Positions 1 through 64,000 of a stretch of DNA of 64,000 bases are shown here, in pieces; position 1 is the stretch's first letter, and each line of letters starts with the position of its first letter. The position numbers were made by a program, and so were the translations under genes. The stretch spans positions 487,001 to 551,000 of the forward strand of contig CAJNDT010003546.1 in assembly GCA_905221615.1 (NCBI GenBank), read 5' to 3'. Source of the DNA: Symbiodinium sp. CCMP2592 (Eukaryota > Sar > Dinophyceae > Suessiales > Symbiodiniaceae). A model generated the notes under the pieces. It was not told where the DNA came from, searched no databases, and saw only the letters and a list, made by a program, of their open reading frames with translations.

Positions 1-305
1 GCCTGAGGCTTCGATAATATTCAATTCATCTCAAAGCCCCTTTTGAGCCTCGGCCTCTAAGATCCTTGGCACCGGCCCCCTTCCAGGACTCCCGGCTTAT
101 CGTCCGCAACGTGGCAATTCAGGTACTCACACGCCCCCTCCGAGCCACCTGTTGCAGGGTTTGAGGTTTCGGGTCTCGGGTGTAGGGGTTATAGTTTAGG
201 CTGTAGAGTTCAGGGTTTAGGGCTTGTAATTTTTGGGGTTTAGGGCCTCGTGCAGAGACGGTGGGGGCGGTACCAGCCCCCCGGCTTTCCCCACGAAACA
301 GCCGT

Positions 306-404
306 ATATAGGCGGCTTGATAATTAGACTAGGGTTTCGGGGGCCCAGTAAATAATTGTGATAAGGAACCCCCAAAACAGTTTAGGTAATTAGTAAGGCC
401 CCTA
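306..404. repeat. MITE-like family A copy
   Basis: Ends resemble GGCTTGATAATTAGACTAGG and its complement (GGTAATTAGTAAGGCC), with a central AAGGAACCCCCAAAA. Same family as the copies at 23207, 27980, 34389, 37647 and 59041. Confidence 0.55.
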
Positions 405-407
405 CAT

Positions 408-559
408 TAACGCTACCGCCAGAATGGTGACGAACACTCGCAATATCAATCTACAAACACTGATGTGACGGCTGCGGCTATGAATGCTATTGCCGTCACT
501 GCCGCCAAAGCGCCAATGCGAGCACTTTCTAACAATGCATTGGTACGATCAGGTCTTTC
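408..559 (+). CDS. Possible exon of unknown gene
   Basis: An open frame without ATG at its start reads NGDEHSQYQSTNTDVTAAAM and on to SGLS before a stop. Composition is protein-like, and an AG acceptor-like CCGCCAG precedes it. No family recognised; it may be a relic. Confidence 0.25.
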
Positions 560-756
560 ATGACCATATCGAGCATGTTCCAGACCAGGGCTAGTGTGAG
601 AAGTATGGCTACCTAATTGGCTATTGCACCTGCTACTACTGTACGAATGCCGTGATGAGTTACCGCCCCTGTCGTGACGGCTAGTGATGGCTCGTGGAGA
701 CCTGACGCTGAGATCAGGGCGGCTCCTTCCGCACTCGATGCCTTGAGACCAGGACC

Positions 757-856
757 CTTACAAGGTAGGGGGAGGGGGGAGGGGGCTATATTTGCTTAAA
801 TAGGCCTTATTGGGTCCTTATTATGGGCATTACGTACCCCCCTAAGGGTCCCTATG
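757..856. repeat. MITE-like family E copy
   Basis: Imperfect inverted repeat with G/C-run ends (AGGTAGGGGGAGG at the left, CCCCCCTAAGGGTCC at the right) around ATAGGCCTTATTGGGTCC. Related to the element at 26258-26502. Confidence 0.45.
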
Positions 857-1016
857 ATTCTGAGTTGACGAGTACCCCTCATCAGGTTCTGTGGGATGTC
901 AGGCGTAGAAAGGAACTAGGCACCGGCAACGGGCCCTCCTAAACTCCATCTCCAATTAGAAACTGTAAACACCTGACCCAACGCCTGTTCCCTAAACTCT
1001 GTGCCCCACCCCCTAA

Positions 1017-1120
1017 TGCAGGAACCTGATTAAGAAACCCTGGGCCTAAAACCCCAAAATAATACAATTCATAGAAGGAACCCTAATACAGGCACAGGGC
1101 TTCTTAATCAGGTTCCTACA
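1017..1120. repeat. MITE-like family C copy
   Basis: Terminal inverted repeats of about 20 bp: GCAGGAACCTGATTAAGAAA at the left and its complement in TTCTTAATCAGGTTCCTAC at the right. Other copies at 23960 and 38540. Confidence 0.7.
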
Positions 1121-1133
1121 ATACTAAACTCGT

Positions 1134-1360
1134 ACACTAGCTAGCGTATCCTCCCGCCACCTCCCACTACACCTCCGGGAGTACGTAGCAAGCCTAGCTA
1201 AAGCTAACTGGCTTCACGAAGTAGCACGGACAACACGAACTTCTCTCTTTTTAGCGTTGTGGCGAAGTCCCGCGTTAGCCCGGAGAAGAACTCTAGCCTT
1301 TGGCTAGCTAATCTCCTTGCGCAGCCGTAGGGCTACCAGGGACCTAGCTTACGGGCCTTC
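1134..1360 (-). other. 3' non-coding end of the YR element
   Basis: Follows the Pol stop. It is rich in TAGC and CTAGCTA-like clusters (1137-1145, 1195-1210, 1300-1315). I could not identify terminal repeats by eye. Upstream of 1130 the signal stops abruptly. Confidence 0.4.
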
Positions 1361-1663
1361 TTAGCGAACCTTCGGCTCTCCGGTCCTCTTCCTCACTCCT
1401 AGCTCCTGGAAGTAGCTAGGCGAGTGTTCGAGGAGACGGCCCAGCACGCGCCACTCTAGCTTTTCCCCCTCCAGGCTCACCCTGAAGTCCGGGGAGAAAC
1501 TAGCGAAGTTCTCGTTCGTGAGGTCGTCCGCTAGCTGGTTCAGATCCCTGCGGATCCACTGTAGCTGAAGCTCACAGTTCTTAGCGGAGAGTTCCTCTGC
1601 TAGCTCCATCAACACCAAGGTCGACGGGAACTTCGTCGTCATAGCCTTCTTCAGTAGCGCCTC
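1361..1663 (-). CDS. RNase H domain, 3' exon and end of Pol
   Basis: Resumes RNase H with KAMTTKFPSTLVLMELAEEL and the last catalytic Asp region RDLNQLADDLTNENF, then a short charged tail ending at 1361. Together with the 5' exon it gives all four acidic positions expected of RNase H (D-E-D-D). The ATG near 1702 lies in the intron and is not a true start. Confidence 0.7.
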   Translation of the reverse strand, partial: EALLKKAMTTKFPSTLVLMELAEELSAKNCELQLQWIRRDLNQLADDLTNENFASFSPDFRVSLEGEKLEWRVLGRLLEHSPSYFQELGVRKRTGEPKVR

Positions 1664-2370
1664 TTTTTGCTTGTTGCGAACTCGCGACGCCCGTGTAAGC
1701 ACGAACGACGTGTCAGAAGTCTCAGGTCAGAGCAAGAGCAATTGAACTGCACACCAAAAGCTCAAGTTAACGCTACGTGATGCAAGCCCCGCGGTAGCCG
1801 AAGTCCGACGCGGAGTCTAGCACTCGGGTGAAGAACTTTCCTATGTGCAGTCAGTGTACAAGCACAACCGGAAAGCGTCAAAACTACAGAGTCAACGACA
1901 GAAGGACTCGGGGTGTACAAAGGGAGCCTTCTACGGACCAAGGCAAAGCCTTATCCTAGACGGACAAGCTTTACAGATGCAGACGCATCAAGGTGCTTAC
2001 AGACCTTTAAAAGGAGCCAAAAGCACGAATGCAGCTCCAAAATCGCAGTTGCCTTACGATCAGATGTACAGAGTCTGAGTGAAGGCAAGGGCGTAAGCCC
2101 CAAACGTATTTACACTGTACACGAAGCAAGCAGTCAGCGTTCACGACGTCGTCTGAACTCAGGAGTCCTCGCAGCAGCCCAACCAGCCGCCGGCCACAGC
2201 AGCTCCAGGAAGCAGCGCAGCAGACCACCACAGCAGCCGTCGCGAGTTTTCACTTGGAGAGGTCTCCAGCAGCCTTCAAGCGCTCAAGTAGTACTCACCA
2301 AAGGCGTGCAGCCGGAAGAGCACGAAACCACAAGCGCAAGCGGTTGGGAAAACCTCTTCAGTAGCGCCTC
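1664..2370 (-). other. 707-bp intron or insertion inside RNase H
   Basis: Bounded by a 16-bp direct repeat TCTTCAGTAGCGCCTC at 1648-1663 and 2355-2370. Removing one repeat copy plus the intervening DNA (707 bp) changes phase by exactly the amount needed to join the two RNase H frames. One possible junction gives a GC-AG intron (sense GCGCTACTG at the 5' end, AAAAAGAG at the 3' end), a dinoflagellate non-canonical type. TAGC is nearly absent inside (two sites, near 1793 and 1817, none from 1820 to 2360), unlike the surrounding element. Confidence 0.65.
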
Positions 2371-3020
2371 GTTGGACTGGTTGTCGGTGTAGCCACGGAT
2401 GGCCACCTTGGAGGTCTTCTTAGCGTCCCCTTCCGGGACCCAGAGCCTCACACCAACCAGAGTAGCCAGTAGCTCCAGCGCGGCTATGACCTTGTTCGGG
2501 TCCCCCTTAGCGAAGGCCCAGGGGGCCCATTCCTTCTTCACCTCTAGCGAGAACCAGGGACCGTGGCAGCCGTCCACTAGCTCGAGGAAGCCCCCAATCC
2601 AGGCACGTCCATTCTCGGCTTTAGCATCGGTGTAAAAGGAGAGTGGTGCAGCACCGTCCAATAGCGAGGCTGGCTTCTGGAGACGGCCTCCTGCTTCCAG
2701 GCGGTCTGCTAGCCAACCACAGAGGACGCGAATCATCGTGGGTAGTGTGAGGAGCCCCAGCTTCCCCTGGATAGCCGAGGACCAGGCGTGTAGCGGTCCC
2801 AGGAAGGGGCGCTCCCAGTCTAGCGCCATTAGCCAGTCGGTTCTCTTCTGAGACAGGCCTAGCCTCCAGGTGGAGTACTCCGTTTCCATGCCTAGCCACT
2901 CCACCCGAAATCCCCCCCTCGTCTTGGCCCATTTGAAGGGGTACCCAAGACTAGCGAGGAAGAGATAGCTTAGCGGGATCCCCATGCGTCCTCTAGCCCC
3001 TCGGCCCCAAGGACTCGAGG
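2356..3020 (-). CDS. RT thumb and RNase H domain, 5' exon
   Basis: Continues the polymerase after the +1 break (GARGRMGIPLSYLFLASLG, then GYPFKWAKTRGGF). RNase H follows: first catalytic Asp in SFYTDAKAENGRAWIGG, Glu in ALELLATLVGVRLW, and second Asp in GYTDNQSNEALL. The domain breaks at EALLK, where a 16-bp sequence is repeated 707 bp away and the remaining RNase H resumes. RNase H removes the RNA template after minus-strand synthesis. Confidence 0.75.
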
Positions 3021-3850
3021 TCGTCGGCATAGAGAAGCATGTCTAGCGGGAACGATGGCCCTAGTCGAAGCCCACACGCCGCTATGCGGGTCCACCAGTA
3101 GCTCGCACATGATAGCCCGAAGGTCCCCACCAGATTGACGTAAACCGTCTGGCTGTCGGGGTCCCCCGGTGTAGCTTCCTCGGTGTCGATCTGACACCCT
3201 AGGTAGCCATGCTCTCCTTCGGCATGCTTGTAGCGTCGGTGAGCTTTAGCGATGTCGCCCACCACGGAGAAGGCCACCTCGTTAGCGTCGATGTGCTCCC
3301 GAAGTAGCTGCTTCTTCTCCCTAGCTCCTGGGGCCCGGATCTTGTCCCTGCACTTAATGCGGTGGTTGACCCGGACCCCGTGGGTAGCGTCGTGGATCAT
3401 CCTCTTCTTTCCACTAGCTTCGTCCTCAACGATGACAGCTAGCGCGGCGATGGCTCGATGCTCGCCATAGCGGGCTTTGAACTCGCCTAGCGTCATCTTG
3501 GCCATGAGGCCCTCCGCCACGTCCTCTTCGAACTTCTCCCTAGCGAACTCGCGGTACTCCTCCACCGAGGAGTAGTTCGGGACCCAGGCTAGCGCCGCCT
3601 CCCAAGGAGCGTTCTCCAAGGGCTCGAAGACGTGGGGAGTGCGTGGTAGCGGGTCCCTCACCCCCACCGGTAGCCCCTCCTCGGCCTGGAGGAGGAAGTC
3701 CCTGTCGGGATCGCCGGCCGCGGTCAGTAGCGCCCGGATGAGGCGGAGGTATAGCGGCTGCCCCGAGACCACCGGGTCTCCCAGGTCATTAGCTTCCAAC
3801 CACTCTTTCCAGATCAAGCGTAGCTGCTCCTGGAGATCTTCGGAGCTAGC
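2993..3850 (-). CDS. Reverse transcriptase of the YR retrotransposon
   Basis: RNA-dependent DNA polymerase. The frame reads in from the G8 run near 3865 (SSEDLQEQLRLIWKEWLEAND), so the ATG at 3817 is probably internal. In order: a fingers segment with basic residues (KKRMIHDATHGVRVNHRIKC), motif A around the Asp of SVVGDIAKAHRR, motif B region FGLSCASYWWTRIAA, and motif C YADD (codons at 3020-3031). The catalytic aspartates are therefore present. The frame stops 7 codons after YADD; a +1 shift within CCTTGGGGCCGAGGGG continues into thumb and RNase H in the next entry. Closest recollected relatives are DIRS/Ngaro RTs. Confidence 0.8.
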   Translation of the reverse strand, partial: ASSEDLQEQLRLIWKEWLEANDLGDPVVSGQPLYLRLIRALLTAAGDPDRDFLLQAEEGLPVGVRDPLPRTPHVFEPLENAPWEAALAWVPNYSSVEEYREFAREKFEEDVAEGLMAKMTLGEFKARYGEHRAIAALAVIVEDEASGKKRMIHDATHGVRVNHRIKCRDKIRAPGAREKKQLLREHIDANEVAFSVVGDIAKAHRRYKHAEGEHGYLGCQIDTEEATPGDPDSQTVYVNLVGTFGLSCASYWWTRIAACGLRLGPSFPLDMLLYADDLESLGPRG

Positions 3851-4966
3851 TAGGGCACAGCCCTTGGCCCCCCCCGGCAGCCATGCGGAAGGCTTCCTTC
3901 TCTAGCTCCGCCTCCGAACCCACCTTAGCGAGGATCACCTCCATCATCTTCTCCCGTAGCCAGTCCCAGTTGGGACCCTCGGCGTAGCTGCGAGTAGCGT
4001 GGGGCCAGCGTCCTGGAGAGCAGAGGCCCCCACCATCATGGTAGCTCTTGTTGCCACCTAGCTGTTGGCAGGTCCTTGGTGGTCCTGAACCCCCTAGCAC
4101 TCGCGGGCCCTCCGGCTCGCAGGTCGGGAAGGTCTCGGGTAGCGGGCACTCCGGCCTAGCGCCACCCCCCTCCCCCTGGGCAGCGGTAGCAGGGTGCTGG
4201 CAGGAGTCCAGAATCAGGGTAGCCAGCCACTGGCACATCCTAGCGGGCCACTTTTCGGAACCTGAGGTCTTGAAGGGGCCCTTAGCGGGGCGCTTGAACA
4301 TGCGGCCCAGAGTAGCAGCAGAAGGCAGCGGTCCTGTGTAGCAGCCCTTTTTGTCATAGCACGGCAGGCCTTCGTGTACAAAGTCGGGCATAGCAGAAGA
4401 GCACTTTAGCAGCAGCCGTGTCGGCTTAGCGTATGGCGTACCAAAACTAGCCTGGTGGAAGGCCACGGTCCGTAGCCCCTTTTTCAGAAGGTCGGCTACG
4501 AGGTTAGCGACCTCGAAGCTGAAATCCGCAAAGATGTTGCCCAGTATAGCGCGGTCCCTCTCAGCAGGTGTTAGCGTTTCCAGCCCCCGGGGACATTCAT
4601 AGCTTCGCACGGGGCGGGGCCCCTGAAAGTTAGCCCAGGGAGCTCTGGAGAAGCTAGCGCAAGGTGGAGAGAGCACGACCGCATCGAATTCCTTGGTAGC
4701 TATACGGTCAAATAGCCTTGCCGAATCTTGGGCTGGCTGAGGTCGTATTTAGCGTGCCGCAGAAGATCGACACACTCGACTCGCACATCTAGCCCGAGTT
4801 CGGCGGCTAGCTGGTGCAAGCACTGCGCCACATCTAGCCGGCGCGATGTACCAGAGAACAGGTAAAGCACTCGTAGCGGCTGTGTAAGCGTAGCGGCCGC
4901 CGGGGCTGGCGTAGCATCCCCCCTGGGGGGGGTCACAGGCACTGAGGGCGCGGCCGCCGTAGCGGG
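3846..4966 (-). CDS. C5-cytosine-methyltransferase-like domain of the retrotransposon
   Basis: The N-terminal part has a motif I-like glycine loop, RVLYLFSGTSRR, resembling the DLFSG loop that binds S-adenosylmethionine, followed by alternating strand/helix sequence with an acidic strand end (VRVECVDLL). After a one-base break in a T run near 4710, the frame continues DRIATKEFDAVVLSPPCASFSR. SPPC matches motif IV of C5 DNA methyltransferases, where Cys is the nucleophile. A downstream segment (PARMCQWLATLIL) and a Cys-rich loop complete the domain. Retrotransposon-borne methyltransferases are reported from dinoflagellates and charophytes, and DIRS elements often carry a Dam-like domain; here the motifs favour the C5 type. 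Whether it is active is unknown. It ends at a TAG by a G8 run; a +1 shift there leads directly into the RT. Confidence 0.6.
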
Positions 4967-4969
4967 TCA
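4967..4969 (-). other. In-frame UGA between Gag and Pol (candidate readthrough stop)
   Basis: Codons read TCC AAC TGA CCC GCT, and the frame stays open on both sides: zinc knuckle before, methyltransferase-like domain after. UGA followed by C is known as the leakiest stop context in eukaryotes. No readthrough structure was assessed. Confidence 0.45.
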
Positions 4970-5465
4970 GTTGGAGGGCTTGTCCTCCTTAGCGGTCTCC
5001 GTCTGCATCTTTGTGGGGCATTGCGTAGCGGGGTGCTTTCCGAAGCATATGCGAGCAGACGTGCTCGAAATGGCACTTGCTGCCATTCTTGCAACCCTTG
5101 GCATTGTAGCGGAAGCAGATGGGCTTCCCTTGCGGGGTGCGATCGACACCCAGACGCTTCTTAGCTTTGCCCCCCTTGGGGGGGGCGTCTTTGCCTTTGC
5201 CCTTCCCCTTGGGGGTCTTAGCAGGCCGCTCCTCTGTCCAGGTCCAGGGCTGTGGCCGTTTAGCATGGAGGGCTAGCGGCGTAGTGAAGTGCGTCTCCTT
5301 CACGCTAGCGTCCTTGTAGGCCAGGACTAGCGCAGCGCCGAAGGAATAGCCGGCCGTGGCCATGACTTTGTACGCATGCTTCCTGATAGCGTGCTCGTAG
5401 CTGAGCACCATGGCCACGGGGGCACTAGCGACCCCGAGTCGGCACTGGACCGGAGACCATAGCAA
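4967..5465 (-). CDS. Gag-like protein, zinc-finger C-terminal part
   Basis: Continues the Gag frame and ends with nucleic-acid-binding motifs. A Lys/Gly/Pro basic stretch (TPKGKGKGKDAPPKGGKAKK) precedes a CCCH zinc finger with spacing C-x7-C-x5-C-x3-H (CFRYNAKGCKNGSKCHFEH). One base out of frame immediately after is a retroviral-type knuckle, CRICFGKHPATQC (C-x2-C-x3-H-x4-C). Joining them requires one frame break near 5055. The knuckle frame ends in TGA at 4967-4969, and that same frame is open on the other side into the methyltransferase-like domain, so the stop may be a readthrough point between Gag and Pol. Confidence 0.6.
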
Positions 5466-6187
5466 TAGTCTCCGAGAAGATAGTCTTTGTAGCGCTCGAA
5501 GAGGGCCATGGTGACATCCTGTAGCTCCTCCCGGTTGGGGTGCCTTAGCTGCATCATAATTAGCGTGTTCTGGAGCACCGTGAGCCGCAGCCGTAGCTGC
5601 TCCGGCCCAGAGGGCGTGGCGGCCCTAGCTCCCCCCTTCTTCATGGATAGCGTGCCATTGCCATTCCAGACGGGCAGTAGCGTGTCGGGGTCCCATTCGT
5701 CCCGGCTGATGACCTCGGTTAGCGGCTCCGCCTGGAACTCGCCAGATTCGAGCTCGCCTAGCTTCTTCTCAATGTACTCCTTAGCGGGAGTCTGCTTGTC
5801 CTCCAGGTCTCCGAACTTAGCGGTGAAGGCCTGACGCATGGCCATGTAGTCGGTAGCGGGGATGGGCTTTGCCCAGTCCCGGACCTCGCTTGTAGCCTCC
5901 GCCTCCGCTTGCCGCTCGGTGCGGGAATTAGCGGTCCTCCATGCGATGGTGACCCCCGCGGCCTGAGCGCGGCTAGCGAGCGAGGTGGACGGCTCAATTG
6001 CAAAGCTGTCCTTTAGCATCTTCTTGAGGTCCGCCTCATCTGTCGCCGAGGCTGCAAATTTAGCGACGGTATCAATACCGTTGGAAAAGAGCTCGGATTG
6101 GATAGCATCCGAGACTTTATGCTGCACTAGCAGGAATCGAAGCTCGCTGCTTCCGAGGGCTAGCTTCTTCGCCAGAGCCTCTGCCAT
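5327..6187 (-). CDS. Gag-like protein, N-terminal part
   Basis: Likely the nucleic-acid-packaging protein of the element. The ATG at 6187 (MAEALAKKLALGSSEL) is preferred; the frame is open slightly further without an ATG. The N-terminal half is helical (LRFLLVQHKVSDAIQSELF, a SAM-like or capsid-like helical domain), followed by a linker and a conserved-looking segment ending ERYKDYLLGDYCYGL. About 55 codons before the stop, a one-base break in a GGGG run (near 5435) shifts the natural continuation to the next entry (GVASAPVAMVLSYEHA). Absence of protease fits YR elements. Confidence 0.55.
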   Translation of the reverse strand: MAEALAKKLALGSSELRFLLVQHKVSDAIQSELFSNGIDTVAKFAASATDEADLKKMLKDSFAIEPSTSLASRAQAAGVTIAWRTANSRTERQAEAEATSEVRDWAKPIPATDYMAMRQAFTAKFGDLEDKQTPAKEYIEKKLGELESGEFQAEPLTEVISRDEWDPDTLLPVWNGNGTLSMKKGGARAATPSGPEQLRLRLTVLQNTLIMMQLRHPNREELQDVTMALFERYKDYLLGDYCYGLRSSADSGSLVPPWPWCSATSTLSGSMRTKSWPRPAIPSALR

Positions 6188-6199
6188 GGTAGCAGGCAC

Positions 6200-6612
6200 G
6201 ACGGGCCCTACGCCACCCTAAGGAAAAACTTTTCAAGGGAAAAATTCCTGCTAGCACATTGGGGAAAAGCTCCTAGCGTGAGAGTGTGTGCGGGGAGTGC
6301 CAGTCGATAGCTTTCGCTGAAAGGGGTCGCTGCAGCAGAGAGCGGCCCTAGCAGCCCCACCGACCCCGGCCCCCCCCCCCAGTACTCTCGACACTCTCTC
6401 GCTCTAGCCTTCCCTTCTTTCTGGCTGCCGACATGTGTGTAGCATGACTGTAGCGTGCACACACTGGCAACTGTAGCAAGGGACGACCCTGACTTTTGCT
6501 GCGGCTAGCGGTCGGCAGCAGAGGGCGCTGCAAGGGTAGCCGCGTGCAAGGACAAAAGTAGCGGGTGCAGGTAGCGAGGCCGGGGCCTGTAGCGAGGCAG
6601 GGGCTGCCCTTT
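6200..6612 (-). other. Non-coding spacer of the YR element
   Basis: No frame worth calling. TAGC continues at high density (13 in 6241-6600 by hand count). This is the cleanest evidence that the signal does not depend on coding. Confidence 0.6.
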
Positions 6613-7150
6613 TTAGCGGCCGCCCCAGTCCTCCCCGCGGCTCCACTGCTTGCACCCATCACAGCAGTGAGTAGCGTGGTCGTCGCACTTGAACCACATC
6701 CGCCTGCAGGCTCTTAGCGAACAGACCTCGCAGGTCGTAGCGCACCTGAAAATACAGGCGTTAGCGTCCCAGTGGCCTAGGGAGTAGCGGCAGCGTCCAG
6801 GCTGGTACTGCGTATAGCAGCTTGGCAATAGCATGGCCAGCAACTCGCTAGCGCGCTCCCCTTGGGGCGTGTTAGCGGGAGGGTGGGCGTAGCGACACAG
6901 ACATGAGTGCCACGTCTTCCCGCCCTAGCGAGTAGAGGTGCTCTCCACTGTGGATAGCGTTCTTCATTAGCGTGTTGTCGGCACCCTTGCCGTAGCGGGG
7001 GTTGGGCCCCTTGCCTTTCCCCTTCTCGTAGCGCTGGTCCCAGGAACCCAGCGGCCACAGATCGCGGTCAATAGCGGACCACGAGAGCTCGAGGTACCAG
7101 TAGCTCTTCCCTTTGGGAAGGCTGTTAGCGTGGGCCCCCGCGGGGGGGCC
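6613..7150 (-). CDS. Broken Cys-rich reading frames downstream of the coiled-coil gene
   Basis: Two well-formed but broken frames. The first (about 7150-6872) reads through a Gly/Lys-rich segment (YEKGKGKGPNPRYGKG) and an ordered stretch (NAIHSGEHLYSLGRED) to a TAA at 6872-6874. The second (about 6930-6613) is Cys-rich, with pairs such as CEVC and CDGC and a segment WFKCDDHATHCCDGCKQW typical of zinc-binding folds. A one-base shift near the GGGCGGG run (about 6925) would join them. They probably form the C-terminal part of the coiled-coil protein above. Family not recognised. Confidence 0.4.
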
Positions 7151-8215
7151 TGGCTCGCCCCTTTAGCGCCACACTCACGGGTGTGCCCTTAGCGTCCCGG
7201 ACGTTATCGGGCATGCCCCCCGCCTGGTCGATAGCGCGGTCCATCTGGAGCTCGCGGCGTAGCAACTCCAGGTAGCGGTCCGGGTCCTCGAATAGCGTGC
7301 TCCACGTGTAGTCGAACACATTGATTGTAGCGGCCCCTCTCGCCTCGGCCACGGCCAGGGCTAGCGGCCCGAGGGAACGAGGGGCTAGCGGCCCTCCCGA
7401 TCTCCATGAATTTTTAGCGGCCGACTCCGCCGGCGTAGGGTCCATGTTAGCAGGTGCCGCGGTGGCGGCGGCAGTAGCGGCCACCGGGGCAGGGTCGGTA
7501 CTGCTGGTAGCGGTGGCGTCCCTGGTAGCGGCCTCCTCTGCGGCCTGCAGGGAGGCTTTGCTAGCGGCCACCGCCTGCTGGTACTCCAGCTCGGCGGCCT
7601 GCTCCTCCTTAGCGAGCCGCTCCGCGGCCTCCTTCCGCTTTTGCTCTAGCGCGGCCGCTGCGACTCTCTGGTCGTGCTCGGCCTTTTTCTCTAGCGCGAG
7701 CTTAGCTGCTATGGCCTCCGCCTCCTTGCGGGCCTTGGCCTTCGCAGCGCTAGCGGCCGCGTTGGCTGCGGCGAGCTGGTCTAGCTGGGCCTTTGCTGCT
7801 GCAGCGGCGGCCTCTGTAGCGGCGAACCTCTGAGTGAGGCCCGCGGACATAGCGGCATCCAAGCTAGCGATGTCCTCCTGGGACAGGTCGGCCCAGCTAG
7901 TAGCTGACAGAACTCGCCGCTCCATCAGGTTAGCGGGGCTCTGTTGGCGGACCCCGGCCCCTATCCACTTCCTGGGCGGGGACTCTTTGTCTAGCATCTC
8001 GATCGCCTCGTGGGACATAGCGATCAGCTCTTGTAGCAGAGGCTTGTCAGCCCCTCGGTGCACTCTGACGGCCGAAACCGTAGCGCCTTCCGCAGACCGC
8101 GGAGGGTCTCCGGGAGGTAGTCTCCACTAGCGGGCTCCTCGGCCGTAGCGGGGCCATCTGCTGGCCCTGCGCCCTTGGGCGATGTAGCTCTGGCATCCTT
8201 GCCTTTTCCTCCCAT
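7125..8215 (-). CDS. Ala-rich coiled-coil protein, probable structural (Gag-like) protein
   Basis: Likely a structural protein of the element. The ATG at 8215 (MGGKGKDARATSPKG) is followed by about 45 codons, then a one-base break near 8065-8080 moves the frame to the main stretch ending at 7125. The main part contains a long Ala/Glu/Lys-rich heptad-like region (for example KARKEAEAIAAKLALEKKAEH), predicted to be a strong coiled coil that could drive particle assembly. A Thr/Ala/Pro-rich segment and a short ordered region near the C terminus (NVFDYTWSTLFEDPDRYLELL) follow. It stops at a TAA made from a GCTA motif; a one-base shift in the preceding G/C run would read on into the next entry. 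I do not recognise a named family. Confidence 0.5.
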
Positions 8216-8621
8216 AGCGGCGCGTGAAACGGCTAAAGAAAATCTAGCTACCCCAAGGTAGCGAAGCCGAAGGCTACCCGTGGGAGGAGGTTTAGCACAG
8301 TCACTGGCTCCTGCGCCTAGCTCCTTTGTAGCCCTGTTGCCTCGCGGGTGTAAAGCCCGCACGTTTCGTAGCGCCTTCCTTCGCTCCTTAGCTCCTTCCT
8401 GCAGGACGGACCTAGCGCAAGCACTGGCTCCTCACCTAGCTCCTGTGTTCCCTGGGTGGCCAGAAGAGGGGTCTCCCGGCCCCGGTTTCCTAGCGCCTGC
8501 CTTCGCTCCTTGCTCCTCCTGCAAGACACTGGCGGAACACGAAAGCACAACACAGGCACACAGCAAGTGACATGTAGCAAGAACGTGGTTCCCTCCACTC
8601 TCTTCTTTCTCCCGCTCTCCC

Positions 8622-8692
8622 CCCCCCCCCTTACGCCCGAAGGCCCCCCCCCCCCCCCCCCCCCCCCACCCCCCCCCACCCACCCACAGCAC
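8622..8692. repeat. Poly-C tract
   Basis: C-rich tract with uninterrupted runs of about 10 and 21 C followed by CCCCCCCACC-type sequence, next to the GA repeat. It forms a polypurine/polypyrimidine block with it. Confidence 0.85.
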
Positions 8693-8721
8693 ACCCCTTT
8701 AAAGTCTAGCGGCGTTTCAAG

Positions 8722-8919
<198 letters not shown>

Positions 8920-9006
8920 CAGAGAGGGGAGAACAGTGGGTTCCGACCTAGCAGCAATTCTAGCCTTGGTGCGAGTGCGAGTTCGGCGGCTTAGCACGCC
9001 CTGCGC

Positions 9007-9398
9007 TCAAGGATGACTGCTAGCGGACCCCGGTGCGTGATCCTCTGGGGCCTCGTCATCTTCCGAGTTAGCGAGCGATCCTTCGCTAGCGTCTCCTTCG
9101 GAGATAGCCCCTTGGTTCGGCCAGCATAGCTTGCACACATGTGTGTACTCGTGCGGCTCCGGAACCGAATCAAGAATCCTAGCGTTGCGGAAAGCACGTC
9201 GCTTCCCCATCCAACAACCTGTAGCGCCCGCTTCGTGCAGGCGGAAAATGGCACCTGGGACCTCTACGATTACATAGCTGCCCTGGCTGCGGTCGGGAAC
9301 CCTGGCCTGCTTCTTAGCGGGCCGTTCCACGACCTCTGCAGAGGCCTCGGAGCTACTCCCGGCCACTAGCGGTTCCGCGGGCTCGTCCGGTTTTTTTC
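9007..9398 (-). CDS. -1 frame C-terminal extension of the recombinase
   Basis: An open frame in the -1 phase that begins inside the recombinase gene and runs about 130 codons. It has no ATG near its start, so it is best read as a frameshift extension. After a charged linker (residues like KPDEPAEPLVAGSSS) there is a compact domain with a CWMGKRRAF stretch and a paired-cysteine end (YTHVCKLCWP), followed by an acidic, Asp/Glu/Ser-rich tail. The Cys pair suggests metal binding or a small zinc fold, but I cannot name the family. A similar Cys-containing tail after a recombinase is, from memory, common in dinoflagellate sequences; that needs a database search. Confidence 0.55.
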
Positions 9399-11309
9399 GG
9401 GAACCTCTAGCTCTTCCGCCTCGGTCGGGACTCCTAGCAGGCCCTCCATCCAGATCTTCCGCAGCCTCGCCGCCATATGGATAGCCTGGCTGTGGGTTAG
9501 CTTGGCCCTTTCTTCCAGCCAGGGCTCGAGGTCCGCGGCGATTTCACGCTCGTCGAGCGCCTCGTAGCGGTCGTCCCCCCTAGCTGTCTTAGCGAAGAGA
9601 GCTTGGAGACGGGACACCCTACCCGCAAAAGATCTAGCGTACACGTCGGACCCCTCGGGTTTCCAACGCCCTAGCAGATCCTTGTCTTGCGGGGGGATCT
9701 CCTTTAGCGCCAAACCTGTTGGTAGCACCGAGCGCTCACTGTGCTCCGTCCAATAGCCCTGGACCTCCCGTGGGTAGCCCATGATAGCCAGCAGCCCCGC
9801 GGTTGCCACCATAGCGTCCGCATAGGTAGCCATCTTCTTCTCCAGTTGCCCCGCCCGGCCCAGCCGCGGCATGAGGTAATCCCGGGCGTAGTTAGCGTGG
9901 GCCTTGAGGAGATCAAAGCCGGTCACCAGCCAGCTCTTAGCGACCAGAAAGGCGTGCTCTGACACCACGACCGGTAACTCCTTGACCCTCCTCGTAGCGC
10001 CGGAAGTCTTGGTCTTCCGGAGGATGGTGGTGAGCCGCCCCTCCACCATCAATAGCTCGGCCGGCAGGATAGCCTGAAGGTCCGACCATCTTAGCGTGGC
10101 CCAGACCTTGACCAACTTAGCCCAGGCCCAGATCCGCCAGCCGGCTGCCAGAGCGGGGTTAATGACTACGAGCTCTAGCTGCACCAGCATGTAGACGGGG
10201 TAGCGGGGTGCTCTCTTGATCAATGGGGCTCCCTCCGCTAGCTGCTCCACTATGCTGTCCTTAGCGGCCCAGACCAGGCGACCAAAGGTGGTCCTTAGCT
10301 CCACCGGAAAATCGGCCACCTTCTCCATCCAGGAGATAGCTTTAAGAATAGCTTCAGGGACCGAACGGCCACAGGGTTCATCACTCCTAGCGAGGAGGTA
10401 ATCCACCAGGTCCGCGGCGGTGCCCGGGGGCGGCCTGAGCTTAGCTGCGTGGAGCCATTGGCGCCACTGCCTGTAGTAGCTCAGGTAGCGCTTCAAAGTA
10501 GAAGCCCGTGTCTTCCCCGGAAGCAACATAGCTGCCCTCACGGGGTCCAGACTCCCGTGCAGCTTAGCGAGAACAGGGGCGTGTATCTCTAGCAGCTCTT
10601 CACGGAGCTTCCTTGCCCAAACCTCTAGCAGTCGCTCCTCTCTAGCCGCACTGATCGTGCTGGGCTGTAGCGTCTTTCGATTCCGCTCCCCGGGGGGAGG
10701 TCTTAGCGGCACCGGTGGCTGATGCACCGCGTCTTCGACCTCTTCCCTTGGTGCAGGTAGCGGTGGCATCCGGGCTCTCCAGGTGATATCATCCTGGAAG
10801 TAGCCGTGCACCCTCTGATAGACCGTAGCTTCCTGTCGCGCTTCCTGCAGCCAACAGTAGACGCCATCCCATAGCCACGGCTGGTATGGAATACCTAGCT
10901 CTCGAGCTAGCTGCTTGGCGACATCCTCCGCGTCGTCTAGGTCCACCACTGCTAGCTCCAAGACCCCAAACCCCTGGCTGGAGAGATGCCGGTAGGCCCT
11001 GTCTAGCGTGCGCCTACGTTCCTGTTGGACCGTAGCCTGCGCCTCTAGCTCTGCCTCCATCTCCCAGCCCTCGAACAGCACTCCCGTCTCTTCGGGCTGC
11101 GGGTCGCTAGCTGGGGTCTGCGGGACCCACGAGGGTACCTCCCCGGAAGGAGCCCCCGCGGTATCGTCCTCCCCTAGCGTGGGGACCTCGGTGGGACACG
11201 AAGCACTTAGCGGGGGCGGGGAATCCCCAACCACAGTAGCGCAGTCAGCGGCCGTAGCTGCTGCACCATCTGGCGTGGTCGGCGCCAAGGTAGCGTCGCT
11301 GTCCGACAT
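9366..11309 (-). CDS. Tyrosine recombinase (integrase) of the YR retrotransposon
   Basis: A DNA strand-exchange enzyme expected to integrate the circular cDNA of the element. The ATG at 11309 (MSDSDATLAP) is chosen because the upstream part of the frame looks non-coding; the product is 647 residues. The first ~190 residues are Pro/Glu-rich and acidic. A SAM-like core-binding domain follows (ASTLKRYLSYYRQWRQWL, near residue 270). The catalytic domain carries the Arg I box LRWSDL (Arg407), the beta-hairpin Lys region LRKTKTSG, the box II pattern HSER (His523, Arg526) and the nucleophile in DVYARSF (Tyr557). The R-K-HxxR-Y set is therefore complete. The frame ends in TAG at 9366, but a slippery heptamer 23 bases earlier would carry a fraction of ribosomes into the next entry. 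Codon choice makes GCTA unusually often, in all three phases. Confidence 0.8.
   Translation of the reverse strand: MSDSDATLAPTTPDGAAATAADCATVVGDSPPPLSASCPTEVPTLGEDDTAGAPSGEVPSWVPQTPASDPQPEETGVLFEGWEMEAELEAQATVQQERRRTLDRAYRHLSSQGFGVLELAVVDLDDAEDVAKQLARELGIPYQPWLWDGVYCWLQEARQEATVYQRVHGYFQDDITWRARMPPLPAPREEVEDAVHQPPVPLRPPPGERNRKTLQPSTISAAREERLLEVWARKLREELLEIHAPVLAKLHGSLDPVRAAMLLPGKTRASTLKRYLSYYRQWRQWLHAAKLRPPPGTAADLVDYLLARSDEPCGRSVPEAILKAISWMEKVADFPVELRTTFGRLVWAAKDSIVEQLAEGAPLIKRAPRYPVYMLVQLELVVINPALAAGWRIWAWAKLVKVWATLRWSDLQAILPAELLMVEGRLTTILRKTKTSGATRRVKELPVVVSEHAFLVAKSWLVTGFDLLKAHANYARDYLMPRLGRAGQLEKKMATYADAMVATAGLLAIMGYPREVQGYWTEHSERSVLPTGLALKEIPPQDKDLLGRWKPEGSDVYARSFAGRVSRLQALFAKTARGDDRYEALDEREIAADLEPWLEERAKLTHSQAIHMAARLRKIWMEGLLGVPTEAEELEVPEKNRTSPRNR
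9390..9396 (-). other. Canonical -1 ribosomal frameshift heptamer A AAA AAC
   Basis: Read on the minus strand, recombinase codons GAA AAA AAC contain the heptamer A AAA AAC in the correct phase (X XXY YYZ). A -1 slip makes CCG the next codon, which enters the 9007-9398 open frame. Short hairpins are possible just downstream: GGAG-TAG-CTCC and CCTC-TGCA-GAGG. The zero-frame stop is 8 codons after the site. Confidence 0.6.
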
Positions 11310-11555
11310 GGCGGCGCACCCTAAAGCAGGGCTAATTAGCCCTGTTCCCCTTCCTACCCCCACTCGAAATTTGCCCCCCAATAGCTGGGGGCCTTTCAGC
11401 ACAATGGCCACGGCGTAGCGCTGCTTCACCGGCCATGTGCAGTCACTCTAGCAAACAGACAAGCTTCGTTCTGTTTAGCTTCAGAGGAAAACCCCTTCGA
11501 CGTTTTCTAGCGAAACACCTTCGATGTTTCCCAAAGGGATACTAGCGCTAGCATA
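11310..11555 (-). other. 5' leader of the YR element
   Basis: Region upstream of the recombinase ATG. It contains a short near-repeat, CCCCTTCGACGTTT at 11491-11504 and CACCTTCGATGTTT at 11517-11530, and the last TAGC sites (11507, 11543, 11549). It presumably holds the promoter; none is identifiable. Confidence 0.3.
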
Positions 11556-11649
11556 CACTGTCGTACCTCGTCCCTCGGCACGAGTGCGAAACTCCGAAGC
11601 CTAAGCCTGTGGCTGCACAGTTTGAACGCTGGACGCTCCTCCACTGCAT

Positions 11650-11855
11650 GACTGTCAAGTTCTGAGTAGGGAATGGGGGAATGGGTTATGGGAATACTAT
11701 TGGGGATTATGTAGGGACTACTATAGCCCTAACCCCTAAACCGCAAACCCTAAAGCCTAACCCCTAAATCCTAAACCCTAACACCTAAACCCTAAATAGG
11801 GACCACCATGGGGATCCATTCCCCCATGCCCTACTAACAACCAGACAGATGATGA
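11650..11855. repeat. MITE-like family G copy with internal telomeric repeats
   Basis: Left end GAGTAGGGAATGGGGGAATG and right end CATTCCCCCATGCCCTACT form the terminal inverted repeat; the outer right flank reads AACAACCAGACAG as in other copies. The centre is mostly CCCTAAA-like DNA. Confidence 0.55.
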
Positions 11856-12399
11856 GAAGCTACCGATGCACCCTCTGGAATCGACTCAAGGCTCCGGATC
11901 GGGTAATATTGTTGAGAAGAACAAAACATATTGAAAAGAATAACAACAATATTACTGTTACTAGTGAGAATAAAAATGTTATTCAACATACTAATATTAT
12001 TGAGCTTTTGGGACTTACGTGTGGCACCTAGGATTGGGGCCCAAGTCTTAGGTTACAGTGCACGGGCCTTCGGGCTTCGGGTTTGAGAGTAGACGCTGCC
12101 AATACTCATGGCATCTCCGCATGGCAAGAATACCACCCTTCTCTAGGCCATGGGCCATCCGAGACGATCCAGGATTATGGAGGAGCTACATGTTCGGTGA
12201 GAGGTGAGCGCAAGGATCAGAAACGGCGCAGAAGCAGTTGCCTTCTTATTTTGGTTGTGCGTTCAACGTTCAGTGCTTCTGGCAAAAATTTTCAGGGTGT
12301 GGTGTCGGGCTTAGTGGCTTTGACTTGGCCTAACATGCCACGACTGTAAAGTACCGAAGCTATAGCCGGAGAGTATATCTCGACCAGGCGACCTCACGA

Positions 12400-12540
12400 A
12401 AATCTGCAGATGAACTCGACATGTTGTCGTTGAGGTGATGTTCAGTCCGGGCAGCTGCTTCACAACCTCTAGACGTTTTGCAGCCGAACTCTTGTTTAAG
12501 TGTTGTTCCGAGAGTTCCGCCTCGACGCTATCAATAGACC
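12400..12540 (-). CDS. Possible exon of unknown gene
   Basis: Open frame reading SIDSVEAELSEQHLNKSSAA and KRLEVVKQLPGLNITSTTTC. It is helical in character and preceded by an AG acceptor-like CTTCAAG. No family recognised. Confidence 0.3.
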
Positions 12541-13326
12541 TTGAAGTGTAACACACGCACCTCATTGTAGCACCTCTCCTGGATCATTCAGTTTTTATGG
12601 CGGTCCAAAGAAAGGACACAGGGAACCAACTAAAAGGCCTTTTAGAGGCATAGGCTTTGGGCTGTCAGCCACGGTCTAAGAAGGGGTTTCTGTTGTTAAG
12701 CTTGAAGACCGGTGTCCGAAATTTCGGGCTTTGGGTGCAGCCATGCTGCCCCCGATCCGTGCGAAGCCTTTGTTGGCATCTCCGACAGCGATGCGGTTCG
12801 CAGTTTCCTCATCTTGCAGCTCTGATTCTTGGCTTTTAAGTAACCAGTGAGAAAAAAGTATAAACTCTTATTTCATAAGGGTTCCTTGAAGGAAAAACGT
12901 ATTAAAGTATGGTACTCCGAAGCCCAGCATTCGTTTCGAATCCATTCTAGGGTCGCCCCGTTTCTGAAACAAAAAATAGCCCACCGATCCCTGAACTCTG
13001 AACCTTAGCAGTCCCTAATCCCGAAAACCAAAGCCCTAAACCTTTCGGATTCGGATTAAGTTTCAGCGTTTGAGAGCAGCTGATACGCAAACACATCTGG
13101 GCAACAAACCCTGAGAACCCCAAAACCCCCAACCCCCAAATCCTAAAACCCTACAAACCCTCAAAACCCTCCTAAAATCCTCCTAACCCTCCTACAACCC
13201 TCAAAACCCTCCTAAAACCCCGAAACCCCGAAACCCTACAAGATCATGACCTTCTTCCCTCTCCCTGTCCCTCTCCCAGTCCTGCATCCGAAGACCTCGG
13301 GTCTGACAGATATATAAATTTTGCAT

Positions 13327-13384
13327 TACCTTAAGGGTTTTAGGGTTTAGGGTTTAGGGGTTTAGGGGTTTAGGGTTTAGGGTT
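13327..13384 (+). repeat. Interstitial telomeric array (TTTAGGG)
   Basis: About seven units of TTTAGGG or TTTAGGGG, interrupted on the right by a poly(T)-headed fragment. Confidence 0.85.
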
Positions 13385-13386
13385 GC

Positions 13387-13461
13387 TTTTTTTTAAAGCG
13401 CAATGGCTCTTTCTGCTCAGCAAGAGAAGGTCGAGCCGAGCCTGCCTTACAGGCTTACACG
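13387..13461 (-). mobile_element. Short retroposed 3' tail fragment (SINE-like)
   Basis: Sense on the minus strand: a stem region GCCTGTAAGGCAGGC, about 40 bases, then GCGCTTTA and a run of 8 A. TTTAGGG arrays flank both sides. The same tail architecture ends the retrogene at 14094 and very short copies at 38294 and 44220. Confidence 0.5.
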
Positions 13462-13462
13462 G

Positions 13463-13494
13463 GTTTAGGGTTTAGGGTTTAGGGTTTAGGGTTT
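13463..13494 (+). repeat. Interstitial telomeric array (TTTAGGG)
   Basis: Four uninterrupted TTTAGGG units directly after the short retroposed fragment. Confidence 0.85.
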
Positions 13495-13569
13495 TAAGGG
13501 CCCTAAACTATGGGATTTATGGTACATTCCTCATTATGGGTAGTGCAGGATTTATATCATCAACAGTAT

Positions 13570-13690
13570 GATTGGCAAGCCCAGGGCCGTGCCGGGGGCG
13601 TCTCTTTGGGAGGGGGTTTTGAGCTGGTGCTTAGTGGGGAATGGGGGAATGGATCCCTGCAGTAGCCCCTATTTAGGGTTTAGGGTTTAT
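13570..13690. repeat. Half copy of MITE-like family G
   Basis: Contains the G-family left end (GCTGGTGCTTAGTGGGGAATGG, GGGAATGGATCCCTGCAGTAG) running into TTTAGGG repeats. No matching right end was seen. Confidence 0.4.
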
Positions 13691-14093
13691 ATAAAACTGT
13701 TTAGGGTTCATGTCCAGAGTTTTGTGCGGGTTTTGTGCGGTTTTGACCGGGTTTCGCCTTTTGCTTTTGCTGGGTTGATTTGGATGCCGTGGTTGCTTTG
13801 GTGGGGCAACGGCGTTGGGCGGGTTTTGCATTTTGCTTCTGCTCGGCTGCACATCTTGCTTCAATCGGCTTCTTTGACTGCAGTTGTGCCCTTTGCCGGG
13901 TTGATTTGGATTCCTTAATAAACCCTAAACCCTAAACCCTAAACCCTAAACCCTAAACCGCTTAGTTGCTTTAGTGGAGCTTTTCGATTTGGATTCCTTG
14001 GCTGCTCTGGTGGGCCTTTATGATCGGCCTTGCGAGCTGAGCTACTGCGGCTGCTAAGCAATTTCTATTTATCCTGGGCTTGAGGGTTTAGGG
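13691..14093. other. Degenerate repeat DNA with telomeric array
   Basis: Contains GGGTTGATTTGGATGCCGTGG-like phrases repeated three times (near 13772, 13897 and 13983) and a CCCTAAA array at 13921-13960. No gene supported. Confidence 0.45.
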
Positions 14094-14104
14094 TTTTTTT
14101 TTTT
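14094..14104 (-). other. Poly(A) run at retrogene 3' end
   Basis: Eleven T on the plus strand between TTTAGGG DNA and AAAGTGCATC. In the sense orientation it reads GATGCACTTT followed by A11 and then telomeric CCCTAAA. Confidence 0.7.
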
Positions 14105-14214
14105 AAAGTGCATCGGACTTTTGATTACTCGCCAGCCCGCCTCTTTCAGGCGTGCACTCAAAGTTAAGAAAACAGTCCCTCAGACTAAAGGCACTCACTC
14201 GTCGGACTTCAGCT

Positions 14215-14872
14215 TCACACTTCACCCGTCACGGCTTCGACTACGTTCGCGGACGTTGTCAGGTGCACTTCCACTGTGTTGATCACTTCGTCGACGTAGA
14301 GGTTGTTCAGAAACGTTTCGCCGTCGCCGTGATTGTCGTACTCCTGCTGATTCGCGATGTCCACGAGGTCCTCGAGGAGATGCTTGTTCACGACGTTGGC
14401 GCGGTTCACGATGTCGAGGGCGTGGTCGTGGTAGATGACCTCGTCGACGGGACGACATCCCACGTCGTTCCATTTCTTGTAACATATCCAACGGAGTGAC
14501 ATTTTCGAGCCCTGTGGTGTTGACCATCGTGTTTTCGTCAGCTTGAACAAAGTAGAGACTGGTGCTGGATGTTGCATCTTGAGGACCAAGTGCTCGACCA
14601 TAACCATCCATATGACGTTGCCATAATCTTCGACGGAGGGCACCCCATGCGTTGTTCGGGAGGTGCGGCATCATATACGTCAGATCGTGAGGTCCTGGGA
14701 GGTTCGGTTGTAGTAGCACGTGGGCAAAGTCCTGCTCGTCCACAACGTCAGGCACCAGTTCTCCGTCACGTTCACGCGAGACCCGCATAATGTTTTGCCA
14801 TATTATCCGTTCTTGTAGTCCAGCATTCCACGGACGTCCTCCTCCTTTGCACAGGAACAGAGGACTCAGCAA
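14215..14872 (-). pseudogene. Frame-shifted continuation of the retrogene
   Basis: Protein-like sequence continues in two further frames: about 14872-14500 (ERIIWQNIMRVSRERDGELV, PNNAWGALRRRLWQRHMDGY) and then about 14500-14215 (DEVIYHDHALDIVNRANVVN, LLEDLVDIANQQEYDNHGD). Each step is +1. The unknown protein was therefore probably longer (about 730 residues), with two breaks in this copy. Confidence 0.45.
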
Positions 14873-16379
14873 GATTCCTCATTCGTGAATTGGTCTCATC
14901 TGTACCACCTCGGTTATGCCTTTCCTTATCATCAAGGCTTGGTGCAGGATCAGCATGATCATCAGCCTTTGGAGGACCAATCTCTTTCTCGTTTCCCGAG
15001 TCAGCTTGTGCGTCAACATGTACAGCTTCAGCACCTGCACCTTCATCCATCAATGGCTGTCTCTTGTCTTCAATCTTCACCCTACTCAGCCTGGACCTCT
15101 CCTTCATGCGTATGATGAGTTCCATTGTCTCCTGGTCAACTGGAACTGATCCATCCTCTGTAATCCCCATCAGGCCGGGAATCAAGTTGTCAACAAATAA
15201 GGATGGCCGTGAGCCAGCAAAGAAGATACACCCGTCCTCATCACACATCATGATGATTGCATCAATTGCCCAGCTGTACGGGATGAAAACGCTGCAGGAA
15301 AGATCATATTCATGACCAGGTGCACCATCAAACCCAATTGGTTGTGCCTCTTCAGTGGGTATGATGTAGTTGATCACCCTCCTGCAATGAGTCTGGACCC
15401 AGTTCTCCTCTGATACAACAGGGATTTGACCTCTCATGATCATTCCATGCAAGGCATCCATTGTCTTCCACCCATCACCATCAATCAGCACAAATGGTTC
15501 AGGGTGAACTGACCACTCAACACCTGAGATGAGTGTGACCGAGTGTTCGGTAACCCACACAGGAGTATATTTCCCTTCCCAGACACTGGGGGCCTGCCTT
15601 GCCAAGGTTTGCACATGATCTCCATCATACTTGGGTGTGCTATGCACACATCCACCAGCAAGATAGGTAACATCACCCACATTGATGAGTGATGCTGCCC
15701 AAGGCTCAAAGAGGGTGCATGTTGTACCACGGAGTTTTGCCTCATGCCTGGCAAAGATGTTGTAGACCTTCACCACAACATCGTAGTTGAAGATGCTCAG
15801 TACAGTATTGGGGTCCTCAAGGATTCTCAAGCTTGCAGGTACCGTAATTACTCTTGGCTTTGGGGTCCTTGAAGTAAGAGCAAGAGCCAAAATCGCAGCT
15901 ACCGTGCCAGCTGGAAGGTCTGTTAAATCGAAGTCATGAACCGAGTAGTTTGAGCCCCGGTTTATGGTTATGAAAAACCATGCCAGACGGAGCCTTCTAG
16001 ACTTGTCATTGCCAGAGACAGTGAATGTATCTGTATCGATTAGCTTGCTGCGAACATCCGTGTACAGCTTCATAAAATGCTCAGAGATATCCTCACCGGC
16101 AGGGCGATCCAGCATAAGTCCAGCGAAGTTGGCAATGTCAATCATCGTGATATGATCCGGTATGTTCACATGAGATGTAGATGCATGAGAGCTGGCAGAT
16201 CTTCGAGCAGAGCTGCTGGGGGCATCAGGTGCCCTCGCACGCTTGGGTTTGGATACCCCTGTGGCATACGGAGTCACCCCTGGTTGGGGGGGGAGTCCAG
16301 CAGCTTTCTCTTGAGCTCCCATAAGCTTCACATCCTTATCGACCTGCTCCAAGTAGGTAAGATCACTCTGACCTTCCAT
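14772..16379 (-). CDS. Protein of unknown function carried by a spliced-leader retrogene
   Basis: The ATG at 16379 (MEGQSDLTYLEQVDKDVKL) is the first after the spliced leader, giving 535 residues in this frame. The N-terminal ~85 residues are low-complexity and basic (KPKRARAPDAPSSSARRSAS, nuclear-signal-like). A folded region follows with alternating strands, for example NIPDHITMIDIANFAGLML, and tryptophan-rich strands (VWEGKYTPVWVTEHS). The last ~100 residues are acidic and low-complexity. The intronless frame fits a processed mRNA. I do not recognise the family. One speculative alternative is an endogenised capsid of a dinoflagellate RNA virus, since such copies with spliced leaders are reported; I saw no motif that proves it. 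Confidence 0.6.
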   Translation of the reverse strand: MEGQSDLTYLEQVDKDVKLMGAQEKAAGLPPQPGVTPYATGVSKPKRARAPDAPSSSARRSASSHASTSHVNIPDHITMIDIANFAGLMLDRPAGEDISEHFMKLYTDVRSKLIDTDTFTVSGNDKSRRLRLAWFFITINRGSNYSVHDFDLTDLPAGTVAAILALALTSRTPKPRVITVPASLRILEDPNTVLSIFNYDVVVKVYNIFARHEAKLRGTTCTLFEPWAASLINVGDVTYLAGGCVHSTPKYDGDHVQTLARQAPSVWEGKYTPVWVTEHSVTLISGVEWSVHPEPFVLIDGDGWKTMDALHGMIMRGQIPVVSEENWVQTHCRRVINYIIPTEEAQPIGFDGAPGHEYDLSCSVFIPYSWAIDAIIMMCDEDGCIFFAGSRPSLFVDNLIPGLMGITEDGSVPVDQETMELIIRMKERSRLSRVKIEDKRQPLMDEGAGAEAVHVDAQADSGNEKEIGPPKADDHADPAPSLDDKERHNRGGTDETNSRMRNLAESSVPVQRRRTSVECWTTRTDNMAKHYAGLA

Positions 16380-16428
16380 AGCTACAGGTTGTCCAAAGAA
16401 TAGCACAATCTCTGTGGCTAATTGAGAC

Positions 16429-16450
16429 CTTGAGCCAAAATGGCCGTAGG
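16429..16450 (-). other. Relict dinoflagellate spliced leader
   Basis: Sense strand reads GCCATTTTGGCTCAAG, identical to the 3' 16 bases of the 22-nt dinoflagellate spliced leader. The preceding bases (CCTACG) deviate from the expected CCGTA. It lies at the junction between telomeric repeats and the retrogene leader. Confidence 0.85.
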
Positions 16451-16565
16451 GGTTTAGGGTTTAGGGTTTAGGGTTTAGGGTCTAGGGTTTAGGGGTTAGG
16501 GTTTAGGGTTTAGGGTTTAGGGGTTAGGGGTTAGGGTTTAGGTGTTAGGGCTTAGGGTTATAGAG
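16449..16565 (+). repeat. Interstitial telomeric array (TTTAGGG)
   Basis: About 15 TTTAGGG-type units with single-base variants, directly abutting the relict spliced leader. Confidence 0.9.
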
Positions 16566-17079
16566 GATGATTCGGGGGATAGGGCGAAAGGGGCTTAGGG
16601 GTGTAGGGTCTGGGGGTTTAGGGGTTTAGGAGTTGGGGTTCGGGGGTGTGCTGAGGATGATGAGGACGACGAGGATGGCGATGAAAATGACGAGGATGAT
16701 GATGTTGTTTGTATACGGGCCTTTATAGATAGAAAAAGGTTCGCAGGGGGGTATGTTCTCCCATAGACATAATCAGAATCGTAGGGAATTGCTTTAACAA
16801 GTATTCGGACCCCCGATAGTACCATAGCGGGTAGCGATGAAGACCGTGACCACGATCGTGAACCCAGAATTTCGGGAGGATCCAAAAAGTAGATCCCTTA
16901 ATGGGGGGTTCCTATAAAGTACCCTTAGTAGTATAGGGCCCCAAATTAGGTAGATCCTCCCGGTGGTCTGGGAACACAACGAGGATGATCGTGGGATCAT
17001 CCTCTCCGTTCTGGCGAAGCTTCAGGAGGACGAATCACCGCCGCCGCCTTTGTCACCCTCATCTCACCATCAGGGTGGT
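16566..17079. other. Intergenic DNA
   Basis: Degenerate TTTAGGG, a GATGAGGA-type simple repeat (16655-16705) and inverted fragments around 16880-16960. No gene supported. Confidence 0.4.
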
Positions 17080-17175
17080 TGTCAAATTGTGGTCCCTTTT
17101 TGGGCACCCTAAATTACTAAGCGCCGTATGGTAAGAAGGACCCAAAAAGGGACCCTAATTTTGACAACTACCCAT
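17080..17175. repeat. MITE-like family J
   Basis: Terminal inverted repeats of about 30 bp: GTGGTTGTCAAATTGTGGTC and GACCCTAATTTTGACAACTA mirror each other, extended by GGTCCCTTTTTGGG and CCCAAAAAGGGACC. Confidence 0.65.
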
Positions 17176-17181
17176 CACCAC

Positions 17182-17350
17182 TATCCTTGTTCACCACGGT
17201 CGTTCGCCACAACGAGCGTAGAAAGCGGGCCAGAAACAACTCTCTCGCTCAGCGTCCGGAGAGGCAGCCTTGCTCTGAGCGCCCCGCAGGCTTGCTGGAC
17301 GGCGTAGGCCTGATTGAAAGTCGTCAGGGTTGCATGGATTTTGGGTGCAG
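17182..17350 (-). CDS. Possible exon of unknown gene
   Basis: Open frame reading KIHATLTTFNQAYAVQQACG and LSERVVSGPLSTLVVANDRG before a stop at 17182. Protein-like; no family recognised. Confidence 0.3.
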
Positions 17351-17399
17351 GGGTCTTGTGACGCTGCTCGCTTCGGCAGCTTGTCTTTGACGACATGCT

Positions 17400-17986
17400 T
17401 CCAGTACAGAATCAAACAAACAACAAAGCCTCAAATGCCAAAAGGACCAGCAATCATCTTCATGGCATCATCATTGTCACCGTCGTCGTTATCCCCATCA
17501 TCATCGCAGTTGACACTCACACAACCCATTGTCACCAATGCTCATAACAGCGGTGGTCATCGCCGTTCATATCACTAAAGGTCATCACAATCATCATCAC
17601 CGGCTGTAGCAGCAGGCTCATCATCAGCACCAGCATTGCAGGATCAGCAGCAGCACCGGCAGCAACATCACGCTCAGAAGCATCGTCGATGTCGCCGCCA
17701 TCACCGTCACTGTCTTCACCACCATCAGCTACACCCTAGAGCCTAGACCCTACTGTAAAGCCGACGATCAAAGCTGCAAAAGTCACTGGTGCCTTCTCCA
17801 GCTTACCAGGGACATCCTCGCCTGAAGCTTCCAGGTGCTTGCAGCAGTAGGGGGTTACGGGACATGTTACAATAAAGGCCTGCTGCAAGGTTTTGGTATT
17901 GTGCTCGGATTTTGGGCATTTAGGGCTTAGGGTTGGGGTTCAGGATTTCGGAGCTTAGGGTTTAGGGCGCTACAGCTCAGCTCCGA
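17400..17986. other. Intergenic DNA with CATCA-type simple repeats
   Basis: CATCA/GCAGCA-rich stretches (17460-17740) and degenerate telomere-like DNA. No gene supported. Confidence 0.4.
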
Positions 17987-18100
17987 TATGGGAGTTTCCG
18001 AAAATGAAAATAGGGGGCCCTAACATGGCACCCTAAATAGTAGGATCCTTATTGTAAGGACCCCAGGATCAGGTACCCCAAATTATCGGAAACTCCCATA
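17987..18100. repeat. MITE-like family B copy
   Basis: Perfect 15-bp terminal inverted repeat TATGGGAGTTTCCGA / TCGGAAACTCCCATA enclosing GGATCCTTATTGTAAGG. Related copies at 30947 and 61060. Confidence 0.8.
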
Positions 18101-18327
18101 TGAGTGACGATCAAATTCCTGAAGCCCCCAAAGCCCGGCTCTCTTCATCAGCTCTGGGAGGCAAGATCTTTCGAATTCTTGGGGCACAACCCAACCCTGA
18201 ACCCTGAACTAAACCCTAGACCCAAACCCTAAACCCCAGACCCCACACCTCAGAGTATGTCGAGCTTCAGACTCTGAACCCCCCCCCCCGCCGCCCCAGC
18301 AAATAAGCAGAATTTGGGCAGATACTC

Positions 18328-18440
18328 CCTGGTGCTTAGTAGGGAAGGGGGAATGGATCCCTATAGTAGCCCTATATAATCCCCAATAGTAGTGCCCACG
18401 ACACATGTTCCACATTCCCCACTAAGAACCAGACAGGGAC
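18328..18440. repeat. MITE-like family G copy
   Basis: Begins CTGGTGCTTAGTAGGGAAGG and ends CCCCACTAAGAACCAGACAG, with a central TATATAATCCCCAATAG. A second partial right end lies at 18505-18532. Confidence 0.55.
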
Positions 18441-18719
18441 TATCGATACCCTAAGACCCCTTATAGAACCCCTACAGAAAACCCTTTAAAGGAACCCTTA
18501 AAGGAACCCCATTCCCTACCGAGAACCAGACAGAATAAGGTTCACCGAGACAAACCGAAGCAACGAAGCCGCCAAGTTTCACGCTGCTCCCGCCCTGAGG
18601 CAGATATTACACTACTAGGTTGGCCCCGTAAAGCCTCTGAAAAATATTCGTAAATAGGGTCCTACTAAGCCCAATAAGGGAAAATATATAATGTCCCAAG
18701 GGCCTACCTAGACTATATC

Positions 18720-19015
18720 ACATGGTGTTACAGTATGCTACATTATGTTACACTATGTTACGATATGCTACATTCTGCTACACTATGCTACATGATGTTA
18801 CATTGTATTACATTGTATGACATTATATGACATTATATTACACTATATGACATTATGTTGCATTGTACTACATTATATTACACTATATTTCATGATATTT
18901 CATTGTATTACATTATATTACATTAAAAATATACTACATTACATTGCATTATATTACATGATAATGCATCATATTTTAGTATACTATGATATACTGTATT
19001 GTATGCTACTACATT
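18720..19015. repeat. AT-rich minisatellite (TTACATTA type)
   Basis: About 300 bases of degenerate 8-10 base units such as TTACATTA and CACTATGTTA. Frames through it are not genes. Confidence 0.85.
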
Positions 19016-19164
19016 AGCATGGCACACTGAATCTTGCACAGGTCTGGAAGATAAGGGGTCCGAGGCTGCGGCCGACATGCTTGCCTGGGGCTTCACAGGG
19101 GGGTTCATGCCATCGGAAGTTAAGAGAGGCTTTAGGGTGTAAGGTTTAGGGTTTCCTTAAGTCC

Positions 19165-19530
19165 TCAGTCTTGGGATGCGTGGCAATTTCTGAACCGCAA
19201 GTAAATACTCATCAGCGTCTTGTTGCCGGCTGGCTGAGGTGAAGCACCCGTCATGCACTCCACACGAAGCCCGTGAAGCTCGACTGCTTGAATAACATTC
19301 AGAAGTACTAGCAGTACCAGTGGCCGAAAGCGTGCGAACCCAACTATGCCCACGCGCTGCGGTCCCGGGCCATTCCGCTCCTCGCAGCGGAGTGTCTTTG
19401 CCTGGCCACAGCTGGTGAGCTGACTCACCGATTCTTCGGCAAAAGAAGCCAAGCATTCAGAAAGGCAACCCCCAAATTTTATCTCGCTTGATCCCTGCGA
19501 CGGCGGCGTGAGCAGCAGCAATTCCAGCAA
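19165..19530 (-). CDS. Possible exon or gene fragment
   Basis: An open frame of 121 codons including FGGCLSECLASFAEESVSQL and a hydrophobic stretch (FRPLVLLVLLNVIQAVEL). Composition is mixed but protein-like. No family recognised. Confidence 0.2.
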   Translation of the reverse strand: MLELLLLTPPSQGSSEIKFGGCLSECLASFAEESVSQLTSCGQAKTLRCEERNGPGPQRVGIVGFARFRPLVLLVLLNVIQAVELHGLRVECMTGASPQPAGNKTLMSIYLRFRNCHASQD

Positions 19531-19559
19531 TACTGAGACAAGGATTGGCTTTTTGGCTT

Positions 19560-20690
19560 GGCGATGGCCACAATCGTGCCGATGCTGATGCTTTGTATCA
19601 AACCTGCTGCTGGTACTGCTATCATTGCTTTGGTTATGATGGCATCAATGTTTGTTCACCAGCTTGTTCCCGGGTATTGCATTACAGACGGAGCACACCC
19701 ACCTAGGCTTCCCCTAACACTTCCCAACACCCAACGTAATATCACACCACCTCAAAGACGAAGAGCTCGAGCAAAAATCCTAAAGAATAACGAAGTCCTA
19801 GCTATCTGTCTATCCATCCATCATAACTATCTCTCTCTGTCTCTATCCGTCCGTGTGTCCGTCTTTCTCTGTCTCTGTCTCTGTTTTCGTCTCTGTCTGT
19901 CTCTCACTATCTATTTATCTATCTGTCTATCAACCTACCTACCTATCTCCACACACGCTAATATTAGCCCGCGCGCTTTCCTGCAGGTTGTGCTGTTTCT
20001 GAGGAAAGGCGAGCGACGTTTCAGGCGGTAGGACCATATAAGCAAGCTGTAAACCCGAAAGAGGGGGGTTGGGGTGGGGTGGGGGGGTGGGGGGGGAGGG
20101 GTGCTTTCGTACTGATGCCAACAACTTTCTTTGCAACTCCGCAGTCTTGACCATGGCTTGTACCAGAAGTTCCAGGGGCCCATAGACCTTTGCACCCTTC
20201 CGGGAAGAAGCGCCGCACTGATGGGACCGACTGCGACTTTCGAAAGCAGCTAGGGAAGGTCTGCTGAGAAAACGTGCAACGCCCTAAGTTTCAAGGCAGT
20301 ATGATCCTACATAGTCACTTCAAGAAGCATTAATGCAAATTGCTCACATTTGCTGGCAGGCGTGGGTTGAAAACACATTCGAATAATATGCTGCTTGCGA
20401 AAACCCACGCGGCCTTTCACATACGTGTGACCACCTATCTACCTGCCTATCTATCTGTTCATCTATCTACCTGCGTATATATCTATCTACCCGTCTGTCT
20501 ACCCATCCAACTACAGACATAAGTCGATATAACATCATCATGTGTATACATAGCATGCCATTCTACAGCATAGCATGCCATACCATATTCATCATACCAT
20601 ACCATACCACACACACACACACACATTACACACGTTACACATATTAAATACATTGCCTACATTACGTGCACTACCTACCTACATTACCTA
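19560..20690. other. Intergenic DNA with CTGT/TCTA simple repeats
   Basis: CTGTCTCT-type repeats at 19815-19950, TCTA/CTGCC-type at 20430-20515, and a CA run at 20611-20624. No gene supported. Confidence 0.5.
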
Positions 20691-20990
20691 AATTGCCTAA
20701 CCTACATTACATACATTACATTGCACTACACTATATTACGTACATGGCATACGGTACATACATTACATACACTGCGTACCTTACATACATTACATACATT
20801 ACAGAATTTACATACATTGCATACATTACATACATTGCATAAATTACATACATTACATACATTACATACATTACATACATGACGTACATTACATACATTA
20901 CGTACATTACATACATTACATATATTACATATAACACATGCATTACACACATTACATTACATTACATTACATGAATGCATGCATGCATAC
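20690..20990. repeat. Minisatellite TTACATACA
   Basis: About 300 bases of TACATACATTACATACATTA-type units. It gives meaningless Met-Tyr-Val or Cys-Asn-Val frames. Confidence 0.9.
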
Positions 20991-21015
20991 ATACATACAT
21001 AGGTACCTATTTATG

Positions 21016-21183
21016 TCAGAAAGAGCGCATAACTTTAAAGCACAGTATGGGCCCTGCTACAGCGCAAGGAACGTACTCCGAAACCGTAAACCCGAAAGGA
21101 CGAAGATCGCCGAAGAGCTTGTTCCCTGCCCTGGCCTTGGCAGCGTCTTCGATGGTCGCTGAGACCTGCCGGCAAGGAAAAAT
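21016..21183 (-). CDS. Possible exon of unknown gene
   Basis: Preceded by a strong acceptor-like TTTCCTTGCCGGCAG. The frame reads SATIEDAAKARAGNKLFGDL and RPFGFTVSEYVPCAVAGPIL. A second protein-like segment lies upstream at 21311-21415. Family unknown. Confidence 0.35.
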   Translation of the reverse strand: MFPCRQVSATIEDAAKARAGNKLFGDLRPFGFTVSEYVPCAVAGPILCFKVMRSF

Positions 21184-21310
21184 AGAATGGAAAACAGGCA
21201 CCTCTTCTCAGCGCTCATAGATCCCGGCTTTCAGGTATAAGGTTTTGGGCGTTTGGTCTTCGGCCCACAGCTGAAAAGTTGAGCTCTCAAGAACTCCGGA
21301 AACACTGAAA

Positions 21311-21415
21311 CCAAAAACCGTCCGAGGTTGGCACCACTTTGTCCATGTCCCCCTGTATTCGCGGGGCCGTCAGCTTGTACATGGCTATCCTGGTATCGGC
21401 TGGGAGTCCTAGCAA
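21311..21415 (-). CDS. Possible exon of the same unknown gene
   Basis: Open frame reading TRIAMYKLTAPRIQGDMDKV then VPTSDGFWFQ. It lies upstream of the 21016-21183 exon on the same strand, suggesting one split gene. Confidence 0.3.
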
Positions 21416-21463
21416 TGGTCACACCAGTAATTCCAGCAGCAGGAGCAACAGGAGTCGCAGTAG

Positions 21464-21560
<97 letters not shown>

Positions 21561-21578
21561 TGGTAGTAGTAGTAGTAC

Positions 21579-21649
<71 letters not shown>

Positions 21650-21717
21650 CTAGTAGTAGTAGTAGTAGCAGCAGCAGCAGTAGTAGTAGTAGCAGCAGCA
21701 GCAGCAGTAGTAGTACA
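21464..21717. repeat. (TAG)n microsatellite
   Basis: About 250 bases of TAG/AGC trinucleotides with occasional TAC or TGG interruptions. Poly-Ser and poly-Val frames are artefacts. Confidence 0.95.
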
Positions 21718-21759
21718 GTGTGTGGGGGCAAAAGAGGTCCCACATCCGACCAAGAACGT

Positions 21760-22235
21760 GCAGTCAATCTTGCTAATCTTTGTCTGCAAGGTTTTGGGAA
21801 ATTTGTCGGAAGGGTAGCAAGATTGCAGACAAGCTTGCTTCGCTCGCAAGGGGGGCGGGGGTGGGGGGCAAGATTTCACGGTACAATCTTGCTCTAGTGT
21901 GCACGATGGGGGGGACCGCGTTCTTGCAATCTTGGGACGCTTGAAGCACTTGAACCACTTGTACTGCTTGCGCCACTTGAGCCACTTGGGCCATTTGGGC
22001 CATCTCTCTTCGTGAAATGATGCAAGTGGCGCAAGTGGTTCAAGTGCCGCAAGTGGTGCAAGTGGTCCCCGAAACGTGCACATTAGCAAGATTGCAAAAT
22101 GTACAACCTTACATGCAATCGAACCGGCAAGAAAAAATGACAGGATTAGCAAAATCGTGTCCCAAAAAATTGTCAAGATTTGCAAGATTCACCAAGATGG
22201 GCAAAATGGGCAAAATCTTGGTCCCAAAGAGCGCA
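21760..22235. repeat. CAAG/CTTG-rich region with inverted 9-bp arrays
   Basis: Lies between two TAG microsatellites. Left array of CACTTGNNC units (21931-22003) and right array of GCAAGTGGN units (22021-22066) are inverted around a short spacer. GCAAGATTGCA-type phrases recur on both sides. Confidence 0.75.
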
Positions 22236-22238
22236 CTC

Positions 22239-22239
<1 letters not shown>

Positions 22240-22303
<64 letters not shown>

Positions 22304-22790
22304 CAGCAGCAGTAGCAGTAGCACTAGCTGGAGTAGTAGTGGTAGTAGTAGTAGTAGTTGTAGGGGTAGCAGTCACAGTAGCAGTAGCAGTAGCAGCAGC
22401 AGCAGCAGTAGAAGTAGAATTAGATATTAGAAGTAGAAGTAGCAGTAGTAGTAGCAGTAGTAGTGGTAGTAGTAGCAGCAGTCGTAGGAGTAGCAGCAGT
22501 GGAGTAGCAGTAGTAGCAGCAGCAGTAGCAGTGGGAACGGTAGCGGCAGCAGTAGCGGTAGCGGTAGCGGTAGCGGTAGCGGTAGCGGTAGTTGTAGCAG
22601 CAGCAGCAGTTGCAGTAGCAGCAGTAGCAGTAACAGTGGCAGTAGCAGCAGCAGCAGCAGCAGCAGTAGCAGGTAGTAGTAGCAGTAGCAATACCAGCAG
22701 TAGCAGTAGCAGCACTGGCAATAGCAGCAGTAGTAGCCGCACTAGTACTAGTACTAGTATTGATAGTAGTCGTAGTAGTCGTCGTCGTCA
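22240..22790. repeat. (TAG)n/(AGC)n microsatellite
   Basis: About 550 bases of TAG, AGC and GTAGCG trinucleotides with hexanucleotide substructure (GGTAGC repeated at 22549-22590). Confidence 0.95.
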
Positions 22791-22835
22791 TGGTGGTAGT
22801 GAGGCGATGCTGCTCCCGGTGCCAGTGCTAGGAAG

Positions 22836-22876
22836 ACGAGGAGGAGGAGGAGGAGGAGGAGGAGGAGGAGGAGGAG
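22836..22876. repeat. (GAG)n microsatellite
   Basis: Fourteen GAG-type trinucleotides in a row. Confidence 0.9.
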
Positions 22877-23039
22877 CACCAGCTGCGGAAACCCTGAAAA
22901 ACTGCCGGCAGCACCAGTTTTCTCGCGAAAGCGGCTCTCTCACGGACCTCGACACTGGGCTGCGCACATCGAGCGCTGAAAGTTCCGATGTCATAACACC
23001 CCCTTGAAAAAAAAGCACACACTCTAGACAGTGGCCCCT

Positions 23040-23960
23040 AAATGTTAAACCCTAAGCCCCTAAACCCTAAGCCGAAACCCTAAACCCTGACCCCTAAACC
23101 CTAAACCCTGACCCCAGACCAATCGAGCCTTCCTTTTCTCCCTGCGATCGTCTCGGCTTTCGGAGTGCTTGGGACCCAAGGGATCCCACTTGAAACTACT
23201 CATGTCGGGGCCTTAATAGGTAGAATAGGGTTTGGGGTTTAGGTTTAGGGTTTATAGGGGCCTTAACAATTAGAATAGGGATTTGGGGCCATCATACTAT
23301 AAGTTTAATAAGAAGCCCCCAAAATAGTATACCCCGAAAAGTCATACCCCTTATAGTCAGCCTTACAGGCCCCTTCAAAGGAACCCCCAAAATAGTATAG
23401 CTAATTATTAAGGCCCCTATGGCACAGTCCGAGCCCCTCCGGGCATCTGAAAGGGATCATCCGCTGAGGCTGCCCAAAAGGTTCTACAGGTGTTTTTTGT
23501 GTTTTAATTTAAGCGCCTCTTTTCCCAGGGTTGCACATCCAGCTGTCAGATCCCAGTCGGGAAGGCGGGGAGGGGTTTAGGGTTTAGGGCTACAGTACCA
23601 GGGTGTTTGGTTCAGAGTTTAAGGCTTGGGGGGGCGGGGGGGGGGAGCGGGGTAGGGTTGTTCCGCGGTTTCTGGGTTAGGGTAGTCAAGAGTGACCTTT
23701 CACGAAACGTAGTTGAAATACTTAGGACTCTAGTTACCCTTATCCCGAAACCCTAAACCCTTAAAACCTAAACCATTAAAACCTAACCTCTAAACCTTTC
23801 TCAAAACACCACTTGCGTTTGCAGAGCAACCTTTAGGTGCAGCCACGCATTCAAGCCGCGTGTTCGCAGCCAGCTCCGGCCGTTCTGCCGTGGACGAGAC
23901 CATAACTGGCTCAAGCCCAGCTTCAGCCAAGTTCCCCCGGATCTTCCAATGATATACATT
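23040..23960. other. Intergenic DNA with telomere-like motifs
   Basis: CCCTAAA-like DNA at 23040-23115 and a double family-A element (23207-23420). G-rich and CCCTAAA-like stretches continue to about 23800. Nothing else supported. Confidence 0.45.
23207..23420. repeat. Nested double copy of MITE-like family A
   Basis: Two left ends (GGGGCCTTAATAGGTAGAAT at 23207 and GGGGCCTTAACAATTAGAAT at about 23248) and one right end (TAATTATTAAGGCCCC). GGAACCCCCAAAATAGTAT occurs once in full and once partly. Confidence 0.6.
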
Positions 23961-24065
23961 AATGTAGGAAGCTGATTAAGAAACCGTGGGTCTTTACTAG
24001 GGTTCCTTGTATAAATCCTACTATTTTGGGGTTATAGGCCCACGGTTTCTTGATTCCTACATTAC
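23960..24065. repeat. MITE-like family C copy
   Basis: Left end AATGTAGGAAGCTGATTAAG and right end CGGTTTCTTGATTCCTACAT mirror each other. Confidence 0.7.
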
Positions 24066-25555
24066 CGCTCATGATACGGTAGCGTCCATGAGATATCTCA
24101 TACTCTACTCAGATCCCTGACAGGATTTTTGGAACATTCCTTCTCTTTGTAAAGGTCAAACCCCTGAACCCCAAACCCCAAATCTTAAACCCTGCACCCA
24201 TAACCCTAAGCCCTGAACCCTATACCTATACCCTACATCCCAAGCCCTAAAGCCTAAATCCTTCCTCTTTACGGGTTTTCTGGAAAGATCTGGGGAACCC
24301 CGGGCCCAGCATTTCCCAACTCCTTCCGATTGCGCATAGGGCGACCGATTGCGCATAGGGCGAGTGAAGGAGTTTATGGTTGAAAGGGGTTAGGAAAAGG
24401 TCAGGATTGCGGGTTTAGGGCTTTAGGGCTCGGGGTGGCGATTCAGGGTTAAGTAAGGGCTTGGGTAGGGTTTCGAAATGACGAAGCATGGGGCCACAGA
24501 GGCGTTGAAAGGTTGAAATACTCGCTGCTGCAAGCCATTCATGCTCTCCAGATGTAAACTGCAAGGTTCAACTGTTCAACTGTAACTTCGGGTGTCAACT
24601 TAAGAGTATATCACGACAACTGGTAAGCTGGAGGTCACCAAATAGGCTCGCCTTCTGTACGAAGGTTCGATCGTCCAAGTTCGCTGTGGCGAACTGAAAC
24701 TGCGACAAGTCAACGAAGATGGGCAACAATTCTAGGAGCCTGAACAGCCACCAATACTATACCTTACGGCTCCTTCTTCTACATAAACTACCCTTATTAC
24801 AAATATACTATACTTCTTACACATACATACCAGAATATATCGTATGCCCGAAAGTTAAACTCCCCCCGCAGGAAGACTTGCAGGATGGAGTCCGTGCGCA
24901 TCATGTTCTGAGGCGCCGGGAGGTCGATATGACTTCGACAGGGGAATGGCGTTCCACCCCCCGGTGCTCACCGCACCAGGTGGCGGGACACAGGGGTGTT
25001 CCACGCCTCGGTGCTCACCGCACCATGCGGCGGGATAGAGGGTTCGGAAGTACTTCAGACTTTGCGGATTTCCGACTGCTTCTTCGTGGGGCCCCCTCTC
25101 CCGGAAGCAATCCTAATTATAGCTGTCAGGCGATAAGAATCCTGTTCGGACTCTCTGCACTGAAGGCCCACTGTTCATGTGTTATGCTGTCCTTGCCGTC
25201 GCTGTCGGCGCGCCTTCCGCGCCATGTGCTTGTCCTGTGCAAAGCGATGTCGTTTTGTGAAGTCGGAGACATCAGATCACTGGGAGCATCTTTCTCTTCA
25301 AAGGGTTTAGGGCTCTAGAGCTTCAAGGCTCTCTAGCTTTGGCTGATACTTCGGCTTCTGCTGCTTGCTTCGGCTTCTTCATCTGCTACTGCTGTCAGGC
25401 TGCGGCTGCTGCCAAACCTACGAACGTCGCGTAGCACTGCTGCCACCAGTAGTTCAGCAGTTCCCATGACAGTATAACACTGCAAGTTGGCAAGCTTTGG
25501 GCTTCCTGGGATGTTGGGGACCCTGCTCTTAGTCTTCGTCGGAGTTACATACTGG
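24066..25555. other. Intergenic DNA
   Basis: Telomere-like DNA (24150-24260, 24400-24470) and an imperfect duplication of GTTCCAC..CGGTGCTCACCGCACC (24950-24985 and 24999-25030). The long plus frame at 24719-25318 has no recognisable features. Confidence 0.4.
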
Positions 25556-25636
25556 AGGGGCCTGAATAAGTATAGTATACTATAACTACCATAAGGAACC
25601 CCCCAACATAGTATTGGTAATGACTTAGTCCCCTAT
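25556..25636. repeat. MITE-like family A copy
   Basis: Left GGGGCCTGAATAAGTATAG, right GGTAATGACTTAGTCCCC, central AAGGAACCCCCCAACATAG. It lies directly after the zinc-finger exon. Confidence 0.5.
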
Positions 25637-25644
25637 GGTATCCC

Positions 25645-26010
25645 TCAGGCCTTCTTCTTGCACGCAAGTGCCGTTTCGAAGCTGCAGAGATGACAGAAGG
25701 AACACGCCGCCCCGCGTGAGCAGGAGTTCGCATGCATCGTGAAGAACCTGCACGGCCGGCAAACTCCGTTGGCATGCGCCTGCCGCATGTCCCGCCTGTC
25801 CACCACACCTGTCTTTGCAATCTCCAAAGCTTCTGGACCAGACTTCTGCCAGTCTTCGTCTCCATGTGTGGCCGGTTTTTTGGCGGCCAAGGATTCTGGA
25901 AGTAGGCACGTGAAGCGAGGCTCGGAAGCGCACTTCCGAAGTGGACTAACCACTTCTTCTTCGTCCGGAAACTGCAGGAAGGTGTTTTTGACTATGGCAT
26001 TGGATAAGCC
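25645..26010 (-). CDS. Dinoflagellate-type CCCH zinc-finger exon
   Basis: The frame opens just after an in-frame TAA with an AG acceptor-like CTAAG, so it looks like a terminal exon. It begins GLSNAIVKNTFLQFPDEEEV, continues through a Ser/Pro/Arg segment (SPLRKCASEP), and ends with a Cys-rich domain: GVCRPCRFF, then SCSRGAACSFCHLC, and a basic tail. The C-x2-C...C-x5-C-x2-C-H-x-C layout matches CCCH-like fingers that I recall as abundant in dinoflagellate proteins, where the NTF motif and acidic stretch also recur. The likely role is RNA binding. The ATG is missing, so an upstream exon is required or this is a relic. Confidence 0.55.
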   Translation of the reverse strand, partial: GLSNAIVKNTFLQFPDEEEVVSPLRKCASEPRFTCLLPESLAAKKPATHGDEDWQKSGPEALEIAKTGVVDRRDMRQAHANGVCRPCRFFTMHANSCSRGAACSFCHLCSFETALACKKKA

Positions 26011-26019
26011 TTAGTTTGC

Positions 26020-26257
26020 GAACTTCGGCGACTTACGACACAAAAAACAGGGCAGTACCAGTTTAGGAGTCTCCTTCCTTCCCTTACATCCCGAAGCAAC
26101 CTCTCCAGTGTCCCCTCATCCTAACTTCGCAAGCAAAGAGAAGGTGCGCTACGCTGAAATCTCGACGAGAAGCGGAAGCGAGCACGCAGAAGCGACTCCA
26201 TCGGACCGAGTTCGATGTTTGAGCTCATGTGGCCTCGGGGCGCCTCAATCACAAGGA
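26020..26257. other. Intergenic DNA
   Basis: No gene, repeat or RNA supported. Confidence 0.4.
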
Positions 26258-26502
26258 CCCTTAGGGGGGTAGGCGGGTAGGGGCCTCAATAGCCATAATC
26301 AGGACTTAACAAGGCCTATTTAAGGAAGTATAGTCCCCTACTTAGAGGATCATGGGACTTAGTAAGTAAGGTTATGAGTCCCCTAATTGGGGTTATAAGT
26401 AATTATAAGTATAGTTACCTTATTTATAACCCTAGTTACTAAGTCCCATGAGCCTTTAAGTACCCCCCTCCCCCTTACCTTTGTAAGGGTCCCTATGACT
26501 CC
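26258..26502. repeat. MITE-like family E with a family D element nested inside
   Basis: Outer ends AAGGACCCTTAGGGGGGTAG and CCTTTGTAAGGGTCCCTATG belong to family E. The inner part (26338-26463) is a complete family D element. This gives a clear insertion order. Confidence 0.6.
26338..26463. repeat. MITE-like family D copy 1
   Basis: Inverted repeat with left TAGAGGATCATGGGACTTAG and right TAAGTCCCATGAGCCTTTAA; the centre is AT-rich (TTATAAGTAATTATAAGTAT). Confidence 0.75.
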
Positions 26503-26619
26503 ACAACTCTTCCACTTGGAGCTTCAGGGTTGTTTTGGGGAGGGGGGGGGTTGTCTGTTTTCCAGCTGCAGTAGAGTAAGGCTTCCTTGCAAGGAAGAGT
26601 TTGGCTTTTGAGGGTTTAC

Positions 26620-26742
26620 TTAAAGGCTCATGGGACTGAGTAACTAGGGTTATAAATAAGGTAACTATACTTATAAGTACTTATAACCCCAATCAGGGGG
26701 CTTATAACCTTACTTACTAAGTCCCATGATCCTCTAAGTAGT
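26620..26742. repeat. MITE-like family D copy 2 (opposite orientation)
   Basis: Begins TTAAAGGCTCATGGGACTGA and ends AAGTCCCATGATCCTCTAAG, the reverse of copy 1. Confidence 0.75.
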
Positions 26743-26858
26743 GTTCGGGGCACTAGTGTTGTAAGCGTCGCTGCTGGGGTTAGAAACAAAGAGACCTACC
26801 TTTACATGTACTAGATTCAAGTGCCCACGATCCTCTAAGTACATCGGGGCCGCTGCTC

Positions 26859-26987
26859 CAGGTACTTAGAGGATCATGGAACTTAGTAAGTAAGGTTTTC
26901 AGTCCCCTAATTGGGGTTATAAGTCTTTATAAGTATAGTTACCTTATTTATAACCCTAGTTACTAAGTCCCATGAGCCTTTAAGTAG
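26859..26987. repeat. MITE-like family D copy 3
   Basis: Same ends and orientation as copy 1, with small differences (TCATGGAACTTAG). A partial right end recurs at 27028-27056. Confidence 0.75.
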
Positions 26988-27059
26988 ACCCTAAACCCTA
27001 AACCCTATAGATCCCTTTAAGGAACCCCTAGTTACTAAGTCCCATGAGCCTTTAAGCAC

Positions 27060-27760
27060 AGGAAGTAGCTCAAAGTTTAGGTGACTTCAAGCCCTGGGGG
27101 CTCTACGACGCTTGGAGATCGCTGACCGAGTAAAGTCTAGGTTGTAGCATATTATGGTATATCATCGTATATTATAATGTACGATAGTGTATGATAGTCT
27201 TATATAGTAAATATCGGAGTATATTATAGCATATTACCGAATCTTGAAGCAATCCAAAAGCGAGGAACGACCTTCGCCTGGCCCCGCCGGCAACGAAAAT
27301 AAGACCCGAGCACACTGTTGCTGCTACTGATACCCACACTGTTGCTCCACAATCACACAGCCCCAAAACCCTAAGCCCGTATCGAACTTATATAGCACCG
27401 GTATACTGCCCTGTTGAAAGCCCTGTAAACTTGAGATGCAAGAAGCAAAACCTGACTCCGAGACCTTGAGATACCGGCTGGTAGGGCATCCGCGTACCTT
27501 GCTGGAAGGCCAGGGCCCTCTGGTCTGCAGCCTCCGGACTGCCCTGTGCCAGCTGGGAATTTCCCTCAAATTAGGGAAGTGCGGTTTTGGGACGGGGGGG
27601 GGGGGCATTGGGTTCGGGGTTTTAGCGCTTCAGGCTTTCGGATTGGGCCTTAAGGTCTAGAGTCTAGACGGCGACCTTGCACAGCTCAGGATTTGGGTTT
27701 GGGGTTCAGCATGTCATCGGGCTTCCTTGCCGACGACCCCTAGACATAGAACCCTGAAGT
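27060..27760. other. Intergenic DNA
   Basis: AT-rich TATAGTATATT-type repeat (27150-27235) and weak reading frames only. Nothing supported. Confidence 0.4.
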
Positions 27761-27881
27761 CCTACTCCTACTCCTACTCCTCCTCCTCCTCCTCCTCCTC
27801 CTACTACTACTACTACTACTACTTCTACTACTACTACTACTACTGCTGCTGCTGCTACTACTACTACTACTGCTACTACTG

Positions 27882-27915
<34 letters not shown>
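27757..27915. repeat. (CTC)n/(CTA)n microsatellite
   Basis: Trinucleotide tract grading from CTC to CTA with CTG patches. Poly-Ser and poly-Tyr frames are artefacts. Confidence 0.95.
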
Positions 27916-27979
27916 ACTCTCAGCACGAAGATTACACCCCTAAATCGTCGACCCCAACCGGAACCTGAAGCCCTAAAAA

Positions 27980-28078
27980 AGGGCCTTAATAATTAGAAAA
28001 GGGTTTTGGGCCCATTAATTACACTATACTTATAATCAGGAACCCCCAAAATAGTATAGGTAATTATTCAGGCTCCTA
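27980..28078. repeat. MITE-like family A copy
   Basis: Left GGGCCTTAATAATTAGAAAA, right GGTAATTATTCAGGC, central AGGAACCCCCAAAATAG. Confidence 0.65.
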
Positions 28079-28139
28079 GAGTATATCCAGGCTCAAGGGC
28101 TTGGGCCTCGTCCGCGACGGGATCCACCTTCTCACCAGG

Positions 28140-28489
28140 ATCCCACCTCAAGGCAACGGGATCAAGCAGACTTCGGTTTAGGGCTTACAGCTTTAGGGTT
28201 TAGGGCTTAAAGTTTAGGGTTTAGGGTTTCGGGTTTAGGGTTTGAGGCTCAGGTGACTTGCGCCAAACTCATAAGTGGATGACCGGACCTGGGTCGTCGA
28301 ATTATGCGAGTTGGAGTCTTTTCATTCGCATCTGCAGACCTTGGCGATCCGAAACCCTAAACCCTAAACCCAAACCGAAACCCCAAAAATCTTAACCATT
28401 ACGCGATACTCACCCTTCGGCATTAGGCATTGAGACCTGACTCTGACTACGAATACCCCGAGACGAGGATTCCAAAACTTTGGACATAT
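28140..28489. other. Intergenic DNA with telomere-like motifs
   Basis: TTTAGGG-like runs (28175-28245) and CCCTAAA-like runs (28350-28385). No gene supported. Confidence 0.45.
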
Positions 28490-28503
28490 CCATAGGAGTG
28501 CTT

Positions 28504-28598
28504 AGAAGCTCCCCCCACCCTGTAATAGTGAATATAAGGATTATATTAGGGCCCTATTATATTCCTATTATACCACTATTACAGGGTGGGGGCAGCTT
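28504..28598. repeat. MITE-like family I with 14-bp target-site duplication
   Basis: Terminal inverted repeat AGCTCCCCCCACCCTGTAAT against ATTACAGGGTGGGGGCAGCT. Flanked by the identical 14-mer CCATAGGAGTGCTT at 28490-28503 and 28599-28612, a target-site-duplication-like repeat. Confidence 0.75.
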
Positions 28599-28899
28599 CC
28601 ATAGGAGTGCTTGCGTGGCCTGACCCAGCTCCCTTTTGTTCACGTAAGAACTCCACCGAAAGTGTCCTTGGACCAAACCGGCATAGCTGCATCTCGGTAT
28701 GAGACCCTGCCAGGAGGTTCCTATGGTTGCTGCTGGTGCTAGATAGTATGATTGGCCAGGCCTGCTGGCGACGCGTGTTTTCCGATTCTGCCAGTGGTCG
28801 TCATCATCACTGGACCTAGACCCCAAACCCTGCTCTGTCGAGGATCCCGGCGCACTGTAGTGGGGCACGATGGACAAGTCCTGCCCGTAGGTCTCAAGT

Positions 28900-29300
28900 C
28901 TTCTTTGGAGCGGCTTCCGGGCTCATGGCCTACTTAAACCTAAACCCCATTTTCACAATGACAGTACCTATCGTAAGACTGAATGACACCATCGAAAACC
29001 AACAATACAAGAACAATTATAAGAATGACGCTGAAGAAGAAGAGAAAGAATACGACATCATGTAGCAATACTAACTACATTAACAAAAACAACAACATTT
29101 ACAATAAAATCGCACTTACAATAATGAAACGAAGACCAATAACAATATAACTGACACCTGAGCTGTGCAGCAGAATTCAACATCGCACGATGTTGAAGAA
29201 TTGGGTCCACATTAGGCACACGGCAGAGAGAACTCAGCTTGGCACGGGAAGTCGCAACACGTCTGTAGCAAAGAATAATGATGACCATGATGTTCACGAT
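28900..29300. other. Intergenic DNA, AT-rich
   Basis: An A/C-rich stretch (28970-29150). No gene supported. Confidence 0.4.
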
Positions 29301-29309
29301 CAAAAGGCC

Positions 29310-29735
29310 CTTCATGCTGATGATGGTGATGATGATAATGATGATGATGGTGATGATGCTGATATTTAATGATGTGATGGTGATGGTGGCGGTGGTGGTG
29401 GTGGTGGTGGTGGTGGTGGTGGTGGTGGTGGTGATGGCGATGGCGATGGTGATGGCGATGGCCGATGGCGATGGGGATGGTGATGGTGACGGTGATGGCG
29501 ATGGCGATGGTGATGGCGATGGCCGATGGCGATGGCGATGGCGATGGCGGTGGGGATGGTGATGGTGACGGTGATGGTGATGGCGATGGCGATGGGGATG
29601 GTGATGGGGATGGTGATGGTGATGGTAATAATGGTGATGGCGAGGATGGCGCTGGTGCCGGTGCCGGTGCCGGTGCCGGTGCGGGTGCTGGTGCTTCTGG
29701 TGGCGGCGGCGGTGGTGGTGGTGGTGGCAGCAGTG
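29310..29735. repeat. GATGGT/GGTGGC-type microsatellite
   Basis: About 420 bases of GAT, GGT and GGC trinucleotides with 6-18 base substructure. Met/Val and Gly/Asp frames are artefacts. Confidence 0.9.
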
Positions 29736-29739
29736 GCGG

Positions 29740-29890
29740 TGGTCTTAACAGGGCATCATCATCGCAATCAACGTCGTCGGATTGGTCCGACTGTCCTTTA
29801 GCTCCGCGGGCAAGTCGTGCAAGTAGATCCGCTCGGCCTCACCTCAAGCTCACATTTTGCAGCAAATCGCGTTTTAAGGCGTCAGGTTAA
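29740..29890 (-). CDS. Possible exon pair of unknown gene
   Basis: Minus frames read LKRDLLQNVSLR up to a donor-like GTGAGG, then ERIYLHDLPAELKDSRTNPT and TLIAMMMPC in a shifted frame. Protein-like; a short intron or an indel separates them. Family unknown. Confidence 0.3.
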
Positions 29891-30248
29891 AGAGTAGGGG
29901 GCTTTCAAAGCACTGGATTCCGAGTTCTCATGCGAGCTTCTGGATGACAAAAACCTGCCCTGTAACTTCCAAGGGCGTCGAAAGAATCCCTGAAAGACCA
30001 AACCAAAGACTCCGGGAATGTTTGAGGAGAGCGACGCTTGAAACCTGACAGAGGAATCTGACCGATCGGGTCCGGCATTGGGGGCGGGGGTCTTTCCCGA
30101 AAGCTGGCGAGCTCAAAACCGAAGTCCGGTTTAGGGTTTAGATTTTAGGGTCTGTTTTTTTTTGAACGCCTTTTTCCGCCTGCCGAGACGGAATCCCTTC
30201 AAGGGAAAGCGGTCCTTGCAACCTGGCCTTCCCTGGTACTTCACTCTC

Positions 30249-30362
30249 CCTCACCATCAGCTTCGTCCTCATCTCGATCGTAGCACGTCTCTGCAGCACC
30301 CTTGTGGTCTCCATGGGAACTGCCCACACTCGCTTCACCCATCAGCCCTGCATCACCGTCCA
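30249..30362 (-). CDS. Possible exon of unknown gene
   Basis: Acidic, hydrophilic frame (GEASVGSSHGDHKGAAETCY then DRDEDEADG) ending at a GTGAGGG donor-like site. Family unknown. Confidence 0.3.
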
Positions 30363-30364
30363 TC

Positions 30365-30946
30365 ATCAGGTCTTGTCCACCAAGGGTCTAGGGTAAACCT
30401 CAACACTGGAACCCCAATGAAATCCAGAAACGCCTGAAGGTAGTGGTCTCGGAGAGAAGGGAACATCGTAGGATCCCTTCGTAGAGAACCCTATGCCTTA
30501 TGCAAAACAAATAGCCCCGAGTTTAAGAAACCCCCAAATCCCTGTAAGACCCAATATAGACCCTTGTACCCCATCAAGAAATACAATCCTGAAGCCATAA
30601 ACCTAGAAGAAAGCACACAAACGCCCCATAGAGCCTTTGTATAAGTGCCGGCAGGGACCATAAAAGCATGCAGGGCAACACAGGGGCTGCGGGACAACTC
30701 TTCCCCGACCGAGGTTTAAGTTTTTGTACCACCGAAACTGCTTTGAGAGAGGGAAAACATACGTGACAAGCCCGTATGCACTGCTGCCAGGCGGGTGGTT
30801 TAGGTTTCCTCTCATTCTGAAAGATGAAGGCCTGGAAAACCGCGACACCCTGAGCAACCTGGGCCCCTGATTCCTGCCTGGAGCAGGCAAATGCGAACCT
30901 AAAAGCATGGTTCTGCTACAATACTATACTCTACTACACGACACTA
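30365..30946. other. Intergenic DNA
   Basis: Weak reading frames only. No repeat family or gene supported. Confidence 0.35.
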
Positions 30947-31036
30947 TACGGGAGTTTCCGAAAATTAGGGGTACCTTGTTTTGGGGTCCTTATAATAAGG
31001 ATCCCACTATCTAGGGTATTTTCGGAAGCTCCCATA
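30947..31036. repeat. MITE-like family B copy
   Basis: Left TACGGGAGTTTCCGAAAAT, right TTTTCGGAAGCTCCCATA, with a central TATAATAAGGATCC. Confidence 0.75.
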
Positions 31037-31297
31037 CCCTACTATACTCAGCAATCTACTCTACCTAAACCCTAAACCCTACTACACTACACTCTACAAA
31101 ACTAAACCATCCGGCCAAGGCGAGGGCCGTGAAGATGCTTTCGCCGTGCCGATCCACCATCCCGAGGCCAGCAGCCCTCGACCAGCTCTGGCAGCAGGGC
31201 GCAACGGTGCTTGGGGCCTTATAAAGGGGTCTATAAGGGTTACTATAAGGGGATCTAAGGGTACTATAATGTATGGGGCCTTGATGATCCTATAACT

Positions 31298-31470
31298 TAC
31301 CTTTGGTTAGTAGGGAATTGAGGAATGGGGTACAAGTATATCTACTATTACTCCAATTCTTCCATTCCCTACTAACCAACGGTAACTAAACCCTAAGCCC
31401 TATAGATCCCTTAAAGGATCCCTTTAAAGGAACCCATTACTACCATTCTTCCATTCCCTACTAACCAAAG
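31298..31470. repeat. MITE-like family F copy
   Basis: Left CTTTGGTTAGTAGGGAATTG; right end CATTCCCTACTAACCAA occurs twice, separated by a spacer holding AAACCCTAAGCCC and TAGATCCCTTAAAGG. Confidence 0.65.
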
Positions 31471-31689
31471 TTAAGTTTTCGGAAGCTTTAAGAGTTTAGA
31501 GGTTTAGGGGGTCTTGGGTAAGCTTGCTCGGGAGTTTAGGTGATTTCTGAAGGGCTTTATGGGAGTCAGCGGCTGGTCGCGAAGGGACTTTCGAAAAAAG
31601 GGGCAAAAACAGAGCAGAGAGCCTCAAGACCAAGCTACCCAGAACCAGAGGACGAGTGTCGCTTCCGGCACCGAACAAAATCTCATTCA

Positions 31690-31752
31690 TCCATCCCTCC
31701 ATCGATGCGTTCCCTCCCTCCCTCCCTCCATCCATCCATCCATCCATCCACG
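31690..31752. repeat. (CATC)n/(CCCT)n microsatellite
   Basis: CCATCCATC and CCCTCCCTC tracts. Confidence 0.85.
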
Positions 31753-31759
31753 CGACCCT

Positions 31760-32044
31760 GCTGCAAACTCATCTACAGAACCTCTCGGAAGCTTCTTTTT
31801 TCACCCTTCTATAAACCCTTCTACCACCGCTTCTACAAACCTTCCGCAAACACTTCGATAAATCCTTCTACAGACACTTCTACAGACTGTCTAAAACCAC
31901 TTTGATACACCCTTCTATAAACCCCAGTACTAACCCTCTTTAAAGCCCTCTACTGACCCCACTATTTAACCGTCTAAGCCCACGTCTGCAAGAGCCCTCG
32001 ACCGACATGCTTCCGCCGGTGTATGGGCGAATTTCACACTACAG
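31760..32044. other. Degenerate CTTCTAC-type repeats
   Basis: Loosely repeated phrases such as CTTCTATAAACCCTTCTAC. No gene supported. Confidence 0.4.
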
Positions 32045-32103
32045 CGGTTTAGGGTTTAGGCTTTAGGGTTTAGGGTAAACCCTAAACCCTAAACCCTGAA
32101 CCG
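32045..32103. repeat. Head-to-head telomeric palindrome
   Basis: TTTAGGG units (32048-32075) meet CCCTAAA units (32076-32100) at GGGT|AAACCC, with flanks CGGTTTAGGG and CCCTGAACCG also complementary. Together they form a near-perfect 59-bp palindrome. Confidence 0.85.
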
Positions 32104-32104
32104 T

Positions 32105-32500
32105 TGGATACTGGCGGGATTCAGAGCACGGCCAACATGTCTCCCCATGTACTGGCCGGATTCAGAAACATGCCCGAGATGTTTACCCCCAATACTGGCG
32201 CGATGCAGACACTTCCAGACAAAAATCAACGCGGCACCAATGCCGCCACAATCTCACATCCTGCCGTCCAACGTGCCATCCATCCACAGCCAAGAAAAAG
32301 ACGAAACAACACTTCGCAAAGCCTTGGGCAACAAGAGTAGTCTGCCTATCAACCAACGCAAAACGAAACAGGATTCCTAAGTACATCTATGTAATAAGGA
32401 ACTCCCACAAACTCCCAAAGACTTTTCAAGACTTCTCTCAGAATCCCCAAACAGAACGAGATCCGCATCCTGAGACTTCTCAGCTTTGAGAGAGACCAGC
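32105..32500. other. Intergenic DNA
   Basis: Short overlapping plus frames without recognisable features. Nothing supported. Confidence 0.35.
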
Positions 32501-33235
32501 ACATAGTAGTATAGCACATATGTAGTTGAGTATAGTTTAGTATAGTCTGGTATAGCAGTTTTGTGTCGTATGCTTCGACAAAAGTATAGCCTGGTCTAGA
32601 ACTGTAGAGTAAAGTGTTAAATAGTATGGAAGGTATAGTAAAGTATAGTATACTATACTATACTATACTGTAGCAACGCATCGTATGCTGTAGTAGAGTG
32701 TAGTACAGTACAGTACAGAGTAGCATATAGTATAGTATAGTATAGTAGAACATCGTATTGTATACCAGAGTATGGTACGGTATAGTAAACAGTATAGTAA
32801 ATAGTATTGTATACAGTACAGTGTACCGTATAGTAAATAGTATTGTATATAGTGTGGTATACATCGAAATTACATGACGGAGTGAAGGACTCAAGGCTTG
32901 AAGAACTCACACATATGTTGGGCCAGATGCTTTGAGGGCCTCAATTGAAACAAGCAGGGTTGTTGCGCAAGCCAACCCTGAACCCTTGAACACAGCATAT
33001 CATACTATACTCACGTTCACTGTACTATACTGTACTATGCTATCCCGTACTATTCTGTACCTTACTCTGCTGTACTATACTAAACTATACTGTACCATAC
33101 TACACAATACTACTAATACTATACTGATCGATACTGTTTAGGCTATACTATACTAGACCAGTATCTACTACTATATACTGCAACATCCTACACTCCACAA
33201 TCTAAATACTATACTATATCATACAATGTAATGGC
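32500..33235. repeat. TATAGTATAG-type AT-rich repeats
   Basis: Degenerate 5-10 base units TAGTATAG (32500-32860) and their complement TACTATACTG (32995-33215). Tyr-rich frames are artefacts. Confidence 0.8.
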
Positions 33236-33249
33236 TCCTGACTCTCTGG

Positions 33250-33540
33250 ACTTACCTTTGGTTGGTAGGAAAGGGAGGAAGGGTGCAATTATAACTACTA
33301 TCACTACCATTCATTCTTCCATTCCCTACTAACCAAAGGTAAACCCTAAACCCCTAAGCCCTAAACCCTGTAGATCCCTTAAAGGATCCCTTCGAAGGAA
33401 CCCATTACTACCATTCTTTCATTCCCTACTAACCAAAGGTAAACCCTAAACCCCTAAACCCTGAACCCTGTAGATCCCTTAAAGGATCCCTTTAAAGGAA
33501 CCCATTACTACCATTCTTCCATTCCCCCACTAACAAAAAG
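33250..33540. repeat. MITE-like family F copy with tandemly duplicated unit
   Basis: Left end CTTTGGTTGGTAGGAAAGG. The right portion carries two tandem units of about 105-110 bp, each holding telomere-like AAACCCTAAACCCC, TAGATCCCTTAAAGGATCCC and CATTCCCTACTAACCAAAGG. Confidence 0.65.
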
Positions 33541-33619
33541 GCAAGCTAAAAAACTCCGAGCCTCCTTCCATGGTCTTCGTCTTGAACTCGCAGTTCCTCC
33601 GCTCGGTCATTTGGGGCTT

Positions 33620-33740
33620 ACAGCAAAAGCCAAAAAGTTGGAATATGATTATCCTAAACCCTTTATTATGGAAAATTATAAGGTATTTTACCCTGAAACC
33701 ATATTCCAACTTTCTGGAGTTCCCTTTAGGGCCTAGAATG
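33620..33740. repeat. MITE-like family H copy 1
   Basis: Left AAGTTGGAATATGATTATCC, right ACCATATTCCAACTTTCTGG, flanked by GCCAAAA and GGAGTTCCCTTTAGGG. Copy 2 at 40255 is inverted. Confidence 0.7.
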
Positions 33741-34388
33741 TAGGGATTGATAGAAGCAACAAAAACATGATAGCATAGGTTGTGGTGTAACATAAGCTAA
33801 CCGAATATGACACAGTACATAGTGTAATGTGACCTAAGATGATATAGTTTAGTGCTTCAAAGATTTGTTAGACCGATTGCTTCTGTTTCTACATCGAACA
33901 GTAGCAGAGCTTCGTTGAATCGTCCTCGCAGTTCTCAGCTCGACGTTGACGAACAACGCAAGTGTTCAACGAAATTGCCGAGATCACTACGGGATAACAG
34001 CAGACGGACCTCCAGATCTGAATCCAACGATGACTGTCTGTGGCGGCAAACAGACTATGGAGGGTAGGGCAGGGGTAGTAGAGGGTAGTAGGGTAATAGG
34101 GTAGTAGGGTTGTTGGGGTTGTGGGCAAATCTGTAACGTGTTCTGGTAATGCTGCGATTGTAATGGATGATGTGACCCAGCAACCGCATTACTGTCGATG
34201 CCGGCTGTCCTCAACCCTTCTGACGTTGGGTATTCAGGTGGCAAAACACAGGCAAACATGCTGATACAAGCGTGTTAGAGATGTCGCTGTTGTGTCTATA
34301 CTCGTAATACCACACTATGAGTTTCTACTGCCACGTTTGCTAGTAACTCGAAGCCAGAAGAAAAAGATGCTATCTCTGCCTAGTATCG
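33741..34388. other. Intergenic DNA
   Basis: A Ser/Arg-rich plus frame (33852-34067) is the only protein-like stretch, and too weak to call. Confidence 0.35.
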
Positions 34389-34482
34389 GGGCCTTAATAA
34401 CTAGAACAGGGCTTTGGGACCCATTTTTCTATACGTGTATTAAGGAACCCCCACAATAGTATAGGCAACTATTCAGGCCCCT
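34389..34482. repeat. MITE-like family A copy
   Basis: Left GGGGCCTTAATAACTAGAAC, right GGCAACTATTCAGGCCCC, central AAGGAACCCCCACAATAG. Confidence 0.65.
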
Positions 34483-34647
34483 ATAGTAGATTATCCAACT
34501 TCCTGAGATGCCTGGCCCAAAACAACCTTTTCACCACGGCATCATTAGAGCATATATACCCCAGTGCTCAAGAATACATACCTTTTCAGCTACTACCAGT
34601 ACAACTCCGAAACCTAAACTCTAGACACAAAGTCCGAAATCTTAGGC

Positions 34648-34890
34648 TCAAAACCAAGAACCTGGTTTACTAGGTAAAGTTGCAGCGTTGGCCATCGGGA
34701 CAAGCTGCTGGCATTCTTCGCAGTGTTTGCGGTCGAAGCCTTGGGCGTGGATGCGGCAACTTCGAAGCCCCAAAATCTTTACGGAAAGTAAAATGGTTTT
34801 GGTGGGGTCCAAAGCGACTCGGTGTGCATCGTTGTCCAAAAAACAATCAGTGAACATGGTTTTCACCCATTTTTGACAAGGCCAGTCATA
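34648..34890 (-). CDS. Possible exon or gene fragment
   Basis: Frame reading KTMFTDCFLDNDAHRVALDP, TKTILLSVKILGLRSCRIHA and FDRKHCEECQQLVPMANAAT. The CEEC pair suggests a small metal site. Well-formed, but family unknown. Confidence 0.4.
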   Translation of the reverse strand, partial: YDWPCQKWVKTMFTDCFLDNDAHRVALDPTKTILLSVKILGLRSCRIHAQGFDRKHCEECQQLVPMANAATLPSKPGSWF

Positions 34891-34899
34891 CAGGCGAGC

Positions 34900-35070
34900 C
34901 TTAAAAAATTACCAATACTATTTAGGGGGGTCCTTTTTCATTCTCTAGTATAACGGACCCCAAAACCCTAGTTTAATTATTAGGGCCGCTATATAGATCC
35001 CTTATAGAACCCTTAACGGAACCTTTGTATAGAGCCCTTAAAGGGAACCCCATTCTAGTTGTTAGGGCCC
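34900..35070. repeat. MITE-like family A relative (opposite orientation)
   Basis: Contains CCTTAAAAAATTACCAATAC, GGACCCCAAAACCCTAGTTT and AATTATTAGGGCC, then duplicated CCCTTATAGAACCCTTAA phrases. Confidence 0.4.
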
Positions 35071-35074
35071 CCAA

Positions 35075-36240
35075 AGCATTTTGCAAGGATTACGCGAGCA
35101 GGCTTCTTGTGGGGTCATTCCTTTTTGCGACTGGGAGGGCGGTCATTCATCTTCGGGCTTATAAGAAGTATAGTAGCAAGTGCAGTACAGTTCTGGTATA
35201 GTATAGTAGAGTCGAGGAATGCTCCGGAGCGGCATACCCCCTGGCATTCATGTAAGCTGTCTGGTCACCGCGAAAATCCCCAGGAAAGGATTGGAAAATA
35301 ACTTTGTGTCCTTGCCAGTATGCTGGTTCAATCCTTGGTGTAGGCCGTAATGTCATGCAATATTTACAAGATGGCATTCCAGCGGAACTACGATGATGGC
35401 ACATGCGTCATCCTCTTCCTTCTCCTCCTGTGGTTTAAGATGTAGAGGGGTCGGCCATTCACTTTGGAATTCACAGGGGTGGGGTTCTATTCTTGTCCGC
35501 TCCTTTAGGTGCCCTGTCTTTCTTGGCTAGGATGGCTGGCTACGGTTCGAAAATCCATGCAAGGTTTAAGGGGCGTTGGCCACCCACTTTCAGGGTCACA
35601 CGCGTGGCTGATTTGTTTTCGAGCTTGCTCAAAAGCCTGCCCACCAGCTTAACCATTTCATTACTTTATACCCGTAAGCATTGACGGGATGCTGGGCCTT
35701 GCTATTTAGGGTCCATTCCGGTTAAGGTTATCCATGGTACCTTCATCCTGCGTACATACATGCACATACTTGTTTCATATCTACTGCCTGTTACTGCGTG
35801 TGTAGATATGCAGACACATGAAATTTGTTGTGATTTCTTCATCCTACTTGCATGTGCAGCGGGTCTGCACCACTGACCCTGGCAAAAGCCCTGCAGGGAA
35901 GCCTAAAGACCGAAATGCAGAAAGCCAAGGGGCGATATCCCTATATCCCTAAACCGTAAACTACATCAAGATCCCTCTGGACAGGCCGGGAAGCGCTGAG
36001 AAACCCAAAAGCCACCCCGCTGAACCACTAATCCCGCCCCGCGAAACAAAACAAACTGTCATAATAGTGCCGCGACGGAGAACAACCAATAGTGATGGCG
36101 ATAACGATGGAACCGCCTTCCGACGCATGCGGATGTACGCTGCAGAAGCCAGTAGAGTGAACAAACTGCAGCTGCCATGTGCGCATTTTTGTTGCAGCGG
36201 AGCCAATCACGGTGATAGCAGCAAAAATCGCCACAATCAT
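35075..36240. other. Intergenic DNA
   Basis: Weak frames at 35493-35684 (plus) and 36028-36240 (both strands) are not strong enough to call. AT-rich patches only. Confidence 0.3.
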
Positions 36241-36254
36241 GACAATCCTGACTA

Positions 36255-36440
36255 AGACTAAGCCCTAAACCCTAAACCTCAAACCCTCTGCCCTACACCG
36301 TACACCCCAAACCCTACACCCTACACCCCCAACGCCACGCCTTAAGCACTACACCTTAAACCCCCAAAACCCTACGCCTTAAACACTACACCTTAAACCC
36401 CAAAAACCCTACGCCTCAAACACTACACCTCAAACTCCAA
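36255..36440. repeat. Degenerate CCCTACGCCTTAAAC repeat
   Basis: Units of about 38 bases containing ACACCTTAAACCCC and AACCCTACGCC, repeated about three times (36330-36440) after CCCTAAA-like DNA. Confidence 0.65.
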
Positions 36441-36544
36441 ACCCAGAAACGACGAGCACCCGGGACCCCGGCTCAGATCTTCACATGTGCCGCCTCGGGG
36501 AAGCGGAAGCTTTGGCCCCGAAATGATTCAAAGGGCTTTGGTGA

Positions 36545-36716
36545 TATAGGGGTCTTAATAATGAGAATAGGGTTCCTGTTGAGGGCTCTACATAACGGCT
36601 CCTTTAAGGGTTCTATAAGGGATCTATAGATTTAGAATGAGGTTTGGGGGTATATTATACTATAATTATGACAAGGAACCCCCAAACTAGTATAGTAAAA
36701 TACTTAAATCCCCCCA
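36545..36716. repeat. Long MITE-like family A copy
   Basis: Left AGGGGTCTTAATAATGAGAAT, right ACTTAAATCCCCCC, with the usual AAGGAACCCCCAAACTAG. A GGGTTCTATAAGGGATCTATA insert lengthens it. Confidence 0.5.
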
Positions 36717-36719
36717 TAT

Positions 36720-37645
36720 TAGCTCTTTTGGGCTTCGGGCTTTGGGGTTTAGGGTTGTTTACGGTCTGGAGGTTTGGAAGGCTTTGGGGCTAGATTCGTA
36801 TATTCACGTGCTGCAGAAATCTGTGCATGTTGCGTTCGGTGTGGTGTTGCCGGGCTCAGCAGAGGCGTGGATCTAGCGCCTTCAGGCTTTAGTGCCTTGA
36901 GACGCCAGATGTACCGCGCAACGTCTTCAGGCGCATCTATCTGTCTCTGTCCGTCGCCGCATAGGTATGTATGCATGTGCTCATATGCGCACATCTCTGC
37001 GTACATGTTGCATGCGCGTGCCTACGTAAACAAATATGTAGGCATGTATGCGTGCTTACACGCATATGTTCATGTACACGTGTGTGTGTGTGTGTGTGTG
37101 TGCACGTTCGCATGAAGGCATGTAAGGGTGGAAAGATGTACAAATGTGCATATTCGTACTGCACAGTCATGCGTAGGTCGCAGCACGCATGTCGACCTGT
37201 GTTTACGGGCTATGTTGCATCGTGTTCTGCATGCTGTCACAACAGGGTACGATAATCCTCTGCTCTACTATAGTCCAGCACAGAAGGAGCCTTGAGATCC
37301 AAGGTGTGGGGCAGAACAGAATGGAGAAGCGGTTTCTTCGCCGAGGTCCCCGCATTTCGTCACTTCTTGGACTTCGTAGGTGCCGCTCAGCAACTCCTCT
37401 GTCCGCAGATGTTCTGGCACCTCAACCCTAAACCCTAAAACCTAAACCCTAATAGAACCCTTATAGATTCCTTAAAGGATCCCTTAAAGAGTAGAAGTCC
37501 CCTCAAGGCATATCATAATATGAACGGTTCGATCTGTAGGTTCCTCAGAGCTTCTGGGCTTGAGGCCCAAGGGTTGGGGACGGGGCTTTAAACTTTGGGC
37601 TTCAGGTCCAGTTTGGGAAGGAGAGCGCAGGGCGGTCATCCATTA
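36720..37645. other. Intergenic DNA with GT microsatellite
   Basis: GCATGTATGC-type sequence and a GT run at 37079-37101. Telomere-like DNA at 37421-37450. No gene supported. Confidence 0.45.
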
Positions 37646-37646
37646 G

Positions 37647-37734
37647 TGGCCTTAAGAATTGGAATAGGGTTTTGGGGCCTATTATACCATAATTGTAATA
37701 AGGAACCCCAAAATAGTATAGGTAATTATTAAGG
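37647..37734. repeat. MITE-like family A copy
   Basis: Left GTGGCCTTAAGAATTGGAAT, right GGTAATTATTAAGG, central AAGGAACCCCAAAATAGTAT. Confidence 0.7.
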
Positions 37735-37739
37735 TTAGG

Positions 37740-38285
37740 CCATAGGCTTGCTAAAACGAAACGCTGAAACTTGCACCTCGTTTTGCGGTTTGCCTCTCGG
37801 TGGCGGAACATGAGAGTTTGGACAAAACCAAAGAATTCGAGGCTGCTGGGGCCTAGGGTCTATGCAAGGCCTCATTTCTGAGAGTCTAGGGCTAGGGTTC
37901 AGAGTCTCAACCTTGACGGGTTTACGGATGGATTCTAGGGTCTAGAGAAGGAGTGCTGGATCTGTATCACAGCCGTCCTACTGAACGCTGGCCTACATTA
38001 ACTCAGCTTTCAGAGAGCCTCAGAACCACCAACAAGTAACACGCCTTCAATTGTATAACAGATGCTATGTGGCTTCAGATTCAGGGTTTGAATCTAGGGT
38101 TAGGGTTTTGGGTGCTCGAGGGCTTAGGACCCAAGGGGCCCCTTTACTAAGGAATATTGGATCTGGGAGGTCCTGAACGAAGGCACGTTGCAGCTTCTGT
38201 GGAAGTCTCAAGAAGGGGTTCTGAAGCTCAGGGACGTCGGAGTCTCGGAGATGTTGGAACGAGGTTCCCCAAGATACGGGTTTAG
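37740..38285. other. Intergenic DNA with degenerate telomere-like motifs
   Basis: Only scattered TCTAGGGTTAGGG-type phrases. No gene supported. Confidence 0.4.
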
Positions 38286-38293
38286 GGCTTAGG

Positions 38294-38330
38294 TTTTTTT
38301 TTAAAGTGCAATGACCCCTGGGCTTAGGTT
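38294..38330 (-). mobile_element. Very short retroposed 3' tail fragment
   Basis: Sense strand CATTGCACTTT followed by 9 A, inside TTTAGGG-like DNA; same tail as the copies at 13387 and 14094. Confidence 0.4.
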
Positions 38331-38539
38331 TTAGGGTTTAGGGTCCTACGATTCTGTTTTCAGCACTGGGACCCCACATGCACAACGGCACTGCTGGCAG
38401 ACCTGGTAGAGGGCCCCTGATCAAAGGATATTGGAGTACCCTTTGTAAAGAGTACTTCAAAGGAACCTCTTGTAGTGTAGGCTGCCAAGTTAAGGTTGGA
38501 GTCGCTAGGTTTAGAGTTTAAATTTTATGGTCTTGATAG

Positions 38540-38650
38540 TATAATGTAGGAACCTCATTAAGAAACCTTGGCCCTTTATAAGGCTTCCTTATATGAATCC
38601 TACTACTTTGAAGTTGGCCCAGGGTTTCTTAATCAGGTTTCTACACTATT
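38540..38650. repeat. MITE-like family C copy
   Basis: Left ATGTAGGAACCTCATTAAGA, right TTTCTTAATCAGGTTTCTAC, with a TCCTTATATGAATCCTAC centre. Confidence 0.7.
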
Positions 38651-39271
38651 ATAGTACCCTTTTTTGATCCCTTTTTGTAACCCTTATAGATCCCTCATAG
38701 TAACCCTTATAGATCCCTTATAGTAACCCTTATCGACCCCTTTAAAGGATCTAAGGGGTCCTTGCCCTCTTCATTCTCCAGGTTCCGGAAGCCCAAGGCA
38801 AGTTTGCCCCGGGGCGTCTGCGCCTCCGTCAGCTCAGGGGTCGTGGGCTTGAAGGTTTTAGGAGCTTTAGGGATTTAGGGGTTTTGGGAGTTGCAGGGTT
38901 GTAGGGATTTACGGTCTTTACGAGTTATAGGGGTTATGGAGGGTTTTAGGGGCTTTAGGGTTTAGGGGCCGGGTTTCGAGGTTGAGGGTTTGGCGACGGC
39001 ACGTGCCTTCACACAGAGGCACTCGTCCGGCTCCTGGCAGGGCCTCGCGCGCGCTCGAGCAGCAGACCAGAAACGCTGCATGACATGCTCAGCCTTTAAG
39101 GTTTAGGGTTTAAGGTTTAGGGGCAAAAACTCCAGACGGGCCCGGATTGAGACACACCTGGGGTGTAGAGGCCCGAAGCTCTTGAAACGTCTCTGAAGCT
39201 CGGGAATCCCCACCCCCCAGGCCTACCTTGTAAAAGCCTTTAAAGGAACCCTTCAAGGTACCCTCTTTCAG
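38651..39271. other. Intergenic DNA with TTTAGGGG-like motifs
   Basis: Loose GGGGTTTTAGG-type repeats (38850-38990, 39100-39125). No gene supported. Confidence 0.4.
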
Positions 39272-39508
39272 CTATGAATAATTGAGCTTGCCACCAAAGC
39301 GAACTGCCAAACCCTGCCATTTTACACTGTAGTTAAAGATAACCCAAGCCCGAGAAGTCCGAGGATGCTCAAAGTTCACGCATTGACTTCGCCGAGGGGT
39401 CGGGATGTTTTCATGATCCCGGGCACGGCTCGGGGTTACGTTTTCAGCCGTTTGACTTGGAGGTCCAGTCTTCAGTCCTTTGATTTGGGACAACTCCCCA
39501 GATCTCAT
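39272..39508 (-). CDS. Possible exon of unknown gene
   Basis: Frame reading TAENVTPSRARDHENIPTPR and NFEHPRTSRAWVIFNYSVKW ending GLAVRFGGKLNYS. Protein-like; family unknown. Confidence 0.25.
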   Translation of the reverse strand: MRSGELSQIKGLKTGPPSQTAENVTPSRARDHENIPTPRRSQCVNFEHPRTSRAWVIFNYSVKWQGLAVRFGGKLNYS

Positions 39509-39760
39509 GCTAGACTATGACACATAGTACAGCATGATGTGCAAAAGTATATGATACGTAGTACCGTCCGATAGCATCCACTCTTTACGCTGATATGCAC
39601 CAACTTCAAACCTAGCTCGCAGTGATCGCCATCAGCTCGCATCTCTGCAGCATTGCCCGGGGCTCGCGCGCGTCAGGCCCTCCCTCGAAGCCCTTCGTCG
39701 AGTAGCAAAGACCTCCGCGTCTAGAGGAACCTACCCAGGGTTTAGGGTTTAGGGAGGAGA

Positions 39761-39800
39761 TACCGGAGGAGGAGGAGGAGGAGGAGGAAGAGGAGGAGGA
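39761..39800. repeat. (GAG)n microsatellite
   Basis: GAGGAGGAG tract; a second one lies at 40045-40085. Confidence 0.9.
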
Positions 39801-40254
39801 GGAGCTCGCCGTTTGCTACTCACCCCTTTAGAACGTTGAAAACTGCGAGGGTTGCTTGACTTAAGCACCTCGAGAAGTGAAACACGGGCGGAAAGGCGAG
39901 GATGCGGAGGAGGCCCGAGGATGACAAGGCTTATGTTGATGGATGAGGGTTTAGGATTTAGAGTTTTGGGTTTAGGCTTTAGGGTTAAGGGCTTAGGGTT
40001 AGGATGCCAGTTGACGATTACGATGGGGGTAGGGTTAAGGATGCTGAGGAGGATGAGGAGGAGGAGGAGGAGGAGGAGGAGGAGGACAATCATGAATTGC
40101 GATGCAGATGGTCATTGCGCTACTGCTGTCTCCCTTGTGGCGGTGGTATGCGCAGTGGAGCGCAGAGGCCAAACCCGCAGTCGCCTGCTCACTGCCTGCC
40201 AACCGAACAGCTCTTCCTGAATAGAAAACCGAACCCGAAGCTGACCCGAAAGCC

Positions 40255-40372
40255 GGCCCTAAAGGGAACTCCAGAAAGTTGGAATATGGTTTCAGGGTAG
40301 GATACCTTGTAATTTACCATAAAGGGTTCAGGATAATCATATTCCAACTTTCTGGCTTTTACTTTATCCCTG
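40255..40372. repeat. MITE-like family H copy 2 (inverted)
   Basis: Left CCAGAAAGTTGGAATATGGT, right ATCATATTCCAACTTTCTGG, with outer flanks matching copy 1 in reverse order. Confidence 0.7.
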
Positions 40373-40485
40373 AACCCGGAATCCCGAACCTGAAGCCCTC
40401 CGCTCCAGATCCTAAACCTAAACCCTCCACCCTAAGCCGAAAGACCCCCCTACACCCGAAACCCTGAAACCGAAACCCCTAGTAG

Positions 40486-40568
40486 AAGGGCCTCAATAGA
40501 ATAGGGTTTGGGGGTGTACTAAACTCATGTGGAGCCCCGAAAATAGTATCAGTAATTTACCAAGCCCT
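40486..40568. repeat. MITE-like family A copy
   Basis: Left GGGCCTCAATAGAATAGGG, right ATCAGTAATTTACCAAGCCC. Confidence 0.45.
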
Positions 40569-40569
40569 T

Positions 40570-42485
40570 TTTGTTAAACCCCTAAACCCGGAACCCGGGA
40601 TCCCCCCCAATCCATAACCAAAACGTCCGAAACTTTGGTCCCGACCCTGCTCTTCAACCGGCTCGCCGTTGTCCTACAAACTGCGACCGCGGCTTCACTG
40701 AAGCTTCAAGTTCTAGGGAACGACTCCTTTCGGGAAGCTCATAGAATCGGGCCTTCAGGATTAGAACGGGTGCTTTTGGGGTATACTATACTGTTAATGA
40801 AAGAAGGAGCCCTAAAGAATTATGTTGCTTGTCCTTCATCACGCTTCCATAGTAGAGTCTGTTCAGAGTCTCCGGCAGGGTTAGGCCTGGCCGATAGGGT
40901 GCAATATTGGGGTCAGAAATATGTAGGGACTAAACAGGGATGCCGGTAGCTCAACCTGGGCCACAGGCATCCTTACTAAGCCTTACTAGTCGAGTCTTGA
41001 TGCCGGCCACTTTCGGGTCCAAGAACTCCTAGGAACGTATTGCTATCAAGTTCGTGAGAAATTGTGCATATTCATGCAGAGATGCACCTGTCTGCCGCGG
41101 AGATCCCCAAATTTTGCTAGAGCATCAAAACGACCACGATTACAATGGCCAAGACGCCACGACCGTGATGGCCAAGACGCCTGACACCACCACGACCAGA
41201 ACGACGACCGGCACTGCTGTATACAAGCAGACATACATACAGACATACACACTCTGCATACAGATACATGGCAAAGCCCCAGCTCCCTCGGCTCCTTGCA
41301 CTTCCCTGCCTCAGTCATCTGCCCCCTCGCCTTGGTGTGCTATGAAGTCTATAAGGGATTTCGGGGTTGGGGCTTCAGGGTTTAAGGGCTTTAAGGGTTT
41401 GGGTGAGTAGGGTTCCGGGCAAGGCCGCCTCGGTGCTCGCAGAGTTTGCAGGGCTGCCCGATTTGAGGGCTTTCGGGCTCGCAGGTTCAAAACTTCAGGC
41501 CTTGATCTTGCTTTTCAAGTTCAGGCACAACAGCAACAACAACGTCAACTGCTACAACTATTTTTCTTCTTCTTCTTCGACTCAATTTCCGGTTGCGATG
41601 ATGGCCATACTTCTGGCAGTGACTACGGATGAAACTGCATGGTAATGCCTCTGGGCAAGATCTTTGTCTAGCTGCTGTCCATTACTGTTATTGATACCCA
41701 TGAAGAACCCACTAAAAGGACTGCGATGACAAACAACCTTAATCATGCTAGGCTCGAAGTTGCTGTAATCTTAGCTATACTGATACCATACAATACTATC
41801 CCCTACTCTACACTCTATCGTATTAATACACACAAATTCGAGCCTGAAGCTCAGGGCTCGCTGCCCTGCTGGGGTCCCTGCTGGGCAGCCGACCTGAATA
41901 AGAAAACCCTTCGAGGGTTTGAGGGTTCCCACACGACAACCATGTTCACAAACATATTTTTGAATATTCAAGCCCTTGTACTATACAAGTGAACCCCCTG
42001 TAGTAACCCTTATAAAACCTTCCGCATAACCCTGGCAAACATGTAGATCCTTATAACCTTTCTGACTTCTGTAACCCGAATAGTAACCCAAAAGGGGAAC
42101 TAGCCGAACTAATACTTACCTCCCCACAGCTAGGGAGCCTGGGAAGGCTTCTAGCCCTGATGTTTTCATGTTGACCGCGCTTTATGGAACGCAGCGCGAC
42201 GCTGACGTGACTCAGCTGCACATAATCGTCGACAAAAATATAACATGTACGTGCTCATGGGGTGCGGACACGGACGAATCAGCAAGCGCCACCATCGTGA
42301 ATGGAATCCAACTGTCTACAGAACCTGCGATTGTGTAGTGGTGCAGACAAAGCGCTGCACGTGGGTGTTCACGTTGTTGCTTAAATCCAACGCACATCAT
42401 GCGCACCGGATCCCAAGTGCTGGCAGCCACCGCCACCGCGCCGTCTGAATGCCAAACCTTGGGCTGACCTGACCTGGGACGCCCA
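40570..42485. other. Intergenic DNA
   Basis: A degenerate family-A trace (40749-40830) and weak reading frames on both strands. CAACAACAACA and TTCTTCTTC patches occur near 41529-41580. No gene supported. Confidence 0.35.
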
Positions 42486-42491
42486 GTGTGC

Positions 42492-43500
42492 TCATGGAAC
42501 GGAGCGTTGTAAAAAAAAACGGCAGGCTCGGCCAATCAGGTTTAGCACCGCCAAAACCAGATGATCACCCAAGGGGCCCAGAGCGGCACCGCTGGCGGCG
42601 TGCACAGCTGCGAACTGGGTGCTGCCGCCAGCCGCTCGACATCTGTCGGCGGAACCAGGTGCGAACGGCCACAGCTCCAACCGCCTCCCAATTGATGGCA
42701 GCGACGAATCTCTAAGCCGCCTGCGAAAAGAGCACGGGCGGCTCAGCCTCAGTGTTTCCCAAAAGCAAGTCTCGACAAGATCGCTGATTCTGCGCTCCAG
42801 CTTCATCCAGTCGGCAAGACTGTGTTCTCAGGCATTGGACTCTGCAGGCTGGGAGCTCGCCATCTAGATGAGGAGGTTGCGAAGCTGCCGGCCACCGACC
42901 TGCACAGATTCATCAGCATGTTGTGGTAGGCCACAACAGTATCCCTCCCGTCCGTCGGCGACGGTGGCTTGTAGAAGGCGACCTCAGATTCTGCTCCTGC
43001 AGCTGTTCCTGCAGCTCAAATTCCGGTAGGGCTAGCGCTTCTGGAATCCTGATTTGTCTGGTGAGCAGCGTACTCTCACATGTACTTCGTGTTAATCAGC
43101 GATCAGTTGCACGGGTGATACTGGCTTTGAACATCAGGAGGCTGGCAACTTCATGCCAAAATGGCATATGAAAAAAATGTGCTTCCACCAGGGAAATACA
43201 ACATTCCAAGTTTGCGAATGATCACAGAAAAGGAAGGTTGCCAGCATCAGGCCCCAAAACTCAGCCAACAATGGGTCGGATCGGCCTTGGCTTTCGCATC
43301 GATCTTCTTGTAGCGACGAAGCTTCGAAGAGAACTCCCGCAAATTGATCTTTGGCTTGCCAGCTGCAGAAGCCTCATCAGGACTTCGCGACTGTTCAACC
43401 ATACTGCCTGATCCGGAGGCCAAACTTGAACGCTCTCACCACTCTGCACCATAGCCGCGATCCATGCTTCCTGCTGTCCCCCGCATTCCCAATGACTTTG
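42492..43500 (-). CDS. Putative split or decayed gene (exon-like segments)
   Basis: Several protein-like minus-strand segments follow one another: 43432-43262 (GSMVEQSRSPDEASAAGKPK, then INLREFSSKLRRYKKIDAKA), about 43035-42983 (EALALPEFELQEQLQEQNLR, coiled-coil-like), 42944-42900 (DTVVAYHNMLMNLC) and 42819-42492 (LADWMKLERRISDLVETCFW, then ETLR and on). Borders show AG acceptors and GT donors in matching phase 2: AG|GTCGGT after NLC and ACACAG|TC before LADW. One implied intron would be only 38 bases, so an indel is an alternative there. Telomere-like repeats are absent from 42100-43680, as expected of a gene. Family unknown. Confidence 0.4.
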
Positions 43501-43737
43501 CGGTCAATGTGTTCAAGGCAACAGGGAGATCATCTATCTCCACGTGTCGGCGCTGGGCTCTTTCCATCCAGTAACCACCGAGCTGGCGAGGTCGCACGAG
43601 CTGCTTTCCCCGACAACGTTGCAGAGCCTTCCCTGAAACCTCCGCTCGCCTTCTCGAGGGCATCCCTGCACCTTCCTTTGCAGAGCCAAAGGAACCCTTG
43701 TAGAACCCTTATAGAACTCTACAGAACCTGTAAGTGA

Positions 43738-44219
43738 CTAAACTAAACTGAAGCTCCGACTCTCTAAAGGCCAGGGATGGCCTGAATCCTAAAAACCAAA
43801 ACCTTAAAGCCGAAAACATTTAACCCCAAACCTCTAGACCCTAAGACCCTCCAAATAGAGCCCTTCTGGAACCTGACAGCGCCCTAGAAATAAAGCGTCA
43901 ACAAAACGGTTGAGCCTCAAACCTATCCCGTAGTTAAGCACACAGACCGATTAAGCCCGCAACTCCCAGAGTTGGGGCACCTCATACCCGAAATGATGAG
44001 ACCCCAAGGCTCAGCACCTCGTAGGTCTGCAGCCAGTCGCGGAAGCGATCGGGGTCCGAGGGCTCCATCCTCTTAGGTGGTTAAGACTCCTTAGGGCTTT
44101 TTAAGGGCTGTTTGTTGCAGCTTTAGTGCCTGAGTGCTTCCTTGTTTTGAGGGGTTTCAACGTCGGGGGCTACTCACTTCAAGGCTGACACATACAGGGG
44201 TTTTCAGGGGTTGTAAGGT
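43738..44219. other. Intergenic DNA
   Basis: Degenerate CCTAAA/CCTTAAA motifs. No gene supported. Confidence 0.4.
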
Positions 44220-44250
44220 TTTTTTTTTTTTTAATGTGCACTGGCTCTTA
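44220..44250 (-). mobile_element. Very short retroposed 3' tail fragment
   Basis: Sense strand AGAGCCAGTGCACATT followed by 13 A, within TTTAGGG-like DNA; closely resembles the 13387 tail (AGAGCCATTGCGCTTT). Confidence 0.45.
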
Positions 44251-45600
44251 AGGTTTTAGGGGTTCAGGGATTCTAGGTAGTTTAGGAGCTTTCGGGTTTA
44301 GGGCCTTTGGGGGGGTTTCAGGGTTCAGTTGGGTTTGCGGCTCAGGGTCTTATGGGCTTGGGGATAAGGCGCGCGGCTTCGCGACCGAAAGAACACAGAT
44401 GCCGGACACATGGCTCGGAACCTCTTACAATGAAGCCAGGGATGTGAGGAGCAACAGTCTTCGTCTTCTCAGAACCCTGAACCGTAAACCCTAAACCCCT
44501 AAACCCTAAACTCGAATTAAACTCAGGGGCATGAGATCAGGCTCGATGGAGAGTGGTAGCACTTGAAGCCGCAACCAGGAAACTCTTCCGGGGAGGCGGG
44601 TGTATCCTGTGGAAATCTCAAGCACAGGATCAGTACTTACGCCGCAGCAGTGCCAAGGCAGCAAGACATGAACAACCGTGACGACAGAAGGCATCTAGGA
44701 AAACAATCGAAAGGATGGCAGCAATGATGATGCTGACCAGTCATCTCCGATAGCAGGGGCAGCTGTAGTCATAGCATTGCTGCGCAAACACTAAACCTCA
44801 AAAAGCCCTAAAGCGCAACCAAGAGCCAGGCGATTTGATGCCGTGCGGGTGGTGGTAAACACCATCGTGGCCTTGGGATACGATGGAACCATGAGCTGAA
44901 GACACCAAGTAGGATTTAGGCTGTAGGATTCGGGGCGTGGTGTTTTATAGTTTCGGGTGTTTAGGATTTATGGTCAGCTTTTGCGGGTTAAGGGCTTCGT
45001 GCTTAGGGCTGGCTTGAGGGCTACCCATACATGGGTATGACTCCTGGTCGTGGGTGCATTGCATTCTTGTTCTAAGCATCGCAGCGACTTAAGCTGTCTC
45101 GTCATAAAGCTGGTCCGCGTGCCCCTGGTATTCCTAAGATGCTGATATTGCAATTGCAGGGTTCTGCGTGTATCTTCATCCTCTAAGTACCATCTTCGGC
45201 AACATCAAAGACCCGGTGCCCTAAATCCAAAAAATTAAAGCCTTAGAAATTAGGATCAGGAAATGGTTCCTTTTCAAGGGTACTAAAATACAGATCTCTC
45301 ATTAGCTAGCTAGGATAGTTATTCAGGCTACTATATTGCACTTCAAACTCCAACCCAGTCTAAACCCTTGACATCCCCAAAAACTGCAAACAATCAAACA
45401 ACTCTGAACATCTCTTGCACCCTTTACAACCCCGTTCAGCCCAAAAGCTCCGACTGTTCATGAGAAGCAGCGCCCTCTCCGAGATCCGCTCCCAAGGGGA
45501 AAGACGTGAGCTTCGAAACACAGGTGAAGCCAGGCGCCTGGATGATGTGGTCAACGGTTCCAGGGTTTAGGGCGTTCTAGGGTTTAGGGTTCGGAGGGCA
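44251..45600. other. Intergenic DNA
   Basis: Telomere-like phrases at 44290-44345 and 44470-44510. A weak minus frame at 44506-44694 has a GTAAGT donor-like site. A family-A-like trace lies at 45230-45340. Nothing firm. Confidence 0.35.
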
Positions 45601-45916
45601 AGTAAGGATTGCGGGAGAAGTGGGCACCGGGCTTCAGGTGGCAACACTTATGCTGTTTCTTGCATCTCAAACCTGCTTGCTACGTTCCTTCAACATTGCG
45701 TGCATACGATCTAGATTTCTGCGTCGGACTGTCAAACTACAGGTTGGGAGTATTGACGCTGAAATCGTGCAGCACTCGCACCGCAAATCCCAAACCCAAC
45801 GGCCGAAACCACGATGAGGTTCTCTGGAGAAGCCGGGTCCCGTGCACACTTCACCGCCCAGAAGCTGGTCGAAGGAGGCCTTTGGAGGTCCCCGAACTCC
45901 GGGGAATAGGGACGAA
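45600..45916. other. Ambiguous open region
   Basis: Both strands carry protein-like frames (plus ATLMLFLASQTCLLRSFNIA; minus LRPLHSSLFPGVRGPPKASF). I cannot choose between them. Confidence 0.25.
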
Positions 45917-46035
45917 TGTAGGGGCCTTAACAATTAGACTACGCTTCCCTTTTCAGGGCTCCATATAAGGGCTCCTCTACGGGTTCTATAAGGGATCTAT
46001 ATAGGGGCCTTAGCGCTTAGAATAGGGATGAATAG
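45917..46035. repeat. MITE-like family A relative
   Basis: Two left ends (GGGGCCTTAACAATTAGACT and GGGGCCTTAGCGCTTAGAAT) bracket GGGTTCTATAAGGGATCTATA. Confidence 0.45.
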
Positions 46036-46345
46036 GGTTTAGGGTTCTCAGTGTAGGAATAAGAGCCCAAACTCCAGGGAATAGGGTTTAGGGCTTTCGA
46101 GTTAAGGAACAGGGTTTAGGGTGTAGGGTGAACTCTAGGGAATAGGGTTTAGGGCTTTCAGGACAAGGACTAATAGGGTTTAGGGTCTAGGGAATAGGGA
46201 ATGGGGTTTAGCGTTTTCAGCAGAAGGAATAGGGTTTAGGGCTTAGGGTTTACTGAATAGGGTTTTAAGTTTTCAGTATAAGGAATAGTGTGTAGGGCTT
46301 TCAATATAAGATAAGCTTTAGGGTTCAGGGTTTAGGATTAGCAGA
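46020..46345 (+). repeat. Degenerate tandem repeat containing telomeric motif
   Basis: Units of roughly 55-60 bases share GAATAGGGTTTAGGGCTTTC and AAGGAA, repeated about five times. Confidence 0.6.
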
Positions 46346-46599
46346 ATGGACTGTTCCCTTGAGGGGTTCCAATTTGCGGGCTCCTTTAAGCGGAGTCTCT
46401 AAGGCTACTATTGAGGTTCAGTATAAGGTTCTTAAGACTAGAATCGGGGTATATGATACGTTAAGTAGAACAGGGAGCTCCAAGGGACCGAACCATCGCG
46501 ACCATCATTTGTTCAAGGATTCAAACCTTGTGCGATTCAGGGCGTGGCGTCGACCATATATCTGGAGGTTGGGAGGCGCTTAAGGTGTGGGATCTGCTG

Positions 46600-46762
46600 T
46601 GCAGGTTTAGGGGGTTTTGGGGGTTTAGGGGTTTAGGGGTTCAGGGGTTTCGGGGTTTAGGCGTTTAGGCGTTTAGGGGTTTAGGGGTTTTGGGTGTAGG
46701 GGTTCAGGGGTTCAGGGGTTTAGGGGTTTAGGGGTTTAGGGGTTTAAGGATTTTAGCTTTAG
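46600..46762 (+). repeat. Array of 8-base telomere variant TTTAGGGG
   Basis: About 19 units of GGGGTTTA with one-base variants (TTCAGGGG, TTTCGGGG, TTTAGGCG). Confidence 0.85.
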
Positions 46763-46959
46763 GGTGTAGGCTGTAGGTGAACGGGATCATTGGCTTTTTG
46801 CGCTTCGAGGTTGGGGCTTCCGGGTTGGATCCCGGTGCCGCCCCCCACCGTCAAGGAAGCCTTAAAGGAGAGGAAGCTTTTAAAGGAACCCTCGAAGGAA
46901 CCACCACCACGATCAACAACACCGCTATCAACACTATCATGTCATGACCACTCATACGT

Positions 46960-47151
46960 TCATAAGGAATGGTCATAGAAAGAACCCTTAGAGGACACGT
47001 GTAGGACGATTAACATCATGATCGGGACCCTCATTGTTGATGTTACTAGTTTGTCTGATTCTTGCCGTTTTGGGGGTGCAGAGATCAGCACATTGCCATC
47101 ATTGAGGAGTAGGATCTGCGGGCCCTCAACCTTCAACATCCCCAAACCCAA
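46960..47151 (-). CDS. Possible exon of unknown gene
   Basis: Frame reading MLKVEGPQILLLNDGNVLIS then APPKRQESDKLVTSTMR, with strand-rich composition. Family unknown. Confidence 0.3.
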   Translation of the reverse strand: MGLGMLKVEGPQILLLNDGNVLISAPPKRQESDKLVTSTMRVPIMMLIVLHVSSKGSFYDHSL

Positions 47152-47389
47152 ACAATTTCGGACTTTTTGGTTTCACAATTGAGAAGGAAGATCATGCTCT
47201 TCAGGATACAGGATTGCATCTTTTCTGATAAGTTTTGGTAGTTATGGGGTAGAGCTGGGAGGTTTGGGTTATTAAGACCTAAGGGGTTAAGGGATTCCGG
47301 GCCACGCCGTCACTTCTCCCGAGACCCCGCACACTGCCAGGGGGGCCAGCAGAGCCCCCGTGGGCGCCATGGCGCTCAAGTTGCTCTGC
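47152..47389. other. Intergenic DNA
   Basis: No supported feature between the putative exon and the LINE 3' region. Confidence 0.35.
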
Positions 47390-47750
47390 TCATTTGCGGG
47401 AAGGGGCTGTGGGGGGGTCTGCGGGGAGTTGTGTTCGACGCTTCATCTGATCATGTGTGGCTGTTGCGTTTAGAGTTTGGAAGTTCTCTGGCGGGGTGTG
47501 AAGCTTGGTTTGCGATTCGCTAGCGACTCGAGCAGCCAGACAACGATGACTGCCCAAGCTGGCAAAACGCAAAATCCCGAAGTCCAAAACCTTCCAGACA
47601 CCGACCATGGAACCTGAAGCCGACATGTTGAGTCTATCGTGAACCATCGGACCGTCAGAGGTAAAACAGTGGCCTAAATAAGTACCTATACTACTGTAGG
47701 GCTCAACACTAGTATGGCCTTCTTCTTCTTCGCACGGTGATAAGTCCCAG

Positions 47751-50156
47751 TCAGAACGTACCGCTAGCACAAGACGAATTCGAAGTGAAACGGACAACGA
47801 GTGACGAGCTCGAGCCAGCCGCAGCCGCCGAGCTAACGAGCCACTCAAACAAGGCACCTCCCTGATCGAATGAAAGATCAAACGAGAGGGCCGTGAAACG
47901 CCCGAGACGGGCAAACTCCAAAGCGGCCGAAATCCAAGTGAGGGTCGAAGAAATCCATCTCTGGTGCGGTCGGAGCGCCTTCAAAGAGCAGGAAGGAAAC
48001 TCCCAAAACAGCAGGGAGGGAAGAGGAGGAGCTGGGAAGCAAACAACCAAGGACGAGAAAGTAGAGAGATCAACCTCCGCGGACTCAAAGCCAACATGAG
48101 TCCAAACGGAGGGCCTCACGGGAAACGCCCTATCCAAGTTCAAGTCCGAGGAAGTCCCCGCCAACAGCGCAGACCCTTGCACGTGTTCGACCGAAAGAAA
48201 GAAGGGCTCAATGAGTGGCCTGAAAGCATAGTCAGCCACTCCAACATTGTCAGCATCCTTTTTGGCAGCAGGAGTTTTATCACAAAGCAAATCAACCTGC
48301 CAACAACTGAGGACGTCAACAGCCCATTCCTTGACATCGCTATCATCCAATTCGGAAACCCAAACAACAAGGGTTTGACGCAGGACGGGAAAAGGCTCAA
48401 TGAAACTCGCAACGGTGTCGAAGATGTGCTCATCAGACTCAAAGCACGTGGCACGCAAAGCGACGAGAAGCTCCCGAGAGTAGTCAGCGATAAGCTCGGG
48501 AACTGAACCAATTTGACCCCCGGGTTGGAGAAGCGCCTGCGCAGGACCCTCGGGAAGACTCAAGGCGGGGAGAAGACCAGGTTTGTCCAAGGCCACGGCC
48601 TGACAACACCGTGGGGAAATCTTGAGGTGCTGCACCAACCGTCTATGTTGAGGAAAGACGGAGCCGCAGGCGCGGCAGCGCACGCCGACCGCATAGCGCC
48701 TGTGGTGCGCACGGTACTTATGCGACTTCGCCGCATGCGCCGCCCAGGACTGAACGTCGCAGAAAGCAACCTTACACAACACACAGCCGTGCTGAAGGCA
48801 ATCAGTTGTGGCCAGGGGCTTGGGGGCGGGGCGCCAGCAACTACGGAAACACGCCTCCAAATCCGCGCGCGCGGCATGTCGAGCTCCATGCCATGCGACA
48901 GCCCTCTTGATAAGGCCTTTCCAACGACCAGGAAAGCTTTTGATCAAGTCCCTCCATAGGCTCCAGTTAGCCAAGACATCTCCTAGCTCTGTGGTACAGA
49001 CTATCGCCTCTTGGAACCAGGCAATGGCAGACCACATAGCTCGCAGGGCTCTGGGAGCATTTTGCAGCAGAGCCCATGCCTCGTCCGGAGCAGCACACAC
49101 CAGTTGTGAGAGGAAACGAAGCCGTTCGACGTGCAGAAGCTCGGCAGGGGTCGGAAGACCCAACAAGCTCACAATGCGCCATTTGCAGACATGTTGATCC
49201 TCATGATGCGGGATTCGCAGCAGCTTGCGGTACATGGCAAACACACCCTGCTCGAAAAGCCTCCAGCCTCCACAACATAATTCAGGCCAAGCGCCTGCCC
49301 CGGCCAAAAGGACCGAGAGCACATGAACTCTGAAAAGGGATGCTCGCTTACGAAGGTGCATCCTGCAAGAGCAGAACACAGACTTCTGTCCTTCTCGGAA
49401 AGCAGCGCGAGCCGCGCCGAGCTTGGAACGGATCTCCGGGAGCATGGAGCCGCTGTAAGACAAGCTTGCCCCCAGGTGTTTATAGGTCGATATGGCATCG
49501 AGCGAAACAGGGGAACTGTGTTCCAAAAGAACGGCTATTTTCCCTTTATCCCGGGTGAAGATCTGAGTCCGAACTGCTTTTGCCCCAACACCTGATGGGC
49601 AGATCATAGCTGCGGTCTTTCGCGGGCCAATATTTGCGGATAGACCGTGCCCAGCGAGTGTGTCAAGCGTGACACCGGTGATCCGTGTTACCACCCTCGG
49701 AAGCTCGGCTGCATGCGAGCACGTGGCACACGTTGCTAGGTCGTCCGCGTACACAATGTCCTGCACCTTGAGTTTGGGAAGCCCACGTGCAACAGGACAT
49801 GAAACCAGCTCCCTAGAGCCGGTCCAGCAGACCTCCGGGCACCAACCTTGTTCACGGAAGTCCCCTCGTCGGGCCAGCACGCGTAGGAACAGGATCGAGA
49901 ACATGGCATCGGCCAGGCATCCTCCTGGCCGCGTGCCCCTACTCGTCTGCACCAAGCAAGGGTCGCCGGCAAGAGCGAACCAGGTGTGAGCATGGAATTC
50001 ACGAGACATAACCTGTAAAAGGCTATGACCCTGCACGGATTGCAAGGCTGGCTCATCCTGCACGTACGAGCACAAAATTTGCATATCCTCATCTCGGAGC
50101 CCCAAGGTACGAACAACCTCTTCCAGGGGTGCATCTCCCAGTCCCCCGCCGACCAC
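47751..50156 (-). CDS. LINE reverse transcriptase (palm, thumb) and C2H2 zinc fingers
   Basis: Contains motif B (TSRGTRPGGCLADAMFSILF) and motif C IVYADDLATC (codons near 49740-49755), followed by the thumb (THKHLGASLSYSG-like region, with ISTYKHLGASL present). A helical domain follows, then two zinc-finger units near residues 455-515: CVLCKVAFCDVQSWAAH and CRACGSVFPQHRRLVQHL. C-terminal fingers commonly bind nucleic acid in LINE ORF2. The C terminus is Ser/Ala-rich and ends at 47751. From residue ~700 a second frame (47914-47390) is also open and could hold the true end. Confidence 0.75.
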   Translation of the reverse strand: MVGGGLGDAPLEEVVRTLGLRDEDMQILCSYVQDEPALQSVQGHSLLQVMSREFHAHTWFALAGDPCLVQTSRGTRPGGCLADAMFSILFLRVLARRGDFREQGWCPEVCWTGSRELVSCPVARGLPKLKVQDIVYADDLATCATCSHAAELPRVVTRITGVTLDTLAGHGLSANIGPRKTAAMICPSGVGAKAVRTQIFTRDKGKIAVLLEHSSPVSLDAISTYKHLGASLSYSGSMLPEIRSKLGAARAAFREGQKSVFCSCRMHLRKRASLFRVHVLSVLLAGAGAWPELCCGGWRLFEQGVFAMYRKLLRIPHHEDQHVCKWRIVSLLGLPTPAELLHVERLRFLSQLVCAAPDEAWALLQNAPRALRAMWSAIAWFQEAIVCTTELGDVLANWSLWRDLIKSFPGRWKGLIKRAVAWHGARHAARADLEACFRSCWRPAPKPLATTDCLQHGCVLCKVAFCDVQSWAAHAAKSHKYRAHHRRYAVGVRCRACGSVFPQHRRLVQHLKISPRCCQAVALDKPGLLPALSLPEGPAQALLQPGGQIGSVPELIADYSRELLVALRATCFESDEHIFDTVASFIEPFPVLRQTLVVWVSELDDSDVKEWAVDVLSCWQVDLLCDKTPAAKKDADNVGVADYAFRPLIEPFFLSVEHVQGSALLAGTSSDLNLDRAFPVRPSVWTHVGFESAEVDLSTFSSLVVCFPAPPLPSLLFWEFPSCSLKALRPHQRWISSTLTWISAALEFARLGRFTALSFDLSFDQGGALFEWLVSSAAAAGSSSSLVVRFTSNSSCASGTF

Positions 50157-50800
50157 AGCTTCTCTGACTCTCTGACCACAGAGTAATAAGCCGAAATCAG
50201 GTCAAGGAAAAGGATACACGCGGGCTTTCGCTTGGACCTAGTATGCTCCAAGAAATTCCGGCTGCAGAAAGCCCCGAAAACATACGACGAGCCCTTACGT
50301 CCCCCCAACAAAAGGGGACTTGCATGCAGCTCAACCTCGCCGACCACGAGCCTTCGGAGGGTTTTATGCAGTATCTTCTCGAAAATAGACTGTGCCAGTA
50401 TCCCCCGCTGGGACTGGAGGGAAAGCTTATCCGGCACACCGGGTTTATCGATGTGGAATAAAACTCCTCCTTTTAGCCCCACCGGTTCTGACGAATGTAT
50501 CATCGCCTTCAACACAATAGGCCAGAAGAGCACCGCAAGCTGTCCCGGGCACTGCTTGCAGAGCGCGGGTGGAATGCAGTCTTGTCCGGCAGCCTTGTGC
50601 GGATTGACCTGCCGAAAGGCCTCAAGCACCTGAAGGAGATCAGGCATGTCGTCAACTTGCAGGGACTCTGCGGGAGGTATTGAACGCTGACGTGCCAAGC
50701 AGGAGGTGGCGAGCGTGTCTGGCTGCACCACCCGGCCGCCTTCCATGTTTGCAAAATGTTGCCGCCACTGCTCAATGACTTCAGATTCAGATTGACACAT
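50150..50800 (-). CDS. LINE reverse transcriptase, fingers and palm start
   Basis: RT begins here: FRQVNPHKAAGQDCIPPALC (the K-A-x-G-x-D block of LINE RT), a long loop, LSLQSQRGILAQSIFEKILH (RT fingers/palm), and motif A ACILFLDLISAYYSV with the catalytic Asp. The frame breaks just after motif A (VVRE), where AVVGGGLGDAPLEEV follows in the -1 frame at 50156. Confidence 0.7.
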
Positions 50801-51387
50801 AGTGCCGTCTGCCTTCCTAAGCTGAGGGAGGGGTGCAGGTCCCGTACGCCTATACTTTTGGGCCTAAGTAGGCGCTTCAAAGCGCACTGGGCCTGGGCCC
50901 CAGCAGAACCATCAACCTCGTCAGCGAGCGCCTCGAGATATAGCCGCTTGTCCAACCGACACCTTCTGCGCAATACGCGGCCAAGAACACCGATGCGCAT
51001 AGTGAAAAGGCCAATAGAGAGACGAAGCTGACCCAACCATGGCCCGGAGAACAAGGTTTCGAAGGCAGGTCCACCACGCCAAGCAATCCAAGCACAGCGC
51101 AGGCGTGCTAGGCGTAACCCGGTCAGACGATTACGTAAGTCATGGCGCAGAACAGACACAGCCTGGTGAATCTCAGCCGCATCCGCAGAAAGGAAGGCAG
51201 CCTTCAGGCGTCGGGCCTGCAACGGAAAAGCCCCGGATAACTCCTTAAACAAGTAGTCGACCAACTTGGAGGCATGATCATTTACATTTTCCGTCCAAGG
51301 GGCCCTGGGGGCTCCGCAAATGGTTTCGCGGTTATCCGGCTGCAACAAGGCAGCCGCATCAATACGAGGCTGAGAGGGGGAATCCAT
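50791..51387 (-). CDS. LINE ORF2 linker between endonuclease and RT
   Basis: Continues ORF2 after a one-base break in ATTCCCCCTC. A helical, Arg/Leu/Ala-rich linker (RLTGLRLARLRCAWIAWRGG, RLYLEALADEVDGSAGAQAQ) typical of the stretch before a LINE RT. The next break is near 50790. Confidence 0.5.
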
Positions 51388-54300
51388 GCAACTCGTGCAA
51401 GGACCGCAAGGTGATCCAAGACTGCATGTCCGGCGGAGATAGCTGCTTCAACTCTCGCTGAGACTTTGCAGCGCCGCCAATCCATAGGCAGACAAATAAA
51501 GTCCCCTCGCTGCAACTCGCGAGAAACCTTTTGATACAGAGTGCCGCCAGGTCCTGACATCGTTTCCTGGAATGAGCAAGGCAGCCACATATCGTGTTGT
51601 CGAAGTAAAGCGTGCAGACCGTCCCCACCCAGGTCCTGCTGGTCCGCCTGCCAACCACCAATGTGCTCAGTTTCAACATCACCGACTCGACAGTTTGCAT
51701 CCAGACTGGCTAACCACCGTGCGTGCGGACCGTATTGTCGGCACAACTGGCAAGTCTCCGTCCACCAAGCTTCTCTAGTCCTGGCATCATGCATGCGATG
51801 GGGCGCATGCCCTGCCAGAAAGTACAGGACCTGACCTAAAAAGCTCAACTTGAGAATCATGCGGCACGGGTCGGCATGTAGCACCACAGCTTGATGCCGC
51901 GGCCAACAAGACCCACGCCCAACCCATATTTCAACCCCAAAAGAGCGGTTGCAATCGCAGCCGGAACAGTACCTGACATATAAGTCATTGGTGCACGTGC
52001 CCTTAGGCGTGCGAGTTTCCTGTAGCCCCGCTAGAAACACTTTGTGGTCGCGTAGCGTAGTTGCCAGGAGGGCTACGCGCCCGGCCGAGCCATAAAGGCC
52101 AGCGGCAGCTCCAACAGCACAATCGTCCTTTTCCAACAACGAGAGCACGTTGAAGGAGACGCACGCAAACTCAAAAGGGGCGCACTTGCCGTCGGAGACC
52201 TCCGACGATGGGAAGGCCCGGGTAAAGGGCGCCATGAGAGCATGGCCAGGAAGCACAGACTCCGGTTCCTCCAAACTCCAAGAGAGCACGTCATGCTGCA
52301 CTGAAGGAAAGACCGTAGGGCTGACCTGCGCCAGACATAGGTGGGGTAGCCAACGAAAGCTAGAGGATCCGGGACGAAACCATTTAGCGAAGTCGAAGGG
52401 GACCTCGAGGCTGCAAGGCGGACCCATGGCTCCCAGGGAGGCAAGGCCATCCGCCAGTTCGTTGGCTGGATCCCCAGAATGGCCCAAGACATGATAATAG
52501 CGCACAGCGTCATCCCGCAGGATACGGAGCGCCATGTGCAGACAGGCGACCGCCTCCGCAAGAGGGTGTTTCCGCATGCCAATACGCCCTTCTGCTCCAA
52601 AGAGGGCGGCCTGGTTATCCGCACGGCAAACAAACCCCGAAGCGAAAGGCATGCGCAGCGCCAAGAGGGCACACCAGAATAGCCCAGCCAACTCAGCTAG
52701 GTATGGAGTGGCTTGCCCCCACTCGGCACCTATGGCCTGCTCGAACGGAAGGAGGGAACCGTATAAACATCCAATGAAGCATCCTGGTGTATTGTCTCCG
52801 CGAGACGAGAGGCTAACCACTATAGCCCACCCAGCTTTCCCTGAAATCGGAAAGAAAGAACCGTCAGTGGATAGCACGACCCACTCGTCCGGTGAGGGGG
52901 ATCGCCCTAGTTGACCCTGGGAAACCCAACGACTAAACCGAAATGGGTCAGGGACCGATGCGGGTGGTGCAGGAAGCTCCGAAGGAAAAGTTCGCCCCAG
53001 CAAAGCGTGCAAATCCTGCACAGAGCACGGTAGTTGACACTGCCCAACATCTAGATCGAAGACCTCTGGCCCAACAGTGTTATCTCCCTTACTCGAAGGA
53101 ATGTACTCTGTCGCAGGCCCCGCGGGGAGCAGCTCATCGAGTGTAAGAACATGTCGATGGCTTCGAGCTGCGGCGGGGTGATCTGCGACCTGCCCGTGCT
53201 CAACCAAAACCTCTAACAACGTACAGGACAGCAAAAAGGCCTCGTTTCCTGGCTCTTGCAGACTGCACTCAAGAAGCGTTGGTCCGTCAACACAGTATTC
53301 TGCCAGACCCGGAACAGGATGAGTCTCCAGAGCCGAGGTCGCACGACAAGGAGTTGGGAGCGGCCTGCCGCACCTGAAAGGCCTAGTGGAAGCCAAAGCA
53401 GGAGCCAGGCAAGAAACCGAATCTGTGGGGAGGAAAGGGGTGAAACCCGAGGGCGCACTAGTATGCGCAGGCGGATGAAAACTCGGGCTCCACATTTCGA
53501 CTCGACCCACTGCAGAAATTGTGTGAGGATCCGAGGCAATACGGATCTCAGGAATTTGCATTGCCACGCATCCTTGGCATAGTGCAAGTCCAATGAGGAC
53601 AAGGCCAACGGGGGACCCGACAACGGACAGCAGGGTACCCAGGCAAGCGCGGACCTGGATAGCGAAAGCCATCTGCACAAAGAACCCCGTCAACACAGAG
53701 GGCGGGAAGCGAGCAAAGGCAGAGCGGACTGCATGCATGCCAAAACTGGCACATGAAACGCCACAGTCCGGGAACACCAAGAGCAAAAGCAAGAGATGCG
53801 CGGCACCTATGGTACAACCTCCATCTTGTGCAACCTCAGCCTGTGCGCGCCACCTGTCGGACCCCTGCAAATCAGTAGCCTCTCCTCTGGGTGATCGACT
53901 TCGAGCATCCGATCCACTTGAGATCTCGATCTCAGCATCAGCATCGCGAAAGTGCCTGTCAGTGTCACCTGGGGAGGACTCGTGATCACTGCCTTGGTGT
54001 GACAAAGCCAATTCCTCATCCTGGCCGGGGGCGAGGATAGCTTCAAAGTCAACTGACAGAGCCTGGCCGTCCTCAGACACGATGACCAGCTCGCCCGCCA
54101 CTTCTTCCTCACGACCACCCGAAACAGTGACCGAAAAACCACTGGGGCAAAGCGGCTCGAAGGCATCCAAAAGAGACCGAACAGAGACACGATCATGCTC
54201 GAGCAGTCTCCAGTCGAGACCCCGCAAAATAGGCCGCATATCAAGCACGAGGATATGCTGGTGTCCCACACGAGTGGGCCTCACAACCTGCTCTGCGGCA

Positions 54301-55733
54301 ACCAAAACCGCACAGCTAGGCCACCCAAGGTAGCAGTGGTCCTGTATACGAGGCCTAGTCGCCCGCAGGGTGAGTGCATGTGGCGCGCATTGGAGACTCT
54401 CTCCAACCAGCTGACGCAATCCCACATTTCCGGCAGGAGGGACCGGAAGACGGAAGGTATCGAAATCAGAGAGGAAGCAAAAACCCGCGTCAAGCTCGGG
54501 AATGACAGCGTCATCCTCCCAACTATCGGGGTCATGAAGCATCTCCTCGATATCGGCACCAGGTACAAAAGGAGTGCCGTAGCTAACAAAAGAGATCACA
54601 TCTCCATGGCTTAAATAGACCAGCTGTCTCGGACCGAGGGCCCACGGCTGAGAGGGCACAAAGACATGCACACACGCCCCAGAACCGAGACCGGCCAAAA
54701 CCAAAAGGTCCTCGCGTCTCATAGCACGCGAGGCGCAAGATGCGAAGAGTGCCCCATTGAAAAGCCTCAAATCAAACATGACCACTGCACGATCCTCTGG
54801 CCAAGCAGGAATTGCCAGAAGGCAACCAAAGGCATCGCTTAGCTGAGGTCGAGTCGGGATCAGCTGTGGAAAACGACCCGCCGGAACATCGAACCGAATT
54901 TCCTGTATCATAAAGAGGACCTCGGCCAAGGTCGCAGGCATGTTAACAGGAAGAGAGATCACCTCCGGCAGGTAATCAGGCACGAAGATGAAAAAGGAAG
55001 CCTGCACCAACACAGGGTCTGGCACGGCCAAGGTCGCGGGAGGTTCTCTAGAAAACACCGGAGTAGGGACTGAAGTGTCGCCGACAGACTCAACCACCTC
55101 AGTGGTACCGCCACCTGGAAGATCGGGCGCATCAGCCTGGGGGTCAGCTGCGTCAGAATCGGAAGAATCCTGCTCATCATGGTCAGAATCGTCATCATCT
55201 CCGTCGGAGGGACCTCCTAAAGACCCAGAAGGAATGAGAACCCTAGCACGAAGACGTATGGTCGTGCTGCCATGGACGTGAACCTCAGGCCAGACCAAGC
55301 GACCCCCTTCGACGAAAATCTCATATCCGAACGGAATCCGAACTCTAGCGTATGCCATGACACTAGGAACGTGGACGGTGAGGGAATGAGTAAAATACGT
55401 CACGGGGCGCAAACCAAGGGCACGCATGTCGCACAGGACAAAAATGTCACGCCGTTGCCAAGCCTCCGTATTCTGTTCATCAGGAGAGGGCAAACGGACA
55501 ACTTGGAGGACCTCGCAACAAGCACTGCCCTGCACATCCAAATCACTCATACGACAAGCATTCATGGTCAAATGTTCGACTGGAAGGTCCAACAGATTGC
55601 CAACAGCATGTCGGATAGAAGCTCCCAGGCGTCTGCACGTCCCGAGGAACATGCCGGAGTCTGCCCCAAACAGTCGACCCTTCCAAGAGAGAAGCAATCT
55701 CCAGGAGGGGGAGTGGGCGCCGACTCTCCTCAA
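51282..55733 (-). CDS. LINE ORF2 N-terminal region, RNase H and APE endonuclease
   Basis: A 1,483-codon open frame. The first ~930 residues form a large region of unknown function with an acidic linker (DGDDDDSDHDEQDSSDSD, near residue 180), repeated globular units and a hydrophobic stretch near residue 640-720. RNase H follows (near residues 945-1110): VVLSTDGSFF, AELAGLFWCALLAL, CRADNQAALFGAEG and HVLGHSGDPANELADGLAS give the D-E-D-H/D catalytic set. An APE-type endonuclease lies at about 1190-1440: CVSFNVLSLLE, the Glu in LAGLQETRTPKGT, the Asp/Asn pair in SLDANCRVGD and the final Asp-His in HAVLDHLAVLA. It nicks target DNA for priming. RNase H upstream of the endonuclease is unlike most LINEs. 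The RT continues in the -1 frame from a C5 run near 51375. Confidence 0.75.
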   Translation of the reverse strand: MRRVGAHSPSWRLLLSWKGRLFGADSGMFLGTCRRLGASIRHAVGNLLDLPVEHLTMNACRMSDLDVQGSACCEVLQVVRLPSPDEQNTEAWQRRDIFVLCDMRALGLRPVTYFTHSLTVHVPSVMAYARVRIPFGYEIFVEGGRLVWPEVHVHGSTTIRLRARVLIPSGSLGGPSDGDDDDSDHDEQDSSDSDAADPQADAPDLPGGGTTEVVESVGDTSVPTPVFSREPPATLAVPDPVLVQASFFIFVPDYLPEVISLPVNMPATLAEVLFMIQEIRFDVPAGRFPQLIPTRPQLSDAFGCLLAIPAWPEDRAVVMFDLRLFNGALFASCASRAMRREDLLVLAGLGSGACVHVFVPSQPWALGPRQLVYLSHGDVISFVSYGTPFVPGADIEEMLHDPDSWEDDAVIPELDAGFCFLSDFDTFRLPVPPAGNVGLRQLVGESLQCAPHALTLRATRPRIQDHCYLGWPSCAVLVAAEQVVRPTRVGHQHILVLDMRPILRGLDWRLLEHDRVSVRSLLDAFEPLCPSGFSVTVSGGREEEVAGELVIVSEDGQALSVDFEAILAPGQDEELALSHQGSDHESSPGDTDRHFRDADAEIEISSGSDARSRSPRGEATDLQGSDRWRAQAEVAQDGGCTIGAAHLLLLLLVFPDCGVSCASFGMHAVRSAFARFPPSVLTGFFVQMAFAIQVRACLGTLLSVVGSPVGLVLIGLALCQGCVAMQIPEIRIASDPHTISAVGRVEMWSPSFHPPAHTSAPSGFTPFLPTDSVSCLAPALASTRPFRCGRPLPTPCRATSALETHPVPGLAEYCVDGPTLLECSLQEPGNEAFLLSCTLLEVLVEHGQVADHPAAARSHRHVLTLDELLPAGPATEYIPSSKGDNTVGPEVFDLDVGQCQLPCSVQDLHALLGRTFPSELPAPPASVPDPFRFSRWVSQGQLGRSPSPDEWVVLSTDGSFFPISGKAGWAIVVSLSSRGDNTPGCFIGCLYGSLLPFEQAIGAEWGQATPYLAELAGLFWCALLALRMPFASGFVCRADNQAALFGAEGRIGMRKHPLAEAVACLHMALRILRDDAVRYYHVLGHSGDPANELADGLASLGAMGPPCSLEVPFDFAKWFRPGSSSFRWLPHLCLAQVSPTVFPSVQHDVLSWSLEEPESVLPGHALMAPFTRAFPSSEVSDGKCAPFEFACVSFNVLSLLEKDDCAVGAAAGLYGSAGRVALLATTLRDHKVFLAGLQETRTPKGTCTNDLYVRYCSGCDCNRSFGVEIWVGRGSCWPRHQAVVLHADPCRMILKLSFLGQVLYFLAGHAPHRMHDARTREAWWTETCQLCRQYGPHARWLASLDANCRVGDVETEHIGGWQADQQDLGGDGLHALLRQHDMWLPCSFQETMSGPGGTLYQKVSRELQRGDFICLPMDWRRCKVSARVEAAISAGHAVLDHLAVLARVAWIPPLSLVLMRLPCCSRITAKPFAEPPGPLGRKM

Positions 55734-57580
55734 GGACCGTGATCACAAAACCGTGCTCCAACTGCAAGTCCTGCTCGTACGGCCACGGGTCATCCCGCCC
55801 GGGAAGGAAGAAACGGAATTGATCCACGGCAGCGCTAATGAGAGGCAGTACGAAGCTCTCAATATCATCGTAGCTGATGAGGGCTGGCAGCACAGTAGCA
55901 AAATAAGCCCCACCAACATGCGATAAGTCAAGCACGCACGCCACGTGCCCATGAGGCCCAAGTTGCGAAACCACGCTGGGAAACGCCAAGACCATTGCAT
56001 ACCCTCGGTGCCGTTGTGGCTTGAGTGCAACAACCGAATCAGCCGTGCCATTGCATAGCGCAGCTCCCAGATCAAGCACGGCGGAGAGGAGGGCATCAAT
56101 TCCTAACCCTCTATCAAAACGCAAAGCCCAATGCGTGGTTTGATAGTGTGGGGCCATGACGATAACCCCCAACCAATCCGAAATGGCCTCACTGTCCTCG
56201 ACCCCGTCAGGCAAGGGTAATCTTAGAAATGGCGGCGGGACGACGGCATCATTATGCCCCGAAGCACTGTATCGGGTCGGCCAAACCAGTGCATCAACAT
56301 GTCTGACCGCTTGCGGGGAAGCATCAGCTGTCGGGAGCAGTGCTGGCAAAGAGCTCCCCTCAACCACAAAACCTGCAGCTGCAGCCGCATCCTCGTAGGT
56401 GGGCAGAAGAGCATCCGGCTCCAAGTCGCCACCGGTGTGCATAGCGGCAGTCCCCGGCACGGCCGTGAGGAGGGACAGAGCAGCCCCCGAGCAACAAGAG
56501 GAGAAGACACCGAGATCCCCAAAGCGTCCCAAGTCCTCAAGCAAGCAGAGAAGGAGTTGGTACCAGAAAGAAAAGCGCCGCGCCTGGTTTCGGGCGGAGG
56601 TGCGAAATCCCTTCCGCCCTGCCCTGCTGGGGTGTCGCTGTATAGGGTGCAATGCGGTCCCGGTCGGATGTGTGATCGAACCCACACAAGCAATGCACAA
56701 GGCTGGAACGACGACCAAGGAATTCTGCACTTCCCTGCGAATTGGTCGCTTCCTGCAACCCTGCATTCCCCAATAGCAGATCGAAATCAACATCCATAAC
56801 ATCAGAAGGCAACCACAGGAGGAAGCCTGGTGTGCAAGCCAACAGGTAAAAGGCGAGGCGTGGGAATGGGCCGGATGTCTGGTGTGCCCCCCAAGAGGTT
56901 CAACGAACCCCCACCACAACGAAAGGAAACCAAGGCTGGCAAGAGCCGAGTATCCAGTCACCGCTGGAAGACCTGTGTGCCCACCGAGTTGCGATGCAAG
57001 GAGAGCCCGGAGAGCAGCCAGAGTGTCGGACAAACCTGCAAAACTGTCAAGGCAGAGGCCGGCAGCCCAGCCAACACCAGCAACCCAGACAAGGTAAGTC
57101 CAAGCAAGAACCCACTGCAAGACACCTTGCCATATAGCCAAGCCTGTTCGAAAACTCCTGCAAGCAAGGCCCCAAGCAGGACGCAGCAAACAGGCACCAA
57201 AACACACCGCAGACGACCACACCGACGAGATATGAAACCGGAGAAAGGGCAGCCAAAAGTCCAGGCGCCTTGGCATTCTCCGACCTCCTCATACGTATAC
57301 AAGGCAGAACGGGAAAAGGTGACTGGCTGCATAGTGGCATCAGAGCTATGTACACCCTGTACACAAGCCTCAAAAGGACGCCCTACGCGCTCATAAGTCA
57401 AGCGCTCTTGGAATGTGGCTGACCAGAGCATACCGCCATCAAGGCACGACCTCCATACTAACCTCGGGCCCATGTGAGGCAGTACGAAGGAAGTCCCGTC
57501 AAGGAGGCGCTCATGAATCAGCCACAAACCTCCGCTTTCCCGAAACCTCAAGTGCCGGTGCCAACCGTGGGTGGCTGCCC
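55543..57580 (-). CDS. LINE middle region with hydrophobic segments (frame-shifted)
   Basis: Between ORF1 and the long ORF2 frame the reading continues in two frames. About 57580-57000 gives LRFRESGGLWLIHERLLDGT and SATFQERLTYERVGRPFEAC. About 57276-55543 has a Trp/Leu/Ala-rich hydrophobic zone (YLVWVAGVGWAAGLCL, LASLGFLSLWWGFVEPLGG), then a soluble part (YEDAAAAAGFVVEGSSLPAL; DWLGVIVMAPHYQTTHWALR). Apparent membrane segments in a LINE are odd and may mark a protein specific to dinoflagellate LINEs. Which frame is used between 57276 and 56958 is uncertain. Confidence 0.45.
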
Positions 57581-58795
57581 TTGTTCCGCCAAAGCATCCA
57601 TCTCTAGGTCGTCGTCGATGAAAGCGGCCGTGGTGAGCCCGGCTGCACGCATGGCCTCCCCAACCAGCTCGGCCGTAGAAACGGGTTCGCTCTGTCCTAG
57701 CCCGGGAGGCTGAGCTGTGGGTGGCACATTGGGCGGCAGGCCGAAAGGTTGTAAGGCCCTGCGCTCCTGTTGTCGTCTTTCCTCCAGCTTCTCCTGCAAG
57801 GAGGGTCCCTTCACATCCGGTGCCTCTGGGCGGGTAAGCGTCTTGACAGGTGCTCTTGGGGTCGTCCCTGTTCCCGGTGCACCGTGTCCAGGCGCTCGAG
57901 TCGGTGTGGAGCCCCGAGCTGCATCCACAGCTGCTCGCGTCGCAGCTGGTGACGATTGATAGGGATCCGCGAGGGCATTTGCCCCTTGCCAGTAGCCGGT
58001 AGAAGCAGGGGAAGCATCCACTCCGAAAGTTGGCGAAATTGCAGGCCCAACATCTCGCAGTCCAAAGTCTCCAAACCCAAACCCGGCGGCCAGCATGTCC
58101 CCTTCCATACTGCTGCTCGCCGCACCTCGTCTCTCGGATTGTGCTGGCACGGCACCAGTGCGGCCTCCGGCGGCAGTCCCTGCCACCATGGAGAGGGCAT
58201 CCCGAAGAAAGCCCGATTGCGACTCCTCGACACCATTGATCATCGAGTTCCATTCCGCCTCGGCCTCTTTGCTTGGTGCATGCTGCGGCTCCTTGAACTC
58301 GCCCCCCAGCACCAACCGTTTGACCTCTGCAGCGGCCGCGTGGCCATTCTCGACAGTCTGAACACGTTCCTGCTCCAAACGTGCCATGTCCTGCTCGAAG
58401 AGGCGTTTTTGCTTGGCGAACTTCTCCAGCTGGCCCCTCTTGTAAAGTTGCCACTGCTTCTTCTTGAGCTCGCACTCCTCGCCGATCTTTCTGAGCCTCA
58501 CGTCCGCTTTCCGAGCGGTCGTAACCGCCTTTTGGACCGCCTGCAAGCGCTGGGTGCCTGCTGACTCGGCCCCATACATCAGAGGCAAGTCCTGCCAAGG
58601 CTGCATCGAACTCTTGTCGTCGGTGGCAGGTGTGGCGTCGTATCGATCCTCCTTGGGGTCCGGCCTCCCATGCTGCTGCCATCCAGATGCTGCTTGCCAG
58701 GATCCAGGCCAATATCCCCATTTGGCATGGTCCGAACCTGCCTGAGGCTGCTTCCAAGCCTCGGGCTTCCACTTGCCGCCGGTGTTGCGACCCAT
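57548..58795 (-). CDS. LINE ORF1: coiled-coil protein
   Basis: The ATG at 58795 (MGRNTGGKWKPEAWKQ) is chosen because this N terminus is a recurring dinoflagellate LINE start as I recall it; the frame is open upstream. An aromatic/Gly-rich N terminus is followed by a long charged coiled coil (RKADVRLRKIGEECELKKKQ, then LEKFAKQKRLFEQDMARLEQ), an acidic/Pro-rich middle, a second basic coil (KLEERRQQERRALQPFG) and an acidic end with DDDLEMDALAEQGQPP. The ORF1 protein of LINEs binds the RNA and trimerises through its coil. The frame stops at 57548, while protein-like sequence goes on in the -1 frame. Confidence 0.65.
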   Translation of the reverse strand: MGRNTGGKWKPEAWKQPQAGSDHAKWGYWPGSWQAASGWQQHGRPDPKEDRYDATPATDDKSSMQPWQDLPLMYGAESAGTQRLQAVQKAVTTARKADVRLRKIGEECELKKKQWQLYKRGQLEKFAKQKRLFEQDMARLEQERVQTVENGHAAAAEVKRLVLGGEFKEPQHAPSKEAEAEWNSMINGVEESQSGFLRDALSMVAGTAAGGRTGAVPAQSERRGAASSSMEGDMLAAGFGFGDFGLRDVGPAISPTFGVDASPASTGYWQGANALADPYQSSPAATRAAVDAARGSTPTRAPGHGAPGTGTTPRAPVKTLTRPEAPDVKGPSLQEKLEERRQQERRALQPFGLPPNVPPTAQPPGLGQSEPVSTAELVGEAMRAAGLTTAAFIDDDLEMDALAEQGQPPTVGTGT

Positions 58796-58960
58796 ACTGG
58801 CAGCTTCCCGGTAGAGGGGCCTGGAATGATGGGTAATGAGCCGCCGTAGGTCCTGAGCCCTCGGAAAGAGGGCCGCCTGTCGCCGTTTGTGCAAACGGCG
58901 CCTCGCGATGTGTCTGCGTCGTCGCAGGTTACGATGCCAGGACGGCGACTTGCCCGTCCT

Positions 58961-59040
58961 ACCTACAGCTACGTGCTTGTTTCAAGCACTGGGGTTCCTC
59001 GGCAATGCCGTCTCACTACGGCTCGATCCGAAAACCCTAG
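58961..59040. other. Junction between LINE and MITE
   Basis: Short stretch with no supported feature. Confidence 0.3.
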
Positions 59041-59155
59041 TATGGCCTTAATAGTTAGAATAGTGTTTTGGTGCACATTATACTATAACTATAAGCCCTA
59101 AACCCTAAACCCCAAACCCCAAAATCATATAGGTAGTTATGAGTCGGCCCCTATA
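59041..59155. repeat. MITE-like family A copy with telomeric insert
   Basis: Left ATGGCCTTAATAGTTAGAAT, right TAGTTATGAGTCGGCCCC. The centre has CCCTAAACCCTAAACCCC in place of the usual GGAACC block. Confidence 0.6.
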
Positions 59156-59565
59156 GTATCCCGGCCCTGTGCTCCCAGCCGAAGAATTCCTAGAGCCCCG
59201 GATAGGAGGCTTCGGGCACTGGGCTTAGGTCTCAAAGGTTTCGGATGTGCCTCAATAAACCCTAAACCCGAAACCGGCTTCCTGCGCCAGAAGAAGCGCT
59301 CCCTTCGATTTTTCCGCGGCGCCGGTCCGGTGGCGAAAGGTGCTTTCAAGTCGCCAAGGGCCCACTTTTGTGGGGATATGATGTGAGGTCGGCAGCCCTG
59401 GCTCCAGGGTTTCGGGAGTTTGGTGCCTCTCGGCCTGGGACTCCCGCCCTCACTTCGTAACGCGGGGCCCGGGGGGAGGAGCCGCTGCATCACTGCTTTG
59501 GCGAAGACACTCACCTGGGGCGTGTCTCCCATGGCTCGTTTGGCGGCTACACTGAGGCCCCTCAT
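59137..59565 (-). CDS. Possible gene or exon starting MRGLSVAAKRAMGD
   Basis: ATG at 59565. The frame reads MRGLSVAAKRAMGDTPQVSV, FAKAVMQRLLPPGPALRSEG and then HIISPQKWALGDLKAPFATG with a basic segment (RKNRRERFFWRRKP). The tail enters the adjacent MITE, so the true end is uncertain. The basic N terminus could be a targeting signal. Family unknown. Confidence 0.35.
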   Translation of the reverse strand: MRGLSVAAKRAMGDTPQVSVFAKAVMQRLLPPGPALRSEGGSPRPRGTKLPKPWSQGCRPHIISPQKWALGDLKAPFATGPAPRKNRRERFFWRRKPVSGLGFIEAHPKPLRPKPSARSLLSGALGILRLGAQGRDTIGADS

Positions 59566-60027
59566 ATGAACCCCGCGGACCCTAAGGCGCACCACGACTA
59601 CGACTGCATGTTCGAAGACATCCGCCCCACTGCTACGACAGAGGCCGGCCCCAAAAGAACTAAACTACACCCCAACCGGACAGAGGGCCCCAACGTGTGG
59701 CCAGCAAGACGGAGGTCGACTTCCGCCATAACGACCTCAAAGGTTGGCAGAGGAGGAGAGGCTTGTAGGGTTCTCTAGTTTAGGGCTCTACATGAAGGTT
59801 TGGGGCTTTCGGGATCTAGCTTCGGCTCGCAATCCGAAACCGAAGGGACTGTTGAGGTCTTCGCCGTTGCTGGAAATGGCCCAGAGGGGCGACTCGCGAA
59901 CATTTTCTCAGAATATCTAAGTCGTAAACCGCTCTGACGCGACAGCACACTTTCTCTTCCCGAGCAACTTGACTGACGGAGCTTCAGGTACCACACCCTC
60001 ACGGCAAGGAAAGATCAACAACGATTG

Positions 60028-60225
60028 TCAACCTGACTCCACGTCATGCCCTGACTTCGGACAACAGAGACGCAGAGATGACAACCCCTCCTCAAATCTC
60101 AATCTGCCCTTGTGGTGTCGTGTGCCCGGAACAGAGCCGCAACCTCGAAACTCTACGGCTTCACTGGCCAGATTGGGGCAGGCCACGCCAATGATAAAGA
60201 CCAGGTAGATGGACCACATGGCCAC
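60028..60225 (-). CDS. Possible secreted or exon-like frame
   Basis: Starts MAMWSIYLVFIIGVACPNLA, which looks like a signal peptide, followed by AVEFRGCGSVPGTRHHKGRL and a Cys-containing end. Family unknown; the antisense frame is also open. Confidence 0.25.
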   Translation of the reverse strand: MAMWSIYLVFIIGVACPNLASEAVEFRGCGSVPGTRHHKGRLRFEEGLSSLRLCCPKSGHDVESG

Positions 60226-60299
60226 GGGCCAAATAGCACCACCCTGCCCGAGGCATCTCGAAGTCTGAAGGGTGGGTTTGGGGCTTTTCTAATGGTTGG

Positions 60300-61059
60300 C
60301 TAATTGGTGCCCAACTCCAAGGCGGGAGGGATCCTAGTTGGGGTTATGGTACTTATAAGATCTTATAGGTCTCTCTAAGAACTGCTTACCAAGTTCCCCA
60401 CCCACCCTCCAAGTAGGGGCTCGAACTAAAGCGGTCTTCAGGGATGCTTCGTCTTAGGGCTTCAAGCTTGAACAGATGCTTTGGGATTTTAGGCTTTGAA
60501 GACCAGGTTGTCGGGCCCAGGGGCCTAGGCTTTAAGCTTTGGGACGGAACCTCAAACTCCTAAACCCTAAACCATGAAGAAACCGAAAGCATAGAGGGTT
60601 TTTATAAGAACCAAGAACCATGAAGAAACCGAAAGCTGCAGAAGGAGAACTCTCCGGGATACTGCTGGATTCTTGAAGCTTTTAACGGTGGCCTCTACGC
60701 AGACCCTGCGTTCTGAAGACACCTACGCTGCAACACTAGATCCTAACTCATAAACTTACACCCAAATCCCAAACCTTAAAGCTTGAACCCTAAACCCCAA
60801 ACCCTAGACCCCTAGACCCTAAACCTTAAATCTTAAAGAACACAGCCCAAAAACCCCAAAAAGCCTCCCAAAAGGCTGCTGAAGACCGCCCAAAGCCTTA
60901 TCCCTGAACCCCAAACCCTGAACACTGAACCCTTACGGTTTAGGGTTTAGGGGTTTAGGGTTTAGCCATGGTTGTAGGTTTGTGGGTTTAGGACTTAGGC
61001 TTTGGGGTGTAGGGCTCTAAGAATGAACCCAAGGATCCCTTCGTCCGCCTGCTTCCTGA
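60300..61059. other. Intergenic DNA with CCCTAAA/TTTAGGG motifs
   Basis: Telomere-like DNA near 60785-60830 and 60935-60970; a GAACCATGAAGAAACCGAAAG phrase is duplicated at 60570 and 60608. No gene supported. Confidence 0.4.
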
Positions 61060-61336
61060 GATGGGAGTTTCCGAAAACTCGGGGTACCTCATTTTGGGGT
61101 GCTTATAATAAGGATCCTACCATTTGAGGTACTACATTAGGGTCCCTATAATAAGGATCCTACCATTTTTGGTACTACATTTGGGTCCCTGCAATAAGGA
61201 TCCTACCACTTTTGGTAATACATTAGCGTCCCTATAATAAGGATCCTACCCTTTAAGGTACTCTACTAGGGTCTCTATAATAAGGATCCTACCCTTTAAG
61301 GTACTCCATTAGGGTCCCCCTGTTTTCGGAAACCCT
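61060..61336. repeat. MITE-like family B copy with five 43-bp tandem units
   Basis: Left end ATGGGAGTTTCCGAAAAC, right end TGTTTTCGGAAACCC. Between them are five tandem units of exactly 43 bp starting at 61096, 61139, 61182, 61225 and 61268, each with TAATAAGGATCCTACC or a close variant. Confidence 0.85.
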
Positions 61337-61419
61337 CCGTCGCCTGCTTCTCGAAAGCAAAGGACAGCACCAGGGCTGAGGCGGCTACGGCAATGCAGCC
61401 GACCTGCGCCCAGGGCTTA

Positions 61420-61502
61420 GGGCTTAGAGTTTAGGGTTTAGGGCTTAGAGTTTAGGGTTTAGGGCTTAGAGTTTAGGGTTTAGGGTTTAGGGTTTAGGGT
61501 CT
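61420..61502 (+). repeat. 21-bp higher-order telomeric repeat
   Basis: GGGCTTAGAGTTTAGGGTTTA occurs three times in tandem, then passes into plain TTTAGGG units. Confidence 0.8.
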
Positions 61503-61908
61503 GTTGGTGGGACTTGGGTTCAGGGTTTAAAGCTCGTTTTAGGGCTTAAAGGGCTTAGGGTATTTTTTGTGGAACCCTGTTTTCCTTTGGCAGTTGGCTA
61601 GTGGAAAATCATACTGGCTGAGGGATGGGGACACCTGGAGGGCTTTTTAGAGTTCAGGGTTAGGGTTCGTTGGTGGGGCTTGAGTTCAGGGTTTAGAGTG
61701 GGATTTAGGGTTTAAGGTCTAGGTTTTGGCTAAATGCAACACTAGGTGTAGATGCTATCAGGTCTCAGGTCTGCGCTCGGGGCTTGGAGTTTGTGGGGTT
61801 TAGGACTTCGGGCTGTTAAGTTGCGGTTCAGGCTTTCCGGCTTGGAGTTTTCAGTTGCTCTGTCTTAAGTGTCGGCAGGCTGCTCCCCTTACTGGTTGAA
61901 CTGGGCGC
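61503..61908. other. Intergenic DNA, telomere-like
   Basis: A duplicated phrase GTTGGTGGGACTTGGGTTCAGG (61503 and, degenerate, about 61670) and loose TTTAGGG motifs. No gene supported. Confidence 0.4.
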
Positions 61909-63027
61909 TCAGAACGCGCGGGCCCCTGCCTGCATCATCAGTGAGGGATAGCTCTCGTCGGCAATAATGACCGGTCCTCCCCTCACGAAAAGGCAGTCTT
62001 GCTGACAATGGTACACCATGACAGCAAAGACAATCTTCACTACAAGACTGCCCACGACAACAAGGAGCCGCATAGCAACCACAGGAAACACAATCGGCAA
62101 CTTTCAGATCCGGGATCTACAGCATCTTAGCACCGATAGACCTGATACACGATCTCGTGTCTCAAAGCCGCAATACAATCTTCGGAATGTTGAAGCTTCA
62201 GGGTGCGAGCTGGATGCGCCTTTGCATGGTGACGAGGAGCATGGACACCCCTCGGCACTTGAGTCTTCCGACAAATGCTGCCAGAAGTGATGCGGGCAGG
62301 TGTCGCAAGCGGATGCAACACGCAGGGTGCAGTGGTCATCGACATAATATCTAGTTCAGGCAGAAGCCCCAGCAACACCGCATGAGCTTATCCTGCTTTG
62401 CACTCTGAATCTGGAACTGCTCGACCGGCCCGCCTGCACCCACCAAGAGGTTGAACCTTGGTGGTGAGCGGGATGCTGATTCGCAACTATGCTGGCACAC
62501 CTGGACGACATCATCATGCTTGCGCACCTCCCAATCCGAAGATGCCTCCTCGTCGGCAATGATCTTAGTAGTAGGACGGGTCGTATTCGCAGCAGTGGCA
62601 CAGTGGCAGTGGCACAGTGGCAGTGGCACAGTGGCAGTAGCTCGTCGAAGTCGCTGTTAATAGTCCTGCTCCCATTAGCATCCAGAATGCCGAGGAACAG
62701 TGGCCCAGCAAAAAGTGCCGTTGCCGCTGCCTGGGATTGGGCCTGCCGGCGTCGTGAAGCTTCCCTTCAGCTCTTCGTCTTAAGTTTTAAGCGTTTGAAG
62801 GCCTCGGGACGTGTTTCGGGAGAGCTTCGGATTTCGGAGTTCGCCTCGGGTCTGACAAAAAGGTTTGGAGGGCAGAGGCGGTGGAGCTGTGCCGGAGTCC
62901 AGTAGTTGCGGGCTGGTAGGAGGGGGCGTGTATGCTCGATTCCCCTCTGTGCATGTGCAAGAGCACGAAGCACTATTTCTAGGATCTTGGTGGTATCAAA
63001 GTCGGACTCAAACACATCCATTAGCAC
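61909..63027 (-). CDS. Putative multi-exon gene (exon-like segments)
   Basis: Minus-strand segments with protein-like composition: 63027-62830 (MDVFESDFDTTKILEIVLRA, LAHAQRGIEHTRPLLPARNY), 62590-62351 (KIIADEEASSDWEVRKHDDV, VQVCQHSCESASRSPPRFNL, LLVGAGGPVEQFQIQSAKQD) and 62100-61909 (MRLLVVVGSLVVKIVFAVMV, then PVIIADESYPSLMM). The last has a hydrophobic, signal- or membrane-like start. Exact splice sites were not resolved. Family unknown. Confidence 0.35.
62590..62640 (+). repeat. GTGGCA/CAGTGG minisatellite
   Basis: CAGTGGCACAGTGGCAGTGG pattern repeated two and a half times (18-bp unit). Confidence 0.8.
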
Positions 63028-64000
63028 CCTCCTTTGGACGAGCTCCCCGTCGAAGGTTGAGGACTTAATGCCAGCGGATTTTGGAGTGTCTGGGGTGTAG
63101 AGTCAGGAGAGTGGGACTAAAGGTGTTGAAAGGTGTATACCCCGTGAAGCCCTGGCAAACCCTGAACCCCACACCCCTCAACACGCGAACCCCGAAGAAG
63201 AAACTTTCAGCGAGCACAACCCTAAGCTCCAAATCCCAAGATGTCCTTCAACCCTCAAATCTACGCAAACCTCTCAAGGAAATCGCGCCTGTCGGACCAT
63301 CGCCTGCTTTTGTTCTGCAGTTTGGAGTTCGAGGGATTCGAGGGGTCTTGCTGTAGTTGAAGGCTTGAGGAGAGGAATCTTAGGCTGTACGGCTTTCTCT
63401 AAAACCAAAACCCTAAACCATTTTAGGCTTTACGGCTTTAGTACTAGCAGTCGGGCTCAGGGGCTTTGGCAGGCTTTCAGGGTTCAAGCATCTCGGGCCG
63501 GTTTCGGAAAGGCTCAGAACGAGCGTCCGGGTAAACGTCCACTAAACCCTCTAATGCTTTCAACACCAAAATTTCACTCCTGAACCTTGGTTCCGGCGCG
63601 CGCTGTGCCTGTATATGTATACACACGTGACGTATGCACCTTTAGATCCGGGGACAACTGAAGTCAAGTTGTCACGAGTTCATAGAACCCTTCTAGACTC
63701 TAGACCTTCTATAGCTGGATTCAACCCCTTTCGCTCCCGTATAGAACTCTTATGTTGGACCCTTACAGACCCGCCTTGCAGAACCCAAAAGGAACATGTT
63801 CAAAGGAATTATACATCCCCCATTGAAGGACGACGAGAACCATCAAGGCAATGTTCAGCACTGAAGCATGCTACAGCATTTGTGGAAGTAGCAGAGAGAA
63901 TGCTCAAAGAACTCTGTTTAGAACCGTTATTCACAGCCCAAGAAAGTCGCGCAAGGCCACAACTCAGACACAACGAGTGAGCAGCGGCTTAGCGTCTGGG
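63028..64000. other. Intergenic DNA to window end
   Basis: Weak plus frames (63365-63583, 63615-63980). The latter's C-terminal half (ALKHATAFVEVAERMLKELC) is protein-like but unsupported. Nothing firm. Confidence 0.3.

Follow-up and report, generated by a model that had tools for sequence, protein, structure and literature searches.

A spaced, one-strand GCTA word along a dinoflagellate DIRS-type retrotransposon

A DIRS-type (tyrosine-recombinase) retrotransposon in Symbiodinium sp. CCMP2592 carries the word GCTA at 298 sites on its coding strand, forming a comb with a mean gap of about 32 nt that extends from 1141 to 11552 of the window (the whole 64,000-nucleotide stretch of DNA that was analysed), where it is read on the plus strand as TAGC. 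We are nearly certain that this is a selected, spaced word acting on one strand, and we conclude that it is selected by a family-tuned reader of that strand. Whether the comb amounts to a dispersed, family-specific recognition code is, in our judgement, evenly balanced. The candidate reader that we favor, at slightly below even, is the element's own Gag/nucleocapsid.

The element and the distribution of its word

The element belongs to family F1 and occupies 1134..11587, with its coding strand on the minus strand. Its ends were set by comparison with other copies, which also reveals split direct repeats in the order A-coding-B-A-B. Positions 11556-11587 are the 32-nt start of repeat A, common to all 13 fetched copies, and the window copy stops after the first B repeat. 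The full B-A-B end is seen in copy L024 and, up to the limit of the fetched piece, in L018; in L016, L017 and L020, B is followed by the start of A.

A tyrosine recombinase ORF of 687 amino acids (9366..11429, minus strand) is indicated by 47 homologs and a predicted fold. Its AlphaFold model (mean pLDDT 62.5) matches Cre with a Foldseek E value of 2.7e-5 and a probability of 1.00, and every one of the 26 PDB matches at E <= 0.001 is Cre or a variant, with low TM-scores (target-normalised 0.28-0.45) and an rmsd of 16-18 A. A Pfam search with this ORF gave no recombinase match; the model predicts a recombinase with a Cre-like fold.

A Gag-like protein (4989..6199, minus strand), recognized through homologs, is encoded in two overlapping frames in the window copy (5327-6199 and 4989-5465). 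Its CCCH zinc finger (5055..5117, minus strand), located by homolog alignment, lies inside a single open stretch of 415 amino acids in L017. The CCHC-like knuckle that follows the finger is not intact in the window copy, and in six other copies the sequence at the finger and knuckle reads ...HVCSLCFGKHPATKC.

The Pol region includes a C5-methyltransferase-like domain (4180..4870, minus strand) that was identified by eye from FSG and SPPC motifs, which we take to be its signature; FSG, SPPC and EQP motifs are present in the window copy and its relatives, and the domain has no Pfam match. A putative reverse transcriptase with a YADD motif (2993..3817, minus strand) was assigned by alignment and has 267 homologs, 120 of them listed; in L017, SPPC and YADD fall within one open stretch of 1048 amino acids. 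What is presumably an RNase H-like region, judged from its motifs (2355..3030, minus strand), is split by a nested insertion and resumes at about 1300-1660. The YADD and RNase H-like motifs are read in the window element and its relatives, again with no Pfam match. Pfam searches with seven element ORFs and six relatives yielded no match at the curated cut-off, and a search for relatives in viral contig and genome contig collections confirmed none.

Between 1134 and 11555 the coding strand holds 298 GCTA and 47 TAGC. With the element's own trimers as background, no tetramer on the sense strand is more over-represented than GCTA (298 versus 159.6, z 19), and GCTC, GCTG, GCTT, TCTA, CCTA and ACTA are depleted. 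Two hand counts of plus-strand TAGC in the initial annotation, 21 in 4381-4980 and 19 in 9361-9960, were reproduced exactly, whereas 2362-2994 contains 20 and not the 21 reported. Also borne out were its statements that plus-strand GCTA is absent from 9361-9960 (0 counted), that the non-coding segment 6241-6600 is equally dense (13 plus-strand TAGC, 2 GCTA), and that a LINE segment at 48001-48600 has no TAGC (0 plus-strand TAGC, 1 GCTA). Density is equal inside and outside open stretches in all three copies measured. The comb spans the whole element, repeats A and B included. In L016, L017 and L020 repeat A begins 36 nt before the first site, and repeat B runs on for 10 nt past the last one.

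An internal control is provided by the nested insertion of 691 bp (1664..2354, no strand assigned), which sits between two identical copies of a 16-bp direct repeat, at 1648-1663 and 2355-2370, and holds only 2 GCTA and 1 TAGC. Seven of the 13 copies (L016-L020, L023 and L024) align straight across this site, which the remaining six either do not cover or leave unresolved. The only other long breaks in the comb are a C/G tract and a CT tract (8644..8926, no strand assigned). In the rest of the window TAGC and GCTA each occur 0-9 times per kb, a CAGTAG simple repeat at 22238-22712 excepted. Because both the nested insertion and the flanks are without the comb, we reject the idea that the region where the element inserted accounts for it.

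Codon choice and the spacing rule

Within the ORF stretches examined, the word falls in all three codon phases (90/29/79), as first noted for the recombinase, and the use of synonymous codons follows the neighboring bases. Specifically, leucine is written CTA in 79 of 131 cases after G versus 4 of 94 after other bases, and alanine is written GCT in 90 of 123 cases before A versus 23 of 175 before other bases. When four- and five-letter words were compared with synonymous shuffles that preserve both protein and codon usage, GCTA ranked first in F1 (179 versus 79.2, z 17.1), and the reverse word TAGC had a z of 1.5.

The sites are also spaced. The coefficient of variation of the gaps, with gaps above 150 nt excluded, is 0.50 versus 0.87 +/- 0.05 for random placement, and none of 2000 simulations gave a value as low, confirming that the gaps are more even than random. 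Of 297 gaps, 293 are at most 89 nt, and the four long ones correspond to the CT tract, the G tract and the nested insertion (two). Synonymous choice obeys the same distances: of the available sites whose closest neighboring GCTA lies at 30-60 nt, 57 of 59 write the word, versus 1 of 18 with a neighbor within 6 nt. Over 254 opportunities in F1, use of the word climbs with distance (p 4e-24). A new site is written once the distance from the last one exceeds about 20-30 nt, and is avoided within about 10 nt. Successive gaps are uncorrelated (rho -0.04), and pair distances inspected by eye display no strict or helical periodicity.

Gap regularity and the shuffle test rule out a chance origin of the comb. 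Taken with the codon contexts and gap filling, the shuffles strongly support the original proposal of a selected short word rather than codon bias. What looked like an excess of A-to-G changes at GCTA sites proved to be due to the differing 3' ends of copies L013 and L015.

Words in sister families

Two sister families were read, whose Pol proteins show 62-71% identity between families. The word in F2 is again GCTA, which tops the four- and five-letter words (77 versus 35.1 in shuffles, z 9.6), and the word in F3 is GGMTA, to which the codon choices of that family correspond. Among exact words, GGCTA ranks first in F3 (47 versus 13.7 in shuffles, z 11.1), and the composite GGMTA, which we added to the exact-word test, reaches 71 versus 20.3 (z 14.9). 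Aspartate in F3 is written GAT in 35 of 41 word contexts versus 34 of 128 elsewhere. Similarly, isoleucine after GG is written ATA in 37 of 39 cases (22 of 93 elsewhere), compared with 2 of 21 in F2 (19 of 50 elsewhere). Leucine CTA is raised in F3 even after a single G (32 of 59 versus 10 of 175 after non-G), and so the F3 word is not strictly GG-dependent there. The reverse words are mildly raised in this family (TAKCC z 1.1-2.8; TAGC z 2.4-3.1).

Gap filling recurs in F3, where four related copies pooled give 115 of 117 sites used at 30 nt or more versus 37 of 75 below 20 nt (p 4e-15). The HGCTA sites of F3, which are not enriched, are still spaced away from GGMTA, and GGCTA in F1 is spaced as a true word. 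Mutual exclusivity of the two words is thereby rejected, and they represent shifted preferences rather than orthogonal codes. F2 has 32 of 91 F1 sites in common, at 71% protein identity, demonstrating that sites turn over while the comb persists.

The initial annotation had staked its proposal on unrelated DNA lacking the pattern and related elements sharing it, and the outcome is mixed. The comb is absent from seven 10-kb background pieces and from the remainder of the window and present in both sister families, but one distant gag family, whose CCCH Gag is related, has none in the 1.1 kb read. A protein-level test on reverse transcriptase homologs does not discriminate, because reversed-order controls were also raised. 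Twenty distant reverse transcriptase proteins carry no GCTA signature.

Candidate readers and known systems

The presence of different words within one genome argues for a reader encoded by the element. We hypothesize that this reader binds single strands, covers some 10-30 nt at each site and would coat the sense RNA (or single-stranded cDNA) end to end, and that it is most likely Gag/nucleocapsid with its CCCH and CCHC-like fingers. Each family could then package and protect its own transcript and pass over those of the host and of rivals. Across the three families, of which F2 and F3 are represented by a single Gag copy apiece, the word correlates with the finger region: Gag holds a CCCH finger and a knuckle, the latter being CTKCRGPHSAINC in F3 and CxLCFxKHPAxxC in F1 and F2. 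Of the readings first offered, an RNA-binding or packaging mark stands as the best, on indirect support, and a mark of self is compatible because the sister family uses a different word. It is conceivable, though we lean slightly against it, that families carry private spaced barcodes (GCTA, GGMTA and possibly others in distant gag families). Such barcodes might co-evolve with the nucleocapsid fingers as a dense coating code for self-RNA recognition in a crowded nucleus.

Alternatively, a host RNA-binding protein might read the word on the transcript, each family having evolved to recruit such a factor for nuclear export, stability, or protection from silencing or premature 3'-end formation. 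The gap-filling statistics and the densities inside and outside frames fit this equally well, and coverage that leaves no gap above about 60-75 nt would be in keeping with a licensing factor. However, the comb is missing from the seven background pieces and from the window outside the element, and one sister family within this genome has another word, leaving a host reader unlikely. Less probable still is a role in reverse transcription, in which reverse transcriptase and RNase H would use the word on the sense RNA as a regular series of points for priming, pausing or strand transfer. The restriction mainly to one strand and the coverage of the entire element, both repeats included, agree with such a role, but families with Pol proteins as similar as these nevertheless differ in word, and we know of no reverse transcriptase that needs some 300 evenly spaced tetramers.

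We give very little credence to the proposal that GCTA is the target of the element's own methyltransferase-like domain, marking cDNA as self. This domain does sit in the Pol ORF, and passages of PMC5890265 offer a precedent in the DNMT-bearing DIRS elements known in Symbiodinium, for which cDNA methylation is proposed. Nevertheless, a double-strand methylase would take both orientations, whereas enrichment is strong for one orientation and slight or absent for the other; the GGATA words of F3 contain no C on the sense strand; and in all three F3 copies read, PPV replaces the PPC of the domain. Finally, raw enrichment by itself could stem from biased codon use or from mutation that depends on sequence context (deaminase, RIP-like or biased repair). 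This reading is scarcely credible and is refuted by gap filling, since word use depends on the distance to the next word, which would require a mutation process that measures distance. In addition, the reading frame decides which bases of the word are chosen, 12 of 785 new variants among eight resident copies create GCTA (near the random 1.2%), and columns holding GCTA are slightly less variable than the rest (3.6% versus 4.7%).

A search of open-licence PMC papers for this motif or for short words in such elements found nothing relevant, and to our knowledge no described system matches a whole-element code with a spacing rule and a word that varies by family. Chi, KOPS and DNA-uptake sequences are likewise strand-biased or recurrent short words along a replicon, but they are longer and sparser, act on whole-chromosome DNA, and are not known to follow a gap-filling rule of about 30 nt. 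In its architecture the element resembles SymbioDIRS-Dnmt3 and other Symbiodinium DIRS elements, which passages of PMC5890265 describe as having A-coding-B-A-B repeats, a separate recombinase ORF, and a cytosine-methyltransferase-like domain (likened here by its FSG/SPPC/EQP motifs) in a Pol ORF with reverse transcriptase and RNase H, all in a dinoflagellate-type host genome. Those passages, in contrast, mention no repeated short word or spacing.

The comb runs through codons and non-coding DNA alike, and its word changes in a sister family. It offers a direct handle on how a retrotransposon protein might single out its own RNA among thousands or, alternatively, on how elements are licensed in the dinoflagellate nucleus. 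From the results on codons, spacing and family words follow precise predictions that binding assays could address cheaply.

Dispersed packaging signals are typically presented in stem-loops. Here, a rough local-folding calculation, in which some values fell below zero, gave the sites no hairpin preference (mean unpaired 0.23 for GCTA versus 0.22 overall). As with the many short, genome-wide sites through which RNA viruses contact their coat protein (PMC6281560, PMC7793301), the comb is a recurrent short motif under selection throughout the element. It differs in belonging to a retrotransposon, in the number and density of its sites (roughly 300, one per 32 nt), in obeying a spacing rule that can be measured, in the lack of structural context in that rough test, and in that Gag is a candidate reader. 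If this reader is Gag, the comb would be a very dense relative of the viral dispersed packaging signals; if it is not, the comb would expose an RNA-reading system of a new kind.

A regularly spaced word on one strand

The sense strand of the DIRS-type (tyrosine-recombinase) retrotransposon at 1134-11587 carries a comb, a short word evenly spaced along one strand. Over 1134-11555 the plus strand holds 298 TAGC versus 47 GCTA, which bears out the strand asymmetry proposed in the initial annotation. Because the element is coded on the minus strand, its sense word is GCTA. The earlier hand counts of 21, 21 and 19 TAGC in 2362-2994, 4381-4980 and 9361-9960 were right within one (direct counts are 20, 21 and 19), and GCTA in 9361-9960 and TAGC in the LINE segment 48001-48600 are indeed both absent. 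The annotation also proposed a tetramer count, in which GCTA proves the strongest tetramer relative to expectation from the element's own trimers (298 versus 159.6, z 19); GCTC, GCTG, GCTT, TCTA, CCTA and ACTA are depleted in the same analysis.

As the annotation claimed, the gaps are more even than random. Their CV is 0.50 (gaps above 150 nt excluded) versus 0.87 +/- 0.05 for random placement at equal density, and none of 2000 simulations was as low. The 293 of 297 gaps that are at most 89 nt long average 31.9 nt (s.d. 14.0, 5-95% range 11.6-57 nt), with no correlation between successive gaps. Of the four long gaps, one spans a CT tract, one a G tract and two a nested insertion. This 691-bp insertion (1664-2354), which has an identical 16-bp direct repeat and splits the RNase H region, contains two GCTA and one TAGC, and is absent from 7 of 13 copies, namely those that align across the site.

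A 600-base piece of the element, searched against the 1.098-Gb host genome, gave 310 candidates, 40 of them scored matches at 96-100% identity (query included). The comb covers the matching part of all 13 copies fetched at matched places, and nine near-complete copies hold 279-311 GCTA per 9.9-kb piece. Seven 10-kb background pieces (two containing 2,500 and 5,000 N) hold 6-46 GCTA and 11-22 TAGC. We also scanned 10,496 exact and one-fold degenerate words of four or five letters in 2.5-kb segments (CV <0.62, at least 3.5x expected) across the window and fetched loci L009-L042 and L045, leaving aside L001-L008, the too short L043 and L044, N-rich segments and the final portion of every locus. 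Combs were confined to these elements, except for an AATAT-rich repeat in L027 (6001-8500), the sole other regular one-strand word. When the window was scanned less strictly in 3-kb segments, no other word was so enriched and regular, simple repeats aside.

Elsewhere in the window, a second TAGC peak (35 in 22001-23000) coincides with a CAGTAG simple repeat at 22238-22712. The long minus-strand ORFs at 47390-58894, from the element annotated as a LINE, lack a comb in the scan of 10,496 words, and telomere-like interstitial CCCTAAA/TTTAGGG arrays are frequent at many places in 11727-61500.

The A-coding-B-A-B split repeats typical of DIRS elements are complete in copy L024 and present in L018 up to the piece end; the window copy ends after the first B. 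Protein relatives, mostly ENA records plus a few named Symbiodinium, point to a dinoflagellate host. The predicted recombinase structure resembles Cre (E 2.7e-5), although TM-scores are low and mean pLDDT is 62.5. In copy L017, open stretches of 731 and 415 aa contain a recombinase motif and a CCCH finger, respectively, and one of 1048 aa combines SPPC, YADD and an RNase H-like motif. Gag carries a CCCH finger, and in six other copies a CCHC-like knuckle comes after it.

Selection on a spaced word

In the window element, leucine is encoded by CTA at 79 of 131 codons after G versus 4 of 94 after other bases, and alanine by GCT at 90 of 123 before A versus 23 of 175 otherwise. Thus, which bases of GCTA are adjusted varies with reading frame. 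These leucines after G and alanines before A constitute 254 synonymous opportunities, 169 of them used, and use grows the farther away the closest other GCTA lies (p 4e-24): 1/18 below 6 nt, 6/27 at 6-10, 16/40 at 10-15, 31/43 at 15-20, 57/66 at 20-30 and 57/59 at 30-60, with one opportunity outside these bins. Codon bias and ordinary mutation are ruled out as causes, since neither can measure distance. The annotation's argument against codon bias is thereby upheld, also by shuffles preserving the protein and its codon usage: among four- and five-letter words with an expectation of at least 2, GCTA ranks first in F1, the window element's family (179 versus 79.2, z 17.1), whereas TAGC is not clearly enriched (22 versus 16.7, z 1.5).

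The annotation's observation that non-coding 6241-6600 is equally dense also stands, with 13 TAGC. In three near-complete copies, GCTA is as dense inside open stretches of at least 150 codons as outside them (CT and G tracts excluded), at 1/31.7 and 1/29.7 (L017), 1/31.8 and 1/32.2 (L020) and 1/31.5 and 1/33.3 (L016). The comb in these copies begins at nt 36 of repeat A and stops 10 nt short of the end of B. Among eight resident copies, 12 of 785 new variants create GCTA (random expectation 1.2%), and GCTA columns are slightly less variable than others (3.6% versus 4.7%).

Sister families and distant relatives

A distant homolog had 106 RT matches, and ten 3-kb pieces hand-picked from these across score groups represent F1 and two sister families, F2 and F3, in the same genome. 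When words with at most two degenerate positions were searched in a single copy of each family and ordered by a custom score (z over CV), the first rank went to GCTA for F1 (L039; L040 is alike, CV 0.45) and F2 (L035; also L036, L038 and L041, CV 0.44-0.52), and to GGMTA for F3 (L033; also L034, L037 and L042), which occurs 65-68 times per 3 kb versus about 6 expected (CV 0.46-0.51). The codon choices of F3 are those that GGMTA needs: Asp GAT at 35/41 in G_A context versus 34/128 elsewhere, Ala GCT at 56/89 in G_A context versus 46/186, Ile ATA at 37/39 after GG versus 22/93, and Leu CTA at 55/68 after GG, 32/59 after a lone G and 10/175 where no G precedes. In F2, Ile ATA is used at 2/21 after GG versus 19/50 elsewhere; F1 sites in these contexts are too few for comparison (Asp 2, Ile 5). 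Gap filling recurs in F3: with four related copies pooled, use is 115/117 at 30 nt or more, 31/45 at 20-30 and 37/75 under 20. Against shuffles, its top exact word is GGCTA (47 versus 13.7; GGMTA 71 versus 20.3), and the reverse complement TAKCC shows no more than a mild rise (z 1.1-2.8, three copies).

Between F1 and F2, whose protein is 71% identical, 32 of 91 F1 sites share a codon position, and between F1 and F3, 15 of 89 do (2.8 expected by chance in each case). Individual sites thus turn over while the comb persists. The base before the word is preferably C, with A second, in F1 and varies broadly in F2; in F3, enrichment is limited to a preceding G. GGCTA in F1 and HGCTA in F3 still avoid the vicinity of the main words, and thus the family words are shifted preferences rather than separate codes.

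Dipeptides able to spell GCTA (Ala followed by K, M, T, I or N) are in excess in 47 recombinase homologs (817 versus 430; reversed-order control 404 versus 432). At positions unshared with the window copy, counts are 339 versus 202 reversed in all 47, and 104 versus 56 in 13 non-redundant homologs. In 120 RT homologs the excess is 824 versus 553, but the reversed control is raised as well (701 versus 559). The recombinase excess supports, but does not prove, the presence of combs in other species. No such signature is seen in 20 distant RT proteins (89 versus 97), and one distant gag family (L045) has no clear GCTA comb in the 1.1 kb covered, with a single GCTA. Its CCCH finger is altered, and distant gag relatives form several groups in the same genome (e.g. 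C48, C132, C263 and C400).

A possible reader of the word

So strong a bias to one strand points to a single-strand reader, of either RNA or cDNA, and the presence of different words in one genome argues that this reader is encoded by the element. The spacing suggests that the molecule would be covered along its full length by bound units of about 10-30 nt. The natural candidate is Gag, which has CCCH and knuckle fingers. The knuckle is CTKCRGPHSAINC in F3 and CxLCFxKHPAxxC in F1 and F2, but this difference, from three families of which two are represented by a single Gag copy, does not prove that word and finger co-evolve.

DIRS elements with cytosine methyltransferases have been described in Symbiodinium (PMC5890265), and the initial annotation listed a target of the element's own methyltransferase-like protein among its possible readings. 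The C5-methyltransferase-like domain is a poorer candidate reader. A double-strand methylase should select both orientations of the word, and F3 carries PPV where PPC is expected in all three copies read (L043, L034 and L042), which suggests a non-catalytic role for the domain there. The methyltransferase-target reading is disfavored on both counts.

Our literature search, mostly without subscription papers, found no relevant account of this motif. The accessible part of the Symbiodinium DIRS description (PMC5890265) does not mention such a repeated word. The nearest working analogy is the dispersed packaging signals of RNA viruses (PMC6281560, PMC7793301).
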